NCBI RefSeq assembly: GCF_021353295.2
Contig: NZ_CP120635.1
Coordinates: 2,931,501-2,995,500 of the forward strand
Reading direction: 5' to 3'
DNA: 64,000 nt
Source: Pseudodesulfovibrio thermohalotolerans
Lineage (GTDB): Bacteria > Desulfobacterota > Desulfovibrionia > Desulfovibrionales > Desulfovibrionaceae
Shown here: positions 1 through 64,000 of the stretch, piece after piece
Position numbering within the stretch: the stretch's first letter is position 1
Layout of the letters: each line of letters begins with the position of its first letter
Notes under the pieces: generated by a model
The model's input: only the letters and a program-made list of their open reading frames with translations
Databases searched by the model: none
Told to the model about the DNA's origin: nothing
Position numbers and translations under genes: made by a program

Positions 1-799
1 CGATCTCCCGGAAAACGGCCCCGCTCTTCTGCATGAGCCGGGTCTTCTCGCCCGCTGCCGCCAGGGGGGAGTTGGACAGCAACTCGGTGATCTTGCCGGA
101 GACCTGCCGTGTCATCATGAGCACGCCCACGGCGGGCCGATCGGATTTTCCATCGGTGCGGCCCACTGCCTCGGGCGGATAGATGGGCACGAAAACGTCC
201 ATCTCGACACCCTGGGCGGTCTTGCGCACAGAGGAATACTGCGGCCCGTTCGCCTCTATGGCGGCTGCGGCCAGGGCGGTCTGTTCCTGGTTCATGGGCG
301 GTAGATACCCGTCGGTGGCGATGTACGCCTCGCCCTTCCGGCTGAGGATGCGCGCGTTGAGGAAGCCCGAATAGGTGGAGAATTCGCGAAGCATGTTCTC
401 CATCATGGGCAATTGCTCGGCCAGGGTGGCGTCGTCGCCCTCCACGGCCCGGTCGGAATGCAAGGTGCCGAAGAGGTTTGACAGGTCGCCCGCGTAGGTA
501 TCCACCTCGGTGGCGTAAAGCCTGAAAAGATCGGACTTGATAAGCCGGTCGCCCTGGTGGGACAGATTTTCGAGCCAGGAGGCAATGACTTCGGTGCGCC
601 CCTGCGTCAACAGCTCGAACCGCTTCTGCTGGTGTTCCAGCACCTCGGCCTTCTTGTCCCGCACCGCTTTGGCGGCGAGCAGGACAATGCCCACCGAGAG
701 AGCCAGCACGACGGCCAGGACCACGCCGATCCTGACGCCCTGCCCGGTCGCCCCGACGGACTCGGGGACCTCGGCGGTCTTGATAAGGTGTTCAGACAT
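1..799 (-). CDS. Membrane sensor protein, C-terminus cut by window edge
   Basis: Reading the minus strand from the ATG at 799 gives 266 residues that run off the left edge without a stop. A GGAG lies about 7 bases upstream of this ATG; an in-frame ATG six bases earlier has no proper spacing. Residues 22-43 form one transmembrane helix, followed by about 220 residues of probable periplasmic domain of the Cache type (segments such as MDVFVPIYPPEAVG and VGVLMMTRQVSGKI). The output domain is outside the window, so kinase, cyclase or LapD-like function cannot be told apart. The gene lies 42 bases downstream of the LapG-like protease gene in the same orientation, so a role in controlling that protease or the adhesin system is an inference only. 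Confidence 0.6.
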   Translation of the reverse strand, partial: MSEHLIKTAEVPESVGATGQGVRIGVVLAVVLALSVGIVLLAAKAVRDKKAEVLEHQQKRFELLTQGRTEVIASWLENLSHQGDRLIKSDLFRLYATEVDTYAGDLSNLFGTLHSDRAVEGDDATLAEQLPMMENMLREFSTYSGFLNARILSRKGEAYIATDGYLPPMNQEQTALAAAAIEANGPQYSSVRKTAQGVEMDVFVPIYPPEAVGRTDGKSDRPAVGVLMMTRQVSGKITELLSNSPLAAAGEKTRLMQKSGAVFREI

Positions 800-840
800 T
801 TCCATTCTCCATCTGGTTTATGGCCCCCGCGGGGCGGGCC

Positions 841-1536
841 TTAATTCTTCGCTTTTTCATACGCGGTCCGTTTCTTGGGAGCCACGTGCATCCAGCGGTA
901 CTTCTCGTTCACCGAGTACTGCGGGACGTAATGCCTGTACCGCGAATGGGACAGGACCATGTTGGTCTGATTGTCTAGGATATAGATGTCGTCCGAGGCG
1001 TAAACCGCCAGGACCGCGTGGCCGATGCCCCGGATGGCGTCCCGGACGGCCACGATGCGCAACTGATCGCCGGTGAAGCCGAGTTCTTCCAAGGCGTAGA
1101 ACTTGGCTATGGAGTAGTCTTCGCAATCACCGGATTTCTTGAGGAATACCCAGGGCGTCGCCCAGTATTCGCTGACCCCCCAGTTGGTCTTGTCCAACCG
1201 ATAGGGCCATTTGTTGAAAAACTTGGTCACGGCCCTGAGCCGATCCATCTCGGACTTGTCGCCGACCTGCGCCTTGAGGGTCTCCCACGCCTTCCTGGAC
1301 GGATGGCCGGACGTTTGACTGTCGTTGAAGTACCCCTTCCACGCCTTCATCTTGTCGAGCACGCGCGTCCACTTGGGCAGCTTCTGCAACTTGCCCTTGA
1401 ACTCCAAGGTCCCGAACAGTTGGCGTTTGCCGGGGTCGGCCGCCTGGGCGTCCGGAGGCCGGACAAGGATTGCCGCAAGGCAGACCGCGCAAAGCGCGAC
1501 CGCCAACGCCAAGTATATGCCCCGCACCGGCCTCAT
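841..1536 (-). CDS. lapG: LapG-like periplasmic transglutaminase-type cysteine protease
   Basis: This 231-residue protein belongs to the bacterial transglutaminase-like cysteine protease family, whose LapG members cut the N-terminus of a large surface adhesin and release it. Residues 6-32 form a signal peptide ending near AQA. The catalytic triad is visible: Cys138 in GDCEDYSIAKF, His173 in GIGHAVL, and Asp188 in ILDNQ. It is encoded immediately downstream of the HlyD-family and ABC transporter genes on the same strand, the usual company of LapG. The adhesin substrate, an outer-membrane LapE/TolC and an identifiable LapD are not inside the window. Family assignment is firm; the adhesin link comes from family knowledge plus context. 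Confidence 0.88.
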   Translation of the reverse strand: MRPVRGIYLALAVALCAVCLAAILVRPPDAQAADPGKRQLFGTLEFKGKLQKLPKWTRVLDKMKAWKGYFNDSQTSGHPSRKAWETLKAQVGDKSEMDRLRAVTKFFNKWPYRLDKTNWGVSEYWATPWVFLKKSGDCEDYSIAKFYALEELGFTGDQLRIVAVRDAIRGIGHAVLAVYASDDIYILDNQTNMVLSHSRYRHYVPQYSVNEKYRWMHVAPKKRTAYEKAKN

Positions 1537-1543
1537 TCACTCC

Positions 1544-2907
1544 TCATCGTTCCCTGAGCGCGTTCTGCTTCGCCTTGAGCAAAGGCTTGAGCAGATAGTC
1601 CAATACGGACTTCCGGCCGGTCAGGATATCGACGCTCGCGGTCATGCCCGGGATAATGGGCAGCTGCTGGCCGCGATAGGTGATGGCGTTCTCCTTGGTG
1701 CGCACCTTGACCAGATAGTGGCTCTCGCCCTTCTCGTCCTCAATGGTGTCCGCCGAGATGTTCTCGACCTCGCCGTCCAAGCCGCCGTAAATGGAAAAGT
1801 CATAGGCCGTGATCTTGACCATGGCCTTCTGGCCGGGGTGCAGGAAGGCGATGTCCGAAGGCTTGACCTCCGCCTCGATGAGCAGGGTGTCGTCCAGGGG
1901 CACGACCTCCATGATGGACTGGCCGGGCCGGACCACGCCGCCGATGGTGTTTATCATGATGTGCTTGACCACGCCCCTGACCGGCGAGCGCACATCCGTG
2001 CGCGTCACCCGGTCCTGACCGGCGAGCGCACATCCGTGCGCGTCACCCGGTCCTGACCGGAGCTCAAATTTTCCAGGATGGAGTTGAGTTCCTGCCTGCG
2101 GGTGTTGATCTCTTCCAGTGCCATGGCGCGGTACTCGGCCTTGGCTTGTTCGATGCGGCCGTGAGCCTCCTTGGCGGCCCGGCGAACGCGAGGGATACCC
2201 AGGGACAGGGCCTGCATGTCGCCGCGCAGTTGCACCACGGTCTGCTCCAGGCGCAGATAGTCGAGTTCCGAGTGAATCTGCTTCTCCACCAGGGGCTTGG
2301 CGATATTGCGCTGTTTCTCGGCCACGTCCAGACTCAGCTTGAGCTGGTTGCGGCGGGCGATCATCTCGTTCACTTCCTGCTCGCGTTGCAGGTACTGGTC
2401 CTCAAGCAGGCTGATTTCGATGTTCAGCTTGTCGCGCTGGGCCTTGAAAATGCGCATTTGATCCTCAACCAACTGAGGGTCCTTCTCCTTTATTTCCTTG
2501 GAGAAGACCGGCTCGGTGCCGTTTGCTTCGGCCGTGAGCCGGGCGATGGCCACCCTGTGCTCCTGGGCCTTGCTGTAGGCGTCGCGGTAGTAGCTGGCGG
2601 CCTGCTCGTTGGAAAGGCGGCAGAGGATGTCGCCCTTTTCCACGGTCTGGCCCTCACGGACGAAAAGCTCGTTCATGATGCCGCCCTCAAGGTTCTGAAT
2701 CTCCTGGATGCGCTGGGACGGGATGACCCGGCCGAACCCTCTGGTCCGCTCGTCAAGCATGGCCAGTTTCGCCCAGACAATGAAAAAGACGATCAGCAGC
2801 AGAATGGCCGTGGATATGAGGTAGGCGAGCTTGTGGCCCTTGCCGTACATGGCCTGGTCCACCTCGCTCATGAACAGCAGCGTTTCCCTATCGTATTTCC
2901 GACTCAT
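1544..2907 (-). pseudogene. lapC: HlyD-family type I secretion membrane fusion protein, frameshifted by a 38-bp tandem duplication
   Basis: Two minus-strand reading frames cover one HlyD/LapC-like gene. The 5' part (2907 down to 2005, 300 codons) has a cytoplasmic start, one transmembrane helix at residues 27-48, the first lipoyl half (LEGGIMNELFVREGQTVEKGDIL) and the coiled-coil hairpin. The 3' part (2008 down to 1544) carries the second lipoyl half and the C-terminal beta-barrel, ending at the LapG gene. The peptide VTRTDVRSPVR appears at the end of the first frame and again at the start of the second, because 38 bases are duplicated. Removing one copy restores a protein of about 440 residues, normal for the family. 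As written the fusion protein is broken, which should disable the transporter unless the frame is restored in some cells or the sequence is in error. Confidence 0.85.
1976..2060. repeat. 38-bp tandem direct repeat inside the HlyD-family gene
   Basis: The unit CCGGCGAGCGCACATCCGTG plus 18 further bases occupies 1981-2018 and is repeated without change at 2019-2056. The match extends by CCTGA on the left and CCGG on the right, so about 2.2 units are present. Since 38 is not a multiple of three, the duplication shifts the reading frame. The perfect identity of the copies indicates a very recent event or an assembly error. Confidence 0.97.
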
Positions 2908-2914
2908 TTCGTCC

Positions 2915-5521
2915 TCACATGGAAACCTTGATTTGACCTGACCGCAACCCGTCCAGAACGGCCTTCTTGGGACCGTCCACGACGATCCTGCCGCGATCCA
3001 TGATTACCAGCCGGTCCACGAGGTCAAGCATGGAGTGCCGATGGGTGATGACGATGAGCGTCTTGCCTTCGATGTATTTCCTGAGCCGCTCCTTGAGGCG
3101 ATATTCGGACTGGTTGTCCATGTTGCTCGACGGCTCGTCCATAATCAGGATTTCCGGGTCGGGCAAAACGGCGCGCGCGATGGTCACGGCCTGACGCTGG
3201 CCGCCGGAAAGGGACGTGCCCCGTTCGCCGACCATCATGCCGAAGCCCGCCGGGTGGTCGCGGACGAAGTCGTTGACCCCGGCTATCTCGGCCGCCGCGT
3301 TGATGGACTGATCGTCCGCCTCGGGCAGCCCGAAGGCGATGTTGTCCTTGAGGGTGCCGTAGAAAAGCAGGCTGTCCTGGGAAATATACCCCACCTTGCG
3401 GCGCAGGTCCGCCACATCCATCTGGCGGAGGTCGATGTCGCCCACCTGCACCGTGCCCTTCACCGGCTGGTAGAGCCCCACGCAGAGCTTGCCCAGCGTG
3501 CTCTTGCCCGCGCCGGTGCGGCCCACGATGCCCACCCTCTCGCCCGGTTTGAGCTTGAGGTTGATGTCGTGAAGCACGGCCCGGTCCGTGCCGGGATAGC
3601 TGAAGGACACGTCGGTCAGGGTCAGGGACGGCTCGATGACGCCGTAATGAAAGGTCTCCTTGTCCTCGGGCCGCTCGGACGGCATCTCCATGAGCATGTC
3701 CAGGGCGTTCAAGGCCATGCGGGACTGCTGGAAGCGGGAGAGAAGCCCGGCCACTGCCGACAGCGGCGCCATGGACCGTCCCGACAGGATGTTGCAGGCG
3801 ATGAGACCGCCCACGGTCAGTTCGCCCTTGGCTATGAGATACACGCCGGTAATGATGACGGCCACGGAAACCATCTGGGTGACGAAGACCGAGAAGGTGA
3901 TGGAGATGTTGGCCATTGTCTTGGCGCGGCTGTTGGAGTGGGCGGACAGGCCGACGACGTTCTCCCAGCGGGCCTGCATCCGGCCCTCGGCCATGCTCGT
4001 CTTGATGGTCTCCAGCCCCTGGACGATCTCGAACAGGAGCGCGTGCTTCTGGGTGGATTCCTTGTAGTGGTTCTCGATGATCCGCTGAAAGGGAATCTGG
4101 AGGAACACGCCGACAAGGATGACCAGGGGCACGGCTATGAAAATCGGATAGGCGATGGGACCGCCGATGAAGTAGATGACAAAGATGAACAGGACCAGAA
4201 ACGGCAGGTCGATAAGCGCCACCAGCGAAGACGAGCCAAAGAACTCGCGCAGGGACTCGAACTCCCGGATGTTGTTGGCCACCGCCCCGGCGGACTCCGG
4301 CATGTAGTCGAGCCGGGCGGACATGAGGTGGTTCATGATCTTGGAGCCGATAAGGACGTCGGCGTTGCGCCCGGCCACGTCAACGAAGTAGCTGCGCAGA
4401 TTCTTGAGCAGAAAATCAAAGCAGTATGCGATGCCGATGCCGATGGCCAGGGCCCAAAGGGTCTCGACGGCGTTGTTGGGGATGACCCGGTCGTACACGT
4501 TCATGACGAAGAGCGGCGAGGCCACGATGATGATGTTGGTCATGATCGAAGCGCCGATGACGTGCTTGTAGATGGGCCAGAACTTGGCGATGACCCCCCA
4601 GAACCACCGCTTGGTCTTGAGCAGCTTCAGCTCGCTGGCCCGCTTGTCCAGCTTGGACTTGCGATGGCAGAAGATGGCGTACCCGGTGTATTCCTCCTCA
4701 AGCTTGGCCAGCGGCATTTCGGTCTCGTCCATGCCGTGGCCCGGAACGATGACGCGGGCCGAGGTATCGGTGGAATCCAGCAGCACGCAGGCGTTGCCCC
4801 CGCGCAACAGCAGGATGCACGGCAGGACCAGCTTGGTAATGACGCGAAGCTTTTCGCGGTACACGGTCTTGGCGGAAATGCCGATGCGCTCGGCGGAACG
4901 CACGATGGATGACGCGGTGATGACGCCGTCCTGCTGGGGAATGCCCGCCTTGAGGGTGGCCGAAGAGACCGGCTTGCCGAGCAGTCGGCTGATAATGGAA
5001 AGGCAGATGACCAGAGGCGGCTGAAAATCGATATCCTTGGGGGTGAGCCGCTCGTCCGTCTCCACCTGGGGGGGCTGCTGCATCCCCGGCATGGGGCCCA
5101 TGCCCGGGGGCATATCTCCCTTGACCGGCTTGCCCGGCTGCATCGGGCCGGATTGCCCACCGGACGGAGGTTCGGGCTGTCCGGGTTGCGACACCGCACG
5201 GGCGGCTCCGCTCTCGGATTTTCCGGCTGCGGGAGCGGCCTTCGGATCGGATTTAGCGGCGGCTGGAGCGGCCTTGGCCCCGGGCTTGCCGGGGGTGGAC
5301 GCCGGCTTCCCTGCGGACGCAGGGCCGGTTTCCCTGCCTGCGGCGCCGGGCATGGGGCCGGTATCCATCTGCGTGGGCCGTGCTCCGGGCTTGCTCTCCC
5401 TGGCCTTGGCTGCTCCGGCGGACGGCGTGCCCGGATTGGCGTCGGGCTCGTTCCTCTTATCCTGAGCAGGCTTTGAACCCGCTGGCGACATTGGTTTTTT
5501 TTCGGGAGGCATAGATTTCAC
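2915..5521 (-). CDS. lapB: LapB-like type I secretion ABC transporter with degenerate C39 domain
   Basis: This 868-residue protein is an inner-membrane ABC exporter. Residues 1-160 are a low-complexity Pro/Ala/Gly/Met/Lys-rich extension. Residues 163-290 resemble a C39 peptidase-like domain, but I see no Gln-x4-5-Asp-Cys catalytic motif, so it is probably the non-proteolytic substrate-docking form. The membrane domain follows (about 310-600), then a nucleotide-binding domain with Walker A GRTGAGKST, signature LSGGQRQAV, Walker B ILIMDEPSS and the switch His in ITHRHS. The next gene downstream on the same strand, 7 bases on, encodes the HlyD partner. This matches LapB/RtxB-type exporters of large repeat adhesins. 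The N-terminal extension is unlike the standard family length of about 700 residues. Confidence 0.9.
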   Translation of the reverse strand: MKSMPPEKKPMSPAGSKPAQDKRNEPDANPGTPSAGAAKARESKPGARPTQMDTGPMPGAAGRETGPASAGKPASTPGKPGAKAAPAAAKSDPKAAPAAGKSESGAARAVSQPGQPEPPSGGQSGPMQPGKPVKGDMPPGMGPMPGMQQPPQVETDERLTPKDIDFQPPLVICLSIISRLLGKPVSSATLKAGIPQQDGVITASSIVRSAERIGISAKTVYREKLRVITKLVLPCILLLRGGNACVLLDSTDTSARVIVPGHGMDETEMPLAKLEEEYTGYAIFCHRKSKLDKRASELKLLKTKRWFWGVIAKFWPIYKHVIGASIMTNIIIVASPLFVMNVYDRVIPNNAVETLWALAIGIGIAYCFDFLLKNLRSYFVDVAGRNADVLIGSKIMNHLMSARLDYMPESAGAVANNIREFESLREFFGSSSLVALIDLPFLVLFIFVIYFIGGPIAYPIFIAVPLVILVGVFLQIPFQRIIENHYKESTQKHALLFEIVQGLETIKTSMAEGRMQARWENVVGLSAHSNSRAKTMANISITFSVFVTQMVSVAVIITGVYLIAKGELTVGGLIACNILSGRSMAPLSAVAGLLSRFQQSRMALNALDMLMEMPSERPEDKETFHYGVIEPSLTLTDVSFSYPGTDRAVLHDINLKLKPGERVGIVGRTGAGKSTLGKLCVGLYQPVKGTVQVGDIDLRQMDVADLRRKVGYISQDSLLFYGTLKDNIAFGLPEADDQSINAAAEIAGVNDFVRDHPAGFGMMVGERGTSLSGGQRQAVTIARAVLPDPEILIMDEPSSNMDNQSEYRLKERLRKYIEGKTLIVITHRHSMLDLVDRLVIMDRGRIVVDGPKKAVLDGLRSGQIKVSM

Positions 5522-5594
5522 TTGGATGAAGATTATCTCGCAACAGGAGACACGACTCCGAGTCCCCGTCCATTTCTTACAGTAGTATCTTCAC

Positions 5595-5623
5595 AATCTT
5601 TCCCGCAGGACTGCTTTTGTCAA
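5595..5623 (-). promoter_or_regulatory. Possible sigma-70 promoter of the Lap operon
   Basis: On the minus strand a perfect TTGACA at 5623-5618 is followed after 17 bases by AAGATT at 5600-5595, a weak -10 box. It lies about 75 bases upstream of the ABC transporter start. Only the -35 element is convincing. Confidence 0.3.
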
Positions 5624-5711
5624 GCTTCAATTGGATTATTCCTTGCTATCCCGGACGGTTCATTCATACGGAAAAAACGATGTCAACGGTAAAACGCGAT
5701 TCGGGGGAGGC

Positions 5712-6707
5712 TCATCCGGCCACGGCTATGCCGATCTTGCCCATGGCCAGTCCCTCTTCCCAATACCGATGGGCATGGGCAATGTCGTGAAAGCCAAAAC
5801 GCGCGCCGTCCAGAAGCACAGCCAGGGCGTCCTGGTCCACCAGCGCGGCGACGCGCTCCAGAATCTCGCCGATCCGCCCCCTTCCCCTGCCCGTAATCAG
5901 AGGCAAGAGCATGAAGACAACGTGCAGGGACAGCCCCCCGGCGTGGAGCGGCCCAAGGTCATGGGTGGAGCGGGTGTTGGTGGAGACCACACGGCCATTA
6001 TTGCGGACCGCGCGAAAGGAGTTGTCCAGAACCGGCCCGCCCACGGTATCGAAAACCGCGTCAAACCCCTCGCCGCCGGTGCAATCGCGGATGTATTCGT
6101 CCACGCCCGCCGCCGCATAGTCGATGGGCGTGCCGCCCAGGGCCTCGACCACCGCCGCCTTGTCCGGACTGGAGACCGTGGCGAAAACCTCGGCTCCGGC
6201 ATGGACCGCGAGCTGTACGGCCATATGCCCCACGCCCCCGGCTCCGCCATGAACAAGGAGCCGCTCGCCGGCCGTGAGTCCGGCCTTGTCGAACAGGGCC
6301 ATCCAGGCCGTGACCGCGACCAGCGGCAAAGCCCCGGCGTCCGCCAGGTCCATGCGCTCGGGGGCGCGCGCCAGCAACCGCTCGTCCGCCGCCACGTATT
6401 CGGCCAACGCGCCAGGCAGCCCCTTGACGCCGCCCGGACAGCCGAACACCCGGTCGCCTTCCATGAAGCGGGTGACGCCGGAGCCAACGGCTTCCACGAC
6501 GCCGGACGCATCCATGCCCAACAGAGCGGGCGGCTCGGGCGCAAAGGCCAAGGCCGCGCCCAGCGTGGCGATCTTGTTATCGATGGGGTTGAGACTCGAC
6601 CCGGCGACACGGACCAGCACCTCGCCCGGTCCCGGCTCCGGCACCGGCACGTCGCGCTCGGCAAAAAGATAGTCCCTGCCGTATTCCTCAAGCAGCATGG
6701 CTTTCAT
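5712..6707 (-). CDS. NADPH:quinone oxidoreductase-like MDR family protein
   Basis: This 331-residue protein is a zinc-less medium-chain dehydrogenase/reductase of the quinone oxidoreductase type. The GroES-like part is at about 25-120 (VRVAGSSLNPIDNKI) and the NAD(P)-binding Rossmann fold at about 145-260 (VHGGAGGVGHMAVQLA). Catalytic zinc ligands are not seen. The start at 6707 is chosen because GGAGG lies 8-9 bases upstream and the sequence begins MKAMLLEEYG as is typical. The frame stays open far upstream, but that part is the antisense of the neighbouring ygiQ-like gene. It is divergent from that gene and shows no obvious link to the other neighbours. Confidence 0.85.
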   Translation of the reverse strand: MKAMLLEEYGRDYLFAERDVPVPEPGPGEVLVRVAGSSLNPIDNKIATLGAALAFAPEPPALLGMDASGVVEAVGSGVTRFMEGDRVFGCPGGVKGLPGALAEYVAADERLLARAPERMDLADAGALPLVAVTAWMALFDKAGLTAGERLLVHGGAGGVGHMAVQLAVHAGAEVFATVSSPDKAAVVEALGGTPIDYAAAGVDEYIRDCTGGEGFDAVFDTVGGPVLDNSFRAVRNNGRVVSTNTRSTHDLGPLHAGGLSLHVVFMLLPLITGRGRGRIGEILERVAALVDQDALAVLLDGARFGFHDIAHAHRYWEEGLAMGKIGIAVAG

Positions 6708-6800
6708 GGGCGAATCCTCCGGGAAAGCATGGTACCCGCATCCATCCGGCCTGTACAGCGACGGGACGAAGGCGGAAAATGAGTAGACCAAAGCGTACGA

Positions 6801-8636
6801 GTGGTTCATCATGTGCGGATGGCACCTAACGAAAACGCAAAACGCCTCCGCCAACCCCACGTACTGCCCATGTCCCGCCGGGAGATGGACGAACTTGGCT
6901 GGCAGGAGTTGGATATTCTCCTGGTCACGGGCGACGCCTACGTGGACCACCCTTCTTTCGGCGCGCCCCTGCTTGGACGCTGGCTGATCCGCCACGGATT
7001 TCGCGCGGGCATCTGCGCCCAGCCCGCCTGGGACAAGGCGGACGACCTCCTGCGCATGGGCCGCCCAAGGCTGTTCGCAGGCGTCACGGCAGGGTCGCTG
7101 GATTCCATGCTGGCCCACTACACGGCATTTCGCAAAAAGCGGTCCGACGACGCCTACACCCCCGGCGGCAAAGCGGGCGCGCGTCCCAACAGAGCGTGCA
7201 TAGCCTACACCAACGCGGTGCAGCGGGCCTTTCCCGGCCTGCCCGTGATCCTGGGCGGCATCGAGGCATCCCTGCGGCGTGTCTCCCACTACGATTTCTG
7301 GTCCGATTCCGTGCGCAAATCCGTACTCCTGGATTCCAAGGCCACGGCCATCACCTACGGCATGGCCGAGAACTCCATCATCACCGTGGCCCGGACCATC
7401 GAGACCATTCTCGAAGAGACCGGCGAAGTGGACCTGCGCGCCCTGCGCCCCCAACTGGCCGGGCTCCCCGGCCTGGCCGTGACAGGGACCAGGGAAGACA
7501 TCCCCAACGGTGCCGACATTCTGGAGCTGCCCTCCCACGAAACCATCCTGGCCGACCCGAAGCAACTCATCGAGGCCACGAAACTGCTCGAAAAGCAGGT
7601 ACACCAGAACAAGGCCACGGCCATACAGGAAACCGGCGGACGGCTGGTCCTGATTACCCCGCCCGGCCCGCCTCTCGACTCCAAAGGGCTGGACGAGCTG
7701 GCCGAGCTGCCCTTCACACGGCTGCCCCACCCCGCTTACCGCGAACGCATCCCGGCGGCGGACATGATCCGCACCAGCGTGACCACCCACCGGGGCTGCT
7801 CGGGCGGCTGCTCCTTCTGCACCCTCGCCCTGCACCAGGGACGGACCATCCGCTCCCGGAGCCGCGAGTCCATCCTCAAGGAGGTCGAATCCATCACCAA
7901 AGTCAAGGGATGGACCGGGTCCATCTCGGACGTGGGCGGCCCCAGCGCGAACATGTGGGGCGCGCACTGCGCCTCCGACCAGTCGAAATGCGAACGGCCC
8001 AGTTGCCTGACCCCGCGCATCTGCAAGCACTACCGCGTGGCCCAGCGCGATTTCGTCGGCCTGCTGCGGTCCGTGTCGGACGTCAACTCCGTGGAACACG
8101 TCCGCGTGGCCTCGGGCTGGCGCATCGACCTGGCCGTGACCGACATGCGGGCCCTGACCACCCTGATCCGCGAATTCGTGGGTGGCCAGGCCAAGGTCGC
8201 GCCCGAGCATCAGGTGGACCACGTGCTCAAGCTCATGCGCAAGCCGCCGTTTTCGACCTTCGAGACCTTCCTCGACCTCTTTGACAAGGAGTCGAAAAAG
8301 GCGGGCAAAAAACAATACGTCATCCCGTACCTCATGTCCGCCTTCCCCGGCTGCACCGAGGAGGACATGCGCGAACTGCACGCCTGGCTCGACTCACGCG
8401 GCTGGCGGCCCGAACAGGTCCAATGTTTCATCCCCCTGCCCGGCACGGCCGCCGCGGCCATGTACCACGCCGAATGCGACATGCAGGGAAAGCCCATCCA
8501 TGTCGCCAAGACCGACGCGGAACGACTGCGCCAGCACGCCATCCTCATGCCGAACACCGGCCGACCGCCCAAGGGAGCTTCCCGTGGAAACGATCGAAAG
8601 CGGCCGCGACGCGGTGGAGCGCGGCACAGGAAATAG
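6801..8636 (+). CDS. YgiQ family radical SAM protein
   Basis: Up to 611 residues. The N-terminal part has the typical YgiQ opening (LPMSRREMDELGW, DILLVTGDAYVDHPSFG). The radical SAM motif CxxxCxxC is seen as GCSGGCSFCTLALHQG at about residue 332, followed by the GGPSANMWG segment. The C-terminal half holds the conserved YgiQ domain (VAPEHQVDHVLKLMRKP). The exact reaction of this family is not established. No good ribosome binding site marks the start: GTG 6801, ATG 6819 and ATG 6870 are all possible, the last matching the conserved part of the family. Confidence 0.9.
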   Translation: MVHHVRMAPNENAKRLRQPHVLPMSRREMDELGWQELDILLVTGDAYVDHPSFGAPLLGRWLIRHGFRAGICAQPAWDKADDLLRMGRPRLFAGVTAGSLDSMLAHYTAFRKKRSDDAYTPGGKAGARPNRACIAYTNAVQRAFPGLPVILGGIEASLRRVSHYDFWSDSVRKSVLLDSKATAITYGMAENSIITVARTIETILEETGEVDLRALRPQLAGLPGLAVTGTREDIPNGADILELPSHETILADPKQLIEATKLLEKQVHQNKATAIQETGGRLVLITPPGPPLDSKGLDELAELPFTRLPHPAYRERIPAADMIRTSVTTHRGCSGGCSFCTLALHQGRTIRSRSRESILKEVESITKVKGWTGSISDVGGPSANMWGAHCASDQSKCERPSCLTPRICKHYRVAQRDFVGLLRSVSDVNSVEHVRVASGWRIDLAVTDMRALTTLIREFVGGQAKVAPEHQVDHVLKLMRKPPFSTFETFLDLFDKESKKAGKKQYVIPYLMSAFPGCTEEDMRELHAWLDSRGWRPEQVQCFIPLPGTAAAAMYHAECDMQGKPIHVAKTDAERLRQHAILMPNTGRPPKGASRGNDRKRPRRGGARHRK

Positions 8637-8769
8637 CGACGGTTGCGGGGCGCGCAATATTGCAGATATGTATATCCGCGACCTAACAATTACGTTTTTG
8701 TAAAATAATTCCGCCTTTTTCGTATGCGGATACGGGCGAAATGCCCGGTCCGCCGCCATATTTCGTTCA

Positions 8770-8785
8770 TGGCATCGTGTTTGCT
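8770..8785 (+). promoter_or_regulatory. Sigma-54 (-24/-12) promoter-like site at nifA
   Basis: TGGCATCGTGTTTGCT has GG at 8771-8772 and GC at 8783-8784, the exact 12-base spacing of sigma-54 promoters. Transcription would begin near 8796, directly at the nifA ATG at 8797. Either the transcript is nearly leaderless, the real start codon is further downstream, or the match is by chance. Confidence 0.5.
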
Positions 8786-8796
8786 TTACATAAGCC

Positions 8797-10380
8797 ATGC
8801 ATGTGAGCGTCCACGGATTGAAACTGTCGGCCCTGCAGACCATCTGCCAGGTCATCGACCAGACCATCGAACTGCAGACGGCGTTGGACGGTGTTTTGAA
8901 AATCCTGTCCGAACAGTTGGCCATGCAGCGGGCGACAGTCACCCTCTTCGACCCCGAGACGGGTCAGTTGTCCATCAACGCCTCCTACGGTCTGACCGCC
9001 GAGGAGAAACGTCGCGGCGTGTACCGCCTGGACGAGGGCGTCACCGGGCGCATTTTCCAGACCGGCGAACCGTATTACGTTCCGGACATCGACAACGAGC
9101 CGCTCTTCCTGGACAAGACCGGATCGCGCCGGGTCAAGCGCGGCATGATCTCCTTCATCGGGGTACCGATCCTCCTGCACGGCGACCCCATCGGCGTGCT
9201 CAACGTGGACCGTCTCTTCGAGGACGAGGTCGACTTCGAAGAGGATGTCGACTTCCTCAAGGTCGTGGCCACGCTCATCAGCCAGTTCCTCAGCCTGAAC
9301 GAGAAGATCATGGCCCGCGAGGCCGCCCTGAAACGGGAGAACACCTCCCTCAAGTACCAGATTTCCAAGAACACCAAGGGGCCGTACATAGTGGGCCAGA
9401 GCTCGGCCATGGTCGAGGTGCAGCGCCAGATGGAGAAGGTCTCCCCCACCAGGGCCACAGTGCTGCTGCTTGGCGAATCCGGCGTGGGCAAGACGCTCAT
9501 CGCCCGCATCATCCACGAGCTGTCTGAACGCAAGGGCAACCCGTTCATCAAGGTCAATTGCGCCTCGATCCCGTGCAACCTCCTGGAATCAGAACTTTTC
9601 GGCCACGAGAAAGGGGCCTTCACAGGAGCCACGTCCACCCGGCCGGGCCGGTTCGAGGAGGCGGACACCGGGACCATCTTCCTGGACGAGATCGGCGAAC
9701 TGCCCATGGAACTCCAGGCCAAGCTCCTGCGCGTGCTCCAGGACAAGGAGCTGGAGCGGCTCGGCTCCAACAGGACCCGCACCGTGGATGTGCGCATCCT
9801 CGCCGCCACCAACCGGGACCTCGGCCACCTGGTGGAGCGCGGCCGGTTCCGCCTGGACCTCTACTACCGGCTGAACGTCTTCCCCATCCGCGTGCCCGCG
9901 CTCAGGGAGCGCAAGGAGGACATCACCGGCCTGCTCAACCATTTCCTGCGCAAGATGGCCGACAACTACGGACGGAGCATCCACCTGACCTCCACGGCCC
10001 TGGACGCGCTGATCCGCTACGACTGGCCCGGCAACGTGCGCGAGATGCAGAACCTCATCGAACGGCTGGTCATCATGTCCGAAGAGGACCGTATCAGCCT
10101 GGAATTTCTCAAGTCCTACCTCACGCCGGCCCAGGCGGCCGTCGTACGGGAGGCCATCCCCGTCTCCGAGGACGTTCCGCGCCACACCTCGCTCAGGGAG
10201 TTCGAGCGCAACGAGGTCATGGCCGCCCTGGAGCGCAACGGATGGGTCCAGTACAAGGCGGCCGAGGCCCTCGGCCTGTCCGCCCGCCAGATGGGCTACC
10301 GGGTCAAGAAATACGGGCTCGAATCCATGATCGCCGAGGGCAGGGCCAAGCTCAGGCGCATCAAGGAGAGCCAGACATAA
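8797..10380 (+). CDS. nifA: NifA, sigma-54-dependent activator of nitrogen fixation genes
   Basis: This 527-residue regulator has a GAF domain (about 25-165), an AAA+ domain (about 195-430) with Walker A GESGVGKT, the sigma-54 contact loop GAFTGA and Walker [11 protein letters not shown], and a Fis-type helix-turn-helix at the end ([22 protein letters not shown]), close to the NifA recognition helix. It lies in the nif island, convergent with the nif operon, whose promoter has a perfect -24/-12 sequence. The linker after the AAA+ domain has no cysteines, so the redox-sensing C-x11-C-x19-C-x4-C motif of rhizobial NifA is absent. No ribosome binding site is visible before ATG 8797. Family assignment as NifA rests on both domain order and context. 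Confidence 0.88.
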
Positions 10381-10413
10381 ATTTTGGCATACCCACCTCC
10401 ACCCTACGCAAGG

Positions 10414-10443
10414 CGCCCCCTGTCGGACTTCCGGCAGGGGGCG
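10414..10443 (+). terminator. Hairpin downstream of nifA
   Basis: CGCCCCCTG at 10414-10422 pairs with CAGGGGGCG at 10435-10443, with inner pairs extending the stem. No U-tract follows, so it may be a Rho-assisted or weak terminator. Confidence 0.45.
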
Positions 10444-10482
10444 TCGCCCATTTCGCCGCCGTGCCCGCTTGCCCGGGACGCG

Positions 10483-10514
10483 AAAAAGGCCCCGCCGGGA
10501 ATCCCGGCGGGGCC
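10483..10514 (-). terminator. Rho-independent terminator at the 3' end of the nif operon
   Basis: GGCCCCGCCGGGA (10488-10500) and TCCCGGCGGGGCC (10502-10514) form a perfect 13-bp stem. On the minus strand it is followed by five T (10487-10483). It lies 24 bases after the stop codon of the small gene ending at 10538. Confidence 0.85.
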
Positions 10515-10537
10515 ATTGCTTTCGATTCGGACCAATA

Positions 10538-10783
10538 CTATTCCGCCGCGCCCAGGGTGCGCACCGAGGCGATCTTCTCCCAATCGTAATAGGTGTTGAC
10601 GGTCATGCCATCCCTCGCGCAGGTCACACGAACGAACTCCTCACCAAGAAAGAGGGTCGCGTCCTCGTAAACCTCGCCCTCGTTTACCTGAATCTTCACG
10701 TCCTTGCGCAGCTTGCGGGACATGGTCCCCTGCACGGGCTTGGACGCGTACTCGAAAACCTTTTCCAACGTCGCCTTGTTCAT
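10538..10783 (-). CDS. Small conserved-looking hypothetical protein at the end of the nif operon
   Basis: An 81-residue soluble protein with a strong ribosome binding site (AAGGAGA, five bases before ATG 10783). I do not recognise the family. It is rich in Lys, Glu and Val, with alternating hydrophobic residues in the second half (VKIQVNEGEVYEDATLFLGEEFVRVTC), suggesting a small beta domain. It starts 64 bases after the nifB stop and ends just before a clear terminator, so it is probably the last gene of the nif transcript. An in-frame ATG 36 bases upstream lacks a binding site. Confidence 0.65.
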   Translation of the reverse strand: MNKATLEKVFEYASKPVQGTMSRKLRKDVKIQVNEGEVYEDATLFLGEEFVRVTCARDGMTVNTYYDWEKIASVRTLGAAE

Positions 10784-10847
10784 CTGCTTCTCCTTGATTT
10801 TCTCAGGGTTGCGGGCCAAGGCCCGGAAAGGACGTCAACCGGCGCGA

Positions 10848-12119
10848 TTATCCGCACCCCGCGCCGCCTCCGGCGCAGCCCGAGCCGATGCCGCTCCGGC
10901 GGACCTTCAGCGCGTTGATGTCGCCGCCCTCGAAAACGTAACGCAGGGCGTCCTCGATGAAGCCGTCCACGGCGTGACACTCGATGCCGTGCTCCTCCAG
11001 AAGCATTCTCGGGGTCTCCCCCACGGCGGCGCAAAGCACCGCCCGGCAGTCCTTGAGAACGGCGGCCAGCTCGGCCCACCGCTTGGGACCGCACCCCGCC
11101 TGCGGGGCCGGGCGTTCCTCGACGAGCCGGAATCCGCCGGACTCGGACTCGCCCCATATCTGGAAAGCCCCGGCCTCGCCCAAATGCTGGTTGACCAGCA
11201 GCCCCTCGCGGGTGGCCACGGCCACGAACGGACGGGCCATCTTCGCCTCCAGGGGCTTGAGCCGGGAACACGCCTGAAGCGTGCCGCACAGGGACGCGGA
11301 TTGATCGTTGCCGAGCAGCCCCACGGCGTCGGCGCGGCAACGCTTGCAGTGGGTCATCTGTTCGATGTGGACGCCCGCTTCCTTGCGCAGGGGCAGGACG
11401 GTCTCGCGTCCGGGCTCCGGAATGTGCGCGAACGGAGTGTCGGCCGTGGGCTTGAGCGGGATCATGTTCTGGATGTCGGCCCCGAGCGAGGCGCAGACCT
11501 TGGCCACCTCGACGATGTGGTGATCGTTGACGCCGGGGATGACGATGGAATTCACCTTGACGGTGATGCCGCGCTCCTTGAGGCCCTTGATAGCCGCGAG
11601 CTGGCGGTCCAGCAGAATCTCCGCGCCCTTCTCGCCCCGGTAGACCACGTTTCCGTCCTTGACCCAGGCATAGATTTTAGCCCCGATGGCCGGGTCCACG
11701 GCGGATATGGTGATGGTCACATGGGACACGCCGAGTTCGGCGATGTCGTCCAGATACGGCAGGATGCCCATGCCGTTGGAGGACAGGCAGAAAAGCAGCT
11801 CGGGATGATGCTCGTTCAGGAGGCGCATGGTCTCCAAAGTCTCGGCCGGGTTGGCGAAGGGATCGCCTGGGCCGGCTATGCCCGCCACGGTAATGCGCGG
11901 CTCCTTCTCCAGGACCTTTTCCATGTATTCCGCGGCCTGGAACGGCTTGAGCACGCCGCTGGTCACGCCGGGACGGGACTCGTTCACGCAGTCGTACTTG
12001 CGGTTGCAGTAGTTGCACTGGATGTTGCATTTGGGGGCCACGGGCAGATGCACGCGGCCGCAGCTTCCGGCGCTGTCCTTATTGAAACAGGGATGCCTGG
12101 TCGTGTCCTTGGCGCTCAT
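10848..12119 (-). CDS. nifB: NifB with C-terminal NifX-like domain (FeMo cofactor biosynthesis)
   Basis: This 423-residue radical SAM enzyme makes NifB-co, the carbide-containing iron-sulfur precursor of FeMo-co. HPCF (Cys11) and the SAM-cluster motif CNIQCNYC (Cys31, 35, 38) are intact, followed by NRKYDCVNESRPGV and GIAGPGDPFANP. CKRCRADAVGLLG near residue 255 carries further conserved cysteines. The last 120 residues are a NifX/NafY-type dinitrogenase cofactor-binding domain (FVAVATREGLLVNQHLGEA), ending in a Gly/Cys-rich tail. GGAGGG lies 7 bases upstream of the start, and the gene follows nifN by 17 bases. Confidence 0.96.
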   Translation of the reverse strand: MSAKDTTRHPCFNKDSAGSCGRVHLPVAPKCNIQCNYCNRKYDCVNESRPGVTSGVLKPFQAAEYMEKVLEKEPRITVAGIAGPGDPFANPAETLETMRLLNEHHPELLFCLSSNGMGILPYLDDIAELGVSHVTITISAVDPAIGAKIYAWVKDGNVVYRGEKGAEILLDRQLAAIKGLKERGITVKVNSIVIPGVNDHHIVEVAKVCASLGADIQNMIPLKPTADTPFAHIPEPGRETVLPLRKEAGVHIEQMTHCKRCRADAVGLLGNDQSASLCGTLQACSRLKPLEAKMARPFVAVATREGLLVNQHLGEAGAFQIWGESESGGFRLVEERPAPQAGCGPKRWAELAAVLKDCRAVLCAAVGETPRMLLEEHGIECHAVDGFIEDALRYVFEGGDINALKVRRSGIGSGCAGGGAGCG

Positions 12120-12136
12120 TGACGAACCCTCCGTCG

Positions 12137-13504
12137 CTATATGTAACCGTAGCCGATGCTACTATCCGACTGCTTCTTTCCGATGACCGCGTTGACCACG
12201 CGGTCGAACAAGGCCTGGGCTCCCCCGTAACCGAGAGTCCGGATGCGCTGGCCGCCGAACCGGTCGTGAATGGGGAACCCGACGCGCACCAGGGGCACGC
12301 CCCACGCCTCGGCGTAGCGGTAACCCTTGGAATGCCCGACGAGCATATCCGGGGCGAGCTCGCCCGCCTCGGCTGCGATATCGTGAAAATCCACGCCCTC
12401 TCGCACCTCGGGAGCCACGCGGGCCACGCCGTCGGTGACACGGGCAATGGCCTCCTCAAGCCCCTTGCCCCGCGCTCCGGTTCCGGCCAGGACCACGTCC
12501 ACGCCGATCTCGGACAGGAAGGCGCACAGGCCGACGACCAGGTCCTCCTCGCCGTAGACCACGGCGCGCTTTCCGAAAACGTACTTGTGGCCGTCCACAT
12601 AGGCGTCCACCAAACGGCCGCGCTCCAACTCGTAACGGCGTGGCAGAGACGTGCCGGAGATGGCCTCCAGCGCCTCGAAAAAGGCGTCCGACTCGCGCAA
12701 TCCCATGGGCAGGCCCATACGGTGATTGGGAACGCCGAACCGCTCCTCCAGGCTGACGCCGCCGGTCCGCGCCGGCAGGCAGCGGCCGAACTCGATGGTC
12801 GCCTCCGCGCCGCTCATGGTCTTGATGTCCGCGATGGGTGTGCCGCCCTCGGGGATTTTGACGTAGTCCTCCAGGGCCGGGCCATCCAGGGTCTCTGATA
12901 TGTCCGGAAGGATGACGGCCCCGAGGCCGAAATGATCGCAGATATCCCGCAGGTGGCGCACATCCTCACAGGAAACCATGTTGGGCAGGATATTCACCCG
13001 GCCGTTGGGAGCCGCCTTCTCCAGGCAGAGCTGCTCCACCAGGGAGCGGGCCGCGCCGTGCCAGCCGTCGGTGTGGGTGCCGTTGTAGCTGGGGGTGGAG
13101 ACCCGGACCAATTCGGGCAGGTCGAGGTCCCCGAATTCGTTACGGAATTCCTTCAAGTACATGGGCACGTCGTCGCCGATGGTCTCGGTCAGACAGGTGG
13201 TGGCAACACCGACGAGCTTGGGCTCGTACTTCCGCATGACGTTGAGAATGCCTTTCTTGAGATTCGGGCCGCCGCCGTAAATGGCGTTCTTCTCGCCCAA
13301 GGCCGAGGAGGCGATGTCCACCGGCTCACGGAAATGGGAGATGATGTAGCGGCGCATGTAGGTGGCGCACCCCTGGGAGCCGTGCAGAAAGGGAACGGCC
13401 CCTTCCACGCCCCGGAAGGCCATGGAGGCCCCGAGCGGAGTGCACAGTTTGCAGGCGTTGGTGGTGGAGACGAAGTTGGGCCTCGCGGTCTTGACCTTAC
13501 TCAT
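12137..13504 (-). CDS. nifN: NifN, FeMo cofactor scaffold beta subunit
   Basis: A 455-residue member of the nitrogenase component 1 family. NifN pairs with NifE to form the tetramer on which NifB-co is matured. Conserved parts include NACKLCTPLGASMAFRGVEG, FLHGSQGCATYMRRYI, TTCLTETIGDD and TPSYNGTHTDGWH. The start at 13504 is set by AAGGAGG, 7 bases upstream; the frame remains open further but that part overlaps nifE. The first codons overlap the end of nifE by 8 bases, so the two are translationally coupled, as expected for subunits made in equal amounts. Confidence 0.95.
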   Translation of the reverse strand: MSKVKTARPNFVSTTNACKLCTPLGASMAFRGVEGAVPFLHGSQGCATYMRRYIISHFREPVDIASSALGEKNAIYGGGPNLKKGILNVMRKYEPKLVGVATTCLTETIGDDVPMYLKEFRNEFGDLDLPELVRVSTPSYNGTHTDGWHGAARSLVEQLCLEKAAPNGRVNILPNMVSCEDVRHLRDICDHFGLGAVILPDISETLDGPALEDYVKIPEGGTPIADIKTMSGAEATIEFGRCLPARTGGVSLEERFGVPNHRMGLPMGLRESDAFFEALEAISGTSLPRRYELERGRLVDAYVDGHKYVFGKRAVVYGEEDLVVGLCAFLSEIGVDVVLAGTGARGKGLEEAIARVTDGVARVAPEVREGVDFHDIAAEAGELAPDMLVGHSKGYRYAEAWGVPLVRVGFPIHDRFGGQRIRTLGYGGAQALFDRVVNAVIGKKQSDSSIGYGYI

Positions 13505-14891
13505 TGATTGCCTCCTTGCGGGCTGTATTCGCGCGGTTGGCGCGCCGGGGAGCGAACCGCCAGACAGGGGACATGACCGACGAGTGAATCTCGCGGGCGA
13601 AGTTGAGCATCCCGCTGAATCCCTCCAAGGCCTCCTTGCGCTCGTGGTTGTGATCGCAGAAGCCCACGCCCAGCTTGAAGGCGATGGGCCGTTCCTTGAC
13701 CCCGCCCACAAACACGTCCACATCCTTTTCCTTGATGAAATGTGACAGTTCGAGCGGATTGGCGTCGTCGATGATGACCGTGCCGGGATCGGTGATCTCG
13801 GCCAGTTCGGCATAGTCCTCGCTGGTGCCGGTCTGTGAGCCGACCATCACGACCTTCATGCCCAGATGCCGGAAGGCCTTGACCAGGGAGAACGCCTTGA
13901 AGGAGCCGCCCACATACATGGCGACCTTCTTTCCCTCCAGGTCCTTGCGGTAGCGGGCCAGCTCGGGCATGAGCCGGTTCAACTCGTCGCGGACCAGGGC
14001 CTGGGTCCTCTCAACTATGCCGGGGTCCCTGTCCTTGAAGAAGTCGGCCACCTTGTAGAGGGATTCCGCCATGTCCTCGATGCCGAGGTAGGACACGCGC
14101 TTGAACGGCGTGCCGTATTTCTCCTCCAGCATCCTGGCGAGGTCCTGGGTGGCCCCGGAACACTGAACCAGGTTCAGGGCCGCGCCGTGACACCGGGCGA
14201 TGTCCGCCACGCGGCCGTCGCCGGTGACGTTGGCCACCACCTGGACGCCCATTTTCTCGAAGTACTCGCGGATGATCCAGATTTCCCCGGCCAGATTGAA
14301 GTCACCGAAAATATTGATGGAAACCGGCGATATGTCGGACGTGTCGCCCGTGCCGACGAGCCGGAACATGGCCTTGCACGCGGCCAGATAGCCAGCCCGC
14401 TTGTTGCCCTTGAACCCCTCGGACATGACCGGCAGCACAGGGATGCCCTTCTTCTCGGTCATCTTGCGGCAGACCGCCTCCAGGTCGTCGCCGATAAGCC
14501 CCACGATGCACGTGGAGTAGACAAAGGCGGCCTTGGGGGAATGGCGGTCGATAAGCTCGTCCAGGGCGGCTTCGAGCTTTTTCTCGCCGCCGAAGATAAC
14601 ATCGGTCTCCTGCAAATCGGTAGAGAATGACAACCGGTGAAGCTCCGGTCCGCTGGACAGGGAACCCCGGATGTCCCAGGTGTAGACCGCGCAGCCGATG
14701 GGACCGTGCACCAGGTGCAGGGCGTCGGCGATGGGATAGAGGACCACGCGGGAGCCACAGAACACGCAGGCGCGCTGGCTGACCGCGCCCGCCAGGGAGT
14801 CGCGGTTGCAGGCGATGTCGATTGCGCCTTCGCCAGTCCGGTGTATCTGGTCCTTTCTTTCTTCGAGAAGAGCCGAGCTGATCGTACTCAT
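13497..14891 (-). CDS. nifE: NifE, FeMo cofactor scaffold alpha subunit
   Basis: A 464-residue nitrogenase component 1 homologue. Conserved segments are QRACVFCGSRVVLYPIADALHLVHGPIGC, TDLQETDVIFGGEKKL, STCIVGLIGDDLEAVC and SEGFKGNKRAGY. It forms the alpha subunit of the NifEN scaffold. Binding-site sequence AGGGGA lies 6 bases before the ATG. It follows a 2Fe-2S ferredoxin gene after 175 bases that contain a strong stem-loop, and overlaps nifN. Confidence 0.95.
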   Translation of the reverse strand: MSTISSALLEERKDQIHRTGEGAIDIACNRDSLAGAVSQRACVFCGSRVVLYPIADALHLVHGPIGCAVYTWDIRGSLSSGPELHRLSFSTDLQETDVIFGGEKKLEAALDELIDRHSPKAAFVYSTCIVGLIGDDLEAVCRKMTEKKGIPVLPVMSEGFKGNKRAGYLAACKAMFRLVGTGDTSDISPVSINIFGDFNLAGEIWIIREYFEKMGVQVVANVTGDGRVADIARCHGAALNLVQCSGATQDLARMLEEKYGTPFKRVSYLGIEDMAESLYKVADFFKDRDPGIVERTQALVRDELNRLMPELARYRKDLEGKKVAMYVGGSFKAFSLVKAFRHLGMKVVMVGSQTGTSEDYAELAEITDPGTVIIDDANPLELSHFIKEKDVDVFVGGVKERPIAFKLGVGFCDHNHERKEALEGFSGMLNFAREIHSSVMSPVWRFAPRRANRANTARKEAINE

Positions 14892-14942
14892 TATTTTCCC
14901 CTATGTGGCTGAATTGAAATCCCTTGAAGGGGGAAGCCCCCT

Positions 14943-14994
14943 GGCCCCGCCGTCCCTCACGGACAACCACATCTTCGATGGGGACGGCGGGACC
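14943..14994 (-). other. Intercistronic stem-loop between ferredoxin and nifE
   Basis: Positions 14943-14956 and 14981-14994 are complementary over 14 bp, with one G-U pair on the minus-strand transcript and a 24-base loop. No U-tract follows. It could protect the upstream nif mRNA from decay or partly terminate it. Confidence 0.6.
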
Positions 14995-15066
14995 GCCTTG
15001 GGCCGTTCGCTTCGACGCAGGTTGCGCGGCGGTGGGCGACGGCTTCCGGCATGGGACTCTCGATTT

Positions 15067-15369
15067 CTAGGAGGCCAGGTATTCGGCGACAGGCTCGCCG
15101 TCTTCCAAGCCGTCCAGAATTGCGTCGATCGCCTCTTCGGAATCCACGCCCTTGAACCACCAGTTCTCGGGCTGGATGACCATCATGGGGCCGGACTCAC
15201 ACTGTTTGAGGCAGGTGGAACCCACCACCAGGGCGTCCAGGCCGCGATCCAGAATTTCCTCCTCCACGTACTGCAGGAAACCGTCGGTCTGCTTGTGGCA
15301 GATCCCCTTGGGATCTCCGGCCGCTCGGAAGGACTGACAACAGATTATCATTCTCTCGGGGATAGCCAT
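15067..15369 (-). CDS. Thioredoxin-like [2Fe-2S] ferredoxin in the nif operon
   Basis: A 100-residue protein of the thioredoxin-fold 2Fe-2S ferredoxin family (Shethna-type and NuoE-like). Cys10/11, Cys24, Cys53 and Cys57 (CLKQCESGP) match the C-x10-12-C ... C-x3-C ligand pattern. The position between the NifB-like gene and nifE suggests a role in electron supply or cluster protection for nitrogenase assembly; that is inference. AAGGAG lies upstream of the ATG, and the start is 17 bases after the preceding stop. Confidence 0.85.
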   Translation of the reverse strand: MAIPERMIICCQSFRAAGDPKGICHKQTDGFLQYVEEEILDRGLDALVVGSTCLKQCESGPMMVIQPENWWFKGVDSEEAIDAILDGLEDGEPVAEYLAS

Positions 15370-15386
15370 TTACTCACTCTCCTTGC

Positions 15387-16562
15387 TTATTGACGCTTGT
15401 TCTTCTTGCCTTTTTTCCCGCCGCCATAGAGCGCGTCCACGGTCCCCTCGATGCCGCCGTCCGTGACCAGGACGGACAACCCCCTGCCGCTCAGGACGCG
15501 CCGGGGGTTTTCTCCGGCCGAGGCGGCGAGGAGCACGAAACAGTCGCTCAGTATTTCCGCCAGCGACTCCCAACGTTCGCTCCCGGAGCCAGGCTCCGGA
15601 AGATCGCGGACCTCCAGCAGACAGGCCGGGCCGTCGCCGCGCGGGCCGTAGACCATGGCCTGGACCGCGTGCCCGAGATGCAGGTCCACGTCCATTCCGG
15701 TGGAGCTGACCACGGCCACGTTGGGCCGCTCTTTCGTGGGCCGGGGCAGGATCGGCCCTTGGGCGGCCGTTGCATCCCGCGATTCCAGTCCGACAAGGCC
15801 CGCGCCGCATTCGTCGAACACGGACACGATGTCGATATGTCGGGCCGCGCGGTCCCGGACCTCGGCCAACAACTCGTCTCCGGCAGCCGCAAGCCCCTCC
15901 CCCGCGCCCTCTTTCGGGCAAAACGGGGTCAGGGCCATGACATCCGCGCCCAGCCCGGACATGACCTCGGCGATCCTCTCCACATGGCCTGCGTTCAGTC
16001 CGGGGTAGACGGTGGTGTTGATTTTGACGGTCAATCCGGCCTCCTTGAAGGCAGACACGGCCCGGGCCTGGCCTTCGACCAGCAGCCCGGCGGCCTCCTT
16101 CAGGGGCAGAGTGCGCGTCGACGGCCGAATCCATGCGTAGAGTTTCTCGGCGACATCCGCTTCCACGGCGTCCACGAGCACGGTGACGTGGGACACGCCC
16201 ATCCCGGCCAACTCCCCGGCGCATTCGGCGCCGCTCAGCCCAAGGGTCGTCAGGCAGAGGGTCATGTCCGGATATTTTTCCCGGACCATGCGCAGGGTGC
16301 GCAGGGTCGGTTCCGGGACGGCCAGGGGATCGCCGGGGCCGGTGATGCCCACGACCGAAACGGAAACGCCATCCTCAATGACACGGTCGAGCCGGGCCAG
16401 GGCTTCTTCGGGCGACACGGCCCGCCCAAAAGCGCCGTCAGAAAAACGGGCGCGGGCGTTGGCGCGCGGAGCCACAGGCAGGTGCAGGCGGCCCACGGTC
16501 TTACGCGCGGCCATGCCGAAACAGGGATGGGAAGCGTATTTTTCGACGTTGCTCTTTGACAT
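15387..16562 (-). CDS. NifB-like protein lacking the radical SAM cysteines, with C-terminal NifX-like domain
   Basis: This 391-residue protein follows NifB from end to end: SHPCFGMAARKTVGRLHLPVAP at the start, GITGPGDPLAVP, MGVSHVTVLVDAVEADVAEKLYAW, and a NifX/NafY-type domain from about residue 280. The three SAM-cluster cysteines of NifB are replaced at exactly the same spacing by Ala34, Ala38 and Ser41 (PRANARARFS). The NESRPGV segment is also lost, whereas Cys14 of HPCF and Cys252 (aligned to the second Cys of NifB CKRC) remain. Radical SAM chemistry should therefore be impossible; a cofactor carrier or scaffold role is my inference. The start at 16562 has GAGAAGG 5 bases upstream. It sits 73 bases after nifK. 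Confidence 0.9.
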   Translation of the reverse strand: MSKSNVEKYASHPCFGMAARKTVGRLHLPVAPRANARARFSDGAFGRAVSPEEALARLDRVIEDGVSVSVVGITGPGDPLAVPEPTLRTLRMVREKYPDMTLCLTTLGLSGAECAGELAGMGVSHVTVLVDAVEADVAEKLYAWIRPSTRTLPLKEAAGLLVEGQARAVSAFKEAGLTVKINTTVYPGLNAGHVERIAEVMSGLGADVMALTPFCPKEGAGEGLAAAGDELLAEVRDRAARHIDIVSVFDECGAGLVGLESRDATAAQGPILPRPTKERPNVAVVSSTGMDVDLHLGHAVQAMVYGPRGDGPACLLEVRDLPEPGSGSERWESLAEILSDCFVLLAASAGENPRRVLSGRGLSVLVTDGGIEGTVDALYGGGKKGKKNKRQ

Positions 16563-16635
16563 GACGGCCTTCTCGGTTTCGGGGTTTGGTCCGGGGCGAA
16601 GGGGGAAGGTCTCCGCCCCGGACCGGGTCTGAACG

Positions 16636-18012
16636 CTACAGGACGAGCTCGAAGGTCGTCTCCGGGTCATCGCGGTCCTTGCGGTCCAGGAGCAGGGTCA
16701 GGATCTTCTCAAGGAGCCTGAGCCCGCCCTTGTAGCCGACCGTGGGGAAGTACTGATGCCCCTGGCGGTCCAGGATGGGGAATCCCCAGCGCAACAGCGG
16801 GATGTCCTCGTCGCGGGCGATGTACTTGCCGTAGGTGTTGCCGATAAGCAGGTCGACCGGCTCGTTCTTGATCCACTGGTGCATGAGGAACATGTCGCCC
16901 TTGGCCTTGACTTTGACCTCGAACGGCTTGTCCGCGCAGATTTCCTTGATGCGTGCCTCGAACTTCTTGCCCGGGGTGCCGGTGACGACGTAGACGGGCT
17001 GCATGTCCAGGGAGACCAGGAACTCGCACATGGAGATGAGCTGATCCGGGTCGCCCCAGATGGCCACGCGCTTGCCGTAGAAGTACTGGTGCATGTCGGA
17101 GATCATGTCCACGAGCTGGCCGCGCTCGAAGGCCACGGATTCAGGCACGGACACGCCCGCCACGGTGCGCAGCACGTCGATGAAACGGTCGGTGGCCGCC
17201 AGGCCGAAGGGCATGTCCAGCACGGTGCACGGGACCTTGCACTTGGCGTCAAGCCAACGGGCGGCGTCGGCCGAGCACCACTCCCCGAGGGCCAGGGTGC
17301 CGATGGCGTCGCCGGTCTTCTTCAACTGGGCAACGGTCACGCCGCCGTCCGGGAACATCTTGTATTCGCCGGTCAGGGGGGCGTTGAGCACGCCGTCGGT
17401 GTCCGGGAACAGGGTGATGTCCACGCCGACCATTTCGGCGATGCGCTTGATCTCGGCCATGTCGGCGGGCTCGACCCAGCCGGGGATGACGTTGACCTTG
17501 TGCGATTTGTGCCCGGACGGCTCGGCCAGCTGGGCCATGGACTTGACCATGTTGGAGAAGCCGGTCACGTGGGAGCCCACGTAGCTCGGGGTGGCCGCGC
17601 CGAGGCAGGTCTTGCCTTCGGGCACCTTGCCGGACTTGGTGGCCTTGTCGAAGATCTGTTTCAGATCGTCGCCGATGGTCTCGGACAGGCAGGTGGTGTG
17701 CACGGCGATCACTTCCGGGTCGTAGACCGTGAAGATGTTGTCGATGGCCTGCACCAGGTTGGCGTGCCCGCCAAAGACCGACGCGCCCTCGGTGAAGGAC
17801 GAGGTGGCCGCGGAGATGGGCTCCTTATAGTGCCGGGTCAGTGTCGAGCGGTGGTAGGCGCAGCAACCCTGGGAGCCGTGGGAATGCGGCAGGCATCCGT
17901 GGATGCCGAGCGCAGCGTACATGGCCCCGATGGGCTGGCACGTCTTGGCCGGGTTGATGGTGAGCGCCTTGCGCTCCTTGATCTCAACGGGTGTATGTTT
18001 CAGTAAAGCCAT
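16636..18012 (-). CDS. nifK: NifK, nitrogenase MoFe protein beta subunit
   Basis: A 458-residue beta subunit of Mo-nitrogenase, about 60 residues shorter at the N-terminus than the Azotobacter protein, as in Clostridium-type nitrogenases. P-cluster cysteine regions are present: NPAKTCQPIGAMYAALGIHGCLPHSHGSQGCCAYHR and HTTCLSETIGDD. Ser in TSSFTEGASVFGG matches the conserved neighbour segment. The gene begins 9 bases after nifD with a TAGGAGA binding site. Confidence 0.97.
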   Translation of the reverse strand: MALLKHTPVEIKERKALTINPAKTCQPIGAMYAALGIHGCLPHSHGSQGCCAYHRSTLTRHYKEPISAATSSFTEGASVFGGHANLVQAIDNIFTVYDPEVIAVHTTCLSETIGDDLKQIFDKATKSGKVPEGKTCLGAATPSYVGSHVTGFSNMVKSMAQLAEPSGHKSHKVNVIPGWVEPADMAEIKRIAEMVGVDITLFPDTDGVLNAPLTGEYKMFPDGGVTVAQLKKTGDAIGTLALGEWCSADAARWLDAKCKVPCTVLDMPFGLAATDRFIDVLRTVAGVSVPESVAFERGQLVDMISDMHQYFYGKRVAIWGDPDQLISMCEFLVSLDMQPVYVVTGTPGKKFEARIKEICADKPFEVKVKAKGDMFLMHQWIKNEPVDLLIGNTYGKYIARDEDIPLLRWGFPILDRQGHQYFPTVGYKGGLRLLEKILTLLLDRKDRDDPETTFELVL

Positions 18013-18021
18013 TGTAGTCTC

Positions 18022-19659
18022 CTATTCCCAAACAAAGGTGGCGGTCAGTTCGGGGGATTCCTGCCAGGGGGCCTTCATGTAGGACCACACCTTGGAGGTC
18101 ACGAGCCGATCAATTTCCTTGTAGAAGTTGATGGCGCCCTTGAACCCGGCATAGGGGCCGCCGGAGTCGTAGCTGTGCAGCTGCTTCATGGGCACGCCGA
18201 GCTTCTGGATGGAGAACTTCTCCTTGATGCCCGCGCAGAAGATGTCGGGCTTGAGCAGTTCGACCAGCTTGTCGGCCTCGTACTGGTTCAGGTCGTCGAT
18301 GACGAGAGTGCCCTTGTCCATCTGCTCGTTCAGGCCCGCGTAGTGCTTGAACTCGTAACCGGCGTCTTCCAACGCCTTCAGTTCCTCGGGCGTCTTGCGC
18401 GGGTTGTAGAGCTTCTCGTCGGCCTCGACCGTGATCTCCTCGATGTTCCGGGAGTCGGCGTCGGGCTTGAGCTCGGGGATGACGTGACGGCCTTCGTAGT
18501 CGTCGCGGTGGGCGAACTCGTACCCGGCGGACAGGGTCTTCATGCCCATCTCGGCGAAGAGGTCTTGGTAGTGGTGGGCGCGGGAGCCGCCGACGAACAG
18601 CATGGCGGTCTTGCCCTCGGTGTGCGGGCGGACCTGTTCGGCCATGGCCTTGACCTCGGGCATCTCCTCGGCGATGACCTCCTCGACCCGGTCGATGAGT
18701 TCCTTGTCGCCGAAGTACTCGGCGATCTTGCGCAAGGACTTGGCCGTGGACTCGGCGCCGATGAAGTTCACCTTGATCCACGGGATGCCGTATTTGGTCT
18801 CAAGCATGTCGGCCACGTAGTTGATGGACCGGTGGCACATGACGCAGTCGAGGTCGGCGTGCTGGGCGGAGGCGAACTGGTCATAGGACGAATTCCCGGA
18901 GAAGGTCGAGATGTTGGTGATGCCGCACTTCTTGAAGATGCGGTCGATCTCGAAACCGTCGCCGCCGATGTTGTACTCGCCCAGCAGGTTGATCTTGTAC
19001 TTACCTTCCTTGGCCTCCTCGTTCTCGCCCACCAGATGGCTGAAGACCTGGTTGTTGGCGATGTGGTGGCCGGCGGACTGGGAAACGCCCTTGTACCCCT
19101 CGCAGGAGAAGGCGAAGACGTTGCAGTCGCCGAACTTCTCCTTCATCTTCTTGGAGACCGCGTGGATGTCGTCGCCGATGAGACCCACCGGGCAGGTGGC
19201 GAAGACGCAGATCCCCTTGGGATGGAAGATGTCGTAGGCTTCCTGGATGGCGGCCGCGAGCTTCTTCTCGCCGCCGAAGATGATGTCCTGGTCCTGCATG
19301 TCCGTGGAGAAGCAGTAGGGCATGTAGTTCTCGCCGTCCGGACCGGGATCGGTCTGGTTGCGACGGGTCAGCCAGGAGTAGAATCCACAGCCGATGGGGC
19401 CGTGGGTGATGTTCAGGATGTCGCGGGTCGGCCCCATGATAACGCCCTTGCAACCCGCGTAGGTGCAACCGCGCATGGTGATGATGCCCGGGATGGTGCG
19501 GACGTTCGCCAGGATCTCGGGCGGCGCCTCGGCTTCCGTGGCTTCATTGATCATTATCTGCTTGGCGCGCTTCCGGGCCACCTTGGGAGGATACTTCTTC
19601 AGAAGCTCTTCCTTGATGTCGGTGGGCATGAGCTGCACCACTTTCTTCGTCTTGGCCAT
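18022..19659 (-). CDS. nifD: NifD, nitrogenase MoFe protein alpha subunit
   Basis: A 545-residue alpha subunit. The FeMo-co cysteine ligand lies in DCVMCHRSINYV and the histidine ligand in LHSYDSGGPYAGF. P-cluster regions are MRGCTYAGCKG, GPIGCG and ATCPVGLIGDD; the substrate-channel Gln and His are in VSQSAGHHIAN, and the Arg equivalent to Azotobacter Arg96 in GCGFYSWLTRRN. Compared with the Azotobacter form there is an insertion of about 50 residues in the C-terminal half (near VIPELKPDADSRNIEEITVE), typical of Clostridium-type (group III) nitrogenases and paired with a short NifK. The start at 19659 follows AAGGAG by 8 bases; six bases earlier a TTG is less likely. Confidence 0.97.
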   Translation of the reverse strand: MAKTKKVVQLMPTDIKEELLKKYPPKVARKRAKQIMINEATEAEAPPEILANVRTIPGIITMRGCTYAGCKGVIMGPTRDILNITHGPIGCGFYSWLTRRNQTDPGPDGENYMPYCFSTDMQDQDIIFGGEKKLAAAIQEAYDIFHPKGICVFATCPVGLIGDDIHAVSKKMKEKFGDCNVFAFSCEGYKGVSQSAGHHIANNQVFSHLVGENEEAKEGKYKINLLGEYNIGGDGFEIDRIFKKCGITNISTFSGNSSYDQFASAQHADLDCVMCHRSINYVADMLETKYGIPWIKVNFIGAESTAKSLRKIAEYFGDKELIDRVEEVIAEEMPEVKAMAEQVRPHTEGKTAMLFVGGSRAHHYQDLFAEMGMKTLSAGYEFAHRDDYEGRHVIPELKPDADSRNIEEITVEADEKLYNPRKTPEELKALEDAGYEFKHYAGLNEQMDKGTLVIDDLNQYEADKLVELLKPDIFCAGIKEKFSIQKLGVPMKQLHSYDSGGPYAGFKGAINFYKEIDRLVTSKVWSYMKAPWQESPELTATFVWE

Positions 19660-19681
19660 TCTCAATACTCCTTCGTGTTGC

Positions 19682-20056
19682 CTAGGCTATGGCCTTAGCG
19701 CCGGTCTCGGCGGTTCTGACGCGAACGGCGTCGCCGACGGGCAGGACAAAGATCTTGCCGTCGCCCGGCTTGCCGGTCTTGTTGGCGGCGATGACGGCTT
19801 CGACCACGTCGGCCACCTGATCATCGGGGACCACTACCGTTACCATGCGCTTGGGATAGAGCTTGCCCTTCTCACCGAGCACGGCGGCGGCTTCCTCGTA
19901 GCCGCTCTCCGCGCCCTCGACGACGGCGGCGTTGACGAACCCCTTGCCCCGGCCTTCCGCGGCGTGGGCGAAGTAGGCGTCCACTCCGGCCTCGTTCAAG
20001 GCGGCCTTGGTCTGGTTCATCATGTTCATGCGCACGACTGCGATGACTTCCTTCAT
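19682..20056 (-). CDS. nifI2: NifI2, PII-like regulator of nitrogenase
   Basis: A 124-residue PII family protein. NifI1 and NifI2 together bind and switch off nitrogenase in response to fixed nitrogen, a system known from methanogens and some anaerobic bacteria. PII features are the N-terminal beta strand MKEVIAVVRMN, a long T-loop region, and the C-terminal GKIFVLPVGDAVRVRT. It starts by sharing one base with the nifI1 stop (TAATG), so translation is coupled. Placement between nifH and nifD is the hallmark of nifI genes. Confidence 0.93.
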   Translation of the reverse strand: MKEVIAVVRMNMMNQTKAALNEAGVDAYFAHAAEGRGKGFVNAAVVEGAESGYEEAAAVLGEKGKLYPKRMVTVVVPDDQVADVVEAVIAANKTGKPGDGKIFVLPVGDAVRVRTAETGAKAIA

Positions 20057-20403
20057 TACGCGGCCTCCTCGGCGGCGGTCTCGTTGACGCCGGAACTGAT
20101 GGTGTAGACGTCTTCGACGTCCGAAACGAAAATCTTGCCGTCGCCAAAAGCTCCCTTGGCACCGGAACGGGCGGCGTCCATTATGGTGTTGACCACGAAA
20201 TCCTTGTCCGCCGCCTTGACCACGCACATGAGCATGGTTTTGGGAATCTCGTCGTAGGTGACTTCGCCGATCTTGATGCCGCGCTGCTTGCCGCGACCGG
20301 CCACGGAGTATTTGGTGACTGCGGGAAAACCATTGTCCATCAGGGCGGCCAGGACCTCATCCGATTTCTCGGGCCGCACAATCGCTCGTACCATGATCAT
20401 CAT
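20056..20403 (-). CDS. nifI1: NifI1, PII-like regulator of nitrogenase
   Basis: A 115-residue PII protein. MIMVRAIVRPEKSDEVLAAL is the first beta-alpha unit; the T-loop includes VAGRGKQRGIKIGEVTYDEIPKTML, and GDGKIFVSDVEDVYTI forms the C-terminal strand. It acts with NifI2 in post-translational control of nitrogenase. GGAGAG lies upstream of the first of two adjacent ATG codons. The gene is 155 bases after nifH, the gap holding a stable stem-loop. Confidence 0.93.
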   Translation of the reverse strand: MMIMVRAIVRPEKSDEVLAALMDNGFPAVTKYSVAGRGKQRGIKIGEVTYDEIPKTMLMCVVKAADKDFVVNTIMDAARSGAKGAFGDGKIFVSDVEDVYTISSGVNETAAEEAA

Positions 20404-20497
20404 TTTTGCTCTCTCCTATCTCTTCGTAATTACTGACTTTGATCGTTTTTCGGTATTACATCCGCCATATTTCGAGGTTGGTTTTCCCCTGTAGGCA

Positions 20498-20517
20498 CGG
20501 AATTCTTTCGAATTCCG
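20498..20517 (-). other. Stem-loop between nifH and nifI1
   Basis: CGGAATTC (20498-20505) and GAATTCCG (20510-20517) pair perfectly around a TTTC loop, with two further G-C pairs after one mismatch. No U-tract follows on the minus strand. Such a hairpin would fit stabilisation of nifH mRNA, which is needed in excess over nifDK. Confidence 0.65.
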
Positions 20518-20558
20518 CGCCTGCCGGGGCCGCCGACCGGGCGAAATGTTCGGGAGAA

Positions 20559-21425
<867 letters not shown>

Positions 21426-21431
21426 TCATTT

Positions 21432-21447
21432 GGCAAAGGTCGTGCCA
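21432..21447 (-). promoter_or_regulatory. nifHp: Sigma-54 promoter of the nifH operon
   Basis: On the minus strand TGGCACGACCTTTGCC has GG and GC exactly 12 bases apart, a near-perfect -24/-12 promoter. Transcription would start near 21421, leaving a 31-base leader with a GGAGGAG before nifH. Confidence 0.92.
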
Positions 21448-21514
21448 ATTTACGCAACTACAAACAACACGCTGTCATATAAGGAGAAATATGAAAGGCA
21501 TCGGTAAAAACGCT

Positions 21515-21581
21515 ACCTACGAAAAATGTAGGTTGCGACCACTTGACCAGACAGAACTGTAGGAACCTACAAAAACGTAGG
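21515..21581. promoter_or_regulatory. Two CCTAC/GTAGG inverted repeats between nifH and nifV
   Basis: ACCTAC (21515-21520) and GTAGGT (21528-21533) flank a 7-base A-rich spacer. CCTAC (21566-21570) and GTAGG (21577-21581) flank AAAAAC. A third half-site makes TGTAGG-AA-CCTACA at 21558-21571. The near element of each promoter lies about 95-115 bases upstream of its predicted start, the distance of an activator site. No canonical NifA site TGT-N10-ACA is found in the 319-base gap; the closest is TGT-N10-ACC at 21629. Confidence 0.65.
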
Positions 21582-21649
21582 CTGATCCATCCTTTTTTTG
21601 TAAAAGAATTATGCCTTTAATTACAGCGTGTTATAGAATCCACCCAATT

Positions 21650-21665
21650 TGGCACCGTTCATGCT
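21650..21665 (+). promoter_or_regulatory. nifVp: Sigma-54 promoter of nifV
   Basis: TGGCACCGTTCATGCT has GG at 21651-21652 and GC at 21663-21664, exactly 12 bases apart. The predicted start near 21676 leaves a 33-base leader containing AAGGA before ATG 21709, which supports that start codon over the in-frame upstream ATG codons. Confidence 0.85.
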
Positions 21666-21708
21666 GAAGAGGAATCATCACCGGCAACCATCCACAAGGA
21701 CGAAGCAC

Positions 21709-22803
21709 ATGTTGATCGACACCACACTCAGGGAAGGAGCGCAGCTTTTCGGGGCCTACTTTTCCATGGAGGCCAGGGAACGGATCATATCCGGCCTGCT
21801 GGCCGTCGGCGTGGAGGAGATCGAGCTCGGCTGGGTCGGACAGGAAGGGCTGGACGAACTCCTGGGCAGGACGAAAAATCGGCGCGGCCGCACCGCCCTG
21901 TCCGTCTGGTCGCCCTGCCGCGAAACAGACATCCGTACTGCCGCGAGACTGGGGATCGAACGCATCAACATCGGTGTCCCGGTTTCCGACCTGCACATAG
22001 GGGAACGGCTCAAGACCGACCGCGAGGGGCTTCTGGAACGCCTGGCCCGCACCGTGCTCGCGGCCCGTCTCATGGGCATCGGCTATGTGTCCGTGGGGTT
22101 GGAGGACGTGTCCAGGGCAGACCGGGACTTCGCCCTCAAGGCGGCTGGTCTGGCGCAAGACGTGGGCGCGTCCCGCATCCGCCTGTCCGACTCACTCGGG
22201 CTGCTCTCCCCATCAGGAACCATGGAACTCGTCGCCGCTTTCAGGAGCAAACTTGAAATCGACCTGGCCGTGCATTGCCACGACGACTTCGGCATGGCCA
22301 CGGGCAACGCCGTTTCCGCGCTGTCCGCCGGAGCGCATTTCGCCGACGCCAGCCTGCTCGGCATCGGCGAACGGTCGGGCATCGCGGCCACAGAGGAGCT
22401 GGCCGCTTATCTGGCAATCAAGGAGGAAAGCCATGCGTATGATGTTCAAAACCTTCGCGGACTCTGCCATTTCGTTTCTGAAGCTGCCGGGGTACCGATT
22501 CCCCGAACCAAGGCGATCGCGGGCAAGGACATTTTCGCTTGCGAGTCCGGCCTGCACGCGCACGCCCTCAGCAAGTCGCCCGGTCTTTTCGAGCCGTTCG
22601 ATCCAAGTCGCATCAGCGCGAACCGGATGGTCGCGGTTGGCGGCAAAAGTGGGCGAGCGGCAGTGGCCCGCGCCCTCGCCGACCACGGCCTCGACCTTCC
22701 GGAACAGGGTCTCGCGGCCCTTGTCCGCGAAGTAAGGAAACTGGCCTGGGAGCTGGAACGCCCCCTGACCTGCGGGGAACTGACCGAACTCGTCAAAAAC
22801 TAG
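21709..22803 (+). CDS. nifV: NifV, homocitrate synthase
   Basis: This 364-residue TIM-barrel enzyme of the isopropylmalate/homocitrate synthase family condenses acetyl-CoA with 2-oxoglutarate to make homocitrate, the organic part of FeMo-co. Seen are IDTTLREGAQLFGAYFS (substrate and metal site), the metal-binding HCHDDFGMATGNAVSAL, and GIGERSGIAATEEL. The C-terminal regulatory domain of leucine-pathway enzymes is absent. The start at 21709 has AAGGA 8 bases upstream and lies after the sigma-54 promoter. It is divergent from nifH. Confidence 0.93.
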   Translation: MLIDTTLREGAQLFGAYFSMEARERIISGLLAVGVEEIELGWVGQEGLDELLGRTKNRRGRTALSVWSPCRETDIRTAARLGIERINIGVPVSDLHIGERLKTDREGLLERLARTVLAARLMGIGYVSVGLEDVSRADRDFALKAAGLAQDVGASRIRLSDSLGLLSPSGTMELVAAFRSKLEIDLAVHCHDDFGMATGNAVSALSAGAHFADASLLGIGERSGIAATEELAAYLAIKEESHAYDVQNLRGLCHFVSEAAGVPIPRTKAIAGKDIFACESGLHAHALSKSPGLFEPFDPSRISANRMVAVGGKSGRAAVARALADHGLDLPEQGLAALVREVRKLAWELERPLTCGELTELVKN

Positions 22804-22811
22804 GAGGCTCC

Positions 22812-22934
22812 ATGCTCAGGAAGCTGCTTTTCATCTGTCTGTGGCTCTGCGTCCTGTCCGGCACCGCCGCCACCGGTGATGCGCCCCGGCCCGCAACCCC
22901 GTCCGAGGCACCCGCGCGCGTCGCGGCCCCATAG
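22812..22934 (+). CDS. 40-residue secreted or membrane peptide between nifV and modB
   Basis: The ATG at 22812 follows TAGGAGG, whose first bases are the nifV stop codon, a very strong translation signal. The peptide begins MLRKLLFICLWLCVLSGTAA, a typical signal sequence, and continues with a short Pro/Ala-rich tail to a stop at 22932. It is 8 bases from the ModB-like gene. In ordinary molybdate operons this place holds modA, so it may be a modA remnant reduced to its signal peptide, or a small functional membrane peptide. No family recognised. Confidence 0.6.
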   Translation: MLRKLLFICLWLCVLSGTAATGDAPRPATPSEAPARVAAP

Positions 22935-22942
22935 GCAAGGCC

Positions 22943-23701
22943 ATGGACGTCTCCTCGCTCCTGGTCACCGGCAAACTGGCCCTTGCGGTCACCCCTGTCC
23001 TGCTCGCCCTGTGTATGCCTCTGGCCTACTGGCTGGCCGCGTCCAACGCCCCTTGCAAGCGGTACATTGAGGCGGCGTGCAACCTGCCCATGGTTCTGCC
23101 GCCCACGGTGCTCGGCTTCGGCCTGCTCATGGTCATGAGTCCGAAATCCCCCTTTGGAGCGGCCTGGGAAGCCGCCTTCGGCTTTCCCCTGCCCTTCTCC
23201 TTCACAGGGCTGGTCCTCGGCTCCCTGGCCTACAGCCTGCCCTTCGGCGTGCTGCCCATGCGCGCGGCCTTCGAAAAAATCGACCCGGGCATCATCGAGG
23301 CGGCGCGCTCTTCGGGCATGACCGGCTTGCAGACTTTCCGCCACGTGATTCTGCCCAACGCCGTGGGCGGGGTCACGGCCTCGGCCGCGCTGATCTTCGC
23401 GCACACCGTGGGGGAATTCGGGGTGGCGCTGATGCTCGGCGGCTCCATTCCCGGCCGCACCAAGGTAGCTTCCATAGCCATCTTCGAGCACTCCGAGGCA
23501 TTGGAATACGGCCAGGCGGGCCTGCTCTCCCTGGCCCTGCTGATCGTCAGCTACGCGGCTCTGCTCGTCATCGGACGGTGCAACGCCGCCGGACGCGCCG
23601 CGCCGCCCCGGGGCACCGCCCGCCGGACATCCCGACGCGACGCCGATTTTCAAAACGCCAAGAGAGGTTTTCATGCGGACCATATCCACGCAGTACGGTG
23701 A
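22943..23701 (+). CDS. modB: ModB-like molybdate/tungstate ABC transporter permease
   Basis: A 252-residue permease with about five transmembrane helices. NLPMVLPPTVLGFGLL and the cytoplasmic loop EAARSSGMTGLQTFRHVILPNAVGG (EAA motif for contact with the ATPase) match ModB. It would import the molybdenum for nitrogenase. No ModA binding protein or ModC ATPase gene is adjacent, so partners must be encoded elsewhere. The C-terminal 25 residues are Arg-rich and overlap the next gene by 29 bases. Confidence 0.85.
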   Translation: MDVSSLLVTGKLALAVTPVLLALCMPLAYWLAASNAPCKRYIEAACNLPMVLPPTVLGFGLLMVMSPKSPFGAAWEAAFGFPLPFSFTGLVLGSLAYSLPFGVLPMRAAFEKIDPGIIEAARSSGMTGLQTFRHVILPNAVGGVTASAALIFAHTVGEFGVALMLGGSIPGRTKVASIAIFEHSEALEYGQAGLLSLALLIVSYAALLVIGRCNAAGRAAPPRGTARRTSRRDADFQNAKRGFHADHIHAVR

Positions 23702-24527
23702 ACTGATTCCCCAGCACACGGCCGACGACTTGCGGAAACGGGAAATCATGCCCGTTGAGTACCACGCCTCGGGCGGGATCAAGTCCGTTCCCCTGGAAGA
23801 ACAAACCGTCATCGCCACCTCGGCGGGCGACATCCCCGCCGAACTGGTCTCCTTTCATGAAAACGGCTCCCTCAACCGCATATTTCCGCTGAACGGCAAG
23901 CTTTCGGGCTATTGGAGCCAGGACGACGAAGCCGGGTTGTCCGTGCCGATCACGCTGACCACGCCCATGGGCGTGATCCGCGTCCGGATACTAAGCGCGG
24001 GCTTTTACGATGACCAGAGCCTGCGCAGCCTGACCCTGTGGCCCGGGGAAACCGTGTCGGTCCCCACCCCGGCGGGGCCTGTCGTGGCGCGCATCGGCGT
24101 AAGCTTCACCCGCGACGGCCGGGTGCGCTCTCTGGAACCGGCTAAACCCGTCGCCGTGCCCACCCCGGCCGGGGAAATGACCGCATACGACCCCGATGCC
24201 GTGGGCGTGAACGGGGACGCCAATTCGCTGGCTTTTAATGACGAAGGAAAGGTCTGCCGCCTGAGCACCACCCTGAGCGGTCTCATCGCGGTCCACCCGG
24301 ACGGGCGCACGCACCGCCACGTCCCGCAATACAGAGAGAGCCTGTGCAGTGAAGCCGAACAGGAAGTAGTCCCCATGCGAGTGGAATTCGACGGGGACGA
24401 GGTGCGCATCGCGATCAGGCCGGACAGACCGGCCACGATCCTCAAGGGAAAGGGATATGTGTTTTTCGCCGAACCGTTCCTGCCGCAGTTGCCCGACATG
24501 TTCACCGGACTGCGCTGTTCGGTGTAG
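23673..24527 (+). CDS. Unknown beta-repeat protein coupled to modB
   Basis: A 284-residue protein without signal peptide or membrane segment. I do not recognise the family. Three imperfect repeats begin with T.AG and run into a strand-turn-strand pattern: VIATSAGDIPAELVSFHENG, VSVPTPAGPVVARIGVSFTR and VAVPTPAGEMTAYDPDAVGV. This suggests an all-beta repeat fold. Its start lies inside the 3' end of modB, so the two are translationally coupled and probably co-induced with nifV. A role in molybdenum handling is possible but only from context. Confidence 0.75.
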   Translation: MRTISTQYGELIPQHTADDLRKREIMPVEYHASGGIKSVPLEEQTVIATSAGDIPAELVSFHENGSLNRIFPLNGKLSGYWSQDDEAGLSVPITLTTPMGVIRVRILSAGFYDDQSLRSLTLWPGETVSVPTPAGPVVARIGVSFTRDGRVRSLEPAKPVAVPTPAGEMTAYDPDAVGVNGDANSLAFNDEGKVCRLSTTLSGLIAVHPDGRTHRHVPQYRESLCSEAEQEVVPMRVEFDGDEVRIAIRPDRPATILKGKGYVFFAEPFLPQLPDMFTGLRCSV

Positions 24528-24530
24528 GAC

Positions 24531-25595
24531 CTATTCCAGTCCCTGGCGCATCATGAACCGGAAAACGGTTTCCACGAACTTTCCGGAGACCACGTCCGGC
24601 AAGGCGAAATACGGCATGTCGCCGGACACCATGGCTCCGGTGTAGGCGAACCATATCTCGGAAGATATCTTGGCCAGCGCGGGAGTGATGAGGGTCTCCC
24701 ACAATCCTCCGGCATCATGCTGGTCCAGCCCGAAGGCGCGGCACTGGATGGGACGGTGTTCGAATAGCAGGCACTTGTCGTCCAAAAGCAGGGGGCAGAC
24801 CGATCCGGCCTCGGACAGGCAGTATTTCCCGCCCCCCTCCGCGTCGAGATCGCTGACCGTCCGGCGCTCGGCCTGAGCCGTGGCGACAGCGCGCTCGATG
24901 ACCAGGAGACGTTCCTCGCCGGACAGCTTCTGGTTGATGCGGTGGGAAATGTACACGGCCTCGGCCAAGGTCAGGGAAACCGGAGTAGAACAGCACTGGC
25001 TGTGATCCAGGCCACAGGCGAGGCCGTCGGTGGTCTGACCGCTCTCGTCCACTCGCTGCACCAACTCCATATAATCGTTGAAAAAGGGCGAAAGATCCAC
25101 CAGCCGCTTGAACTCCAGGGACGGCTCGCGCACGGTAAGCTGCCCCGACTGCTTGCCATACTTGCGGATGGTCCGCCACTGGACGAAGTTGGCGGGCTTG
25201 CTCTTGAGTTTTTTGAGCGCCTTGCCCGCAAGCTTGTGGCCCAGCCCCCGCCGAAGCAGGTAGGCATTGAGAACCGTGCCGGTCCGGCCGATGCCGTGGC
25301 GGCAGTGGATAAGCACCTTCTTGCCCAGATAGATGGCCTCGTCCAGCCACTCCAGAGTTTTTTCCAACTCGATGAGGCCGGGCGCCTCCTCGTCCTCCAG
25401 GGGCAGATAGTGCACCTCGAATCCCGCGCCCTTCTCGATGTCGTGAAGATCGCAGAACTCGCCGCACAGATTGAGGATGGCGTCCACCCCCTGCGCACGG
25501 ATGGCTTCAAGCTGGGGATAGCTCATGGGCGCGTTGCCCACGCCGAGCTGGTCCGTTACCCAGGTAACCTTATAGGCAAGCGTCTTTTCAGCCAT
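24531..25595 (-). CDS. Dual-specificity phosphatase fused to a YkgJ-type cysteine-cluster domain
   Basis: A 354-residue soluble protein. Residues 8-145 are a cysteine phosphatase domain with the P-loop IHCRHGIGRTG (Cys98, Arg104) and a likely general acid Asp68 in PLEDEEAPG. Residues 190-354 carry a YkgJ-type zinc/iron cysteine set: CGLDHSQCC, YCL, CPLLLDDKCLLFEHRPIQCRAFG. The start at 25595 has GGAG 7 bases upstream and overlaps the end of the preceding PEP-synthase-like gene by 8 bases. As the last gene of a signalling operon it may remove phosphate from an operon partner; this is inference. Confidence 0.85.
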   Translation of the reverse strand: MAEKTLAYKVTWVTDQLGVGNAPMSYPQLEAIRAQGVDAILNLCGEFCDLHDIEKGAGFEVHYLPLEDEEAPGLIELEKTLEWLDEAIYLGKKVLIHCRHGIGRTGTVLNAYLLRRGLGHKLAGKALKKLKSKPANFVQWRTIRKYGKQSGQLTVREPSLEFKRLVDLSPFFNDYMELVQRVDESGQTTDGLACGLDHSQCCSTPVSLTLAEAVYISHRINQKLSGEERLLVIERAVATAQAERRTVSDLDAEGGGKYCLSEAGSVCPLLLDDKCLLFEHRPIQCRAFGLDQHDAGGLWETLITPALAKISSEIWFAYTGAMVSGDMPYFALPDVVSGKFVETVFRFMMRQGLE

Positions 25596-28041
25596 CGCGA
25601 GACTCCGCATCCTTGACGAACCGTTCGACCTCGGCGTCCACCTGTTCCTCGGTTTCCATGCGCATGTCCATGAGCCGGGTCACTGCCATGAGATAGCCCA
25701 GGCGCATAAGCAGCCGCCTGATGTCGTTTTCCGGCAACCGGGCGCACTTGGCGTCGATCATGTCGCCGCGCGTCGTGGTCTCGAACCCGTAGCGGTCCAG
25801 AACCCGGCGGATGAACTCCAGCCGGAGCAGCCGCTGGTCGAACCCGGCCCCGCCGCCCTTGAAACGGAAATTGATGTAGTTGGAACCTTGTTCCGGCCCG
25901 CAGATGGCGTCCACCACGGAGAAGTGGTAGCCGAAGCGGACCATGAGATGCAGGTAATCTTCGGAGATAAGCCCGTAGCTCGCCAACAGCTTGGAATCAA
26001 AGCTGAAGATGCCGCCCGAAACCTTGTCGAACTCTTCCCAGTCCATGGCCGTCAGACGCGAAGGCCACCGAACCCGCTCGTCGGAAAGGCCGTACCACAA
26101 GGCCCACATGGGGCCGCACTTGATGTCCTGGGGCGAAATGGTCTTGCCCTCGCCCGCGTTGGCGAAAAAACCGCCGCCCAAGTCCAGGATGTACATGACC
26201 AGAGGCAGGCTGGTCTCCAGCCGCTTGGCCGCATTCATGCCCCGTCCCTTCTTGTCCATGACAGAGAACATCTCGTTCACGGCCTTTTCGTGGCAGAAAC
26301 GGACAACGTCGTGCAGGGATTTGCAGCCCGTGGGCGTGAAATCCTCCGCCTGGGGGTCGGTCAGATTGAGCTTGACGGTCAGAGGCGCGACCCTTGCATA
26401 TTGCTCCACCACCCTCTGCGAAACCTGCTGACCGTTGCGGGCGCGGGTCATGATGGCCTCAACGCAGCCGTCGTAGAGTGCTCCGCCCGTGCCGTCCACA
26501 GTCACGAGCTGGCCCGGTTCGAGCTTCGCCTTGACGTCGCCCACGACCACGGGCACTCCCGATTCGCGAGCCACGGAGGCGAAATGACTGGCCCGGCTGC
26601 CCGTGGACGAAATAACGCCGTTCATCTTGCCGATGAAGGTCAGAAGAGACGGTTTCAGGCTGGGCGTGACCACCACGGCCCCCTCGGGAATCTGGGCGAT
26701 GCGCTCGCCAGTGGAGGCGAAATAAACGGTTCCGCAGCCCGCCCCGGTGGAGGCCCGCTCCAGCCCTTCGGCGATGGGCCGGGCCGACACGGGCAGAATT
26801 TCCTTGGCTGCCTGGGCTTCCTCGCGCTCCTCCTGCAAGGGGCGGGTCTGCAAAATGTAAAGCTCGCCGGTGACGTCCTCGGCCCATTCGATATCCTGGG
26901 GCCTGCCGAAGGACTCTTCCAGGCGCATGGCCAGCTTGCCCAGACGGACCAGGGAATCCTCGGAGGGCAGACCGCCCGTGTCCGGGGTACAGTCCGCGTC
27001 CAGGCGCGGGTCCACATGGCGAGTGAGCACGGCCTTGTCCGGAGAGGTGGAGCCGTCCACCAGTCCATGACCCAGCCCGCGCACACCGTACACGCCCATG
27101 GCGTCCCGCCCCCGGCAATCCGGGTCGCGGGTGTAGAGCACGCCCGCGGTGTCGGCGTCCACCATGGGAATGACCAGCACGGCCATGGCCGTTTCGCTGT
27201 CGGTCAGTCCGTTGGAGATGCGATAGGCCACGGCCCTGGGACAATACTTGCCCGCCAGGACCCGCTTGTACGCCTCAAGCACGTCGTTGGGCTGAACGTT
27301 CAGTTCCGAGGCGTACTGCCCGGCAAAGGATATCTCACCGTCCTCGGCCAATGCGCTGGACCGCACGGCAATGAGATCGTCGCCCTCGATGATCTCGGAC
27401 ACGCCGAAACGAATGCCTCGGGCGATCTCCTCCGGGACCTCGGCGGCCAGGATGAGCTCCTGCATCTCGGCGGTCAGCCGCGCCAGCAGGTCACGGTCTC
27501 CCACGACCATCTGCCGCAGCCGCTTGTCGATCTCCTCGCCCAGGCCGTTGAAGTCGACGAAGTAGTTGAAGGCGTTGGCCGTGACCACGAAACCGGGCGG
27601 CACCGGGATGCCGTCCAGGCCCTTGGCGCGGCCCAGGTTGGAGGCCTTGCCCCCGGCCATCTTCGGGAGCGCCCCCGCCTCTTCCAGGGAAAGGATGTAT
27701 GGCGGGCCGACTTCGGGCTGCTCAAGCTCCAGCGCCATGCGCACGTAGAAATCGATCTTGCGGAAATACTCGGGCAAATCCATGTACCGGGTCGGATTCA
27801 TCTCCACCAACTGTCCGGCCATGGTGGCCACGGCCGAGGACAGCCGGTTGGTCATCCAGACGGCGCGCTGCCGGTCGGCCAGCCGCTTGCCGTAGAACAT
27901 CTCCTCAAGGTCGGCGATCAGTTCCAAGGCCACGGCGTCGTGGGCCAACAGGGATTTGAACGCCTCGTACTTGCGCCTGAGCAGAGTGCCGGGAGCAAAT
28001 ACCTGATAAGTCCAGTGCCTGAAGAGCTGTTTGAGATACAT
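25588..28041 (-). CDS. PEP-synthase-like phosphotransfer protein without the PEP-binding barrel (locus A)
   Basis: 817 residues. After about 120 N-terminal residues comes a PEP synthase/PPDK-type ATP-grasp domain (about 125-402): GGKASNLGRAKGLDGIPVPPGF, LIAVRSSALAEDGEISFAGQ, PQDIEWAEDVTGELYILQTRP. Next is a phosphohistidine domain with His486 in TGSRASHFASVARESGVPVVVG. The usual C-terminal TIM barrel that binds PEP or pyruvate is missing. In its place (550-817) is an unknown domain with TGCKSLHDVVRFCHEKAVNEMF and NYINFRFKGGGAGFDQR. The same layout is found in the protein at 58122-60725. AAGGAA lies before the start. The neighbours are a receiver protein, a histidine kinase and a phosphatase, so a signalling phosphotransfer role is more likely than gluconeogenesis. 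Confidence 0.88.
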   Translation of the reverse strand: MYLKQLFRHWTYQVFAPGTLLRRKYEAFKSLLAHDAVALELIADLEEMFYGKRLADRQRAVWMTNRLSSAVATMAGQLVEMNPTRYMDLPEYFRKIDFYVRMALELEQPEVGPPYILSLEEAGALPKMAGGKASNLGRAKGLDGIPVPPGFVVTANAFNYFVDFNGLGEEIDKRLRQMVVGDRDLLARLTAEMQELILAAEVPEEIARGIRFGVSEIIEGDDLIAVRSSALAEDGEISFAGQYASELNVQPNDVLEAYKRVLAGKYCPRAVAYRISNGLTDSETAMAVLVIPMVDADTAGVLYTRDPDCRGRDAMGVYGVRGLGHGLVDGSTSPDKAVLTRHVDPRLDADCTPDTGGLPSEDSLVRLGKLAMRLEESFGRPQDIEWAEDVTGELYILQTRPLQEEREEAQAAKEILPVSARPIAEGLERASTGAGCGTVYFASTGERIAQIPEGAVVVTPSLKPSLLTFIGKMNGVISSTGSRASHFASVARESGVPVVVGDVKAKLEPGQLVTVDGTGGALYDGCVEAIMTRARNGQQVSQRVVEQYARVAPLTVKLNLTDPQAEDFTPTGCKSLHDVVRFCHEKAVNEMFSVMDKKGRGMNAAKRLETSLPLVMYILDLGGGFFANAGEGKTISPQDIKCGPMWALWYGLSDERVRWPSRLTAMDWEEFDKVSGGIFSFDSKLLASYGLISEDYLHLMVRFGYHFSVVDAICGPEQGSNYINFRFKGGGAGFDQRLLRLEFIRRVLDRYGFETTTRGDMIDAKCARLPENDIRRLLMRLGYLMAVTRLMDMRMETEEQVDAEVERFVKDAESRDG

Positions 28042-28093
28042 GGATATTCCTTGGCTATACGGTGATTACGGCCAGCCGGTCCGGCGCGCTCCG

Positions 28094-28459
28094 CTATTCC
28101 CCGGTTCCGAGGACCTCGGCCACCTTGGCCTCCAGCTCCTCCTTGTTGATGGGCTTGACGCAGTACTCCTGCGCACCGAGGCGCAGGGACTCGCGGGCGG
28201 TCTCCAGGGTGGGGTAGCCGGTGAGCATGATCGCCTTCATGTCGGGGTTGACCTTCTTGAGTTCCTCCAGGGCCTCCACCCCGGTCATCTTCTTGAGCTT
28301 GATATCGAGGATGGCCAGATCGATCCTGTTGCAGGTCGAGTGCTTGAGGGCATCCTCCTCCTCGGTGAAATTCCAGACCTTGTGGCCCTTTCGCTCCAGA
28401 ATGCGTTTTACCAGCATCCCGGCATCGGTAATATCGTCGAGTACCAATATATTCGCCAT
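28094..28459 (-). CDS. Stand-alone receiver-domain response regulator (locus A)
   Basis: A 121-residue receiver with no output domain. The acidic pocket is VLDD, the phospho-accepting Asp is in LAILDIKLKKMTG, and Thr and Lys are in IMLTGYPT and CVKPIN. It directly follows the kinase gene on the minus strand; the second of two adjacent ATG codons (28459) has the better spacing to GGAG. It would receive phosphate from the neighbouring kinase and act by protein contact, possibly on the PEP-synthase-like protein encoded next. Confidence 0.9.
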   Translation of the reverse strand: MANILVLDDITDAGMLVKRILERKGHKVWNFTEEEDALKHSTCNRIDLAILDIKLKKMTGVEALEELKKVNPDMKAIMLTGYPTLETARESLRLGAQEYCVKPINKEELEAKVAEVLGTGE

Positions 28460-28462
28460 CAT

Positions 28463-30529
28463 CTACTCCTTTTCAGGCTCCCCGCCGTCCATTCCCTGAT
28501 GGTCCAGCGGGAGGTTCACTTCAAAGACCGTTCCGCCGCCCTCGGCGCCGCCCTTGGCCTCCGGGGGAAACCCGAATTCCTCGGGGACCGGGCTGAGGGC
28601 TTGGATATCGCCGCCATGGTCCTCGATGATGCCAAAAGAGACGGACAGCCCGAGCCCCGTGCCCTTGTCCACGGCCTTGGTGCTGTAAAACGGATCGAAA
28701 ATCTTCTTGAGTCCATCCTCGGCTATGCCCGAACCGTTGTCGGCCACCCACAGCGAGACGATGCCGCCGGGGGTATCCAGCCGAGTGCGGATGAGAATGG
28801 TGCCGCCGTGGCCGCCCATGGCGTCACGCGCGTTGGTCAGGAGGTTGATCCAGACCTGCTTGAGCTTCTCGGGGTCACCGTAGATGATCGGGTAGCGGTC
28901 ATCGAGTTGGGTGACGATCTCCACCTTGTCGAGCTCCAGGGTATGGCGCACCAGGGAGACCGCCTCCATGACCGAGTTGTTGAAGCACATCTCGCGCTTG
29001 GCGGACTGGGTCTGACGGGAAAAGCCGAGCAAATCGGCGACGATCTTCTTGCACACCTGGGTCTGCTTCTCAATGATGGCCAGATCCTGGTGAATCTGGC
29101 TGTCCTCGTCCACATCCTCCTGCAGCAACTGGGCGTATCCCAGAATAATGCCGAGCGGGGTGTTGATTTCATGGGCGACGCCGCCGGCAAGCAGTCCCAG
29201 GGATTCCATCTTCTGGGCCTGAATGAGCTGGTTCTCGTATCGCTTGATGTCTGAAATGTCGCGGTCGGTCCGAAGCAGCCCGTCGATACGTCCCTCGTCG
29301 TTGAAAACAGGGACGCAGACCACGTGGAACCAGTGCTCGCCGCCGCCCCCCTCGACCATGACCTGGGTGTCCAGCCGACGCCCGGACTGAAGGATGTCTC
29401 GGGCCGCCATGTGGCGTTCCTCGGCCTCGGCCTCGGGGAAGAGATCGAAATCGGTCTTGCCCTCGATGGCGGCCAGGGAGATGCCCACGGATTCGGCGAA
29501 GCTCTTGTTGCATCCCCGGTAACGCATGGTGGCGTCCACCAGGGAAACGCGGTCCGGGGTCACGTCCAGAATGGTCCGGGTCAGCCGCTGCTGGTCGCGC
29601 AGGTTGCGCTCGGCTCCGCGCAGCTCCTCGATATGGCTTTTCAGCGACAGGGCCATGACGTCGAAGGTCTCGGCCAAATCCTGAATCTCGTCGCCCGCGT
29701 TCTCGCGATACACCGGACAGAGGCGGCAGGACTGCAACCGGCACTGGAAATTGTCCTCGTTGTTGCAGTCCGGGCACATGGTTCCGGCAATGTACCAGCA
29801 CCGACGCTTGGTCTCGCCATAGGCCGGACACTGCGGAGTGTTGCAGTTTTGCTTTTCCCAGCAATGAATACCCCAGGAGGGACCGGAAATGGTGTCGAGG
29901 TTGCCCATGAGCATCTCCTCGGCATGACTGCGCAGCCTGTGCAGCCGAACGGTGACGCGACGGGCGAAGACCGTTCCCAGAGATGTGGCCAGAAGCAGTG
30001 CCCCGGCGAAGAGACCGGCCATGAGGGTGATCTGCCGTTGCACGGCCAACTGAATGCGCGACTGGGACAGCCCGATGCGAACGGTGCCGAGCCGTCCGTC
30101 CGAGACGAGGATCGGGGCCGCGAAATCGTAAATGCGGCGGGAGCCGTCGGCCAGAAGCTGGATGTTCAGGGATTCGCCCTTTTCCACCTTGTTGGCTTCG
30201 ATAAGATCGACCGGGAATCCCTTCTGAAAAGTGTGGACCATGACATAGCCGTTCTTGTCCTGCACGAAGGCGTAAATCACGTCCTCCACGGTGGACTGCT
30301 CGTCGACCATGTTCTTGAGACGCAGAAAATCACGGGCAAGCATGGGGTCCACGGCCCGCACAGACAGCCCTTCGGCCAGGGCCGAGCCGCGCTTCTTGCT
30401 CTCCTCCACCAGAGAGCTGGCGCTCATGGTGCCGACCAGCGGCAGCAGCAGCACGGCCATGCCCACCAGGATGGCGGACATGCCCAGATTGAGCTTGGTG
30501 CGGAACTTGAGCCTGGGAAAAATGCGCAT
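28463..30529 (-). CDS. Histidine kinase with a nine-cysteine module inserted into its HAMP linker (locus A)
   Basis: 688 residues. Two transmembrane helices (about 15-38 and 168-188) enclose a periplasmic sensor of about 130 residues. The HAMP first helix (RLRSHAEEMLMGN) and second helix (DEIQDLAETFDVMALSL) are separated by residues 215-277, which hold nine cysteines (223, 229, 234, 244, 252, 255, 263, 268, 271), including the CW pairs of a two-CW-type domain. A PAS domain (about 315-440), a HisKA domain with GGVAHEINTPLG, and an ATPase with NARDAMG, DNGSGI and GTGLGLSVS follow. The PhnD-like lipoprotein encoded 6 bases upstream is a likely periplasmic partner. Confidence 0.9.
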   Translation of the reverse strand: MRIFPRLKFRTKLNLGMSAILVGMAVLLLPLVGTMSASSLVEESKKRGSALAEGLSVRAVDPMLARDFLRLKNMVDEQSTVEDVIYAFVQDKNGYVMVHTFQKGFPVDLIEANKVEKGESLNIQLLADGSRRIYDFAAPILVSDGRLGTVRIGLSQSRIQLAVQRQITLMAGLFAGALLLATSLGTVFARRVTVRLHRLRSHAEEMLMGNLDTISGPSWGIHCWEKQNCNTPQCPAYGETKRRCWYIAGTMCPDCNNEDNFQCRLQSCRLCPVYRENAGDEIQDLAETFDVMALSLKSHIEELRGAERNLRDQQRLTRTILDVTPDRVSLVDATMRYRGCNKSFAESVGISLAAIEGKTDFDLFPEAEAEERHMAARDILQSGRRLDTQVMVEGGGGEHWFHVVCVPVFNDEGRIDGLLRTDRDISDIKRYENQLIQAQKMESLGLLAGGVAHEINTPLGIILGYAQLLQEDVDEDSQIHQDLAIIEKQTQVCKKIVADLLGFSRQTQSAKREMCFNNSVMEAVSLVRHTLELDKVEIVTQLDDRYPIIYGDPEKLKQVWINLLTNARDAMGGHGGTILIRTRLDTPGGIVSLWVADNGSGIAEDGLKKIFDPFYSTKAVDKGTGLGLSVSFGIIEDHGGDIQALSPVPEEFGFPPEAKGGAEGGGTVFEVNLPLDHQGMDGGEPEKE

Positions 30530-30535
30530 GTGGGG

Positions 30536-31468
30536 CTACCGGTCCAATTGAAGTTTTTCGGCCAGGTCCCTGACCGGATCGTAGTCGATGTCGCGGGCCG
30601 GAATGATGCCCCTCATGCCCGCGGCGCTCAGGATGGCCCTGTGCTCGGGCGTATCGCGATCCAGGGCGAACATGGCCTTGGCCACGGCTTCCACCACGGC
30701 CGGATCGAGCCCCTTTCGGGCCGCGTATACCCAGCCGGGATACGGCGGGGTTTCGGCCAGAATGCGGATGGCCCCGAGATCGATCTTTCCGGCGACGACG
30801 TCGAGGGTGCCCTTGCGGATGGTGCCGATGTCGTACACGCCCGCGTGCACGGCCAGAACGACCTTCTCCTGCTTGCCGCCGGGACCGGGCGCGAAGTCCA
30901 CGGTCTCGAAATCTTCAAGCCTGATGCCGTGATCGTAGAAGAGCCCGAGGGGGAAAAGATAACCGCCCGCGGAATTGGGGTCCACGGCGATCCAGCGCTT
31001 GCCCCGGCAGTCCTCGATGGTCGAAACCGCCGCGTTATCCGTGCGGACTATGATCTGTCCCCGGAAAAACGGCTCGCCCGACGGCTCGATAACCCTGGCA
31101 AAAGCCTGCGCTCCGGCCTTGGCCAAACGCACGTAGACAAACGGATTGGAGTAGGAAATATCGATCTCGCCGCGCTCGACCATCTTGACGTGCTCTTCAA
31201 AGGTGTCCGGGAAGATCTGCCGAAGCGGCAGCCCGGTGGTCTCGCGCAGATACTCCAGCAACTGGCGGTGGCGCTGGTAGGAGATGGTGTGCGAATATTG
31301 GGGCAGATAGGCATAGGTAATGGCGTCGACCATGCGCGGAGCCACAAGGTCCTCGCGTTTGGACAAATTCACCTTGACCGGCTTCTCATCCGAGCAGCCG
31401 CCATAAAGCGTCGCCAGGAGAAACAGCGCCATAAGGGTCACACAGGTCTTCATTCCGGTTCTCTTCAT
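30536..31468 (-). CDS. PhnD-like periplasmic substrate-binding lipoprotein
   Basis: About 310 residues of the phosphate/phosphonate-type ABC substrate-binding family (PhnD/PtxB). The signal peptide ends in the lipobox LYGGC. Characteristic parts are FPDTFEEHVKMVERGEIDISYSNPFVYVRLAK, GKRWIAVDPNSAGGYLFPLG and HAGVYDIGTIRKGTLD. No permease or ATPase gene is near. It is the first gene of the operon with the kinase at 28463, which points to sensing rather than transport. Several in-frame starts exist (31468, 31480, 31453); 31468 is a compromise because no binding site is strong. Confidence 0.82.
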   Translation of the reverse strand: MKRTGMKTCVTLMALFLLATLYGGCSDEKPVKVNLSKREDLVAPRMVDAITYAYLPQYSHTISYQRHRQLLEYLRETTGLPLRQIFPDTFEEHVKMVERGEIDISYSNPFVYVRLAKAGAQAFARVIEPSGEPFFRGQIIVRTDNAAVSTIEDCRGKRWIAVDPNSAGGYLFPLGLFYDHGIRLEDFETVDFAPGPGGKQEKVVLAVHAGVYDIGTIRKGTLDVVAGKIDLGAIRILAETPPYPGWVYAARKGLDPAVVEAVAKAMFALDRDTPEHRAILSAAGMRGIIPARDIDYDPVRDLAEKLQLDR

Positions 31469-31629
31469 TTCACTCGCCATATGGCGCATCTGCGCCGTGT
31501 TGCGGACATCCCTTGAAACAATACAAAAATACCGTCCGCATTCCAACAATTCTTATCACTTGGCAACGCGCCGCCAAGACAGTATGAAGGGGACCGGCAC
31601 ACGGCCGTGCCCCAGCAAGGAGACTTACC

Positions 31630-32142
31630 ATGACGACCATCTACAAGATCCCCATGAGCAAGACCGTGCTCACATTTTTCCTCCTGCTCGTCGCCTGCGT
31701 GGCAGCGGGAGTGGCGTGGAGCTTCAACTCAGGGCTGACCTGGACCGCCATCTGCCTGATCGCGGTGGCGGGACCGCTCGCCCTCTTCTACTGGTACATG
31801 CTCTACATCACGCCCAAGCGGGCCTCGATCACCGTTGCAGCCGAAGGCATCCTTCTGGCCGCGCCGCCGTTCGCTTCGGCGGTCATCCCCTGGGCTTCGG
31901 TGGTCAAGACCTTCCCCGTGGACCTCAAGAAGGACGAGGACTTCAAATTCACCAAGACCAGGAAGTACATGACGTTCGGCGGCTACAAGTCCGGCGTGGT
32001 CGAGATCAAGGACGGCATGGAGACGGTGATCGTGACCAACCGCCCGGACGTACTCTGCATCCAGACCGACGAGAGGTTCTACCTGCTCGGCCCGTCCGAC
32101 CTTCCCGGCTTCGTGGAAGCCGTGGAAAAAACCGCTCCATAA
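31630..32142 (+). CDS. Membrane protein with bacterial PH-like domain
   Basis: A 170-residue protein with two N-terminal transmembrane helices (about 12-32 and 38-58) and a soluble C-terminal domain of about 100 residues. Its strand pattern (ITVAAEGILLAAPPF, IPWASVVKTFPVDL, VVEIKDGMETVIVTNRPD, ERFYLLGPSDLPGFV) is typical of bacterial PH or DUF304-like domains. AAGGAG stands before the ATG. It stands alone between divergent and convergent genes. Function unknown. Confidence 0.75.
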   Translation: MTTIYKIPMSKTVLTFFLLLVACVAAGVAWSFNSGLTWTAICLIAVAGPLALFYWYMLYITPKRASITVAAEGILLAAPPFASAVIPWASVVKTFPVDLKKDEDFKFTKTRKYMTFGGYKSGVVEIKDGMETVIVTNRPDVLCIQTDERFYLLGPSDLPGFVEAVEKTAP

Positions 32143-32170
32143 ACCGGCCAAGCCGGTCATTTCAAAGAAC

Positions 32171-32194
32171 AAAGCCGCCCCGGGGGCGGCTTTT
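32171..32194 (+). terminator. Bidirectional Rho-independent terminator
   Basis: AAAGCCGCC and GGCGGCTTTT form the stem with a CCGGG loop, followed by T-runs on the plus strand and A-runs before it. It serves the PH-like gene and the convergent membrane protein gene ending at 32210. Confidence 0.9.
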
Positions 32195-32209
32195 CCTTTT
32201 TCAAAATCG

Positions 32210-32869
32210 TTAGGACCCTTCAGGTACCGGCTTACTTTCGATCAGCCCCGGCTTGCCTTTGGCTCGCCCCTTCCTGGATTCGATGTATGCCTTCTTGTCT
32301 TCTTCACTGAGCAAATCAGTGAAATCCATCATCTCGTCACCGGCCTCGTTGGCCTTGACCTTTTCACGAATGGTCCTGAAGACCGGCAGCCAGGGCTTGG
32401 CCTTGCAGAACAGGCAACGAACGGCGATGTAGACAGGAATGAAGATAAAGGCCGGACCGACCGCGCCGAGGTACGGCACGATGAAGTCCACCTCGCCGAA
32501 GCGATAGAACAGCCAACCGATGGCGAACGGGACAACCCACAGGGACGAGGCGAAAAGCGCCATGTGGGCGAAGAAATTTTTGCCGAAGGCTTCGTTGGCG
32601 ATGGAGTTGCAGGCCTTCCACGCAGTCTTGTCCTTGGCGCCGAGGGCGCGGACCGAGAGATTGTGGTTGTCGACCATGTCCCGATTGATGGTCCGGAAAT
32701 GCTTCTTGTTGAGGAAATAGACCCCGGCCATGCACAACTCGCCGATAACGGTGGCGACAAGGCCGACCCAGACCAGCCCGAGAGCAAAGCCGACATAGGC
32801 ATTGCCCGGAACGCGAAAGGCCCAGATCATCCAAGGGTCGAGAAATTCATAAACTATCTGGCCGGTCAT
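32210..32869 (-). CDS. Unknown membrane protein linked to the TauE permease
   Basis: A 219-residue protein with about four hydrophobic segments (25-50, 98-122, 128-150 and a weak first one) and a charged Lys-rich C-terminal tail. The loop after the first segment (FLNKKHFRTINRDMVDNHNL) is basic and probably cytoplasmic. I do not recognise the family. AGGAAAG lies before the ATG. It is 75 bases downstream of the TauE gene, the gap holding a perfect 28-base palindrome, so it is probably transcribed with it at a different level. Confidence 0.75.
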   Translation of the reverse strand: MTGQIVYEFLDPWMIWAFRVPGNAYVGFALGLVWVGLVATVIGELCMAGVYFLNKKHFRTINRDMVDNHNLSVRALGAKDKTAWKACNSIANEAFGKNFFAHMALFASSLWVVPFAIGWLFYRFGEVDFIVPYLGAVGPAFIFIPVYIAVRCLFCKAKPWLPVFRTIREKVKANEAGDEMMDFTDLLSEEDKKAYIESRKGRAKGKPGLIESKPVPEGS

Positions 32870-32891
32870 ATTCTTTCCTGTGAAGGGTTAT

Positions 32892-32919
32892 GGGGGCCGT
32901 CCGATATCGGACGGCCCCC
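32892..32919 (-). other. Perfect 14-bp intercistronic palindrome
   Basis: GGGGGCCGTCCGAT is followed directly by its complement ATCGGACGGCCCCC. On the minus strand no U-tract follows, so it is more likely an mRNA-stabilising or partly terminating hairpin between the TauE gene and the gene at 32210. Confidence 0.75.
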
Positions 32920-32944
32920 TGTTCTTGCTGTCAGTTGGCGCGAC

Positions 32945-34072
32945 TTAGAAGGGCGGGACGATGGAGTAGCCCAGGAAGCCCTTGGTGGTGTAGCGCAGAC
33001 CAACATACACGGCCAGGACGATGAAGATGTACTTCAGGACCTTGTCCGGGATGAACTTGGAGGTCTTGGGTCCGATGATGGAGCCGATGACAACGCCGAC
33101 GAGCTCGGCGCCGATCAGGCCCCAGGCAACGGGGGTCTGCTTCAGCAGCATGTAGGAGGCAATGGAGTTGACCATGCCGATGAGAACCGCCAGAGCGGAA
33201 GTACCGGCGACCAGGTACATGGGCAGTCCGGCCACGGAGGTCAGGAACGGCACCAGCAGGAAGCCGCCGCCGACACCCAGGAAGGAGGCCAGGGCCGCGA
33301 TGCAGAAACCACCGACCACGGGAATCAGCGGGTTGAACTTGAACTCGACGCCGAAGAAGGAGAACTCGCACTCGGTCGGGGTGAACTTCTGAACCTTAAC
33401 GCCCATCTCGGCCATGTCGATGTCAGCACCGTTCTGCTGTTCCTTGACCGACTTCTGGAAAGCATCGGCGGCCTTCTTGGCTGCCTGCTTGGAAGCCTGC
33501 CCCTTGGGGGTGGTCTGGTAGAACAGGTAGCAGCCCAGGAACAGGACGAAGAGACCGAAGTAGCCCAGGTAAGCCTTCAGGCTGATCTTGCCGGCGGTCA
33601 GCCAGGGCACCAGCCAGGAACCGGCCACGGAACCGATGGCCAGGGCAATACCCAGCGGCAGAACCAGGCGACCGGCCTTGTAGTAGTTGAAGGAGGACAG
33701 GGCGGCGGAACAACCGACGAGCCACTGGTTGGACACGCGGATGGAGTCGGTGACGACCTTGTTCATCTTGGAGCCCTTGCCGAAGGAGCTGGCGTAATCG
33801 CCGAGGCCGTAGATGGTGATGTGACCAACACCGGCCATGATGCCGCCGAACGCGCCGACGGTGGAGAATATCCAGCCTACCCAGATCGCCCACAGGAAGC
33901 CGATGATGATGTTCAGCTGCGGACCGCCGGGGATGCCGAGATAGCCGGACTCACCGGTGGGTTTGGCTTCGGCGATGGCCTCGGACAGACGATCGGCCAA
34001 GGCGGGCTGCGCCATGAGGCAGACTGCTGCCACCAGGGCCAGCATCAGGAGAGTTTTCTTGGAACGTAACAC
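32945..34072 (-). CDS. TauE/SafE family sulfite/sulfonate-type permease
   Basis: A 375-residue protein with an N-terminal signal-like segment (MLRSKKTLLMLALVAAVCLMAQPALA) and eight or more helices in two halves. The repeats GWIFSTVGAFGGIMAGVGHI and ALASFLGVGGGFLLVPFLTSVAGLPM are typical TauE/SafE motifs. A soluble loop of about 60 residues (TTPKGQASKQAAKKAADAF) separates the halves, longer than usual. The start is GTG with AGGAGGAGG upstream. The family exports sulfite, sulfoacetate or related anions; the substrate here is unknown, but nearby sulfur-type redox genes fit. Confidence 0.88.
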   Translation of the reverse strand: MLRSKKTLLMLALVAAVCLMAQPALADRLSEAIAEAKPTGESGYLGIPGGPQLNIIIGFLWAIWVGWIFSTVGAFGGIMAGVGHITIYGLGDYASSFGKGSKMNKVVTDSIRVSNQWLVGCSAALSSFNYYKAGRLVLPLGIALAIGSVAGSWLVPWLTAGKISLKAYLGYFGLFVLFLGCYLFYQTTPKGQASKQAAKKAADAFQKSVKEQQNGADIDMAEMGVKVQKFTPTECEFSFFGVEFKFNPLIPVVGGFCIAALASFLGVGGGFLLVPFLTSVAGLPMYLVAGTSALAVLIGMVNSIASYMLLKQTPVAWGLIGAELVGVVIGSIIGPKTSKFIPDKVLKYIFIVLAVYVGLRYTTKGFLGYSIVPPF

Positions 34073-34153
34073 AGTTACCTCCTCCTCAAAATAGTGTTAA
34101 AGGACCCCAAAATGTCACCCCGCGTCCCCCAAGGCCGCGGAGTTGCTACCAGT

Positions 34154-34603
34154 CTATTCCGGCCGCACGAAGGTCAGGGCGTTCGCCGTGCAGCCGACAA
34201 CGCAGGCAGGTGTGCCACCGGCATCCACTCTGTCCGCGCAGAAATCACATTTCATAATCTTGCCGGTGGCGTCGTTGAACACCGGCACGGTCCACGGACA
34301 GGCGTCGATGCAGGCCTTGCAGCCGTCGCACTTGTCCATATCGACCAAAACCAGCCCGTCCTCGCGCTTGTACATGGCCCCGGTGGGACATGCGCTCACG
34401 CATTCGGGTTTCTTGCAGTGCCGACAGTTAAGGTACTTCAGCTTTGCCGAAGGCTTGCCGTCTTTGTCGGCGATGGGTCCCTCGGCTTCAAGCCGATTGA
34501 GGGAAATCCCAGCGGGCACCTTGTTCTTCACCTTGCAGTGAACCAGACAGGCGTTGCACGCGATGCACCGCTTTTTGTCGAATTTAATTCTATAACCAGC
34601 CAT
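34154..34603 (-). CDS. Four-cluster 4Fe-4S ferredoxin subunit of a molybdopterin oxidoreductase
   Basis: A 149-residue electron-transfer subunit like PhsB/PsrB/DmsB. Four cysteine groups are visible: CIACNACLVHC, CRHCKKPECVSACPTGA, CDGCKACIDACPW and CDFCADRVDAGGTPACVVGCT. It is divergent from the molybdopterin subunit gene at 34875, with which it should form a complex. No Tat signal is present, and no membrane anchor gene is nearby. The start at 34603 has GAGGTGG just upstream; the frame is open further but without a start signal. Confidence 0.9.
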   Translation of the reverse strand: MAGYRIKFDKKRCIACNACLVHCKVKNKVPAGISLNRLEAEGPIADKDGKPSAKLKYLNCRHCKKPECVSACPTGAMYKREDGLVLVDMDKCDGCKACIDACPWTVPVFNDATGKIMKCDFCADRVDAGGTPACVVGCTANALTFVRPE

Positions 34604-34874
34604 TTTCCACCTCTGCAGACTAGGATTTGGGCGCGCAGTCTTGTTAGTAGTCCAGGATTTGATGAAAAATCCCGACTTGGTCAACAACGTTCCATCTTGT
34701 GATATATTTCGCAAACAAAACTTATCATAACCCCTTTTTTTCTCCGATTGAAACAAAAATCATGTTATTAATTTCACATTCCGGGTATATGTTGCCCAGG
34801 GTTGACCGGAGCGCCTATGTTCCAACCGAATCAAAAAGCGCGCAGAATCATCACTGTCTGTACAGGAGGAGTGT

Positions 34875-36965
34875 ATGGGTAAGGAATATGTAAAGAGCAT
34901 TTGCGGAATGTGCTCGGTCAGATGCCCCATTGAAGTCGAGGTGATCGACGGGAAGGCCGAGTACATCCAGGGCAACCCCGATGCCCCCGGCATCATGGGC
35001 GCTCTGTGTCCGCGCGGCGCTGCCGGCACAGCTCTGACCTACGACGAAGATCGTCCGCAATACCCCATGGTTCGCACGGGCAAACGCGGCGAAGGCAAAT
35101 GGAAACGGGTGTCCTGGGATGAAGCCCTGGACTATGTGGCCGACGAGCTGACCCGCATCCAGGAAACCTACGGCAAGAATTCCGTTCTCTTTTCCGATCG
35201 CGGAGGCCCCTTCCGCGACTTCTACCGGGCTTTTCTGCGCGGCATAGGCACGGCCAACTACAACAACCACGACTCGGCCTGCGCACGCAACGTGCAAAAC
35301 GCGGCCCTGTCCGTGTTCGGATTCGGCCGCAAGGGCGTCTCCTACGACCTCAAGAACGCCAAACACGTGGTGCTCCAGCAGCGCAACATCTTCGAAGCCA
35401 TCAACGTGGCCGAAGTGAACAACCTGCTCAACGCCATGGGCAAGGGCTGCAAGCTGTCGGTCATCGACATCCGCGCCAACGTCCCCGCCACCAAGGCGGA
35501 CAACTTCTACATGATCCGGCCCGGCACCGACTACGCCTTCAACCTGGCCGTCATCAACGTCATTATTAATAATGAATTGTATGATAAGCAGTTCGTGGCC
35601 GACTGGGTCGAGGATTTCGACAAACTCGTCGAGTTCATCAAGCCCTACACCCCCGAGTGGGCCGAGGCCGAAACCGGCATCCCCGCGGCCGAACTGATCG
35701 ATTTCTGCAATCAACTGGCCGAGGCCGCTCCGAGCGTCCTCTGGCATCCGGGTTGGATGACTGCGCGCTACAACGACTCCTTCTACATGACCCGGACCAT
35801 CTACATCATCAACGCCCTGCTCGGCGCGATCGGCGCAAAGGGCGGACTGCCGTTCATGAACAAGCCCGGTGACGTGGGCGCCAAGGGTCTGAAGAGCTTC
35901 ATGCAGATCTATCCCAAGCCCGAAGGCAAGCGCGCCGACGGCGTGGGCTGGATGGACGGCCGCAAGCACTTCGACCAGGGCCCCGGCCTGGTTCACCTGG
36001 CCTACGAGGCCGCCGCCAGCGAGGAACCCTATCCCATCAAGGCTTACATCGCCCAGCGCCATGACCCGCTTATGGCCTTCCCCGACAAGGACGATGTCAA
36101 AGCCATGTGGGACGACATCGAGCTGCTGGTCTCCGCGACCTTCTCCTGGTCCGACACCGCCTGGTACGCCGACGTGGTCCTGCCCATCTCCCCCTATCTG
36201 GAACGGGACGAGATTCTCATGACCAAGAACGGCCCCAAGCCCGCCTTCCAGGTTCGCAAGCGCGCCATGCAGCCCGTCCACGACACCAAGGCCGTCTGGG
36301 AAATCTACGCCGGACTGGCCAAGCGCATGGGCCTCAAGGAACTCGACTACACCAACATCGAGGACATCTGGAAATTCCAGCTCGAAGGCACCGGCGTATC
36401 CATCGAGGACTTCGAGAAGACCGGCATCGTGCCCCTGGCCGACGAGCCCCTGTACAAGCCGGTCAAGGAAGGCTCCTTCAAGACCCCGTCCGGCAAGGTC
36501 CAGATCATCGACGCCAAGCTTGAAGCCGACGGCTTCCCCTCCCTCAAGCCCTACGAGGCTCCGGAGCGGCCGCCGGCGGACAAGTTCCGCATCACCTTCG
36601 GCCGCTGCGCCCTGCACACCCAGGGACACACCGTGAACAACTCGCTGCTCTTCGAGCAGATGCCCGAGAACGTTTTGTGGATCAACACCAAACGCGCCGA
36701 GGAACTCGGCATCGAGCAGGACGAGTACGTCAACGTGTCCAGCAACGGCTACACGGGCAAGATCAAGGCGTTCGTCACGGACTTCGTCCATCCCGAGGCC
36801 GTATTCATGATCCATGGTTTCGGCCACGACCTGCCGTGTGAAACCCGTGCCAAGGGCATGGGAGCCGCCGACAACCTGCTCATGCCCAAGGGCATCAAGA
36901 AGTGGGACCGCTGCGGCGGAGCCGTCGCCATGCAGGAACACTTCGTCTCCGTTTCCAAGGCATAA
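34875..36965 (+). CDS. Molybdopterin oxidoreductase, polysulfide/thiosulfate reductase-like catalytic subunit
   Basis: 696 residues of the DMSO reductase superfamily. The N-terminal 4Fe-4S motif is CGMCSVRCPIEVEV with the fourth Cys in ALCPRGAAG. The probable molybdenum-ligand Cys is in NHDSACARNVQ. Guanine-dinucleotide binding parts follow, and the C-terminal barrel includes GRCALHTQGHTVNN. The protein begins directly with MGKEYVKSICG: there is no twin-arginine signal, unlike PhsA or PsrA, so the enzyme should be cytoplasmic unless it is carried by a partner. A good AGGAGGAG precedes the ATG, and a strong terminator follows. The substrate is not certain. Confidence 0.88.
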   Translation: MGKEYVKSICGMCSVRCPIEVEVIDGKAEYIQGNPDAPGIMGALCPRGAAGTALTYDEDRPQYPMVRTGKRGEGKWKRVSWDEALDYVADELTRIQETYGKNSVLFSDRGGPFRDFYRAFLRGIGTANYNNHDSACARNVQNAALSVFGFGRKGVSYDLKNAKHVVLQQRNIFEAINVAEVNNLLNAMGKGCKLSVIDIRANVPATKADNFYMIRPGTDYAFNLAVINVIINNELYDKQFVADWVEDFDKLVEFIKPYTPEWAEAETGIPAAELIDFCNQLAEAAPSVLWHPGWMTARYNDSFYMTRTIYIINALLGAIGAKGGLPFMNKPGDVGAKGLKSFMQIYPKPEGKRADGVGWMDGRKHFDQGPGLVHLAYEAAASEEPYPIKAYIAQRHDPLMAFPDKDDVKAMWDDIELLVSATFSWSDTAWYADVVLPISPYLERDEILMTKNGPKPAFQVRKRAMQPVHDTKAVWEIYAGLAKRMGLKELDYTNIEDIWKFQLEGTGVSIEDFEKTGIVPLADEPLYKPVKEGSFKTPSGKVQIIDAKLEADGFPSLKPYEAPERPPADKFRITFGRCALHTQGHTVNNSLLFEQMPENVLWINTKRAEELGIEQDEYVNVSSNGYTGKIKAFVTDFVHPEAVFMIHGFGHDLPCETRAKGMGAADNLLMPKGIKKWDRCGGAVAMQEHFVSVSKA

Positions 36966-36991
36966 CTGCCATCACCCCCATACCCTGAAGA

Positions 36992-37023
36992 GACCGGCAG
37001 CAGCCCCCGCTGCCGGTCTTTTC
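36992..37023 (+). terminator. Rho-independent terminator of the molybdopterin oxidoreductase gene
   Basis: GACCGGCAGC (36992-37001) and GCTGCCGGTC (37009-37018) form a 10-bp stem with a 7-base loop, followed by TTTTC. Confidence 0.93.
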
Positions 37024-37062
37024 TTGTCTGGAAAGATCACCGAGAACGGGAATCTTCAGACG

Positions 37063-37098
37063 CAAAAAAAGGGCGGTCCGCCAAGACCGCCCCTTTTG
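37063..37098 (-). terminator. Terminator of the phosphomannomutase gene
   Basis: GGGCGGTC (37071-37078) pairs with GACCGCCC (37085-37092). On the minus strand seven T follow; on the plus strand four T follow, so it may work both ways. Confidence 0.92.
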
Positions 37099-37119
37099 CA
37101 ATTTGCAGGGATGAAACGC

Positions 37120-38478
37120 CTAGCCTTCGGCTATCCAGGCATGGAGCTTTTCCTCGAACATGGCCCTGATCTCCTCAAGCCGCTCAGGCGTCTCCGCTTC
37201 GAAACGGAGTACGAGGACAGGCTGGGTGTTGGAGGCGCGGATAAGCCCCCAGCCGTCGGGAAAGACGGCGCGCACGCCGTCGATGTCGATGGCGTCGAAT
37301 TTCGAGCTGAAGTATTCGACGGCCTTGCCCACCACGGTCTCCTTGAGGGCTTCCGGGCAATCCACACGGATTTCCGGCGTGGACCAGGTTCTGGGCCAGT
37401 CGAGCTGTTCGCTCATGGGCTTGTCGGACCGGGAAAGAATCTCGACCATGCGCAAAGCCGCGTAGGTGGCGTCGTCGAAACCGTAATAGCGGTCGGCGAA
37501 AAACATGTGACCGGACATCTCGCCCGCGAACTTGGCCCCGATCTCGCGCATACGCGCCTTGATGAGGGAGTGGCCGGTCTTCCACATGACCGCGTCGCCG
37601 CCGTGGGCCTTGATGTCCTCATACATGAGATAGGAACACTTGACCTCGCCTATGATGGATGCGCCGGGGAAGGACTTGAGGATGTCCCGCGCATAGATCG
37701 CCACGAGCTGGTCGCCAAAGAGCAGGCCGCCCTTTTCGGTGACCACGCCGATGCGGTCGCCGTCGCCGTCCAGGCCGATGCCGATGTCGGCCTTTTCCCT
37801 GAGCACGGCCTCCTGCAGGGCGGTCATGTTCTTCTCCACCACCGGGTCGGGATGGTGATTCGGGAAATCGCCGTCAGGCTCGCAGTACAGGCGAATCACT
37901 TCGGCCCCGGCCTTTTCCAGGGCGTCGGCGGTGAGGTTGCCGCCCGTGCCGTTGCCACCGTCCACCACGACCTTGAGCGGCCGCGCAAAGGTCACGTCTC
38001 CGGCCAGCTCGTCCACGTATCGATCGAGAATGTCCTCATGGCGCACGGTTCCCTCGCCCTGGGGGAAATTCCCCTCCTCCATGAGATCATAAATGTCCTG
38101 AATGGCCTCGGAGTGGATGGTGCTGATTCCCTGCCAGACCTTGAACCCATTGTATTCCGAAGGGTTGTGACTGGCAGTAATCATCACGCCCGCAGTCTCG
38201 CCGGACTTGGTCACCGCCCAGTAAAAGGCCGGGGACGAGACTTGGCCGATGGCGATGACGTCGACGCCCGTTTCGTTCAGGCCGCGCGCCAGGGCCTCCG
38301 CATAGCCGGGTGAGGAATGACGGCAATCGTGGCCGACCACGGCGGTCGCGGAGCCGCGCTCCAGAAAATACCGGCCGCAGGCGCGGCCCAGCCGCTCGAC
38401 CCACTCCTCGTCGAAATCCCTGTCCACCACACCGCGAATGTCGTAGGTCCTGAATACTTCTCGCGTGATCGGCTTCAT
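37120..38478 (-). CDS. Phosphomannomutase/phosphoglucomutase
   Basis: A 452-residue alpha-D-phosphohexomutase of the AlgC/ManB type. It interconverts hexose 1- and 6-phosphates for envelope polysaccharide synthesis. Seen are the N-terminal FRTYDIRGVVDRDF, the phosphoserine loop GVMITASHNPSEYNGFK, the metal loop LDGDGDRIGVV, the sugar-binding EMSGHMFF, and the phosphate-binding RASNTQPVLVLRFEA near the C-terminus. The start at 38478 has GGGAGG 7 bases upstream. It stands alone with its own terminator. Confidence 0.95.
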   Translation of the reverse strand: MKPITREVFRTYDIRGVVDRDFDEEWVERLGRACGRYFLERGSATAVVGHDCRHSSPGYAEALARGLNETGVDVIAIGQVSSPAFYWAVTKSGETAGVMITASHNPSEYNGFKVWQGISTIHSEAIQDIYDLMEEGNFPQGEGTVRHEDILDRYVDELAGDVTFARPLKVVVDGGNGTGGNLTADALEKAGAEVIRLYCEPDGDFPNHHPDPVVEKNMTALQEAVLREKADIGIGLDGDGDRIGVVTEKGGLLFGDQLVAIYARDILKSFPGASIIGEVKCSYLMYEDIKAHGGDAVMWKTGHSLIKARMREIGAKFAGEMSGHMFFADRYYGFDDATYAALRMVEILSRSDKPMSEQLDWPRTWSTPEIRVDCPEALKETVVGKAVEYFSSKFDAIDIDGVRAVFPDGWGLIRASNTQPVLVLRFEAETPERLEEIRAMFEEKLHAWIAEG

Positions 38479-38705
38479 GTGTATTCCTCCCTGCCCGTGG
38501 AGCCGGGCAATCGGTCTTGTCTCGGTTATCCCGGCCACAAGGGCCGGAAGGCTGTTCATTCCATGAACGGGTGCCGCCGGGATTCCCCGATCCGACCGTC
38601 ATCGGCCGGTACGCGTCCCGCTTCCTCTCATCGTATATAGACATTTTCCCGGAAATTCCACCGGAACGCCCACGGCTTCGACACACAATCGTCACCAAAT
38701 GCCCA

Positions 38706-38733
38706 TTGACATATCCGCATAGGCGGATATTTA
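38706..38733 (+). promoter_or_regulatory. ars promoter with palindromic operator
   Basis: TTGACA at 38706-38711 and TATTTA at 38728-38733 form a sigma-70 promoter with a 16-base spacer. The perfect palindrome ATATCCGC-ATAG-GCGGATAT (38711-38730) fills the spacer, the expected place for an ArsR repressor. Transcription would begin near 38740, at the arsR ATG. Confidence 0.8.
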
Positions 38734-38740
38734 TTTCCCC

Positions 38741-39088
38741 ATGGAACAACTCGCGAAGCGATTCAAGGGACTCTGCGACCCCACACGCCTGCGGATCATA
38801 CGGCTGCTAGACCATGGCGAGCTGTGCGTCTGCGACCTGATGGCCGCCCTCGACCTGCCCCAGTCCACGGTCTCCCGGCACATGTCCTTCCTGCGCAAGG
38901 GAGATTGGGTGAACAGCCGCCGCAAGGGCAAGTGGGTCTACTACACGCTGGCCAAGCCGCAGGGCGAAATCCAAAATCAGGTGCTGTCGGCCCTGAAACG
39001 GCACCTGCCCGCATTGGAACAGGCGCAACAGGACCACGCCCGGCTCATGGAGCACCTGGCGAACAAAATCCCTAAAACCTGCTCGTAA
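38741..39088 (+). CDS. arsR: ArsR-family arsenic-responsive repressor
   Basis: A 115-residue winged-helix repressor: [20 protein letters not shown], metal-binding ELCVCDL (Cys29, Cys31), recognition helix [13 protein letters not shown] and wing [14 protein letters not shown]. It should bind the palindrome just upstream and release it with arsenite. First gene of an arsR-acr3-arsC operon. No ribosome binding site precedes the ATG, and the predicted transcription start is next to it, so translation may be leaderless. Confidence 0.93.
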
Positions 39089-39107
39089 ACGGCAAAGGAG
39101 CGACCAT

Positions 39108-40211
39108 ATGACCGAAACCGCCACGAAAAAGCTTTCCTTCCTGGACCGCTACCTGACGCTGTGGATATTCCTGGCCATGTTCGTCGGCGTGGGCTGCGGC
39201 TACCTCTTCCCCGACGTGAAGCGGGTTGTGAACGCCTTTCAGGTGGGGACCACCAACATCCCCATCGCCATCGGCCTGATCCTGATGATGTATCCGCCCC
39301 TGGCCAAGGTCCGATACGAAGAGCTGGGCAAGGTCTTCCGCAACTACCGGGTGCTCGCTCTTTCCCTGGTTCAGAACTGGATCATCGGGCCGGTGCTCAT
39401 GTTCGGCCTTGCCGTGACCTTTCTGTCCGGACACCACGACTACATGGTCGGTCTGATCCTCATCGGCCTGGCCCGATGCATCGCCATGGTCATCGTCTGG
39501 AACGACCTTGCCGACGGCGATTCCGAATACTGCGCCGGGCTGGTGGCCTTCAACTCCCTGTTCCAGGTCCTTTTCTTCTCCCTGTACGCCTATGTCTTCA
39601 TCACTATCCTGCCCGGCTGGTTCGGGCTGGAAGGCGTGGTGGTGGACATATCCATGGGCCAGATCGCCGAGAGCGTGTCGATCTACCTGGGCATCCCGTT
39701 CGTGGCGGGCATGGTCTCGCGGTTCATCGGCCTCAAGACCAAGGGACGGGAGTGGTACGAGACGGTCTTCATCCCCAAGATCAGCCCGCTGACCCTCATC
39801 TTCCTGCTCTTCACCATCCTCGTCATGTTCTCCCTCAAGGGCGACAGGGTCGTGGCCCTGCCCCTGGACGTCATCCGCATCGCCATCCCCCTGACCATCT
39901 ACTTCCTGGTCATGTTCCTGGTCTCCTTCTACCTGTCCTGGAAGATGGACGCCACGTACGAGCAGACGGCCACCCTGAGCTTCACCGCGGCCTCCAACAA
40001 CTTCGAGTTGGCCATCGCCGTGGCCATCGCGGTCTTCGGCATCGACTCGGGCGAAGCCTTCGCAGCGGTCATCGGCCCCCTGGTGGAAGTCCCGGTCCTT
40101 ATCGGGCTGGTCAACGTGGCCGTGCGCTTCAAGCACCGCTACTTCCCCCATGCCAAGGAAACCCTCGGCGGCGTCTGTCATGTCCGCCGCGCACCATCCA
40201 AAACCAGCTAG
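39108..40211 (+). CDS. acr3: Acr3 family arsenite efflux permease
   Basis: A 367-residue membrane carrier with ten predicted helices. Typical segments are [56 protein letters not shown] (with the conserved Cys) and [19 protein letters not shown]. It expels arsenite with proton exchange. AAAGGAG is upstream of the ATG, and the gene is 19 bases after arsR. Confidence 0.95.
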
Positions 40212-40220
40212 GAGAACAAA

Positions 40221-40655
40221 ATGAACATACTGTTTCTCTGCACCGGCAACTCGTGCCGAAGCCAGATGGCCGAAGGTTGGGCCAAGACGCTCAAATCCGG
40301 CGAATTCACAGCATGGTCCGCAGGCGTCGAGACGCACGGACTCAACCCGCTGGCCGTGCGGGTCATGGCCGAGGCGGGCGTGGACATCTCCGGCCAGACG
40401 TCAAAACTGGTCACGGATCTGCCGGTGGACACGGAGTTCGACTACGTGGTCACGGTCTGCGGGCACGCCAATGAGAACTGCCCCTACTTCCCGGCCAAGA
40501 CGCGGGTGGTTCACATCGGTTTCGACGACCCGCCGTCCCTTGCCCTGTCCATGACCGACGAAGAAGAAATCCTGGCCGTGTACCGCCGCGTCCGCGACGA
40601 GATAAAGGCATTTGTCGAGGGGTTGCCGGGCTCGCTTGAAACCGAGGCATCGTAA
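40221..40655 (+). CDS. arsC: ArsC arsenate reductase, thioredoxin-linked low-molecular-weight phosphatase type
   Basis: A 144-residue enzyme reducing arsenate to arsenite for Acr3 export. The P-loop is LCTGNSCRSQMAEGW with the nucleophilic Cys, and the second cysteine pair lies in VTVCGHANENCPYFP, matching the Cys10-Cys82-Cys89 relay of thioredoxin-coupled ArsC. GFDDPP holds the catalytic Asp. It lies 9 bases after acr3 and ends shortly before a terminator. Confidence 0.95.
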   Translation: MNILFLCTGNSCRSQMAEGWAKTLKSGEFTAWSAGVETHGLNPLAVRVMAEAGVDISGQTSKLVTDLPVDTEFDYVVTVCGHANENCPYFPAKTRVVHIGFDDPPSLALSMTDEEEILAVYRRVRDEIKAFVEGLPGSLETEAS

Positions 40656-40690
40656 CACGCCGGTAGGTAAAACGGCCCGACAAAACCACG

Positions 40691-40728
40691 AAACGCGCGT
40701 TCGGCAGTTCTCAGCCGGACGCGCGTTT
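40691..40728 (+). terminator. Bidirectional terminator after the ars operon
   Basis: AAACGCGCGT-TCGGC and GCCGG-ACGCGCGTTTT form a stem of about 15 bp with one mismatch and an 8-base loop. It also lies just beyond the stop of the convergent kinase gene. Confidence 0.88.
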
Positions 40729-40751
40729 TCATCAAAAAAGCGGGATGATCC

Positions 40752-41879
40752 TCAGCGGACGCGTTGGGGCAGAATCACATGCACGGAAGTGACGCCTTCG
40801 GTGGAGGTGTCCAGCCGAATGGTCCCGCCGTGCGCCCGGGCCACAAGCATGGCCGAATAGGCACCCAGCCCCTGCCCGCCCGGCTTGCCCGCGGTGGAAT
40901 ATTTTTCGAAGAAGGAATCCCGGACTTCCGGGGGAACCTCGCCGGTGTTGCGGATATCGATGGTCACCACGCCGTCCCGGCATGCATGGCCGATGGACAC
41001 GACCCCGCCTCGCGGCGACCCTTCCAGGGCGTTGCGGTAGAGGTTGGTCATCATGCTGAAGATGAGGACCTCGTCGCCGTCCATGAACCCCACCGACGTC
41101 GCATCACCGCCCGCCACCACGCGTGTGCCGATCTCACGGGAGCGGGCATACGCCTCCTGAAGGCTGAGAATGCGCCGCAGGAGCCTGGCCAGGTCGAAGG
41201 TGGACATCTCGGGCTCGAAAGTCCCGTCCTCAAGTCGCGGCAGGTCCACCGAAACCCGCAACATGCCGAGCATCTTGTAGCAAGCCTCTTCCACGGCTTC
41301 CAGAAGCTCCTCCTGGAAAGGGGTCAGGTTGCCCTCGGCCTGAAGCACCTTGGGCGCGGCCAAAATACCCGCCAGCGGAGTGCGCATGTCGTGCCGGAAC
41401 ATCCGGTCGAAGTCCTCGCGCATGGTTTGCGCCTCCTTGCGGGCGGAAATATCCCGCAGGGCGATCACGCGAAAGGTCTTTCCGTGACGATGAACAAGGC
41501 TTGGACGGATTTCGCAAGGGAAAGTGGTGCCGTCCTTGCGCAGGGCCACCGCCTCGCAAGGCTCGTCACACCCGCCACGAACGACGCCCAGAACCTGCTC
41601 GCGGCAGTCCTCGTGCACCCATTCAACGTCCGCACGCCCCAAGACCTCCTCGTCCGAGTAGCCGAACAGCCGTCTCGCGGCCCGGTTCTGACCGACGCAC
41701 ACGCCATTGTCGGAGAGTAACAAGGCCTCGAACGCAGCGTCCGACAGGGCTCTGTACAGCTCGTCTCCTGCCGGGCGAACGCAGTCGCCGCCCTCCCAGG
41801 TCAAGCTGGCCAACCTGGCGCGCACGTCCTGCAATTCCGCAAGAAGCTCCTCTCTGGATTTGTCGTCGTCAGACGGCAT
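40752..41879 (-). CDS. Soluble PAS-domain histidine kinase
   Basis: A 375-residue kinase without membrane segments. A short N-terminal coiled coil is followed by a PAS domain (about 45-160; ALLLSDNGVCVGQNRAARRLFGY), a HisKA domain with FRHDMRTPLAGIL, and an ATPase domain whose N-box is NLYRNALEG and whose G-boxes are modified (IRNTGEVPPEV, GQGLGAYSAML). It is an orphan: no receiver gene is adjacent. The start at 41879 has a GGGGGTGG before it; an ATG 15 bases upstream is possible. Confidence 0.85.
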   Translation of the reverse strand: MPSDDDKSREELLAELQDVRARLASLTWEGGDCVRPAGDELYRALSDAAFEALLLSDNGVCVGQNRAARRLFGYSDEEVLGRADVEWVHEDCREQVLGVVRGGCDEPCEAVALRKDGTTFPCEIRPSLVHRHGKTFRVIALRDISARKEAQTMREDFDRMFRHDMRTPLAGILAAPKVLQAEGNLTPFQEELLEAVEEACYKMLGMLRVSVDLPRLEDGTFEPEMSTFDLARLLRRILSLQEAYARSREIGTRVVAGGDATSVGFMDGDEVLIFSMMTNLYRNALEGSPRGGVVSIGHACRDGVVTIDIRNTGEVPPEVRDSFFEKYSTAGKPGGQGLGAYSAMLVARAHGGTIRLDTSTEGVTSVHVILPQRVR

Positions 41880-42522
41880 TCCACCCCCGATCATCGATAG
41901 GTAAATTCAATGGCTGTTCATATACCACATGTGTTTAAAAAATAGAATCCCGACAGCAGCTTCCGACCCAAAAAAAATCGGCAAACCTCATCTGTTCGAC
42001 GTCAGATACCCCTTCATTTCACCGCACAAAACAATGCCGAGAGAAAACACTTTAAACCATCTATTATTCGTGATTATCACCGAAAAAAACAATCCATATT
42101 CAAAATAAAAAATCAATTTTTGACATGATAAAGTTATTCCGCTAACCTATGTCTTCACAATTTGTCGATGCATATCCTTCAATGTTGTTTTAAAGTTGTA
42201 ACAAAAACTATCGTCGATAATACAGTATTAGATTGATTACTGCATTCGCAGCTCACTAGTGTAAGACGCTACTACATTACACTTTTACTGTATTACCATT
42301 GAAACAACATTAGAATCGACATAACAAACACACTACATGCCATCGACCTCGAAATGCCATAGCGGACCGGGAGCCCTGTCCGCACGTCGGCCTTGTGTCG
42401 CCACACCTTGCGGCCTCCGCGATCGGGTTCCCCTTTCCTGATTTCATTTCGACAATTGTTTTTTCAGACACTCCCTCCGTCCCGCGCGAAGGGAGCTCGT
42501 CGCCACTTTCAACGGAGTAAAT
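41880..42522 (+). promoter_or_regulatory. AT-rich regulatory gap upstream of proVWX
   Basis: No gene is visible in these 640 bases. Positions 41930-42320 are strongly AT-rich compared with the rest of the window. Palindromes are TAATACAGTATTA (42218-42230), with a partial copy TACTGTATTA at 42286-42295, and AGTGTAA-N12-TTACACT (42258-42283). This resembles the curved, multi-site leaders of osmotically controlled transporters. No confident promoter could be assigned. Confidence 0.5.
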
Positions 42523-43743
42523 ATGGGACAAATCAACGTAGAAAACCTTTACAAAATCTTTGGGAGCAAACCCAAAAAAGCCCTTGAGCTACTGAATAGC
42601 GGATACGACAAGGCCTCGGTCCTGGAAAAGACCGGCATGACTGTGGGCGTGAACAACGCTTCATTCTCCATCGAAGAAGGCGAAATTTTCGTCATCATGG
42701 GACTGTCCGGCTCGGGCAAATCCACGATGGTCCGGATGCTCAACCGGCTCATCGAACCGACAGCCGGACGCGTCGTGGTCAACGGCGAGGACGTGACCGC
42801 CATGACTGATGACGAATTGGTCAAATTCCGGCTGCACAACATGAGCATGGTCTTCCAGTCGTTCGCGCTCATGCCGCACCAAACCGTGCTGGACAACGCC
42901 GCCTTCGGCCTGGAGCTGGCCGGGGTGGACAAGGCCAAGCGCCACGAACGCGCCCGCGAGGCCCTGGAGCAAGTCGGCCTGGCAGGGTGGGAGGACCAAT
43001 ACCCCTCGCAACTGTCCGGCGGAATGCAACAACGAGTCGGCCTCGCCAGGGGGCTGGCGGTGGACCCGGAAATCCTGCTTATGGACGAGGCCTTCTCGGC
43101 TCTTGACCCGCTCATCCGCACCGAGATGCAGGACGAGCTGCTCAAGCTCCAAGAGGAACAACAGCGGACTATCGTGTTCATCTCCCACGACCTGGACGAG
43201 GCGCTTCGCATCGGCGACCGCATCGCCATCATGGAGGGCGGCAACGTCGTCCAGGTGGGCACGCCCGACGACATCCTGCAAAACCCCGCCAACGACTACG
43301 TGCGCGCCTTTTTCCGGGGCGTCGACCCCACCGGAGTCATCAGCGCGGGCGACATCGTCCGCGACTCGCACCCAACCATTGTCGTCACCAAAGGGGGCAG
43401 TCTGCGCACGGCGCACGAAATCCTGAGCGGCAGCGAGCTGGAATACGCCTATGTGACCGACTCCCGCCGTCACTTCCTCGGCGTGGTCTCCTCGGAAGGC
43501 ATCCGCAACGCCCTTGAGGCCGGACTGCCCGAGCAGCCCCTGAGCCAGGTCTACCTGCCCGAGGCGTGGACCGCGCACAAGGATGACTCCATGCAGGACA
43601 TCCTGCCGCAAGTGGCCGCCGCCATCTGGCCCATTCCGGTGGTTGACGATGACAACCGCTACCTCGGCGTGGTCTCCAAGAACCGATTCCTCAAGACCCT
43701 GCACAGGACTGAAAGCGTCCTTTCGGAAGGAGGTGCCGAATAA
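42523..43743 (+). CDS. proV: ProV, glycine betaine/proline ABC transporter ATPase
   Basis: A 406-residue ATPase: Walker A GLSGSGKST, signature LSGGMQQRVGLARGLA, Walker B ILLMDEAFSALDP, and a switch His in FISHDLDEAL. Two CBS domains follow (about 280-400), which in OpuA/ProV-type systems sense ionic strength. It starts with the ProV hallmark ENLYKIFG; GGAG lies five bases before the ATG. First gene of proVWX, sharing one base with proW. Confidence 0.96.
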   Translation: MGQINVENLYKIFGSKPKKALELLNSGYDKASVLEKTGMTVGVNNASFSIEEGEIFVIMGLSGSGKSTMVRMLNRLIEPTAGRVVVNGEDVTAMTDDELVKFRLHNMSMVFQSFALMPHQTVLDNAAFGLELAGVDKAKRHERAREALEQVGLAGWEDQYPSQLSGGMQQRVGLARGLAVDPEILLMDEAFSALDPLIRTEMQDELLKLQEEQQRTIVFISHDLDEALRIGDRIAIMEGGNVVQVGTPDDILQNPANDYVRAFFRGVDPTGVISAGDIVRDSHPTIVVTKGGSLRTAHEILSGSELEYAYVTDSRRHFLGVVSSEGIRNALEAGLPEQPLSQVYLPEAWTAHKDDSMQDILPQVAAAIWPIPVVDDDNRYLGVVSKNRFLKTLHRTESVLSEGGAE

Positions 43744-44573
43744 TGTTTCAAGAAGCGATAATACCTCTCGACCAATGGGTTTCGGTAGGCGTGGACTGGC
43801 TGGTGGACTATCACCGCGAGTTCTTCCAAATGCTCAAATGGCCCGTGGACAAGCTGCTTACCGGCTTTGAACACGGCCTGACCTCACTGCACCCGCTCAT
43901 CGTCATCACCGTGGTCTGCTTCCTGGCCTTGAAGTTCTCCGGCAAGCGGCTGGCCCTCTTCTCCCTGCTGGCCATGCTCCTCGTGGGCTTCCTTGGGCTG
44001 TGGGAGGACACCATGACGACTCTGGCCATGGTCCTGTCGTCCGTGGTCATCTGCGCCGTGATCGGCATTCCCCTCGGCATCATGTCCGGCCGCAGCGACA
44101 AATTCGAGGCCGGTCTGCGGCCCGTGCTCGACGCCATGCAGACCACACCCGCCTTCGTCTATCTCGTGCCCATCGTCATGCTCTTCTCCGTGGGCAACGT
44201 GGCGGGCGTGCTGGCCACCATCATTTTCGCCCTGCCGCCCATCATCCGGCTGACCGGATTGGGCATCCGCCAGGTCCACCCGGAACTGGTGGAGGCGGCC
44301 CAGGCGTTCGGAGCCACTCGCACGCAGGTGCTCTTCAAGGTCCAGATTCCCCTGGCCATGCCGACCATCCTCGCTGGCCTGAACCAGACCATCATGATGG
44401 CCCTTTCCATGGTCGTCATCGCCGCGCTCATCGGCGCGGGCGGACTCGGCTCCCCGGTCATCCTCGGGCTGAACACCCTGGACATCGGCCGCGCCGTTGT
44501 CGGCGGCGTGGGCATCGTGCTCATGGCCATCGTCCTGGACCGCATCACTCAATCAATGGCAAAGAGAAAATAA
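43743..44573 (+). CDS. proW: ProW, glycine betaine/proline ABC transporter permease
   Basis: A 276-residue permease with about six helices. The cytoplasmic EAA loop reads EAAQAFGATRTQVLFKVQIPLAMPTILAGLNQTIMMALSMV, and DAMQTTPAFVYLVPIVMLF is typical of ProW/OpuAB. Translation is coupled to proV by TAATG. It imports osmoprotectants with ProV and ProX. Confidence 0.96.
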   Translation: MFQEAIIPLDQWVSVGVDWLVDYHREFFQMLKWPVDKLLTGFEHGLTSLHPLIVITVVCFLALKFSGKRLALFSLLAMLLVGFLGLWEDTMTTLAMVLSSVVICAVIGIPLGIMSGRSDKFEAGLRPVLDAMQTTPAFVYLVPIVMLFSVGNVAGVLATIIFALPPIIRLTGLGIRQVHPELVEAAQAFGATRTQVLFKVQIPLAMPTILAGLNQTIMMALSMVVIAALIGAGGLGSPVILGLNTLDIGRAVVGGVGIVLMAIVLDRITQSMAKRK

Positions 44574-44594
44574 ACAGACATACAAGGAGGTTCC

Positions 44595-45599
44595 ATGAAA
44601 CTTATGCATCGCACCCTGGCCGTTCTGTTCGCGGCCCTGATCGCGACTTCCGCCATGGCCATGGACATGAAGCCCGGCAAGGGCGTCACCGTCCGTCCAG
44701 CGCGCGCCACCTGGAACACCGGCTTCTTTCAGGAAGCCCTTGCACGCCGAGGCCTGGAGGAACTGGGCTACGAAGTGGAAAAGCCCAAAGACCTGCAGAA
44801 CCCCATCGCCTACAAATCCATCTACCTCGGCGATATCGACTACTGGTGCAACGGCAACTTCCCGCTGCACAACCCCCAATTGCCCAAGAACTTTGACAAG
44901 AGAGCCATGATCCTCGACCCGATCATCAAGGCCGGCGGTATGCAGGGCTACCTTGTGTCCAAGAAGGAAGTGGACAAGTTCGGCATCAAATCCCTGGATG
45001 ATTTCAAGCGCCCCGAAGTGGTCAAGGCGTTCGATCTGAACGGCGACGGCAAGGCCGACCTGACCGCCTGCCCTCCGGGCTGGGGATGCGAAAAGGTTAT
45101 CACCAAGCACATGGAAACATACGGCCTGGACGACTACATCAAGCCCAACAAGGCCTCTTATGAAGCGGGCATGGCCTCGGCCATCGGCGCGTACAAGTCC
45201 GGCAAGCCGGTTTTCTTCTACACCTGGACACCCAACTGGACCGTGTACAAGCTCAAGCCCGGCAAAGACGTCATGTGGATCAACGTGCCCGAAAAAGGCA
45301 ACATCGGAAGCACTGTTTCCGGCGTGACCGGCGCGGTCAGCGACCCCCTGCACCCGGGATTCATCGTTTACGACATCACCGTCGTGGCCAACAAGAAGTT
45401 CATGGAGAAGAATCCGGCGGCCGCCACCTTCCTCAAGAACTTCAAGCTGACCATCGATGACGTCAGCGCGCAAAACACCCGCATGAACGAAGGCGAAAAG
45501 TCCGACAAGGACATCGCCAAGCACGTGGATGAATGGATCGCCGCCCACCAGGACACCTGGAACGGCTGGCTCGACGCCGCCAGAAAAGCGGCCCAATAA
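44595..45599 (+). CDS. proX: ProX, periplasmic glycine betaine/proline-binding protein
   Basis: A 334-residue binding protein with a signal peptide ending at AMA (residues 20-22). Aromatic ligand-box residues are likely in ARATWNTGFFQE, DYWCNGNFPLHN, CPPGWGCEKV and TWTPNWTVYKL. AAGGAGG lies upstream of the ATG. Last gene of proVWX, followed by a terminator. Confidence 0.94.
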   Translation: MKLMHRTLAVLFAALIATSAMAMDMKPGKGVTVRPARATWNTGFFQEALARRGLEELGYEVEKPKDLQNPIAYKSIYLGDIDYWCNGNFPLHNPQLPKNFDKRAMILDPIIKAGGMQGYLVSKKEVDKFGIKSLDDFKRPEVVKAFDLNGDGKADLTACPPGWGCEKVITKHMETYGLDDYIKPNKASYEAGMASAIGAYKSGKPVFFYTWTPNWTVYKLKPGKDVMWINVPEKGNIGSTVSGVTGAVSDPLHPGFIVYDITVVANKKFMEKNPAAATFLKNFKLTIDDVSAQNTRMNEGEKSDKDIAKHVDEWIAAHQDTWNGWLDAARKAAQ

Positions 45600-45655
45600 A
45601 CCGCGACGGACACTGCGGGACCGCGTTCCCGCATGACTCGTCGACCCACAAACAA

Positions 45656-45695
45656 AAAGAGACTTCGCCGATATGCGGCGAAGTCTCTTTTTTTT
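45656..45695 (+). terminator. Terminator of proVWX
   Basis: A perfect 15-bp stem, AAAGAGACTTCGCCG (45656-45670) with CGGCGAAGTCTCTTT (45676-45690), is followed by T-runs on the plus strand and bordered by A-runs on the other side, so it can also serve the convergent regulator gene. Confidence 0.95.
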
Positions 45696-45748
45696 CATGG
45701 TGTAACGGGAACGTTCACTCTCGACAGGACGGCGGGACCGCCATTCCA

Positions 45749-48268
45749 CTACTCGCAAACCACCTCGTATCGGGTAGACGGACCTTTGCCCTTCTTGACC
45801 AGAATCCCGCGTTTCACGAAATCCTGGAGATCATAGATGGCGGTGCGGGTGGGAAGATTGCCCCCGACCAGGTCCTGATACTGCTTGCGGGTGACGGTGC
45901 CCTGCCTGCGAATGACGTCCCAGGCTTCCTTTTGCCGGGGGTTGAGGCCCAGGTCCTCGGACGAAGCCGGTTGCGCGGCCGATGCCGGGCTGGCCTCCGA
46001 AGCAACGGAATTGGACACGTCGTTGGCGGACGGTTCCTCGTGCCGCGACGGCGCGGACCAGGTGCCGAAATCGCTTTCCAGCCGAATCTCCTCGGGCTGG
46101 ATGACGTCCGTTTCGGCCATGACCGCGGCGCGGGTGATGCAGTTGACCAGCTCGCGGACGTTGCCGGGCCAGTCGTGGGACACGAGCTTTGCCAGCGCGC
46201 CCTTGCTCAGCTCCAGGTGCTCGCGCCCGGCCAGGGCTTCGGCCTGTTTAAGATAATACACGGACAACAGCGGGATGTTTTCGCGGTTGTCGCGCAGGGC
46301 GGGCGTGTTGATGGAAATGACCTTGAGCCGGTAATACAGATCCTCGCGGAAGGTGTTGTCCTCGATGAGGGACGGGATATCCACGTTTGTGGCGGCCAGG
46401 ATGCGCACATCCACGGTAACCTCCCGGTCGCTGCCCAGCGGATTGATCTTGCGCGAGGCGAGCGCACGAAGAAGCGATTGCTGAACCTTCGGTGAAGCGG
46501 ACTGAACCTCGTCCAGAAACAGAATGCCGCCGTCGGCCTCGACAAAGGCGCCGTTGCGGTCATCCTTTGCCTCGGAGAAAGCGCCCTTGACATGGCCGAA
46601 CAGGGCATCGAGGAGCAGATTCTCGTCCAACGCGCCGCAATTGATGGAGACGAACGGCTTTTCCGCCCGACTGGAATGGGCATGGATGGCCTCGGCCACG
46701 AGCTGCTTGCCGGTGCCGGTCTCGCCCGCGATGAGCACATCCACCTCAACCTGGGCGGCCTTGAGGATGTTGACCTTGAGGTTGGCCGTGGCCGCCCCCA
46801 CGCCGACGATCTCCGGGATACGGCTCAACTCGTTCTCCATGAGCACTTCGCGCTCGCGTTCCAACGAAACCGGCTCCCGATTGTTCACGTTGAGAATGGC
46901 CTCGTCCTTGGCCTGAATCTCCACCACCTGCCGTTTGACCCGACGGATGATATTGTTGATGGAATCCTGGAGCATGGTGATATCGTACCCTCTGTAGGGC
47001 AAATTAATTTCCTCCATTTCCTCCAATGAATCCAAATTATTCATGCACATCGCCAATTCGCGTACAGGCTTTGTCAGAATCCGCCCGAAAAGGAAAATGA
47101 GGACGGAAATGACCACGATGCCGCCGATGGTCACGAAAAGCATGACATCCATGTTCTTATAGCCCGCGATAATCGGCAATTGACTACGATCCACGAAGAC
47201 CACGCCGCCGCAGACCGTGGGCGGGCCGGACGGGTCAGCCCGGAAAAGGACCGGGGCAAAGCTGAAATAATGGGAATCCACGCCGGATTCGTGGGAGACC
47301 GTCTCCTTGACCCGACTCAGGCCGCTTCCGCCCTCGCGTACTGCGGCCACGGCGTTCCAATAGAGGGTGTGCTTCTCGTTGGGCCGGAACGCGGCCGCGT
47401 TGCCGGGTTTGCCCAACGAACCGTCAAATCCTTCACGGGCGAGAAAGGTGGTCAACTTGCCGTTGCGCTTGGCGTAGTCCGCGGACTGAAAAAGAATCCA
47501 CCCATTATTGTTGAAGAAAAAGCTGAAGCGGAGCTCGTCGCTGCGGGGAAAGGCCCACAACGGAGATTTGCGTGAATTGTACCAGGAGAGGATGTTGCGC
47601 AGGGTAGTGGCCTCCACGGACATGAACAAAAGGCCTGGAGGTTCGGTTCCGTTCCCGGGGCAGGTGGTATAGAATCGAACCACGTTGGCGGTCCTGTAGC
47701 GATTGGCGTTGTCCTCCGTGGGCATGGGATAGGTCACTTCGAATATTTCCGAAATGGCCACGCCACCCGGCTTGATGGACTCCATACGGTCCAGTTCCGC
47801 AAAAAGGGAGGGCCGCACGCGGTCCAGCCCGGCCGGGTCGATCTCGCGAACGGCATCGTCCTGGCGGACCAGGACCACGGGCTTTCCGCCCGTTGACGGA
47901 AGATAGCAAAGCTCGAAGTAGGGTTTGCCGCCCGATTTCAGCAACCGCTTGAACGCGTCGTGCAAGCTTGCGGCATCCGTCCGCCCGCCGGCAAAAAACA
48001 GCAGGTCCGAACGGCAGCCGTCCAGATACTGTTCCATCTCGTGCGCAACGGCCATGGTGTTCTGGCGCACGGTGCGGCTCAGCGCGATTTCAATGAATTC
48101 GTCCGAGACCTTATATGAGGCCCAGCCCGTGAACAACAATATGCCCACGATGGAAGGCATCATGGCCAGAAGCAATTTACCCCGCAGCCCGAGCCTGCGC
48201 ACCAGCCAGGGGAAATGCTTCCGCATCCAGTTTGAAAGCCAGTTGCCAGAGGTGATCCGTGACGGCAT
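45749..48268 (-). CDS. Membrane-bound AAA+ regulator with altered sigma-54 loop and winged-helix C-terminus
   Basis: 839 residues. Two transmembrane helices (about 31-52 and 373-396) enclose a periplasmic Cache-like sensor of about 320 residues. A HAMP-like linker and coiled coil (397-480) lead into an NtrC-type AAA+ domain (485-725) with Walker A GETGTGK, Walker B GGILFLDEVQ and NVREL. The sigma-54 contact loop reads GAFSEA (562-567) instead of GAFTGA. There is no Fis-type helix-turn-helix; the last 65 residues look like a winged helix (LNPRQKEAWDVIRRQGTVTRKQYQDLVGG). GGGAGG lies 6 bases upstream of the start. It may control transcription in a way that is not sigma-54 dependent. The flanking gene is the divergent kinase at 48497. 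Confidence 0.85.
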   Translation of the reverse strand: MPSRITSGNWLSNWMRKHFPWLVRRLGLRGKLLLAMMPSIVGILLFTGWASYKVSDEFIEIALSRTVRQNTMAVAHEMEQYLDGCRSDLLFFAGGRTDAASLHDAFKRLLKSGGKPYFELCYLPSTGGKPVVLVRQDDAVREIDPAGLDRVRPSLFAELDRMESIKPGGVAISEIFEVTYPMPTEDNANRYRTANVVRFYTTCPGNGTEPPGLLFMSVEATTLRNILSWYNSRKSPLWAFPRSDELRFSFFFNNNGWILFQSADYAKRNGKLTTFLAREGFDGSLGKPGNAAAFRPNEKHTLYWNAVAAVREGGSGLSRVKETVSHESGVDSHYFSFAPVLFRADPSGPPTVCGGVVFVDRSQLPIIAGYKNMDVMLFVTIGGIVVISVLIFLFGRILTKPVRELAMCMNNLDSLEEMEEINLPYRGYDITMLQDSINNIIRRVKRQVVEIQAKDEAILNVNNREPVSLEREREVLMENELSRIPEIVGVGAATANLKVNILKAAQVEVDVLIAGETGTGKQLVAEAIHAHSSRAEKPFVSINCGALDENLLLDALFGHVKGAFSEAKDDRNGAFVEADGGILFLDEVQSASPKVQQSLLRALASRKINPLGSDREVTVDVRILAATNVDIPSLIEDNTFREDLYYRLKVISINTPALRDNRENIPLLSVYYLKQAEALAGREHLELSKGALAKLVSHDWPGNVRELVNCITRAAVMAETDVIQPEEIRLESDFGTWSAPSRHEEPSANDVSNSVASEASPASAAQPASSEDLGLNPRQKEAWDVIRRQGTVTRKQYQDLVGGNLPTRTAIYDLQDFVKRGILVKKGKGPSTRYEVVCE

Positions 48269-48496
48269 GAGAACCTCCCGAGCTTGGTAACGGCACTAAA
48301 AAAAAGATAAGCGCCGCCTCACCTTAATTTGCCGTTATGCCGCGCCGCACCCTTTGTCAAACCCTTTTCGGCATGATGGTTGCTAAATACCACAAGACGC
48401 CATAACGTAAGGTGTATATTTTGCGCGATTTTTTAACCACTTGGAATAAAAATAAATTTCCTTAACCATCTTGCAAAAAAATCAGGCAGAACAACT

Positions 48497-50173
48497 ATGG
48501 CAAAGCAAACATCATTTTGCGGGATCCACCGATTGCTCCTCATCACCATGATCGTCATCCCGACGATCCCCCTGCTCATATCGGCAGCCGTCGGATTTTA
48601 CTCCTTTGCGGGAGCTTCCAAACAGTTCGCCACCTCGTCCATCCGGCAGGCGGCAGTGGATCGGGCCAAGCTCATCGACGAATTTCTGCACGAGCGGCGC
48701 AGCGACTTGGTATCGTTCCTCGCCCTGATCCCGGCGGACGATCCGGCCGGTGACACGACCGCGGAGGAAGTGGCCACATGGCTCAGGGTCGGCGGACAGG
48801 TCTTCCAGGACATGGGACTCATCGACCCCAACGGCAAGCACGCCGCCTACGTCGGCCCCTTCGGCCTTGCCGACAAGAACTACAAGGACGCGAACTGGTA
48901 CAAGGAAACGCTGGATAACGGCTTCTACATCAGCGACGTATTCCTCGGATACCGCAAGGTTCCCCACTTCGTCGTCGCCGTGGCCAGGCGCATAGACGGC
49001 CAGGTCTGGATACTCAGAGCCACGGTCAACCCCACGTTTTTCGGCAACATGGTCAATGCGCCCGGCATCGGCGATTCGGGCGAGGCATATATCCTGAACC
49101 AGGCGGGCGTGTTGCAGACCAGCCGCAGGTCCGGCGGCGCGTTGCTTGAGCGGGACGCCTATCCTTACCCGGCACAGACCGAAAACCTCATCTCCTTCAC
49201 AGGTTCGGACGGCGGCGAGGATTACCTGTTCGCCTCGGCCCGGCTCAACGACGGCAATTGGCGGCTCGTCGTCCGCCAGAAGAAGGAAGAGGCCTTCCAG
49301 CCCGTGCTCATGGCGGGATACACCGTGGTTGTCGTACTGCTCTGCGGCGGCGGAGTAATCATAGCCCTTGCCCTGATCGTCAGCCGCCGCTTGTCCGAGA
49401 CCCTCCACAGTCAGGCGGAGGCGGTCAACAAGCTTGAAGCCCAATTGCTCCAGGCCGCACGCCTTGCCGAACTGGGCGAGATGGCCGCCGGATTTGCCCA
49501 CGAGATCAATAACCCGCTCCAGATCATGAAAACCGACCTCGCCCTGCTGGAGCTTACCCTCAAGGACGTAACCGACGTCTGCGCCAATCGCGAGGCATGT
49601 GACGAACTCAAGGAGATCGCCGAACAATTCCAGATACAGATCGGACGTTGCGCCGCCATTACCCGGGAAATCTTGCGCTTCGGCAGGCAGGACGCCCCGC
49701 AGGTGCAGGACGTCGACCTGACTGACTTCCTGCCCAAGGTGGGGTCCATGATCCAGAACAAGGCGACGGTCAACGGAATCGAAGTAACCTGCGAAGTGGC
49801 TCCGGACGTCCCGAACGTCCTGGCCGACCCCGGCCAGTTGCAGCAGGTCATGATAAACCTCCTGAACAATGCCATCCACGCCGTGGTCGACCGTCACGGC
49901 TCAAAGGGCGGCCGCGTTGAAGTCGTGGCCCGCAACGACGAGCGCGGCCGGGCCGTCGTTACCGTGAGCGACAACGGATGCGGCATCAATCAGGAGAGCA
50001 TGTCCAAGATATTCATGCCCTTCTTCACCACCAAGGCGCCCGGCCAGGGAACGGGGCTGGGTCTCTCCGTCTGCCACTCCATCATCGACTCCCTGGGCGG
50101 GGAGTTGACCGTTGAGAGCGCAAAGGGAGAGGGAACCACCTTCACCGTTCGTATCCCCGGCAAGAGGGCGTAG
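48497..50173 (+). CDS. Histidine kinase with periplasmic double-Cache sensor
   Basis: 558 residues. Two transmembrane helices (about 12-36 and 270-298) surround a double-Cache domain (DPNGKHAAYVGPFGL, WYKETLDNGFYISDVFLGYRKVPHFVVAV, GEAYILNQAGVLQTS). A dimerisation domain with GFAHEINNPLQ and an ATPase with NAIHAV, DNGCGI and GTGLGLSV follow. The sensor resembles that of the kinase at 60722, so the two probably perceive related ligands. No receiver gene is directly adjacent; receiver genes begin 3.4 kb downstream in the same orientation. No clear ribosome binding site is seen before the ATG. The 206-base gap upstream is AT-rich without a definite promoter. Confidence 0.9.
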   Translation: MAKQTSFCGIHRLLLITMIVIPTIPLLISAAVGFYSFAGASKQFATSSIRQAAVDRAKLIDEFLHERRSDLVSFLALIPADDPAGDTTAEEVATWLRVGGQVFQDMGLIDPNGKHAAYVGPFGLADKNYKDANWYKETLDNGFYISDVFLGYRKVPHFVVAVARRIDGQVWILRATVNPTFFGNMVNAPGIGDSGEAYILNQAGVLQTSRRSGGALLERDAYPYPAQTENLISFTGSDGGEDYLFASARLNDGNWRLVVRQKKEEAFQPVLMAGYTVVVVLLCGGGVIIALALIVSRRLSETLHSQAEAVNKLEAQLLQAARLAELGEMAAGFAHEINNPLQIMKTDLALLELTLKDVTDVCANREACDELKEIAEQFQIQIGRCAAITREILRFGRQDAPQVQDVDLTDFLPKVGSMIQNKATVNGIEVTCEVAPDVPNVLADPGQLQQVMINLLNNAIHAVVDRHGSKGGRVEVVARNDERGRAVVTVSDNGCGINQESMSKIFMPFFTTKAPGQGTGLGLSVCHSIIDSLGGELTVESAKGEGTTFTVRIPGKRA

Positions 50174-50204
50174 ATTCGTCTTCCGACCTGGACGGATCAC
50201 CGAC

Positions 50205-50232
50205 GAGGGGGGCGGGGCCGAAGCCCCGTCCT
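50205..50232 (+). terminator. Hairpin between the convergent genes at 50.2 kb
   Basis: GGGGGGCGGGGC and GCCCCGTCCTCC form a GC-rich stem around CGAA, with a short T-containing stretch after it on the plus strand. It probably ends the kinase transcript. Confidence 0.6.
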
Positions 50233-50236
50233 CCTT

Positions 50237-53200
50237 CTATTTGTCTTGAGCCTCGGCAATCATCCTCTCTATCTGCTTGAGATAGTCTGGATAACGCATC
50301 AGGTAGAAGGAAAGCCCCTTGGCGAAGTTGCGCCCCACCAGCCCGTCCACGAAGAGCATGGAAACGGCCTGTTCCTCGCGCAGAATCTGCTGCGAGGCCA
50401 GGAACACGACCCGTTCGTCCTCGGACATGGCTTCAAGGGCCTGGCGCAGGGCCTCGCGGGCACGCGGCTTGTACGCCATAATGTACAGCAGGTCCAAAGC
50501 GTTGGCGATGACCTCGGGCGCCCGGTCAAAGCCGGATTCCTTGGAAAAGGCCAGGAACTCGGCGGGCCGGTTGAGCATCCCGAGCATGTCCCTGGTCGGG
50601 AAGGCTATCTCCAAACGCGAATATATCTCAAAGACCTGCCGCAGCTTCTCGGAATAATCCCAGCGGCGCATGGCGATATTCCGCCTGCGGTCGGCGAATC
50701 CCTCGATGACGCCCGCCACGCAATCCGAGGCGAGCTTGGAGATGACCGCCGCCCACAGTTGCAGCTCGACCATGGGATTAGCCGATCCTGCCAGGAACAG
50801 GACGCCCTCGGCGGCCCAGTTGAACAGCATGGCGATGGGGATGGACAGGATGCTGCGGAAGAAGTTGGCCGCGGCCGCCTCCCTCGGCAGGCCCCGAATC
50901 ACGTTGTGACTCGAAATGTACACGCCGTTGGTCAGCGCCATGATGGTGTACAGAAGCAGCGGATTGGTGGTCGTGGTCACACCCAACCCGTGATCCAGAA
51001 CCACGGATTTGCACAACCAGTCCAGCAGCGGAACGGAAAAGCCCGTATAGAGCAGGGATTCCGAAATCCGTTCCCAGTTGACGTAGTCGTTCCAGGCCAG
51101 GAACGGCGACCGGCGGAACCCGCCCCCTCCCAGCACGGACTGGATGACGTTGCGCAGGCCGGTGATGGAAAACCAGATGACCCCGCCGAGATAGGCCAGC
51201 ACCCACCAATCCTTTGTCAGGTAGAAGGTCAGAAAGGCGGGGATGAACCCGGCGAGTATCTTGAGCACGTTCTTGAGCCCGGTATTCAGATGGCCGGGCG
51301 AAGGACGACGCTTGCAGTAATCCTCGGGCTCGAACAGGCTCAACCCGTTGCCCTCGCGCCGCTTTCCGCCCAGGGCGACCACGTTGCCGCCGCCCGACTC
51401 GGTCACGGCATACCCTTCTATCCGCCATCCGCTCGATGTGCAGCAGACCAGCCGCCGCAGAAGAGAAAACTGCGCGGCCAGACGGATCAGGGCGTTCCAC
51501 AGCCCTCTTCTTCGACCGGGCATGACGTACTCGTTGGATTTGACCACACCCCCCTGCATGGGAATGCGGTCGGCGACGCGCAGGCGGTCGGCCTCGCGCT
51601 GTGCCCGAAGGGACAATGTCTCGATCACCGCGAACCCCATGCCGTGAGTCCGAGTGGAGCGTCCTGTAGAGCCGGAGCCGATGCTCGTACCCAACGGAAA
51701 CCGCTTGTAGAACTCAAGAAGCAGGTAGAACCGTTCCAACAAGTCTTCCAGCGAGCGCAGGCGGTTGTCGCGATTAGGCGCGTCCAGCTCGCGGACGTGA
51801 TCCATGCACCCCCGGATAAGGTGCTTGAGCTTGACCGCGTTCTGTTCGTTGAGCGCCTGCTGCAACTCGCTGAAAGGCATCCGCTGCCGGTTCTGGCCGG
51901 GCTCCAGGTGCTTGGTGTTGAAAATTTCCAGATGGGATATCCTGCCCCGGCACTCGAACAGAATTTCCAGCACATCCTCCAGCTCCAGATCGGCCAGGAT
52001 AAGAGTCAGGTGGCTGGAATGGGCCGCCTTGCGCAAACGGGCGGTCAACTCTGCCGGGCTCAGGGAAAGAAGCGCGGGCATACCTTCGGCCCTCGGCGCG
52101 TCCGGGTCGGGAATGTCCCGGTTCTCTTCCGGGGAAAGGTAACGGGCCGCGATGGTGTCCACGTCCAGGGCGTCCAGGGATTCGACCTGCATGGCGATCG
52201 CCGCCTTGGCGTCGTAATCGGCCTCGGAATATCCCTGGCGCAGGGCGGCCACCCTATCCTGGAACAGAGGCATGGCGCGGGCGTGGATGTAGTTGCCCAG
52301 ATGCAGGACGGAAGGCTCTTCCACCCCCAGATCGGCAACCATTTCATCATAATCCACCGGGGCGAGCATCACCCCAAATTCCTTATATATGGACTGGCGG
52401 TGACGCTCGTTAAAGGCTTCGGTGACGGCCCGAACGTATTCCGACCGGGAAGAACGGACCTCCCTGCCCTGCTCCATGAGTTCTCGCACGGCATCCACGC
52501 GGAAAAGCCCCTCGATATCGCAATCATCCCGCAACCCGCCCGGGCACCAGACGATCTTGACGAAACGGCCCCGATGCAGGGCGCGATACTCGATGCCGAT
52601 GCGGACCTTGACGCCCAGAATGGCCGCCGAGGAAAGCAGCTCCCGGGCCACGGCCAGGTCCACGCAGTCATAGTAGACCACCGTTAAATAGCGGATGCCC
52701 TTGATCCAGGCGTCCATGACCAGATGAGTGGCCGACTTGCGCCCCTTGCTGTTGGCGTCGTGCACCCGGTCGTCAAAGGCGATCTGGTTCCACTCTTCGG
52801 GCATTTCGAGAAGATGGTAACGACGCAACTGCTCGCGCAGAAAGCCGACCTTCCCGGCCGCGGCCCTTCGAAAATCGTGCGCAAGGGCCAGTTGACGGCA
52901 ACGGTCGCCCTTGGCCCGCACCAGTTCCTTGCCGATCTGGACCAAGACCCGAGCACGGTTGTTGCGCATTCCGCCCTTGGCCGCGGTCAGGGTCTCGTCA
53001 CGCAGGGCGATAAGCGCCTTGGTCCGTTCCGAAGCCTGATCGGACTTCAGGGATTCGAGCAAATGCATGATGGCATAGGCAATGCGCAATCCCTTGTCCG
53101 CTGCCAGTTCCTTGATGCCGTGCGGTTTGAGATACGGCTCCAGCAGGGTCTTGAATTGGGCCCTATCCACCCCTCTATTCAAAACATTTTCTACTATTTC

Positions 53201-53245
53201 CAGCAGCTTATAATCATTTTTGTCATAATATAACGAGGGCATCAT
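50237..53245 (-). CDS. Very large uncharacterised membrane protein
   Basis: About 1002 residues. The N-terminal 600 are soluble, Leu/Arg-rich and mainly helical, with a Rossmann-like stretch (ATHLVMDAWIKGIRYLTVVYYDCVDLAV ... VKVRIGIEYRALHRGRFVKIVWCPGG) and a second beta-alpha region near LTLILADLELEDVLEILFECRG. Six or more transmembrane helices lie in about 670-860 (NVLKILAGFIPAFLTFYLT, VLAYLGGVIWFSITGLRNVI, LLLYTIMALTNGVYISS), and a helical cytoplasmic tail follows. I do not recognise the family. The start is uncertain among 53251, 53245 and 53242; AGGAG is best spaced for 53245. It lies convergent to the kinase at 48497 and divergent from locus B. Confidence 0.75.
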   Translation of the reverse strand: MMPSLYYDKNDYKLLEIVENVLNRGVDRAQFKTLLEPYLKPHGIKELAADKGLRIAYAIMHLLESLKSDQASERTKALIALRDETLTAAKGGMRNNRARVLVQIGKELVRAKGDRCRQLALAHDFRRAAAGKVGFLREQLRRYHLLEMPEEWNQIAFDDRVHDANSKGRKSATHLVMDAWIKGIRYLTVVYYDCVDLAVARELLSSAAILGVKVRIGIEYRALHRGRFVKIVWCPGGLRDDCDIEGLFRVDAVRELMEQGREVRSSRSEYVRAVTEAFNERHRQSIYKEFGVMLAPVDYDEMVADLGVEEPSVLHLGNYIHARAMPLFQDRVAALRQGYSEADYDAKAAIAMQVESLDALDVDTIAARYLSPEENRDIPDPDAPRAEGMPALLSLSPAELTARLRKAAHSSHLTLILADLELEDVLEILFECRGRISHLEIFNTKHLEPGQNRQRMPFSELQQALNEQNAVKLKHLIRGCMDHVRELDAPNRDNRLRSLEDLLERFYLLLEFYKRFPLGTSIGSGSTGRSTRTHGMGFAVIETLSLRAQREADRLRVADRIPMQGGVVKSNEYVMPGRRRGLWNALIRLAAQFSLLRRLVCCTSSGWRIEGYAVTESGGGNVVALGGKRREGNGLSLFEPEDYCKRRPSPGHLNTGLKNVLKILAGFIPAFLTFYLTKDWWVLAYLGGVIWFSITGLRNVIQSVLGGGGFRRSPFLAWNDYVNWERISESLLYTGFSVPLLDWLCKSVVLDHGLGVTTTTNPLLLYTIMALTNGVYISSHNVIRGLPREAAAANFFRSILSIPIAMLFNWAAEGVLFLAGSANPMVELQLWAAVISKLASDCVAGVIEGFADRRRNIAMRRWDYSEKLRQVFEIYSRLEIAFPTRDMLGMLNRPAEFLAFSKESGFDRAPEVIANALDLLYIMAYKPRAREALRQALEAMSEDERVVFLASQQILREEQAVSMLFVDGLVGRNFAKGLSFYLMRYPDYLKQIERMIAEAQDK

Positions 53246-53436
53246 CACCATCTTCTCCTCGGTCTCGAAGGCCAGCGTCGTAACGCAACTGTAACATTTC
53301 CTAGCAGTATCCATGCCTCTCGTCATGAAGAATGCGGGGGACTGCATGTTTTTTTCCCGCTATCCCAGGAGGCTGTAGGCTTTCTTCCCTCTTCCCGCAA
53401 TCCCCCGGGACTGTGCCATCTTTTTCGATCTAGCCC

Positions 53437-53487
53437 GATTTTGCGCACAGCACCATCTGGCAAAATCATCGCGCAAACCATTTTGCG
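53437..53487 (+). promoter_or_regulatory. Palindromic activator-type sites upstream of the locus B promoter
   Basis: GATTTTGC (53437-53444) and GCAAAATC (53460-53467) are perfect inverted repeats with a 15-base spacer; CGCAAA-CCAT-TTTGCG (53472-53487) is a perfect palindrome. They lie about 60-110 bases upstream of the predicted sigma-54 start, the usual place for an enhancer-binding regulator. Another TTTTGCG occurs at 53549-53555. Confidence 0.7.
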
Positions 53488-53520
53488 TAAAAAAATACTT
53501 AAAAATTAGATTGTTACTCT

Positions 53521-53536
53521 TGGCACACGAGTTGCT
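53521..53536 (+). promoter_or_regulatory. Sigma-54 promoter of locus B
   Basis: TGGCACACGAGTTGCT has GG at 53522-53523 and GC at 53534-53535, 12 bases apart, matching the -24/-12 consensus. The start near 53547 leaves a 40-base leader before the first receiver gene. Confidence 0.9.
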
Positions 53537-53586
53537 AGGTTTGAACAGATTTTGCGGAATAAACCGATCAACCCAACGGTGACATC

Positions 53587-54021
53587 ATGGAACAGATGAA
53601 AATCCTGCTCGTGGACGATGAAGAGCGACTCCTCAGCACCACAAAAAAACTCTTCGAGAAGCTCGGCATCGAGGCACGCACCGCCACCTCGGGCACCGAG
53701 GCTCTGGAGGTGCTGAAGTCCTACGAGGCCCATGTGATCTTTCTCGACATCAAGATGCCCGGAATGGACGGCATGGAGACGTTACAACACATCAAGAAGG
53801 ACTATCCCATCAGCGAGGTCATCATCCTCACCGGCCATGCCACCATGGAGACCGCTGTGGAGGGTCTCAAGCTCGGGGCTCTGGACTACCTTATCAAGCC
53901 CGTGAGCATGAAGGACTTCCTCAGCAAGGCCGAGGAAGCCTTCGAAAAGGTCACGCTCCAGAAACAGAAGATACGCTCCGCCCGGATGGCAGACGCCGCC
54001 GGTCAGGGTGAACTGCGCTAG
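53587..54021 (+). CDS. Single-domain response regulator heading locus B
   Basis: A 144-residue receiver: LLVDDEERL, phospho-acceptor Asp in VIFLDIKMPGMDG, Thr in ILTGHAT, Lys in YLIKPVS. The last 25 residues form a helical, basic tail without a DNA-binding fold. It follows a sigma-54 promoter and should be phosphorylated by one of the kinases at 48497, 60722 or 62790. The 40-base leader has only a weak binding site. Confidence 0.92.
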   Translation: MEQMKILLVDDEERLLSTTKKLFEKLGIEARTATSGTEALEVLKSYEAHVIFLDIKMPGMDGMETLQHIKKDYPISEVIILTGHATMETAVEGLKLGALDYLIKPVSMKDFLSKAEEAFEKVTLQKQKIRSARMADAAGQGELR

Positions 54022-54040
54022 CTAACTCAAGGAGGTTGTA

Positions 54041-54940
54041 ATGGTTAAAATCAAGGTCCTCATGGTCGATGATGAGGAACGCTTCCGGACCACCACCGCG
54101 AAAATATTGGCCCGCAAAGGATACGAGACCATTCTCGCGGGCAGCGGGGAAGAGGCGTTGGAGCAACTCGATGCGAAACCCGACGTCGTCATTCTCGACG
54201 TCAAGATGGGCGGCTTGGATGGTCACGAGACGCTCAAAATCATCAAGAAAAGAATGCCCGATCTGCCGGTAATCATGCTCACCGGACACGGCGACATGCC
54301 CGGAGCGAAGAAAGCCCTCGACACCGGGGCCTTCGACTATCTGGCCAAACCCTGCGACGTGGACCTCCTGAGCACCAAGATTCAGGACGCCTACGACTAC
54401 GTGACCAAAGCGCCTTATGTCGAGAAACTGGCCAAAGGCATCATGATTCCCTTGGATGAGTACACGCAGATTCCGTTGGACAGCACAGTCCGCGACGCCA
54501 TCAAGGCCCTGGAGAAATCCATGCGCCACCTCATGGCAACGGACCGGCTCATGGACACCGGCCACCGTTCGGTGGTGGTGACCAACCGGGACGGCAGCGT
54601 GGCCGGAATTCTCAGCCCCCTCGACCTCGTGGACGCCATCAGGCCGGGCTACCTGTCCGCGCCCAAACCGTCCATGGCCGACAGTCTCCAGTATTCGGCA
54701 ATGTTCTGGCAGGGGCTGTTCACCTCGCGCGTCAAGGAGATCATGGAAAATCCCGTTCGCGACATCATGTCCGAGACCATCCCGGTCATTGATGCCGACG
54801 CCAACCTCATGGAAGTGGCCGACACCATGATTACCCTCCCGGCCCGGCGTATGCTGGTCAGAGCGGGTAACGAGGATGTGGGGGTCGTCCGCGAGCAGGA
54901 AGTCTTCTACGAAATCGCAAAGATCATTTCGTCCAGCTAA
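54041..54940 (+). CDS. Response regulator fused to paired CBS domains
   Basis: A 299-residue protein with a receiver (1-120; MVDDEERF, VVILDVKMGGLDG, MLTGHGDM, YLAKPCD) and two CBS motifs (about 140-215 and 245-299; MIPLDEYTQIPLDSTVRDAIKAL, RDIMSETIPVIDADANLMEVADTM). CBS pairs bind adenine nucleotides, so the protein may join phosphorylation and energy status. AAGGAGG lies upstream. It stands directly before the anion permease gene and may control that carrier by contact, which is inference. Confidence 0.92.
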   Translation: MVKIKVLMVDDEERFRTTTAKILARKGYETILAGSGEEALEQLDAKPDVVILDVKMGGLDGHETLKIIKKRMPDLPVIMLTGHGDMPGAKKALDTGAFDYLAKPCDVDLLSTKIQDAYDYVTKAPYVEKLAKGIMIPLDEYTQIPLDSTVRDAIKALEKSMRHLMATDRLMDTGHRSVVVTNRDGSVAGILSPLDLVDAIRPGYLSAPKPSMADSLQYSAMFWQGLFTSRVKEIMENPVRDIMSETIPVIDADANLMEVADTMITLPARRMLVRAGNEDVGVVREQEVFYEIAKIISSS

Positions 54941-54967
54941 CCCGAAGCCAGATTGCGAGGTTACATC

Positions 54968-56818
54968 ATGGCTCAAGCAAAGAAGAAAGCAACCGGTTAC
55001 GACAAGTTCGTCAATTGGAAGCTATTCATAATTCCGGTGATACTTTTCACTGCGATCCTGATCCTTCCGACGCCCCAGGGCATGAAAGACGTGGGTATGC
55101 AGTATTCGGTCGGCCCCAAGGTCGTGACCAATTACCTGTGCGAACAACTTTTCCAGAAAAAAAGTTCCGATTGCGAGCAGTGGGAAGTCCTGACCGCCCG
55201 CATGATGGAACAGAATATGCGTATGGGCGCCCTGTCCAAGGAACGCCTGATGAAGCGCAACGAGAAGTGGGCGAAAAAGCATAAGATTCCCGTTGATGCC
55301 ACCAACTTCGACAGGGCGTACGAATACGTCAAGAACAACGTGTCTGCCGACGAGTACCTGACCATGATGAAGGGTGCTTTCGACAAGCGCATGAAAGGGC
55401 TCCATTTCGACGAACTGTCGAAGAGAGACCAGGCCAGCGCCGACCAGGGCGCCTGGAAGATCAAGGTCGCCATCGCCATGGTCGTATTCGTGGTCTTCTG
55501 CTTTATGACCGAGTGCATCCCGCTCCCCGGCGTGTCCTTCTCCATCGGCCTCATACTGGTCTTCACCGGAGTGGTCTCGCGAAGCGAGGTGGCTGGACTC
55601 TACTGGTCGGACGCCTGCTGGTTTATCATGGGTTCCCTCATGTTCGCAGCGGCCTTCGTCAAAACCGGCGTGGACAAGCGCATGTGCCTGCTCATGTTCA
55701 AGAAGCTGGCAGTGCCGAACGTGCGCTGGATCACGTTGATCTTCTTCATCGTCATCGCCCCGCTGGCGGCGTTCATCTCCGACCACGCGCTGGCGGCCAT
55801 GTTCCTGCCCATCGGCATGTTGCTCTACCAGAACAGCCTGACCGACGAGGTGCCCGAGGACAAGGAATTGGCCAAGATGCTGATGATTACCATCGCCATG
55901 GCCTGTAACATCGGCGGCCCCGGCGCCCCGTCCGGCGGCGCCCGAAACGTCATCATGATGACCTACCTGTCCGACATGTTCGGCATGGACATCGGCTACG
56001 CCCAGTGGATCATGTACTGCATGCCCTTCGTCATCGTCATGATCCCCCTCACCTGGGTTATCACCAACATGATCTTCAAGCCCCGCATTCGCTCCCTGGC
56101 TCCGGCCATGCGCCACCTGGAAAGCGAAATCGGCAAGATGGGCAAGTGGAACAAGAACCAGATCTGGGCAATGATCATCTTCGTGTTCATGGTCTTCGGG
56201 TGGTTCACCGAGAAGGCGTTCTACAACATGGGCATCTACCCCATCCGCCTCGGCATCGGCGTCATCGCGGTCGCGGGCGCTGTGGCCTACCTCCTGGCGG
56301 GTGTTGTCAACTGGCGCGACTACCAGGAAAAGGTCGACTGGGGTGTTGTCTGGCTGTACGCGGGCGCGATCATCTTCGGTCACACTCTTGACAAGACCGG
56401 CGCGGCATACTGGCTGGCCCAGTCCGTCATCGACCTGCTGGCACCGCTGGGCATGAGCCAAGGCATCCCGCTGATGCTCACCTCCAACGGCCTGACCGCC
56501 GTGCTGACCAACCTGATGGCCGACGGCCCGGCAGCCGCCGCGGTCGGTCCCATCACCCTGAACATGGCCAGCATCGTGCACCCCGGCACCACCTTCCTGC
56601 CGTTCATGGCCATGGCCACCGCAGTGGCGTCGTCCTTCGCCTACTGCCTGATTATCGGCACCCCGCCCAACGCCATCGTCTACGCCTCCGGATACCTGGA
56701 GCCCAAGGACTACCTGCGTGTGGGCGTGCCCATGTGGTTTGTCGCCAACATCATCATCGTCATCCTCACGGCAGTGTACTGGAGCGGTATCGGCTTCGGC
56801 AGTCTGCCATCGTTCTGA
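54968..56818 (+). CDS. DASS/SLC13 family anion symporter with an extra hydrophilic N-terminal domain
   Basis: A 616-residue carrier. After a first helix (about 20-36) a charged, Lys/Met-rich region of about 120 residues precedes the standard helices. DASS features are ECIPLPGVSFSIGLILVFTGVVS, WFIMGSLMFAAAFVKTGVDKR, the sodium/anion site IAMACNIGGPGAPSGGARN and the second repeat LTSNGLTAVLTNLMADGPAAAAVGP. Substrates of the family are sulfate and dicarboxylates; in a sulfate reducer sulfate is plausible. The start at 54968 follows GAGG by 7 bases. The N-terminal insertion is unusual for the family. Confidence 0.9.
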   Translation: MAQAKKKATGYDKFVNWKLFIIPVILFTAILILPTPQGMKDVGMQYSVGPKVVTNYLCEQLFQKKSSDCEQWEVLTARMMEQNMRMGALSKERLMKRNEKWAKKHKIPVDATNFDRAYEYVKNNVSADEYLTMMKGAFDKRMKGLHFDELSKRDQASADQGAWKIKVAIAMVVFVVFCFMTECIPLPGVSFSIGLILVFTGVVSRSEVAGLYWSDACWFIMGSLMFAAAFVKTGVDKRMCLLMFKKLAVPNVRWITLIFFIVIAPLAAFISDHALAAMFLPIGMLLYQNSLTDEVPEDKELAKMLMITIAMACNIGGPGAPSGGARNVIMMTYLSDMFGMDIGYAQWIMYCMPFVIVMIPLTWVITNMIFKPRIRSLAPAMRHLESEIGKMGKWNKNQIWAMIIFVFMVFGWFTEKAFYNMGIYPIRLGIGVIAVAGAVAYLLAGVVNWRDYQEKVDWGVVWLYAGAIIFGHTLDKTGAAYWLAQSVIDLLAPLGMSQGIPLMLTSNGLTAVLTNLMADGPAAAAVGPITLNMASIVHPGTTFLPFMAMATAVASSFAYCLIIGTPPNAIVYASGYLEPKDYLRVGVPMWFVANIIIVILTAVYWSGIGFGSLPSF

Positions 56819-56841
56819 CGACCCTGACCTGAAATACATAC

Positions 56842-56871
56842 CCGGCGGCCCGCTCTCGAGCGGGTCGCCGG
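56842..56871 (+). other. Intercistronic hairpin after the anion symporter gene
   Basis: CCGGCGGCCCGCTC and GAGCGGGTCGCCGG form a 14-bp stem with one G-U pair and a two-base TC loop. No U-tract follows, and the next gene begins 19 bases later. Probably an mRNA-stabilising or attenuating element. Confidence 0.7.
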
Positions 56872-56890
56872 CCAACCAAGGAGATCGAAC

Positions 56891-57040
56891 ATGAAAAATC
56901 AAAACAACGAGGAACGCAAATTCGTCCACGAGAGCGGCGTGACCTACTTCAGCAAGCAAACCGAACGCCGCATTCTTTTCTTACTGACCCTGGCGATGCT
57001 CGCGTGGGGCGTCGTCGATTACGCAACGACCATCTTTTAG
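56891..57040 (+). CDS. 49-residue single-helix membrane peptide
   Basis: ATG at 56891 with AAGGAG 7 bases upstream, stop at 57038. The peptide has a charged N-terminal half (KNQNNEERKFVHESG) and one transmembrane helix (RILFLLTLAMLAWGVVDYATTIF). The strong binding site and tight placement between the symporter and Yip1-like genes support a real gene. It could be a small subunit or regulator of the symporter. Confidence 0.75.
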   Translation: MKNQNNEERKFVHESGVTYFSKQTERRILFLLTLAMLAWGVVDYATTIF

Positions 57041-57057
57041 GCAAAGAGGGGGCAAAC

Positions 57058-57606
57058 ATGGAAGCTACTCGCGAAATAAGCACCAGGATGGGGATCCGGG
57101 AATATTTCGAGACTCTGATGAACGTCATGCGGTCGCCCGCACGCCATTTCGAGGGGACCGCAAATGAAACGGGCTCACGCAGAGCGCTCACTTTCCTGAT
57201 GATATCAGCCTTGTTCTACTGCACGGTGAGCATGGCCTACTTCTTCGAAAACTCCCTGGCCATGGGAGCGATAATATTGGCCAACGCCATTCTCATGCCC
57301 GCCTTCGGCGCGGTCATCACCTTCATTCTGACGAGCATGACAGGTCAGGAAAAAGTGCCCTTCGGCCGTGTCTTCAACATCTACGCGTACGCCAGCGGAG
57401 CGGTCATGATTATCTCATGGATTCCCGGGCTGGCCCTCGTCATGGAGCCGGTGCGCGCCTTGCTCCTGGGCATCGGGCTGCACAAGGGAGCCGGGGTGGG
57501 CAAACTTCGGGCCGCCATGCTCATCATACTGACCGCTGCGGTCATGCTCCTCTTCTTCTGGACCGCCGCGCCCATGGTCGTCGAATTGAAGCAATTGTTC
57601 CAATAG
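57058..57606 (+). CDS. Yip1-domain-like membrane protein
   Basis: A 182-residue protein. YFETLMNVMRSPARHFEG is the typical opening of bacterial Yip1-domain proteins, followed by four or five helices (LTFLMISALFYCTVSMAYFF, AIILANAILMPAFGAVITFI, VFNIYAYASGAVMIISWIPG, AAMLIILTAAVMLLFFW). The start at 57058 follows AGAGGGGG. Function of the bacterial family is not known. It is 17 bases after the 49-residue peptide gene, so it belongs to the same transcript. Confidence 0.85.
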   Translation: MEATREISTRMGIREYFETLMNVMRSPARHFEGTANETGSRRALTFLMISALFYCTVSMAYFFENSLAMGAIILANAILMPAFGAVITFILTSMTGQEKVPFGRVFNIYAYASGAVMIISWIPGLALVMEPVRALLLGIGLHKGAGVGKLRAAMLIILTAAVMLLFFWTAAPMVVELKQLFQ

Positions 57607-57665
57607 GAATGCCCCACACGTGACGGAAACGCACGTGAACACATTCCTTACCCTCCCCATCCGGC

Positions 57666-57681
57666 CGGGGGCATGCCCCCG
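57666..57681 (+). repeat. Perfect palindrome in the gap before the receiver at 57723
   Basis: CGGGGGCATGCCCCCG is a perfect 16-base palindrome. About 30 bases before it CACGTG occurs twice (57617-57622 and 57632-57637). Possible regulatory or attenuating elements in an otherwise coding-dense locus. Confidence 0.45.
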
Positions 57682-57722
57682 CCCCCGGCTCCGGAAGGGA
57701 GACTTCACACCGGAGGATCGTC

Positions 57723-58106
57723 ATGAAAAAAATACGCCTGCTTCTGGTCGACGACGAAACGGACTTCCTGAACGCCTACGCGCGCCGCTTCGTGCGTCGA
57801 AACGTCGAGATAACCCCGGCCACCAGCGGCCAGGAGGCCATCGACAAGATCCGTGAGAACGAATTCGACGTGGTCATCCTCGACGTCATGATGCCCGGAA
57901 TGAACGGGCTTGAGACCTTGCGGCGAATCAAGGCCATCGAACCGGATTTGCCGGTAATCATCCTGACCGGACACGCCGATTCCCGCGCGCTCATCGAGGG
58001 CATGGACATGGGCGCATTCGACTTCCTGCTCAAGCCGGTAGGGACCGACGAGCTCTATTTCAAGGTGCTGGACGCCGTTCGCGCCCGCCATCGCGGCCAA
58101 CCGTAG
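57723..58106 (+). CDS. Single-domain response regulator before the second PEP-synthase-like gene
   Basis: A 127-residue receiver: LLVDDETDF, Asp in VVILDVMMPGMNG, Thr in ILTGHAD, Lys in FLLKPVG. No output domain. GGAGG lies upstream of the ATG. The next gene, 15 bases on, encodes the PEP-synthase-like protein, as in locus A where a receiver gene also stands directly before its paralogue. Confidence 0.93.
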   Translation: MKKIRLLLVDDETDFLNAYARRFVRRNVEITPATSGQEAIDKIRENEFDVVILDVMMPGMNGLETLRRIKAIEPDLPVIILTGHADSRALIEGMDMGAFDFLLKPVGTDELYFKVLDAVRARHRGQP

Positions 58107-58121
58107 CCCCGGAGGTTCGCC

Positions 58122-60725
58122 ATGAAGACCGCGCTCAAGACCCTGTTCAACTTCATCCACGGCAATCCCAAGGGAGAACGGGAATCTGTTGAGAAATTCC
58201 TCAACAAGTCAGAGGATTTCCGACTCCTGCTCTCGGCCAACGGCAAAGCTCTGGAGCTCATGTCCGAAATGACCGACGCCGCGCAGTCCGGCCACCCCTC
58301 CGGCATCACCCGGGTGCGGGCGTACAGCGTCATGGTCGCATCGAGCGTCCGCCAGATGATCGAGCGCCTGTGCCGCATGGCTCCAGGCAAATACGACGGA
58401 CTGCGGGACGTCTTCAACGAAATCGTGCAGAACATGGACAGGGCGTTCGCCGGTCCGGACAGAGGCCCCCTCGGCCCGCCGGTGCTGCGTCTGCGCGACG
58501 TGCGCGCCTCGGACCTGCCCGAAACCGGCTCAAAGGTGGCCATGCTCGGCGAAATACGGGCCGAACTGGGCGCGGTGGTCCCGCGCGGTTTCGCCATCAC
58601 GGCCTCGGCCTTCCACCTGTTCATGGAATCCACCGGCCTGGACGACGAGATCAACCGGCTCATCCAGATTCACGACAGTTCCTCACTGGAGGAGCTCAAC
58701 GACCTGGCGCGAAGCATCCGCAACGCCATTGACCTGGCCCCCATGCCGTCCGAGCTGGAAGAGGCCATGAGCGAGCAATGCGCCAGACTCGGCGACATCC
58801 GCTTCGCCGTGCGCTCAAGCGCACTGGGCGAGGACTCGGAGCAGACCGGTTTCGCCGGACAATTCATTTCCAAGCTCGGGGTCAAGCCCGCGCAGGTGAG
58901 CGACGCCTACCGCGCGGTCGTCTCCAGCATGTACTCGGCAACGGCCATCACCTATGTCCGCAACCGAGGGTTGCGCGAAGACGAAATGGTCATGGCCGTC
59001 GGCTGCATGGAGATGGTCGACGCCGTTGCCGGCGGAGTGATCTACACCCGTCCCCCGGTGGGCGGCGATGAGAACACGCTGATCGTGAACGCGGTGCCCG
59101 GCCTGCCCTGCGCCGTGGTGGACGGCAGCTCCCTGGCCGACTCCTGGACCGTGGACCGCGAAACCCGCAAGATCACGGGCCGCGACATAGCCGAAAAGGA
59201 GGTCCGTTTCGTCATGACCTCCGGCGGCCAGGTCCGCAAGGAAAAGCTCTACGGCGGCAAGCAACTGGAACCGGCCGTCCCGGATCACGACATCGAACGG
59301 CTCGCCGACCTGGCCATGCGCATCGAGAACCACTTCGGCCGTCCGCAGGACATCGAGTGGGCCCGTGACCGCGAGGGACTGCTCATCATCCTGCAATGCC
59401 GTCCCCTGACCATGTGCGACGACGCGCCCCAGCCGCCGGTGGAGGACGAGGAAAGCCGCGGCCTGGCCATCCTGACCGGGTGCATCCCGGCCAGCCCCGG
59501 CGCGGCTTCGGGCTGCGTGGTCAAGGTGGAGTCCGACGAGGACATGTTCCGCTTCCCGGACGGCGCGGTCCTGTTGGCCCGCAACGCCCGCCCGCAACTG
59601 TCCGCCCTGCTGCCCCGCGCCTCCGCCCTGGTGGCCGAATTCGGCAGCTCCGTCGGACACCTGGCCAATGTGGCCAGGGAATACGGCATCCCCGCCCTCA
59701 TCGGCGCGCCCGGAGCCGTCGAACGTCTTTCCGGCGTGGGCGTGATAACGGTCAACGGCACCAACGGGACCATCTACCTGGGGCGGCGCAAGCGAATGAT
59801 CGAGCTGGAAGCCCGCCCGGCGGCCGCCGCGCGGACCTCGGATGTGAGCCTGGCACTGCGCCGGGTGCTCAAGTTCATCACCCCGCTCAGCCTGACCGAC
59901 CCGGAATCCCCGGACTTCCGGCCCGAAGGGTGCCGTTCCATGCACGACATCACCCGATTCTGCCACGAAAAGGCCGTCAGCGAGATGTTCACTCAGGGTA
60001 ACAGGCCCGTTTCCGGCGCGCGCAGGCTGACCGGCCAGCAGAATATGCAGTACTGGCTGGTGGACATCGGCGGCGGCACGGCGGGCAGCGAGACCGAAGC
60101 CTCGGACTCCCGCCAAAGCATCACTGTTGACGCCGTTCGGTCGCGCCCCATGCGCGCCCTGTGGTACGGCATGATGACCGTGCCCTGGGAAGGCCCGCCG
60201 CCCGCGCGCATGGACGGATTCATGTCCGTGCTGACCAGCTCGGCCCAAAACCCGGCACTGGCCCCCGGCGCGCGAAACGACATGGGCGAACGCAACTACT
60301 TCATCGTGGGCAGCCGCTACTGCAACCTGCAATCGCGGTTCGGCTTCCATTTCTGCACCATCGAGGGATTCGCGGGCGACGATCCCAACTCCAACTACGC
60401 CCTGTTCCAGTTCAAGGGAGGCGGGGCGAGCCTGGACCGCCGCAACCTGCGCGCGCGCCTGGTGGCCGAAGTGCTGGAAAAACGCGGCTTCATCGCCGAA
60501 ATCCGTGACGACGCCCTGTTCGCGCGGCTCGAAGGCGTCAGCCGGCAGGCCGTGGAGCAGGCAATGGCCGTGCTCGGCTATCTGCTCATGCACACCCGGC
60601 AGATCGACATGTCCATGGCCGACCCGGCCATGGTCATCCGCTACCGCGACAAGTTCGAGGCGGAAATCGAGGAACTGCTGGAAGGACTGTCCGAGGAACT
60701 CAAGGAAGCGGGGTGCGCGGCATGA
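58122..60725 (+). CDS. PEP-synthase-like phosphotransfer protein without the PEP-binding barrel (locus B)
   Basis: 867 residues with the same layout as the locus A protein. A helical N-terminus (1-120) is followed by an ATP-grasp domain (about 125-430; GSKVAMLGEIRAELGAVVPRGF, IRFAVRSSALGEDSEQTGFAGQ, PQDIEWARDREGLLIILQCRP). The phosphohistidine domain (about 455-560) has His513 in FGSSVGHLANVAREYGIPALIG. The C-terminal domain shares GCRSMHDITRFCHEKAVSEMF and NYALFQFKGGGASLDRR with the paralogue; no PEP/pyruvate barrel is present. GGAGG stands before the start, and the stop overlaps the next kinase start (ATGA). The order receiver, PEP-synthase-like, kinase suggests signalling. Confidence 0.9.
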   Translation: MKTALKTLFNFIHGNPKGERESVEKFLNKSEDFRLLLSANGKALELMSEMTDAAQSGHPSGITRVRAYSVMVASSVRQMIERLCRMAPGKYDGLRDVFNEIVQNMDRAFAGPDRGPLGPPVLRLRDVRASDLPETGSKVAMLGEIRAELGAVVPRGFAITASAFHLFMESTGLDDEINRLIQIHDSSSLEELNDLARSIRNAIDLAPMPSELEEAMSEQCARLGDIRFAVRSSALGEDSEQTGFAGQFISKLGVKPAQVSDAYRAVVSSMYSATAITYVRNRGLREDEMVMAVGCMEMVDAVAGGVIYTRPPVGGDENTLIVNAVPGLPCAVVDGSSLADSWTVDRETRKITGRDIAEKEVRFVMTSGGQVRKEKLYGGKQLEPAVPDHDIERLADLAMRIENHFGRPQDIEWARDREGLLIILQCRPLTMCDDAPQPPVEDEESRGLAILTGCIPASPGAASGCVVKVESDEDMFRFPDGAVLLARNARPQLSALLPRASALVAEFGSSVGHLANVAREYGIPALIGAPGAVERLSGVGVITVNGTNGTIYLGRRKRMIELEARPAAAARTSDVSLALRRVLKFITPLSLTDPESPDFRPEGCRSMHDITRFCHEKAVSEMFTQGNRPVSGARRLTGQQNMQYWLVDIGGGTAGSETEASDSRQSITVDAVRSRPMRALWYGMMTVPWEGPPPARMDGFMSVLTSSAQNPALAPGARNDMGERNYFIVGSRYCNLQSRFGFHFCTIEGFAGDDPNSNYALFQFKGGGASLDRRNLRARLVAEVLEKRGFIAEIRDDALFARLEGVSRQAVEQAMAVLGYLLMHTRQIDMSMADPAMVIRYRDKFEAEIEELLEGLSEELKEAGCAA

Positions 60726-62398
60726 TCTCCACCTCCTACTCCCGTCTCAAGTGGTATCTGGTGCTCATCACCCTGGGCCTCTCCGTGGTGCCGCTTTTCG
60801 CGCTGGGCTATGTCATCCACAACGAATTCCGGAAGACCTACGAGGAAAAGCTCACGGACAACCTGCGGCTCATGGTCTCCAACCGGCGAAACGCCATCTC
60901 CATGTTCCTCAACGAAAGGGTGGTCCAACTGCAAATGCTGGCGGACATCCACTCCTTTGCCGAGATGTCCAACCAGGCGTATCTGAACAAGGTTTTCGAC
61001 GCCATCCACGATACGTCCAGCTCCTTTTTCGACATCGGAGTCATCGGCCAGAACGGCAGCCATGAGGCGTACTGCGGCCCGTTCGACCTCATGGAGGTCA
61101 ACTACCGCGACGAGCCGTGGTTCCATCAGGTCATGCTCAAGGGGCTGTATATCAGCGACGTGTTCATGGGATTCCGCAACTTCCCGCACTTCATCATCGC
61201 GGTGAAACGCCAGGAAGGAGGCAGGACCTGGATACTCCGCGCGACCATCGACTCCGAGGTGTTCACCTCGCTGGTGCGCAACGTTCGCACCGGCCAGATG
61301 GGCGACGCATACATCATCAACAACAAAAACGTGCTCCAAACGCCGTCACGATTCGGCGGCAGGGCCCTGACCAAGGTCGACCTGCCCATCGGCGATCCCG
61401 GCGAAAACGTGGAGATCCAATCCTGGCGCAGGGACGGCGTCCCGGTCATCGCCGGATTCACGCGCCTGCCCAACACCAGTTGGCGGCTGGTCATCATGGA
61501 AAATCCCGAAGAGGAACTCTCCCCCCTGCTGCGCACCCGTTCGCTCATCTACGCCCTGTTCGGAAGCTGCGCCCTGATGATCTTCGTCGGAGCCTACCTG
61601 ACCGTTTCCTCGGTCGTTTCCCGGCTCAAGGCGTCGGACCGCGAACGCGCGGCCATGGACGCGGCGGTCATGCAGTCGAGCAAGATGGCCTCTCTGGGCA
61701 AGCTGGCCGCCGGAGTGGCCCACGAAGTCAACAACCCCCTGTCCATCATCCGCGAAAGCGCGGGCTGGATACGGGATATCATAAATGACGGAGAGTTGGG
61801 CGACGGCCCGGCCGTGGACGAGCTACAGGAGGCGATCTCGGATATCGACCGCCACGTGGAACGGGCGCGCACCGTGACCCACCGTATGCTCGGCTTCGCC
61901 CGGCGCATGGAGCCTCTCCAAGAGGATGTGGACCTGAACATGCTGGCCAACCAGACAGCCTCGTTCCTGGAAAACGAGACGCGGCACCGCAATATCCTGG
62001 TGGAGACCGACCTCGACCCGGAACTGCCGCTCATCACCACCGACGCCAACCAGTTGCAACAGGTTATCCTGAACCTGCTCGAAAATGCCATCGACGCCAT
62101 CGACCAGGACGGCCAGATCACCGTTGTCACCCGGGTGGACGGGGACACCGTCGCCCTCGACATCGCCGACAGCGGGGCCGGAATCTCCAGGGAAAACATG
62201 AACAAGGTCTTCGATCCCTTCTTCACCACCAAGCCCACCGGCGAGGGTACCGGATTGGGGCTTTCCATCGTATACAGCACTCTGAGCAAGCTGGGCGGGA
62301 CCATCAGGGTCAACAGCGACCCCGGACAGGGAACCACGTTCACCATCCGCCTGCCCTTCACCGGACCGCAATTCCCCGGCGGCAAGGAGGAACAATGA
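60722..62398 (+). CDS. Histidine kinase with double-Cache sensor (locus B)
   Basis: 558 residues. Two helices (about 10-32 and 275-297) flank a double-Cache sensor similar to that of the kinase at 48497 (GLYISDVFMGFRNFPHFIIAVKR, GDAYIINNKNVLQTPSR). A HisKA domain with GVAHEVNNPLSII and an ATPase with NAIDAI, DSGAGI and GTGLGLSI follow. The ATG overlaps the PEP-synthase-like stop, and the stop overlaps the next receiver start, so three proteins are translationally coupled. Confidence 0.93.
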   Translation: MISTSYSRLKWYLVLITLGLSVVPLFALGYVIHNEFRKTYEEKLTDNLRLMVSNRRNAISMFLNERVVQLQMLADIHSFAEMSNQAYLNKVFDAIHDTSSSFFDIGVIGQNGSHEAYCGPFDLMEVNYRDEPWFHQVMLKGLYISDVFMGFRNFPHFIIAVKRQEGGRTWILRATIDSEVFTSLVRNVRTGQMGDAYIINNKNVLQTPSRFGGRALTKVDLPIGDPGENVEIQSWRRDGVPVIAGFTRLPNTSWRLVIMENPEEELSPLLRTRSLIYALFGSCALMIFVGAYLTVSSVVSRLKASDRERAAMDAAVMQSSKMASLGKLAAGVAHEVNNPLSIIRESAGWIRDIINDGELGDGPAVDELQEAISDIDRHVERARTVTHRMLGFARRMEPLQEDVDLNMLANQTASFLENETRHRNILVETDLDPELPLITTDANQLQQVILNLLENAIDAIDQDGQITVVTRVDGDTVALDIADSGAGISRENMNKVFDPFFTTKPTGEGTGLGLSIVYSTLSKLGGTIRVNSDPGQGTTFTIRLPFTGPQFPGGKEEQ

Positions 62399-62793
62399 AC
62401 CAGATTCGCGTACTCGTGGTGGACGACGAACCAGACTTCCTGAAGCTCATTCAGCGAAGACTGACCAAGCGCAACGTGCATGTGGACACCGTAACCAACG
62501 GCGAGGCGGCCCTGGCCTTTCTCAAGGACAATCCGGTTGACGTGATAATCCTCGACGTGCGGATGCCCGGGCTGTCCGGCATCGACACGCTCAAGGAAAT
62601 CCGCAAGCGGTTCCGCGACACCGAGGTCATCATGCTCACCGGACACGGCTCCCTGCAATCGGGCATCGAGGGCATCAGCCTCGGCGCATACGACTACATC
62701 CTCAAGCCGTTCTCGATCGACAACCTCCTCGGACGCATCCGCGCGGCCCATGAACACGCCAAGCTGCGCATTGAACGCAGGAGTCATCAATGA
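62395..62793 (+). CDS. Single-domain response regulator (locus B)
   Basis: A 132-residue receiver: LVVDDEPDF, Asp in VIILDVRMPGLSG, Thr in MLTGHGS, Lys in YILKPFS. It overlaps the kinase genes on both sides by four bases (ATGA). The C-terminal tail is short and basic, without an output domain. Confidence 0.93.
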   Translation: MNQIRVLVVDDEPDFLKLIQRRLTKRNVHVDTVTNGEAALAFLKDNPVDVIILDVRMPGLSGIDTLKEIRKRFRDTEVIMLTGHGSLQSGIEGISLGAYDYILKPFSIDNLLGRIRAAHEHAKLRIERRSHQ

Positions 62794-63707
62794 GCCTGAC
62801 CAACGCCAGAAAGGTCGTCATGCTCGGCCGATTCGCCTATCCGGCGTCCTGCCTGGCCGTTGGCGGGGCCGCATGGTTTCACGGGCACACAGGGTACACC
62901 ATAGCCCTGGCCATCGCCCTGCTCATAACCGGCGGCATGTGGATACTGCTCTGGGTCTCGACGCGCTGGCTGAACCAGGCCGAGGCCGAACGGACCGAGA
63001 TGGGGGACCAGCTCATCCAGTCCCAGCGGATTCTGGCCCTGGGCGAACTGTCCACCGGCATCGCCCACGAGATCAACAATCCCCTGAACATCATCCTCCA
63101 GGAGGCCGAGCTCATGCGCTACAACCTCTCAGCGCCCGCATCCCGCGAAGCGCTGGACGAGGTCCGCACCAGCCTGGACGTCATCTACGCCCAGGTCTCC
63201 CGCTGCTCGGACATCACCCACAAGCTCCTGGACCTGGCCCGCAAGCGCAAGCCAGTCTCGCAACCGGCGGACATAAACCAGTTGGTCGAGGACATGCTCG
63301 AACTGGTGGAACGCGAGACCGTCCCGCGAAAAATCGAGATTCACCGCCGAATGGCCACAACCCTTCCCATGGTGACTTCGGACCCGCCCCTGCTGCGCCA
63401 GGTCTTCCTGAATCTGCTCATCAACGCGGTGCAGGCCGTGGACCGGGATGGCGACATCTTCATCACCACATACCGTGACGGGAATCTGGCCTGCTCGGAA
63501 ATACGAGACAACGGGCCAGGCATTTCCGAAGAGAACCGGAAACGCATCTTCAACCCGTTCTTCACCACCAAGGCTCCGGGCAAGGGCACCGGGCTGGGCC
63601 TGTCGGTCAGCCTGCGAATCATCAATGAACTGGGCGGGGACATCCTGGTGTCTTCCCCGCCGGATGGGGGAGCGGCGTTCACCGTGCGCATTCCCATAAC
63701 GCGATAA
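62790..63707 (+). CDS. Membrane histidine kinase without periplasmic sensor (locus B)
   Basis: A 305-residue kinase with two helices close together at the N-terminus (about 13-30 and 33-58) and almost no periplasmic loop. The HisKA domain has GIAHEINNPLNIIL, and the ATPase NAVQAV, DNGPGI and GTGLGLSVS. It probably receives its input from another membrane or cytoplasmic protein of the locus. It is coupled to the receiver before it, and another receiver gene follows after 11 bases. Confidence 0.93.
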   Translation: MSLTNARKVVMLGRFAYPASCLAVGGAAWFHGHTGYTIALAIALLITGGMWILLWVSTRWLNQAEAERTEMGDQLIQSQRILALGELSTGIAHEINNPLNIILQEAELMRYNLSAPASREALDEVRTSLDVIYAQVSRCSDITHKLLDLARKRKPVSQPADINQLVEDMLELVERETVPRKIEIHRRMATTLPMVTSDPPLLRQVFLNLLINAVQAVDRDGDIFITTYRDGNLACSEIRDNGPGISEENRKRIFNPFFTTKAPGKGTGLGLSVSLRIINELGGDILVSSPPDGGAAFTVRIPITR

Positions 63708-63718
63708 AGAGGTGCATC

Positions 63719-64000
63719 ATGACGACCCATAAGGCGAAAATCCTCGTAGTCGATGACGAGGAGCGTTTCCGGAAATCCCTGTGCCGCCTGCTGCGCGCCG
63801 AGGGCTACACCGTGGAGCCTGCGGAAAACGGGCACGAGGCCCTGAACAAGCTGGCCACGAACCAGTTCGACGTGGTATTGCTCGACATGAAAATGCCAGG
63901 CATGTCCGGCGCGGAGACCTTCAGCGAGATACAGCTTCAGGGATTCGACGTGGAGACCGTCTGCCTGACCGGACACACTTCCATCACCGACGCCATGAAG
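63719..64000 (+). CDS. Response regulator, N-terminal receiver, cut by window edge
   Basis: ATG at 63719 after AGAGGTG. 94 codons are visible: LVVDDEERFRK, Asp in VVLLDMKMPGMSG, Thr in CLTGHTS. The reading frame continues past the edge, so an output domain, for example of the NtrC type that could act on the sigma-54 promoter at 53521, cannot be excluded. Confidence 0.9.
   Translation, partial: MTTHKAKILVVDDEERFRKSLCRLLRAEGYTVEPAENGHEALNKLATNQFDVVLLDMKMPGMSGAETFSEIQLQGFDVETVCLTGHTSITDAMK

Follow-up and report, generated by a model that had tools for sequence, protein, structure and literature searches.

Phosphoenolpyruvate (PEP) synthase (pyruvate, water dikinase), which turns ATP, pyruvate and water into AMP, PEP and Pi, consists of an ATP-binding domain (PF01326), a swivelling histidine domain (PF00391) and a PEP/pyruvate barrel (PF02896). 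Rifampin phosphotransferase (RPH) and the prodigiosin ligases PigC/RedH join the same dikinase core to differing acceptor modules, and in RPH the acceptor domain sits between the ATP and His domains. The stand-alone CheY-like receivers of two-component systems have no output domain and must act via protein contact; we know of no described two-component system in which the partner of such a receiver is a dikinase-type phosphotransferase. A receiver gene and a dikinase-like gene do occur together in the Desulfovibrio nitrate cluster, DVU0251-DVU0245 / Dde_0597-Dde_0605 (PMC4001038), where, in the portions of that paper used here, the latter gene is annotated as a pyruvate phosphate dikinase and is treated neither as a family nor as a two-component output. 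Among the literature titles and abstract openings we searched, a scope outside which most subscription journals lay, none treats the family as a two-component output.

We analyzed a 64,000-nt stretch of the Pseudodesulfovibrio thermohalotolerans genome (the window). It had originally been predicted that a second locus in the window (locus B) repeats a pairing of a receiver with a barrel-less PEP synthase, and domain searches of locus B did find Response_reg, PPDK_N and the mobile domain, and no PEP-utilizers_C (Table 1). As predicted, the receiver directly precedes the dikinase-like gene, with 15 bp between them on the same strand (57723-58106 and 58122-60725), and it has the CheY-like features of a receiver-only protein with the acidic pair, Asp, Thr/Ser and Lys. 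The claimed ATGA overlap with the kinase gene can be read in the DNA at 60722-60725; the longest kinase frame, however, begins at a GTG at 60713. A further ATGA at 62395-62398 joins the kinase gene to the second receiver gene. The same kinase matched dCache_1 at 38.8 bits, under the cut-off of 45.

Table 1. Features of loci A and B, in window positions.
Feature	Position	Strand	Evidence
Locus B			
Receiver 5' of DASS transporter gene	53587..54021	+	Response_reg 4.8e-30
Receiver fused with two CBS stretches	54041..54940	+	Response_reg 4.2e-29; CBS 6.3e-10 in 2 stretches
DASS sodium-coupled anion symporter	54953..56818	+	TIGR00785 224.8 bits, over cut-off 198.6
Yip1-domain membrane protein	57004..57606	+	PF04893 1.3e-8
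Stand-alone CheY-like receiver, 127 aa, phospho-acceptor Asp54	57723..58106	+	Response_reg 1.3e-30; D10, D11, D54, T82, K104 present
Dikinase-like protein B (P0001), 867 aa	58122..60725	+	AlphaFold model mean pLDDT 85.7
N-terminal helical region of P0001, aa 1-120	58122..58481	+	Helices 18-56, 62-86, 93-109 in AlphaFold model
PPDK_N nucleotide-binding domain of P0001, aa 135-445	58524..59456	+	PF01326 1.5e-79
Swivelling phosphohistidine (PEP-utilizers mobile) domain of P0001, aa 478-549	59553..59768	+	PF00391 6.1e-15
His513 of P0001, catalytic-His position of swivel domain	59658..59660	+	His in 62/63 family members
C-terminal domain (CTD) of P0001, aa 573-867 (~290 aa), in place of the PEP/pyruvate barrel	59838..60722	+	
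Sensor histidine kinase	60722..62398	+	HATPase_c 4e-30, HisKA 1.4e-8
Second stand-alone receiver	62395..62793	+	Response_reg 4.2e-33
Second histidine kinase	62790..63707	+	HATPase_c 2.2e-24, HisKA 3.9e-13
Third receiver, truncated by window edge	63719..64000	+	Receiver match G000:C1:2995240-2995569
Locus A			
DSP/PTP-type phosphatase	24531..25610	-	PF22785 1.8e-17, DSPc 2.2e-12; weak CxxCxxCC 0.021
Dikinase-like paralogue (P0002), 817 aa	25588..28041	-	
Stand-alone receiver, 122 aa	28094..28462	-	
Histidine kinase	28463..30529	-	HATPase_c 8.9e-22, HisKA 6.3e-14
PhnD-type periplasmic binding protein	30536..31549	-	PF12974 1e-62
Protein beside TauE, without Pfam match	32210..32869	-	
TauE/SafE transporter	32945..34072	-	PF01925 1.1e-25

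Like PEP synthase, P0001 has an ATP-binding domain followed by a swivelling His domain, with the catalytic positions kept. K138, R231, E412 and Q425 are each conserved in 62/63 family members and R427 in 63/63; we take these to be the catalytic Lys/Arg/Glu/Gln/Arg of the PPDK_N ATP-binding domain. Unlike PEP synthase, it has an extra N-terminal helical region (aa 1-120, no match in a Pfam scan) and an uncharacterised CTD, and it lacks the barrel. By Pfam scan PF02896 was absent from 5/5 full-length family proteins, P0001 included, and 70 CTD-family members scanned singly gave no barrel match at E<=0.05. P0001 scored 287.8 bits against the TIGR01418 equivalog (cut-off 739.75) and also fell far short of the cut-offs of the RPH profile NF041857 (213.8/999 bits) and the PigC/RedH profiles NF052631 (201.4/1300) and NF052632 (180.4/1350). 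A Foldseek search of the PDB with the full-length model matched PEP synthase (458 columns), RPH and PPDK, with RPH structures among the top matches, while PEP synthases were the nearest solved structures by sequence. The putative acceptor module of P0001, in contrast to that of RPH, is C-terminal. The two paralogues were said to share motifs, and they do: GCRSMHDITRFCHEKAV and FKGGGA are present in P0001, and GCKSLHDVVRFCHEKAV and FKGGGA in P0002, the proteins being 32% identical over 844 aligned columns. Judged by sequence, P0001 is a PEP-synthase relative in which the pyruvate-binding part is replaced by an uncharacterised domain.

The CTD gave no match in a Pfam scan and no hit at E<=10 in a profile search of the PDB. 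Its model (pLDDT 86.6) gave no Foldseek match to the PDB at E<=0.001, the best TM-score at query length being 0.24 among the 50 matches listed. Ten CTD residues, H608, D609, H615, G683, G741, H743, G767, R777, G819 and D829, are invariant in 63/63 family members.

The original prediction had named a survey of homologues' neighbours as its refuting test, and the survey gave the opposite result. We scored a receiver, kinase or transporter match within -4/+3 kb of the family gene, on either strand unless stated, in two samples of unextended CTD-family genes (29 and 22, 51 in all; the samples may share genomes), with 20 barrel dikinases as the control. Repeat or near-identical assemblies (L007, L119, L126, L134, L101) were left out, as were family genes with less than 4 kb upstream, less than 3 kb downstream or no N-terminal region. 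A receiver or kinase adjoined 28/29 and 20/22 family genes (48/51) and 2/20 controls (Fisher p 7e-12, a statistic that ignores relatedness). On the same strand only, the counts were 27/29 and 15/22 (42/51), so a good part of these genes are neighbours rather than operon partners. A third set of four genes, chosen for frame length (from L128-L135) and reported apart, gave 3/4 for receiver or kinase on either strand, 1/4 on the same strand, and 2/4 for an inorganic-ion transporter. With this set and the five repeats restored, the counts for unextended genes were 52/56 for receiver or kinase and 31/56 for transporter; an earlier, cruder receiver/kinase count had been 30/33.

That the clustering arose by chance and has no functional meaning is extremely improbable. 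With 101 receiver matches in a 3.9-Mb genome, some receiver neighbours are expected, but the difference between family genes and controls, seen across many GTDB families, refutes this reading. The prediction that the recurrence exceeds chance was further upheld by a third paralogue elsewhere in the genome (locus C), which is preceded by a kinase and three tandem receivers; profiles recognised no transporter within 19.9 kb of it. The link of the dikinase-like genes to a signalling pathway is strong.

Inorganic-ion transporters, mostly TauE/SafE, neighboured 15/29 and 14/22 family genes (29/51) and 0/20 controls; for the other 22/51, the profiles used recognised no transporter within -4/+3 kb. 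A ClC transporter profile was discarded because it drifted to 167 genes, and dropping the Na/H and NhaB profiles, which were absent from the control scan, left the either-strand counts unchanged. In examples scanned with Pfam, the transporter family varies by clade (several types of TauE, DASS, SulP), but the receiver/kinase and the dikinase are constant. Usp proteins (4/29 and 3/22) and CBS proteins (4/29 and 1/22) also recur among the neighbours, and a coupling of oxyanion uptake to the adenylate level is plausible, so we considered whether the family could be a catalytically idle scaffold or an ATP/AMP sensor relaying energy status to the transporter. The near-complete conservation of the catalytic positions, including the swivel His, would not be expected of such a protein, and we judge this very unlikely.

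Family members of ~1050-1124 aa carry a C-terminal extension, which in two members scanned gave weak concanavalin-like matches (3-keto-disaccharide hydrolase, 23.5/24.2 bits, cut-off 26.8). By the counting rule, 0/6 of this extended subclass have receiver or kinase neighbours, and ChrA chromate genes adjoin 4/11 extended loci. At two extended loci excluded from the count for short flanks, L051 and L052, kinases on the opposite strand adjoin. We inspected members with long open frames and found no receiver-dikinase gene fusion among the loci examined: in the two members scanned, the extension gives weak concanavalin-like matches rather than a receiver, and the 1833-aa frame of L032 owes its length to read-through at the N-terminal side, opposite other genes. 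On the model of glucan water dikinase and its phosphatases in plants, we considered that the dikinase, the DSP phosphatase and the lectin-like extension might serve glycan phosphorylation. We dropped this reading, as glycan genes were not noticed recurring in the neighbour lists; the extended loci that sit by ChrA genes instead weaken it as well.

We compared locus A, read along the - strand from 34072 to 24531, with Table 3 of PMC4001038, equating the two by gene order and domains rather than by D. vulgaris sequences. Both have the order TauE, unknown, PhnD/PtxB-type, kinase, receiver, dikinase-like and DSP phosphatase, but locus A holds an extra 170-aa frame (31630-32142) on the opposite strand. 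Its TauE gene lies 4.9 kb away from the dikinase-like gene, beyond the counting rule, and the best NCBIfam match of the gene adjoining TauE is thiosulfate reductase PhsA, below the cut-off (517/694 bits). Locus B instead has DASS, receiver-CBS, Yip1, two kinases and extra receivers; no PhnD or DSP match was found among its scanned genes, and their order is not that of the nitrate cluster. The published phenotypes pertain to locus A's cluster, not to locus B.

According to the parts of PMC4001038 on which we draw, 100 mM nitrate made no discernible difference to the growth of insertion mutants of DVU0246 (dikinase-like), DVU0247 (receiver), DVU0250 or DVU0251 (TauE), while the DVU0245 (phosphatase) mutant was still inhibited; the authors proposed leaky thiosulfate uptake. 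Scores for the phosphatase mutant conflict (+2.08 in G20, -6.04 in D. vulgaris), DVU0250 was low in the pool and resistant as an isolated mutant, and the insertions may have had polar effects. In the same source, rex mutants, outside the cluster, are likewise nitrate-resistant.

These data bear on the possibility that the family is an ordinary metabolic phosphotransferase, acting on a small sulfur- or carbon-metabolism substrate and merely sharing a locus whose regulation is only transcriptional. The fold family includes metabolic dikinases and drug phosphotransferases, and the extended subclass, with no receivers by count and with its ChrA neighbours, would fit such a role. Against it, barrel dikinases lack the receiver/kinase linkage, and dikinase-like mutants have the same phenotype as transporter mutants (PMC4001038, as cited above). 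The receivers themselves also speak against it: all 33 that lay <=300 bp away on the same strand and survived gene calling, the window's two included, are receiver only (119-165 aa) without a DNA-binding domain. Genome-wide, 24/101 receiver matches fall in frames of <=180 aa by hand count. We regard a purely metabolic role as a minority possibility that deserves some weight.

The direction of phosphate flow could also be the reverse, with the dikinase-like protein acting as an ATP-grasp histidine kinase: its swivel His~P, supplied from ATP, would phosphorylate the adjacent receivers and provide an input additional to that of the sensor kinase. The swivel His is kept in all but one family member, and the phospho-acceptor Asp is present in 32/33 adjacent receivers (one has Asn; one of the 33 has Ala for Thr/Ser). 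Moreover, what we used of PMC4001038 lists the D. vulgaris cluster kinase, DVU0248, as a pseudogene, yet the receiver mutant and the dikinase-like mutant behave alike, so that kinase-to-receiver flow is dispensable there or another donor exists. However, kinases lie near most copies (25/29 and 14/22, either strand), and reverse flow leaves the conserved CTD without an obvious role. The dikinase fold family, besides, is known to serve other acceptors. On balance we think reverse flow unlikely.

The CTD family was found in 107/297 sampled genomes of the window's phylum, where dsrA scored over its cut-off in 102/107 family-positive and 41/190 family-negative genomes, raw genome counts that ignore kinship; the five positive genomes without dsrA over the cut-off are <=80% complete. 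In a second phylum, likewise without correction for kinship, dsrA matched at E<=1e-60 in 34/39 family-positive genomes (32 over the cut-off) and 29/109 negative ones. The family is tied to dsrA-bearing genomes and is common in sulfate-respiring bacteria. This tie, the transporter association, the extended subclass without counted receivers and the published mutant phenotype all lay beyond the original prediction.

Genes of this kind abound in sulfate-respiring bacteria, where most have signalling genes as neighbours and many adjoin inorganic-ion transporters; P0001 is therefore probably the effector of a signalling system governing inorganic-ion uptake. A more specific reading, in which the family is an ATP-driven dikinase-type phosphotransferase that forms the output module of a two-component system and activates an oxyanion transporter, is about as likely as not. 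We infer the acceptor and the direction of phosphotransfer. The kinase would phosphorylate the stand-alone receiver which, without an output domain of its own, would act by binding the dikinase-like protein; this in turn would move phosphoryl from ATP via the swivel His to a CTD-bound acceptor, for which a partner protein, a transporter protein or a small effector are candidates. The phosphorylated acceptor would then switch on the nearby inorganic-anion transporter, TauE/SafE at locus A and DASS at locus B, and the locus A DSP-type phosphatase may undo the phosphotransfer step. The system would help dissimilatory sulfate/sulfite reducers to deal with sulfate, thiosulfate and related oxyanions.

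More tentatively, and with somewhat less confidence than in the output module as such, we suggest that this could be a widespread, undescribed two-component output: phospho-receivers would switch an AMP-forming dikinase whose CTD passes His-borne phosphate to a protein or effector gating oxyanion transporters post-translationally. The dikinase as a kinase-like arm and the DSP as a phosphatase arm would together form a dedicated uptake-control circuit of dissimilatory sulfate reducers.

In our assessment, it is poorly understood how sulfate reducers select among sulfate, thiosulfate and toxic mimics such as nitrate and limit what they take up, and the relevant part of one review calls prediction of TSUP/TauE functions in these bacteria not feasible (PMC5840216). 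With its ties to dsrA and to receiver, kinase and ion-transporter genes, the family is a concrete, testable candidate for a control circuit, and one with a practical side: nitrate is applied against oil-well souring, and insertions in such a cluster confer nitrate resistance (PMC4001038, in the part used here). If our reading is true, the family would add unexplored phosphotransfer chemistry, from ATP to a swivel His with probable AMP formation, to two-component signalling, together with a conserved CTD of ~290 aa that has no recognised fold relative.

The dikinase-like gene of locus B encodes an 867-aa protein in which Pfam places an ATP-binding domain of the PEP-synthase type (PF01326) at residues 135-445 and a swivelling mobile domain (PF00391) at residues 478-549 and does not find the barrel (PF02896), in agreement with the barrel-less architecture of the original prediction. 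The gene order held as well: the receiver gene lies directly before the dikinase-like gene with a 15 bp gap, and an ATGA overlap joins the latter to the histidine kinase, with a second such overlap between the kinase and the next receiver. Both motifs said to be shared with the locus A paralogue, GCxSxHDxxRFCHEKAV and FKGGGA, were found in both proteins, which are 32% identical over 844 columns. Between the dCache kinase upstream of locus B and the first locus B receiver there are long open frames on both strands, and a 1036-aa minus-strand frame among them had no Pfam match.

Features of loci A and B and their surroundings, in window coordinates
Feature	Coordinates	Strand	Remark
DSP-type phosphatase	24531-25610	-	locus A; weak C-terminal CxxCxxCC match
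Dikinase-like paralogue	25588-28041	-	locus A
4Fe-4S ferredoxin-like frame	34154-34756	-	by eye
Molybdopterin oxidoreductase	34875-36965	+	best match thiosulfate reductase PhsA, 517 bits, below cut-off 694
dCache kinase	48497-50173		upstream of locus B
Long open frames	50237-53587	both	
DASS symporter	54953-56818		locus B
Receiver	57723-58106	+	locus B
Dikinase-like gene	58122-60725	+	locus B
ATGA overlap	60722-60725		dikinase-like gene/kinase
ATGA overlap	62395-62398		kinase/next receiver

We compared residues across the family, defined as proteins with the C-terminal domain (CTD, residues 573-867). K138, R231, E412, Q425 and His513 were conserved in 62/63 sequences and R427 in 63/63, at positions that we take to have the functional roles known from dikinases. 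Because these residues are near-invariant, the protein has probably kept the ATP-to-His half reaction, as judged from sequence. The last ~290 residues of the locus B protein were assigned to no Pfam family, and its best NCBIfam matches end near residue 563. When 70 members were searched singly, any one Pfam family matched the CTD of at most 2, always with E above 0.005; the CTD had no sequence match in the PDB, and its confidently predicted structure (mean pLDDT 86.6) matched no PDB fold at E<=0.001. The CTD does carry invariant polar residues of its own (H608, D609, H615, H743, R777 and D829, 63/63 sequences). In PEP synthase and PPDK the acceptor substrate is bound C-terminally of the swivelling domain, so the CTD is, by analogy, a likely acceptor-binding module.

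The genome contains four PPDK_N genes, three of them with the CTD (loci A, B and C); locus C lies downstream of a kinase and three tandem receivers. The fourth gene also matches the barrel family, and neither signalling genes (receiver or kinase) nor any of the profiled transporters lay within -4/+3 kb of it. Elsewhere, two to three dikinase-like paralogues are clustered at L102, L110, L112, L125 and L135, where receiver or kinase genes separate or flank the copies.

We surveyed gene neighbourhoods in 66 named loci from one profile search of genome contigs, and in a second sample of 29 loci (L099-L127) from 27 GTDB families of the window's phylum, three of the loci being from genera in the same family as the window, selected by CTD match alone with strong profile matches favoured. 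A gene was counted only if its contig extended 4 kb upstream and 3 kb downstream of it, five repeat assemblies were left out, and the transporter profiles were TauE, DASS, SulP, ChrA, NhaB and Na/H. Among unextended members (without a further C-terminal addition), 28/29 and 20/22 in samples 1 and 2 had receiver or kinase neighbours on either strand, and 15/29 and 14/22 had transporters, the 22 genes representing 20 loci; same-strand values were 27/29 and 15/22 for signalling and 15/29 and 12/22 for transporters. Locus A scores as lacking a transporter under this rule, its own TauE lying 4.9 kb away. A third set (L128-L135), selected by frame length, gave 3/4 and 2/4 unextended members, respectively. 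In contrast, barrel dikinases of the window's phylum, one of the 20 with less than 1 kb downstream, had signalling neighbours in 2/20 cases and transporters in 0/20. Fisher tests on 51 family genes versus these controls, with relatedness ignored, returned 7e-12 for signalling and 2e-6 for transporters, and the predicted link to receivers and kinases is thus beyond chance. On examples, Pfam confirmed TauE, SulP, DASS/CitMHS, Na/H exchanger, ClC and chromate transporters.

All 33 receivers on the same strand within 300 bp of dikinase-like genes were stand-alone (119-165 aa), some overlapping frames having been lost in gene calling; 32 of them carry Asp as the phospho-acceptor and the remaining one has Asn. 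Because the core of the system has no DNA-binding output, we infer that it must work through protein contact, with the dikinase-like protein as the obvious partner.

The tree resolved an A-type clade (mostly TauE or PhnD, kinase, receiver, dikinase-like gene and DSP phosphatase), clades in which TauE goes with a ~230-aa partner protein, and a separate DASS/CBS clade; locus B pairs with L005, a DASS locus. The ~230-aa protein (L115 5184-5870, L118 8721-9404 and relatives) accompanies long TauE proteins beside the dikinase-like gene; a profile search found 29 such genes, and the one scanned had no Pfam match. Phosphatases like that of locus A occur at 18 related loci, mostly directly 3' of A-type dikinase-like genes. 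The extended subclass (about 1050-1124 aa) was distinct, with receiver or kinase neighbours in 0/6 members by the counting rule; kinases on the opposite strand lie alongside L051 and L052, extended loci too near a contig end for counting. ChrA was present at 4/11 extended loci (L043, L049, L130 and L132, out of these and L050, L052, L053, L062, L129, L131 and L133; L051, with its 5' end cut, was left out), and ChrB too at two of these four. The C-terminal addition was weakly lectin-like in the two members scanned.

The CTD was found in 107 and dsrA over cut-off in 143 of 297 genomes of the window's phylum, Desulfobacterota as judged from named relatives (both 102, family alone 5, dsrA alone 41, neither 149), where the limited candidates scored per genome (8 for CTD, 6 for dsrA) make absences less sure than presences. 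The five family-only genomes (G072, G108, G124, G143 and G194) are 62-80% complete. In the phylum to which the Nitrospiraceae MAG L054 belongs, where genomes come without completeness figures, dsrA matched at E<=1e-60 in 34/39 family-positive genomes, 32 over cut-off; among the others, 29 had such a match without the family and 80 had neither. Ten genomes of selected named loci gave dsrA over cut-off in 8 and short weak matches in one; it was not found in the remaining one, a Chitinivibrionia MAG. The strong association of the family with dsrA genomes is secure in the two phyla sampled, its size being inflated by shared ancestry.

Locus A has the gene order of the "nitrate cluster" (DVU0251-0245/Dde_0597-0605) as given in PMC4001038, namely TauE, unknown protein, PtxB-type binding protein, kinase, receiver, "pyruvate phosphate dikinase" and DSP phosphatase, apart from one 170-aa opposite-strand frame within it. 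According to that paper, strains with insertions in DVU0246, 0247, 0250 and 0251 grew equally with and without 100 mM nitrate, and the phosphatase mutant was still inhibited. Its authors propose leaky thiosulfate uptake and cite unpublished data that G20 mutants are mildly sick on thiosulfate; a later paper (PMC9723548) mentions putative thiosulfate transporters. The strongest evidence for a single pathway is the phenotype that mutants in the receiver, the dikinase-like gene and the transporter have in common. Against a simple chain stand the kinase, a pseudogene in D. vulgaris, the disagreement of pool, strain and single-mutant results for two cluster genes, and the nitrate resistance of rex mutants (PMC4001038). 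In the window, the PhsA-like gene is divergent from the locus A TauE, with the 4Fe-4S-like frame in between.

Our literature search found no description of the dikinase-like family as such. Its existence, its loss of the barrel and its link to stand-alone receivers, kinases and inorganic-ion transporters are secure. At locus B the ion concerned is probably the one carried by the neighbouring DASS symporter. The dikinase-like protein is likely to serve these two-component systems as their output and to be needed for oxyanion transport.
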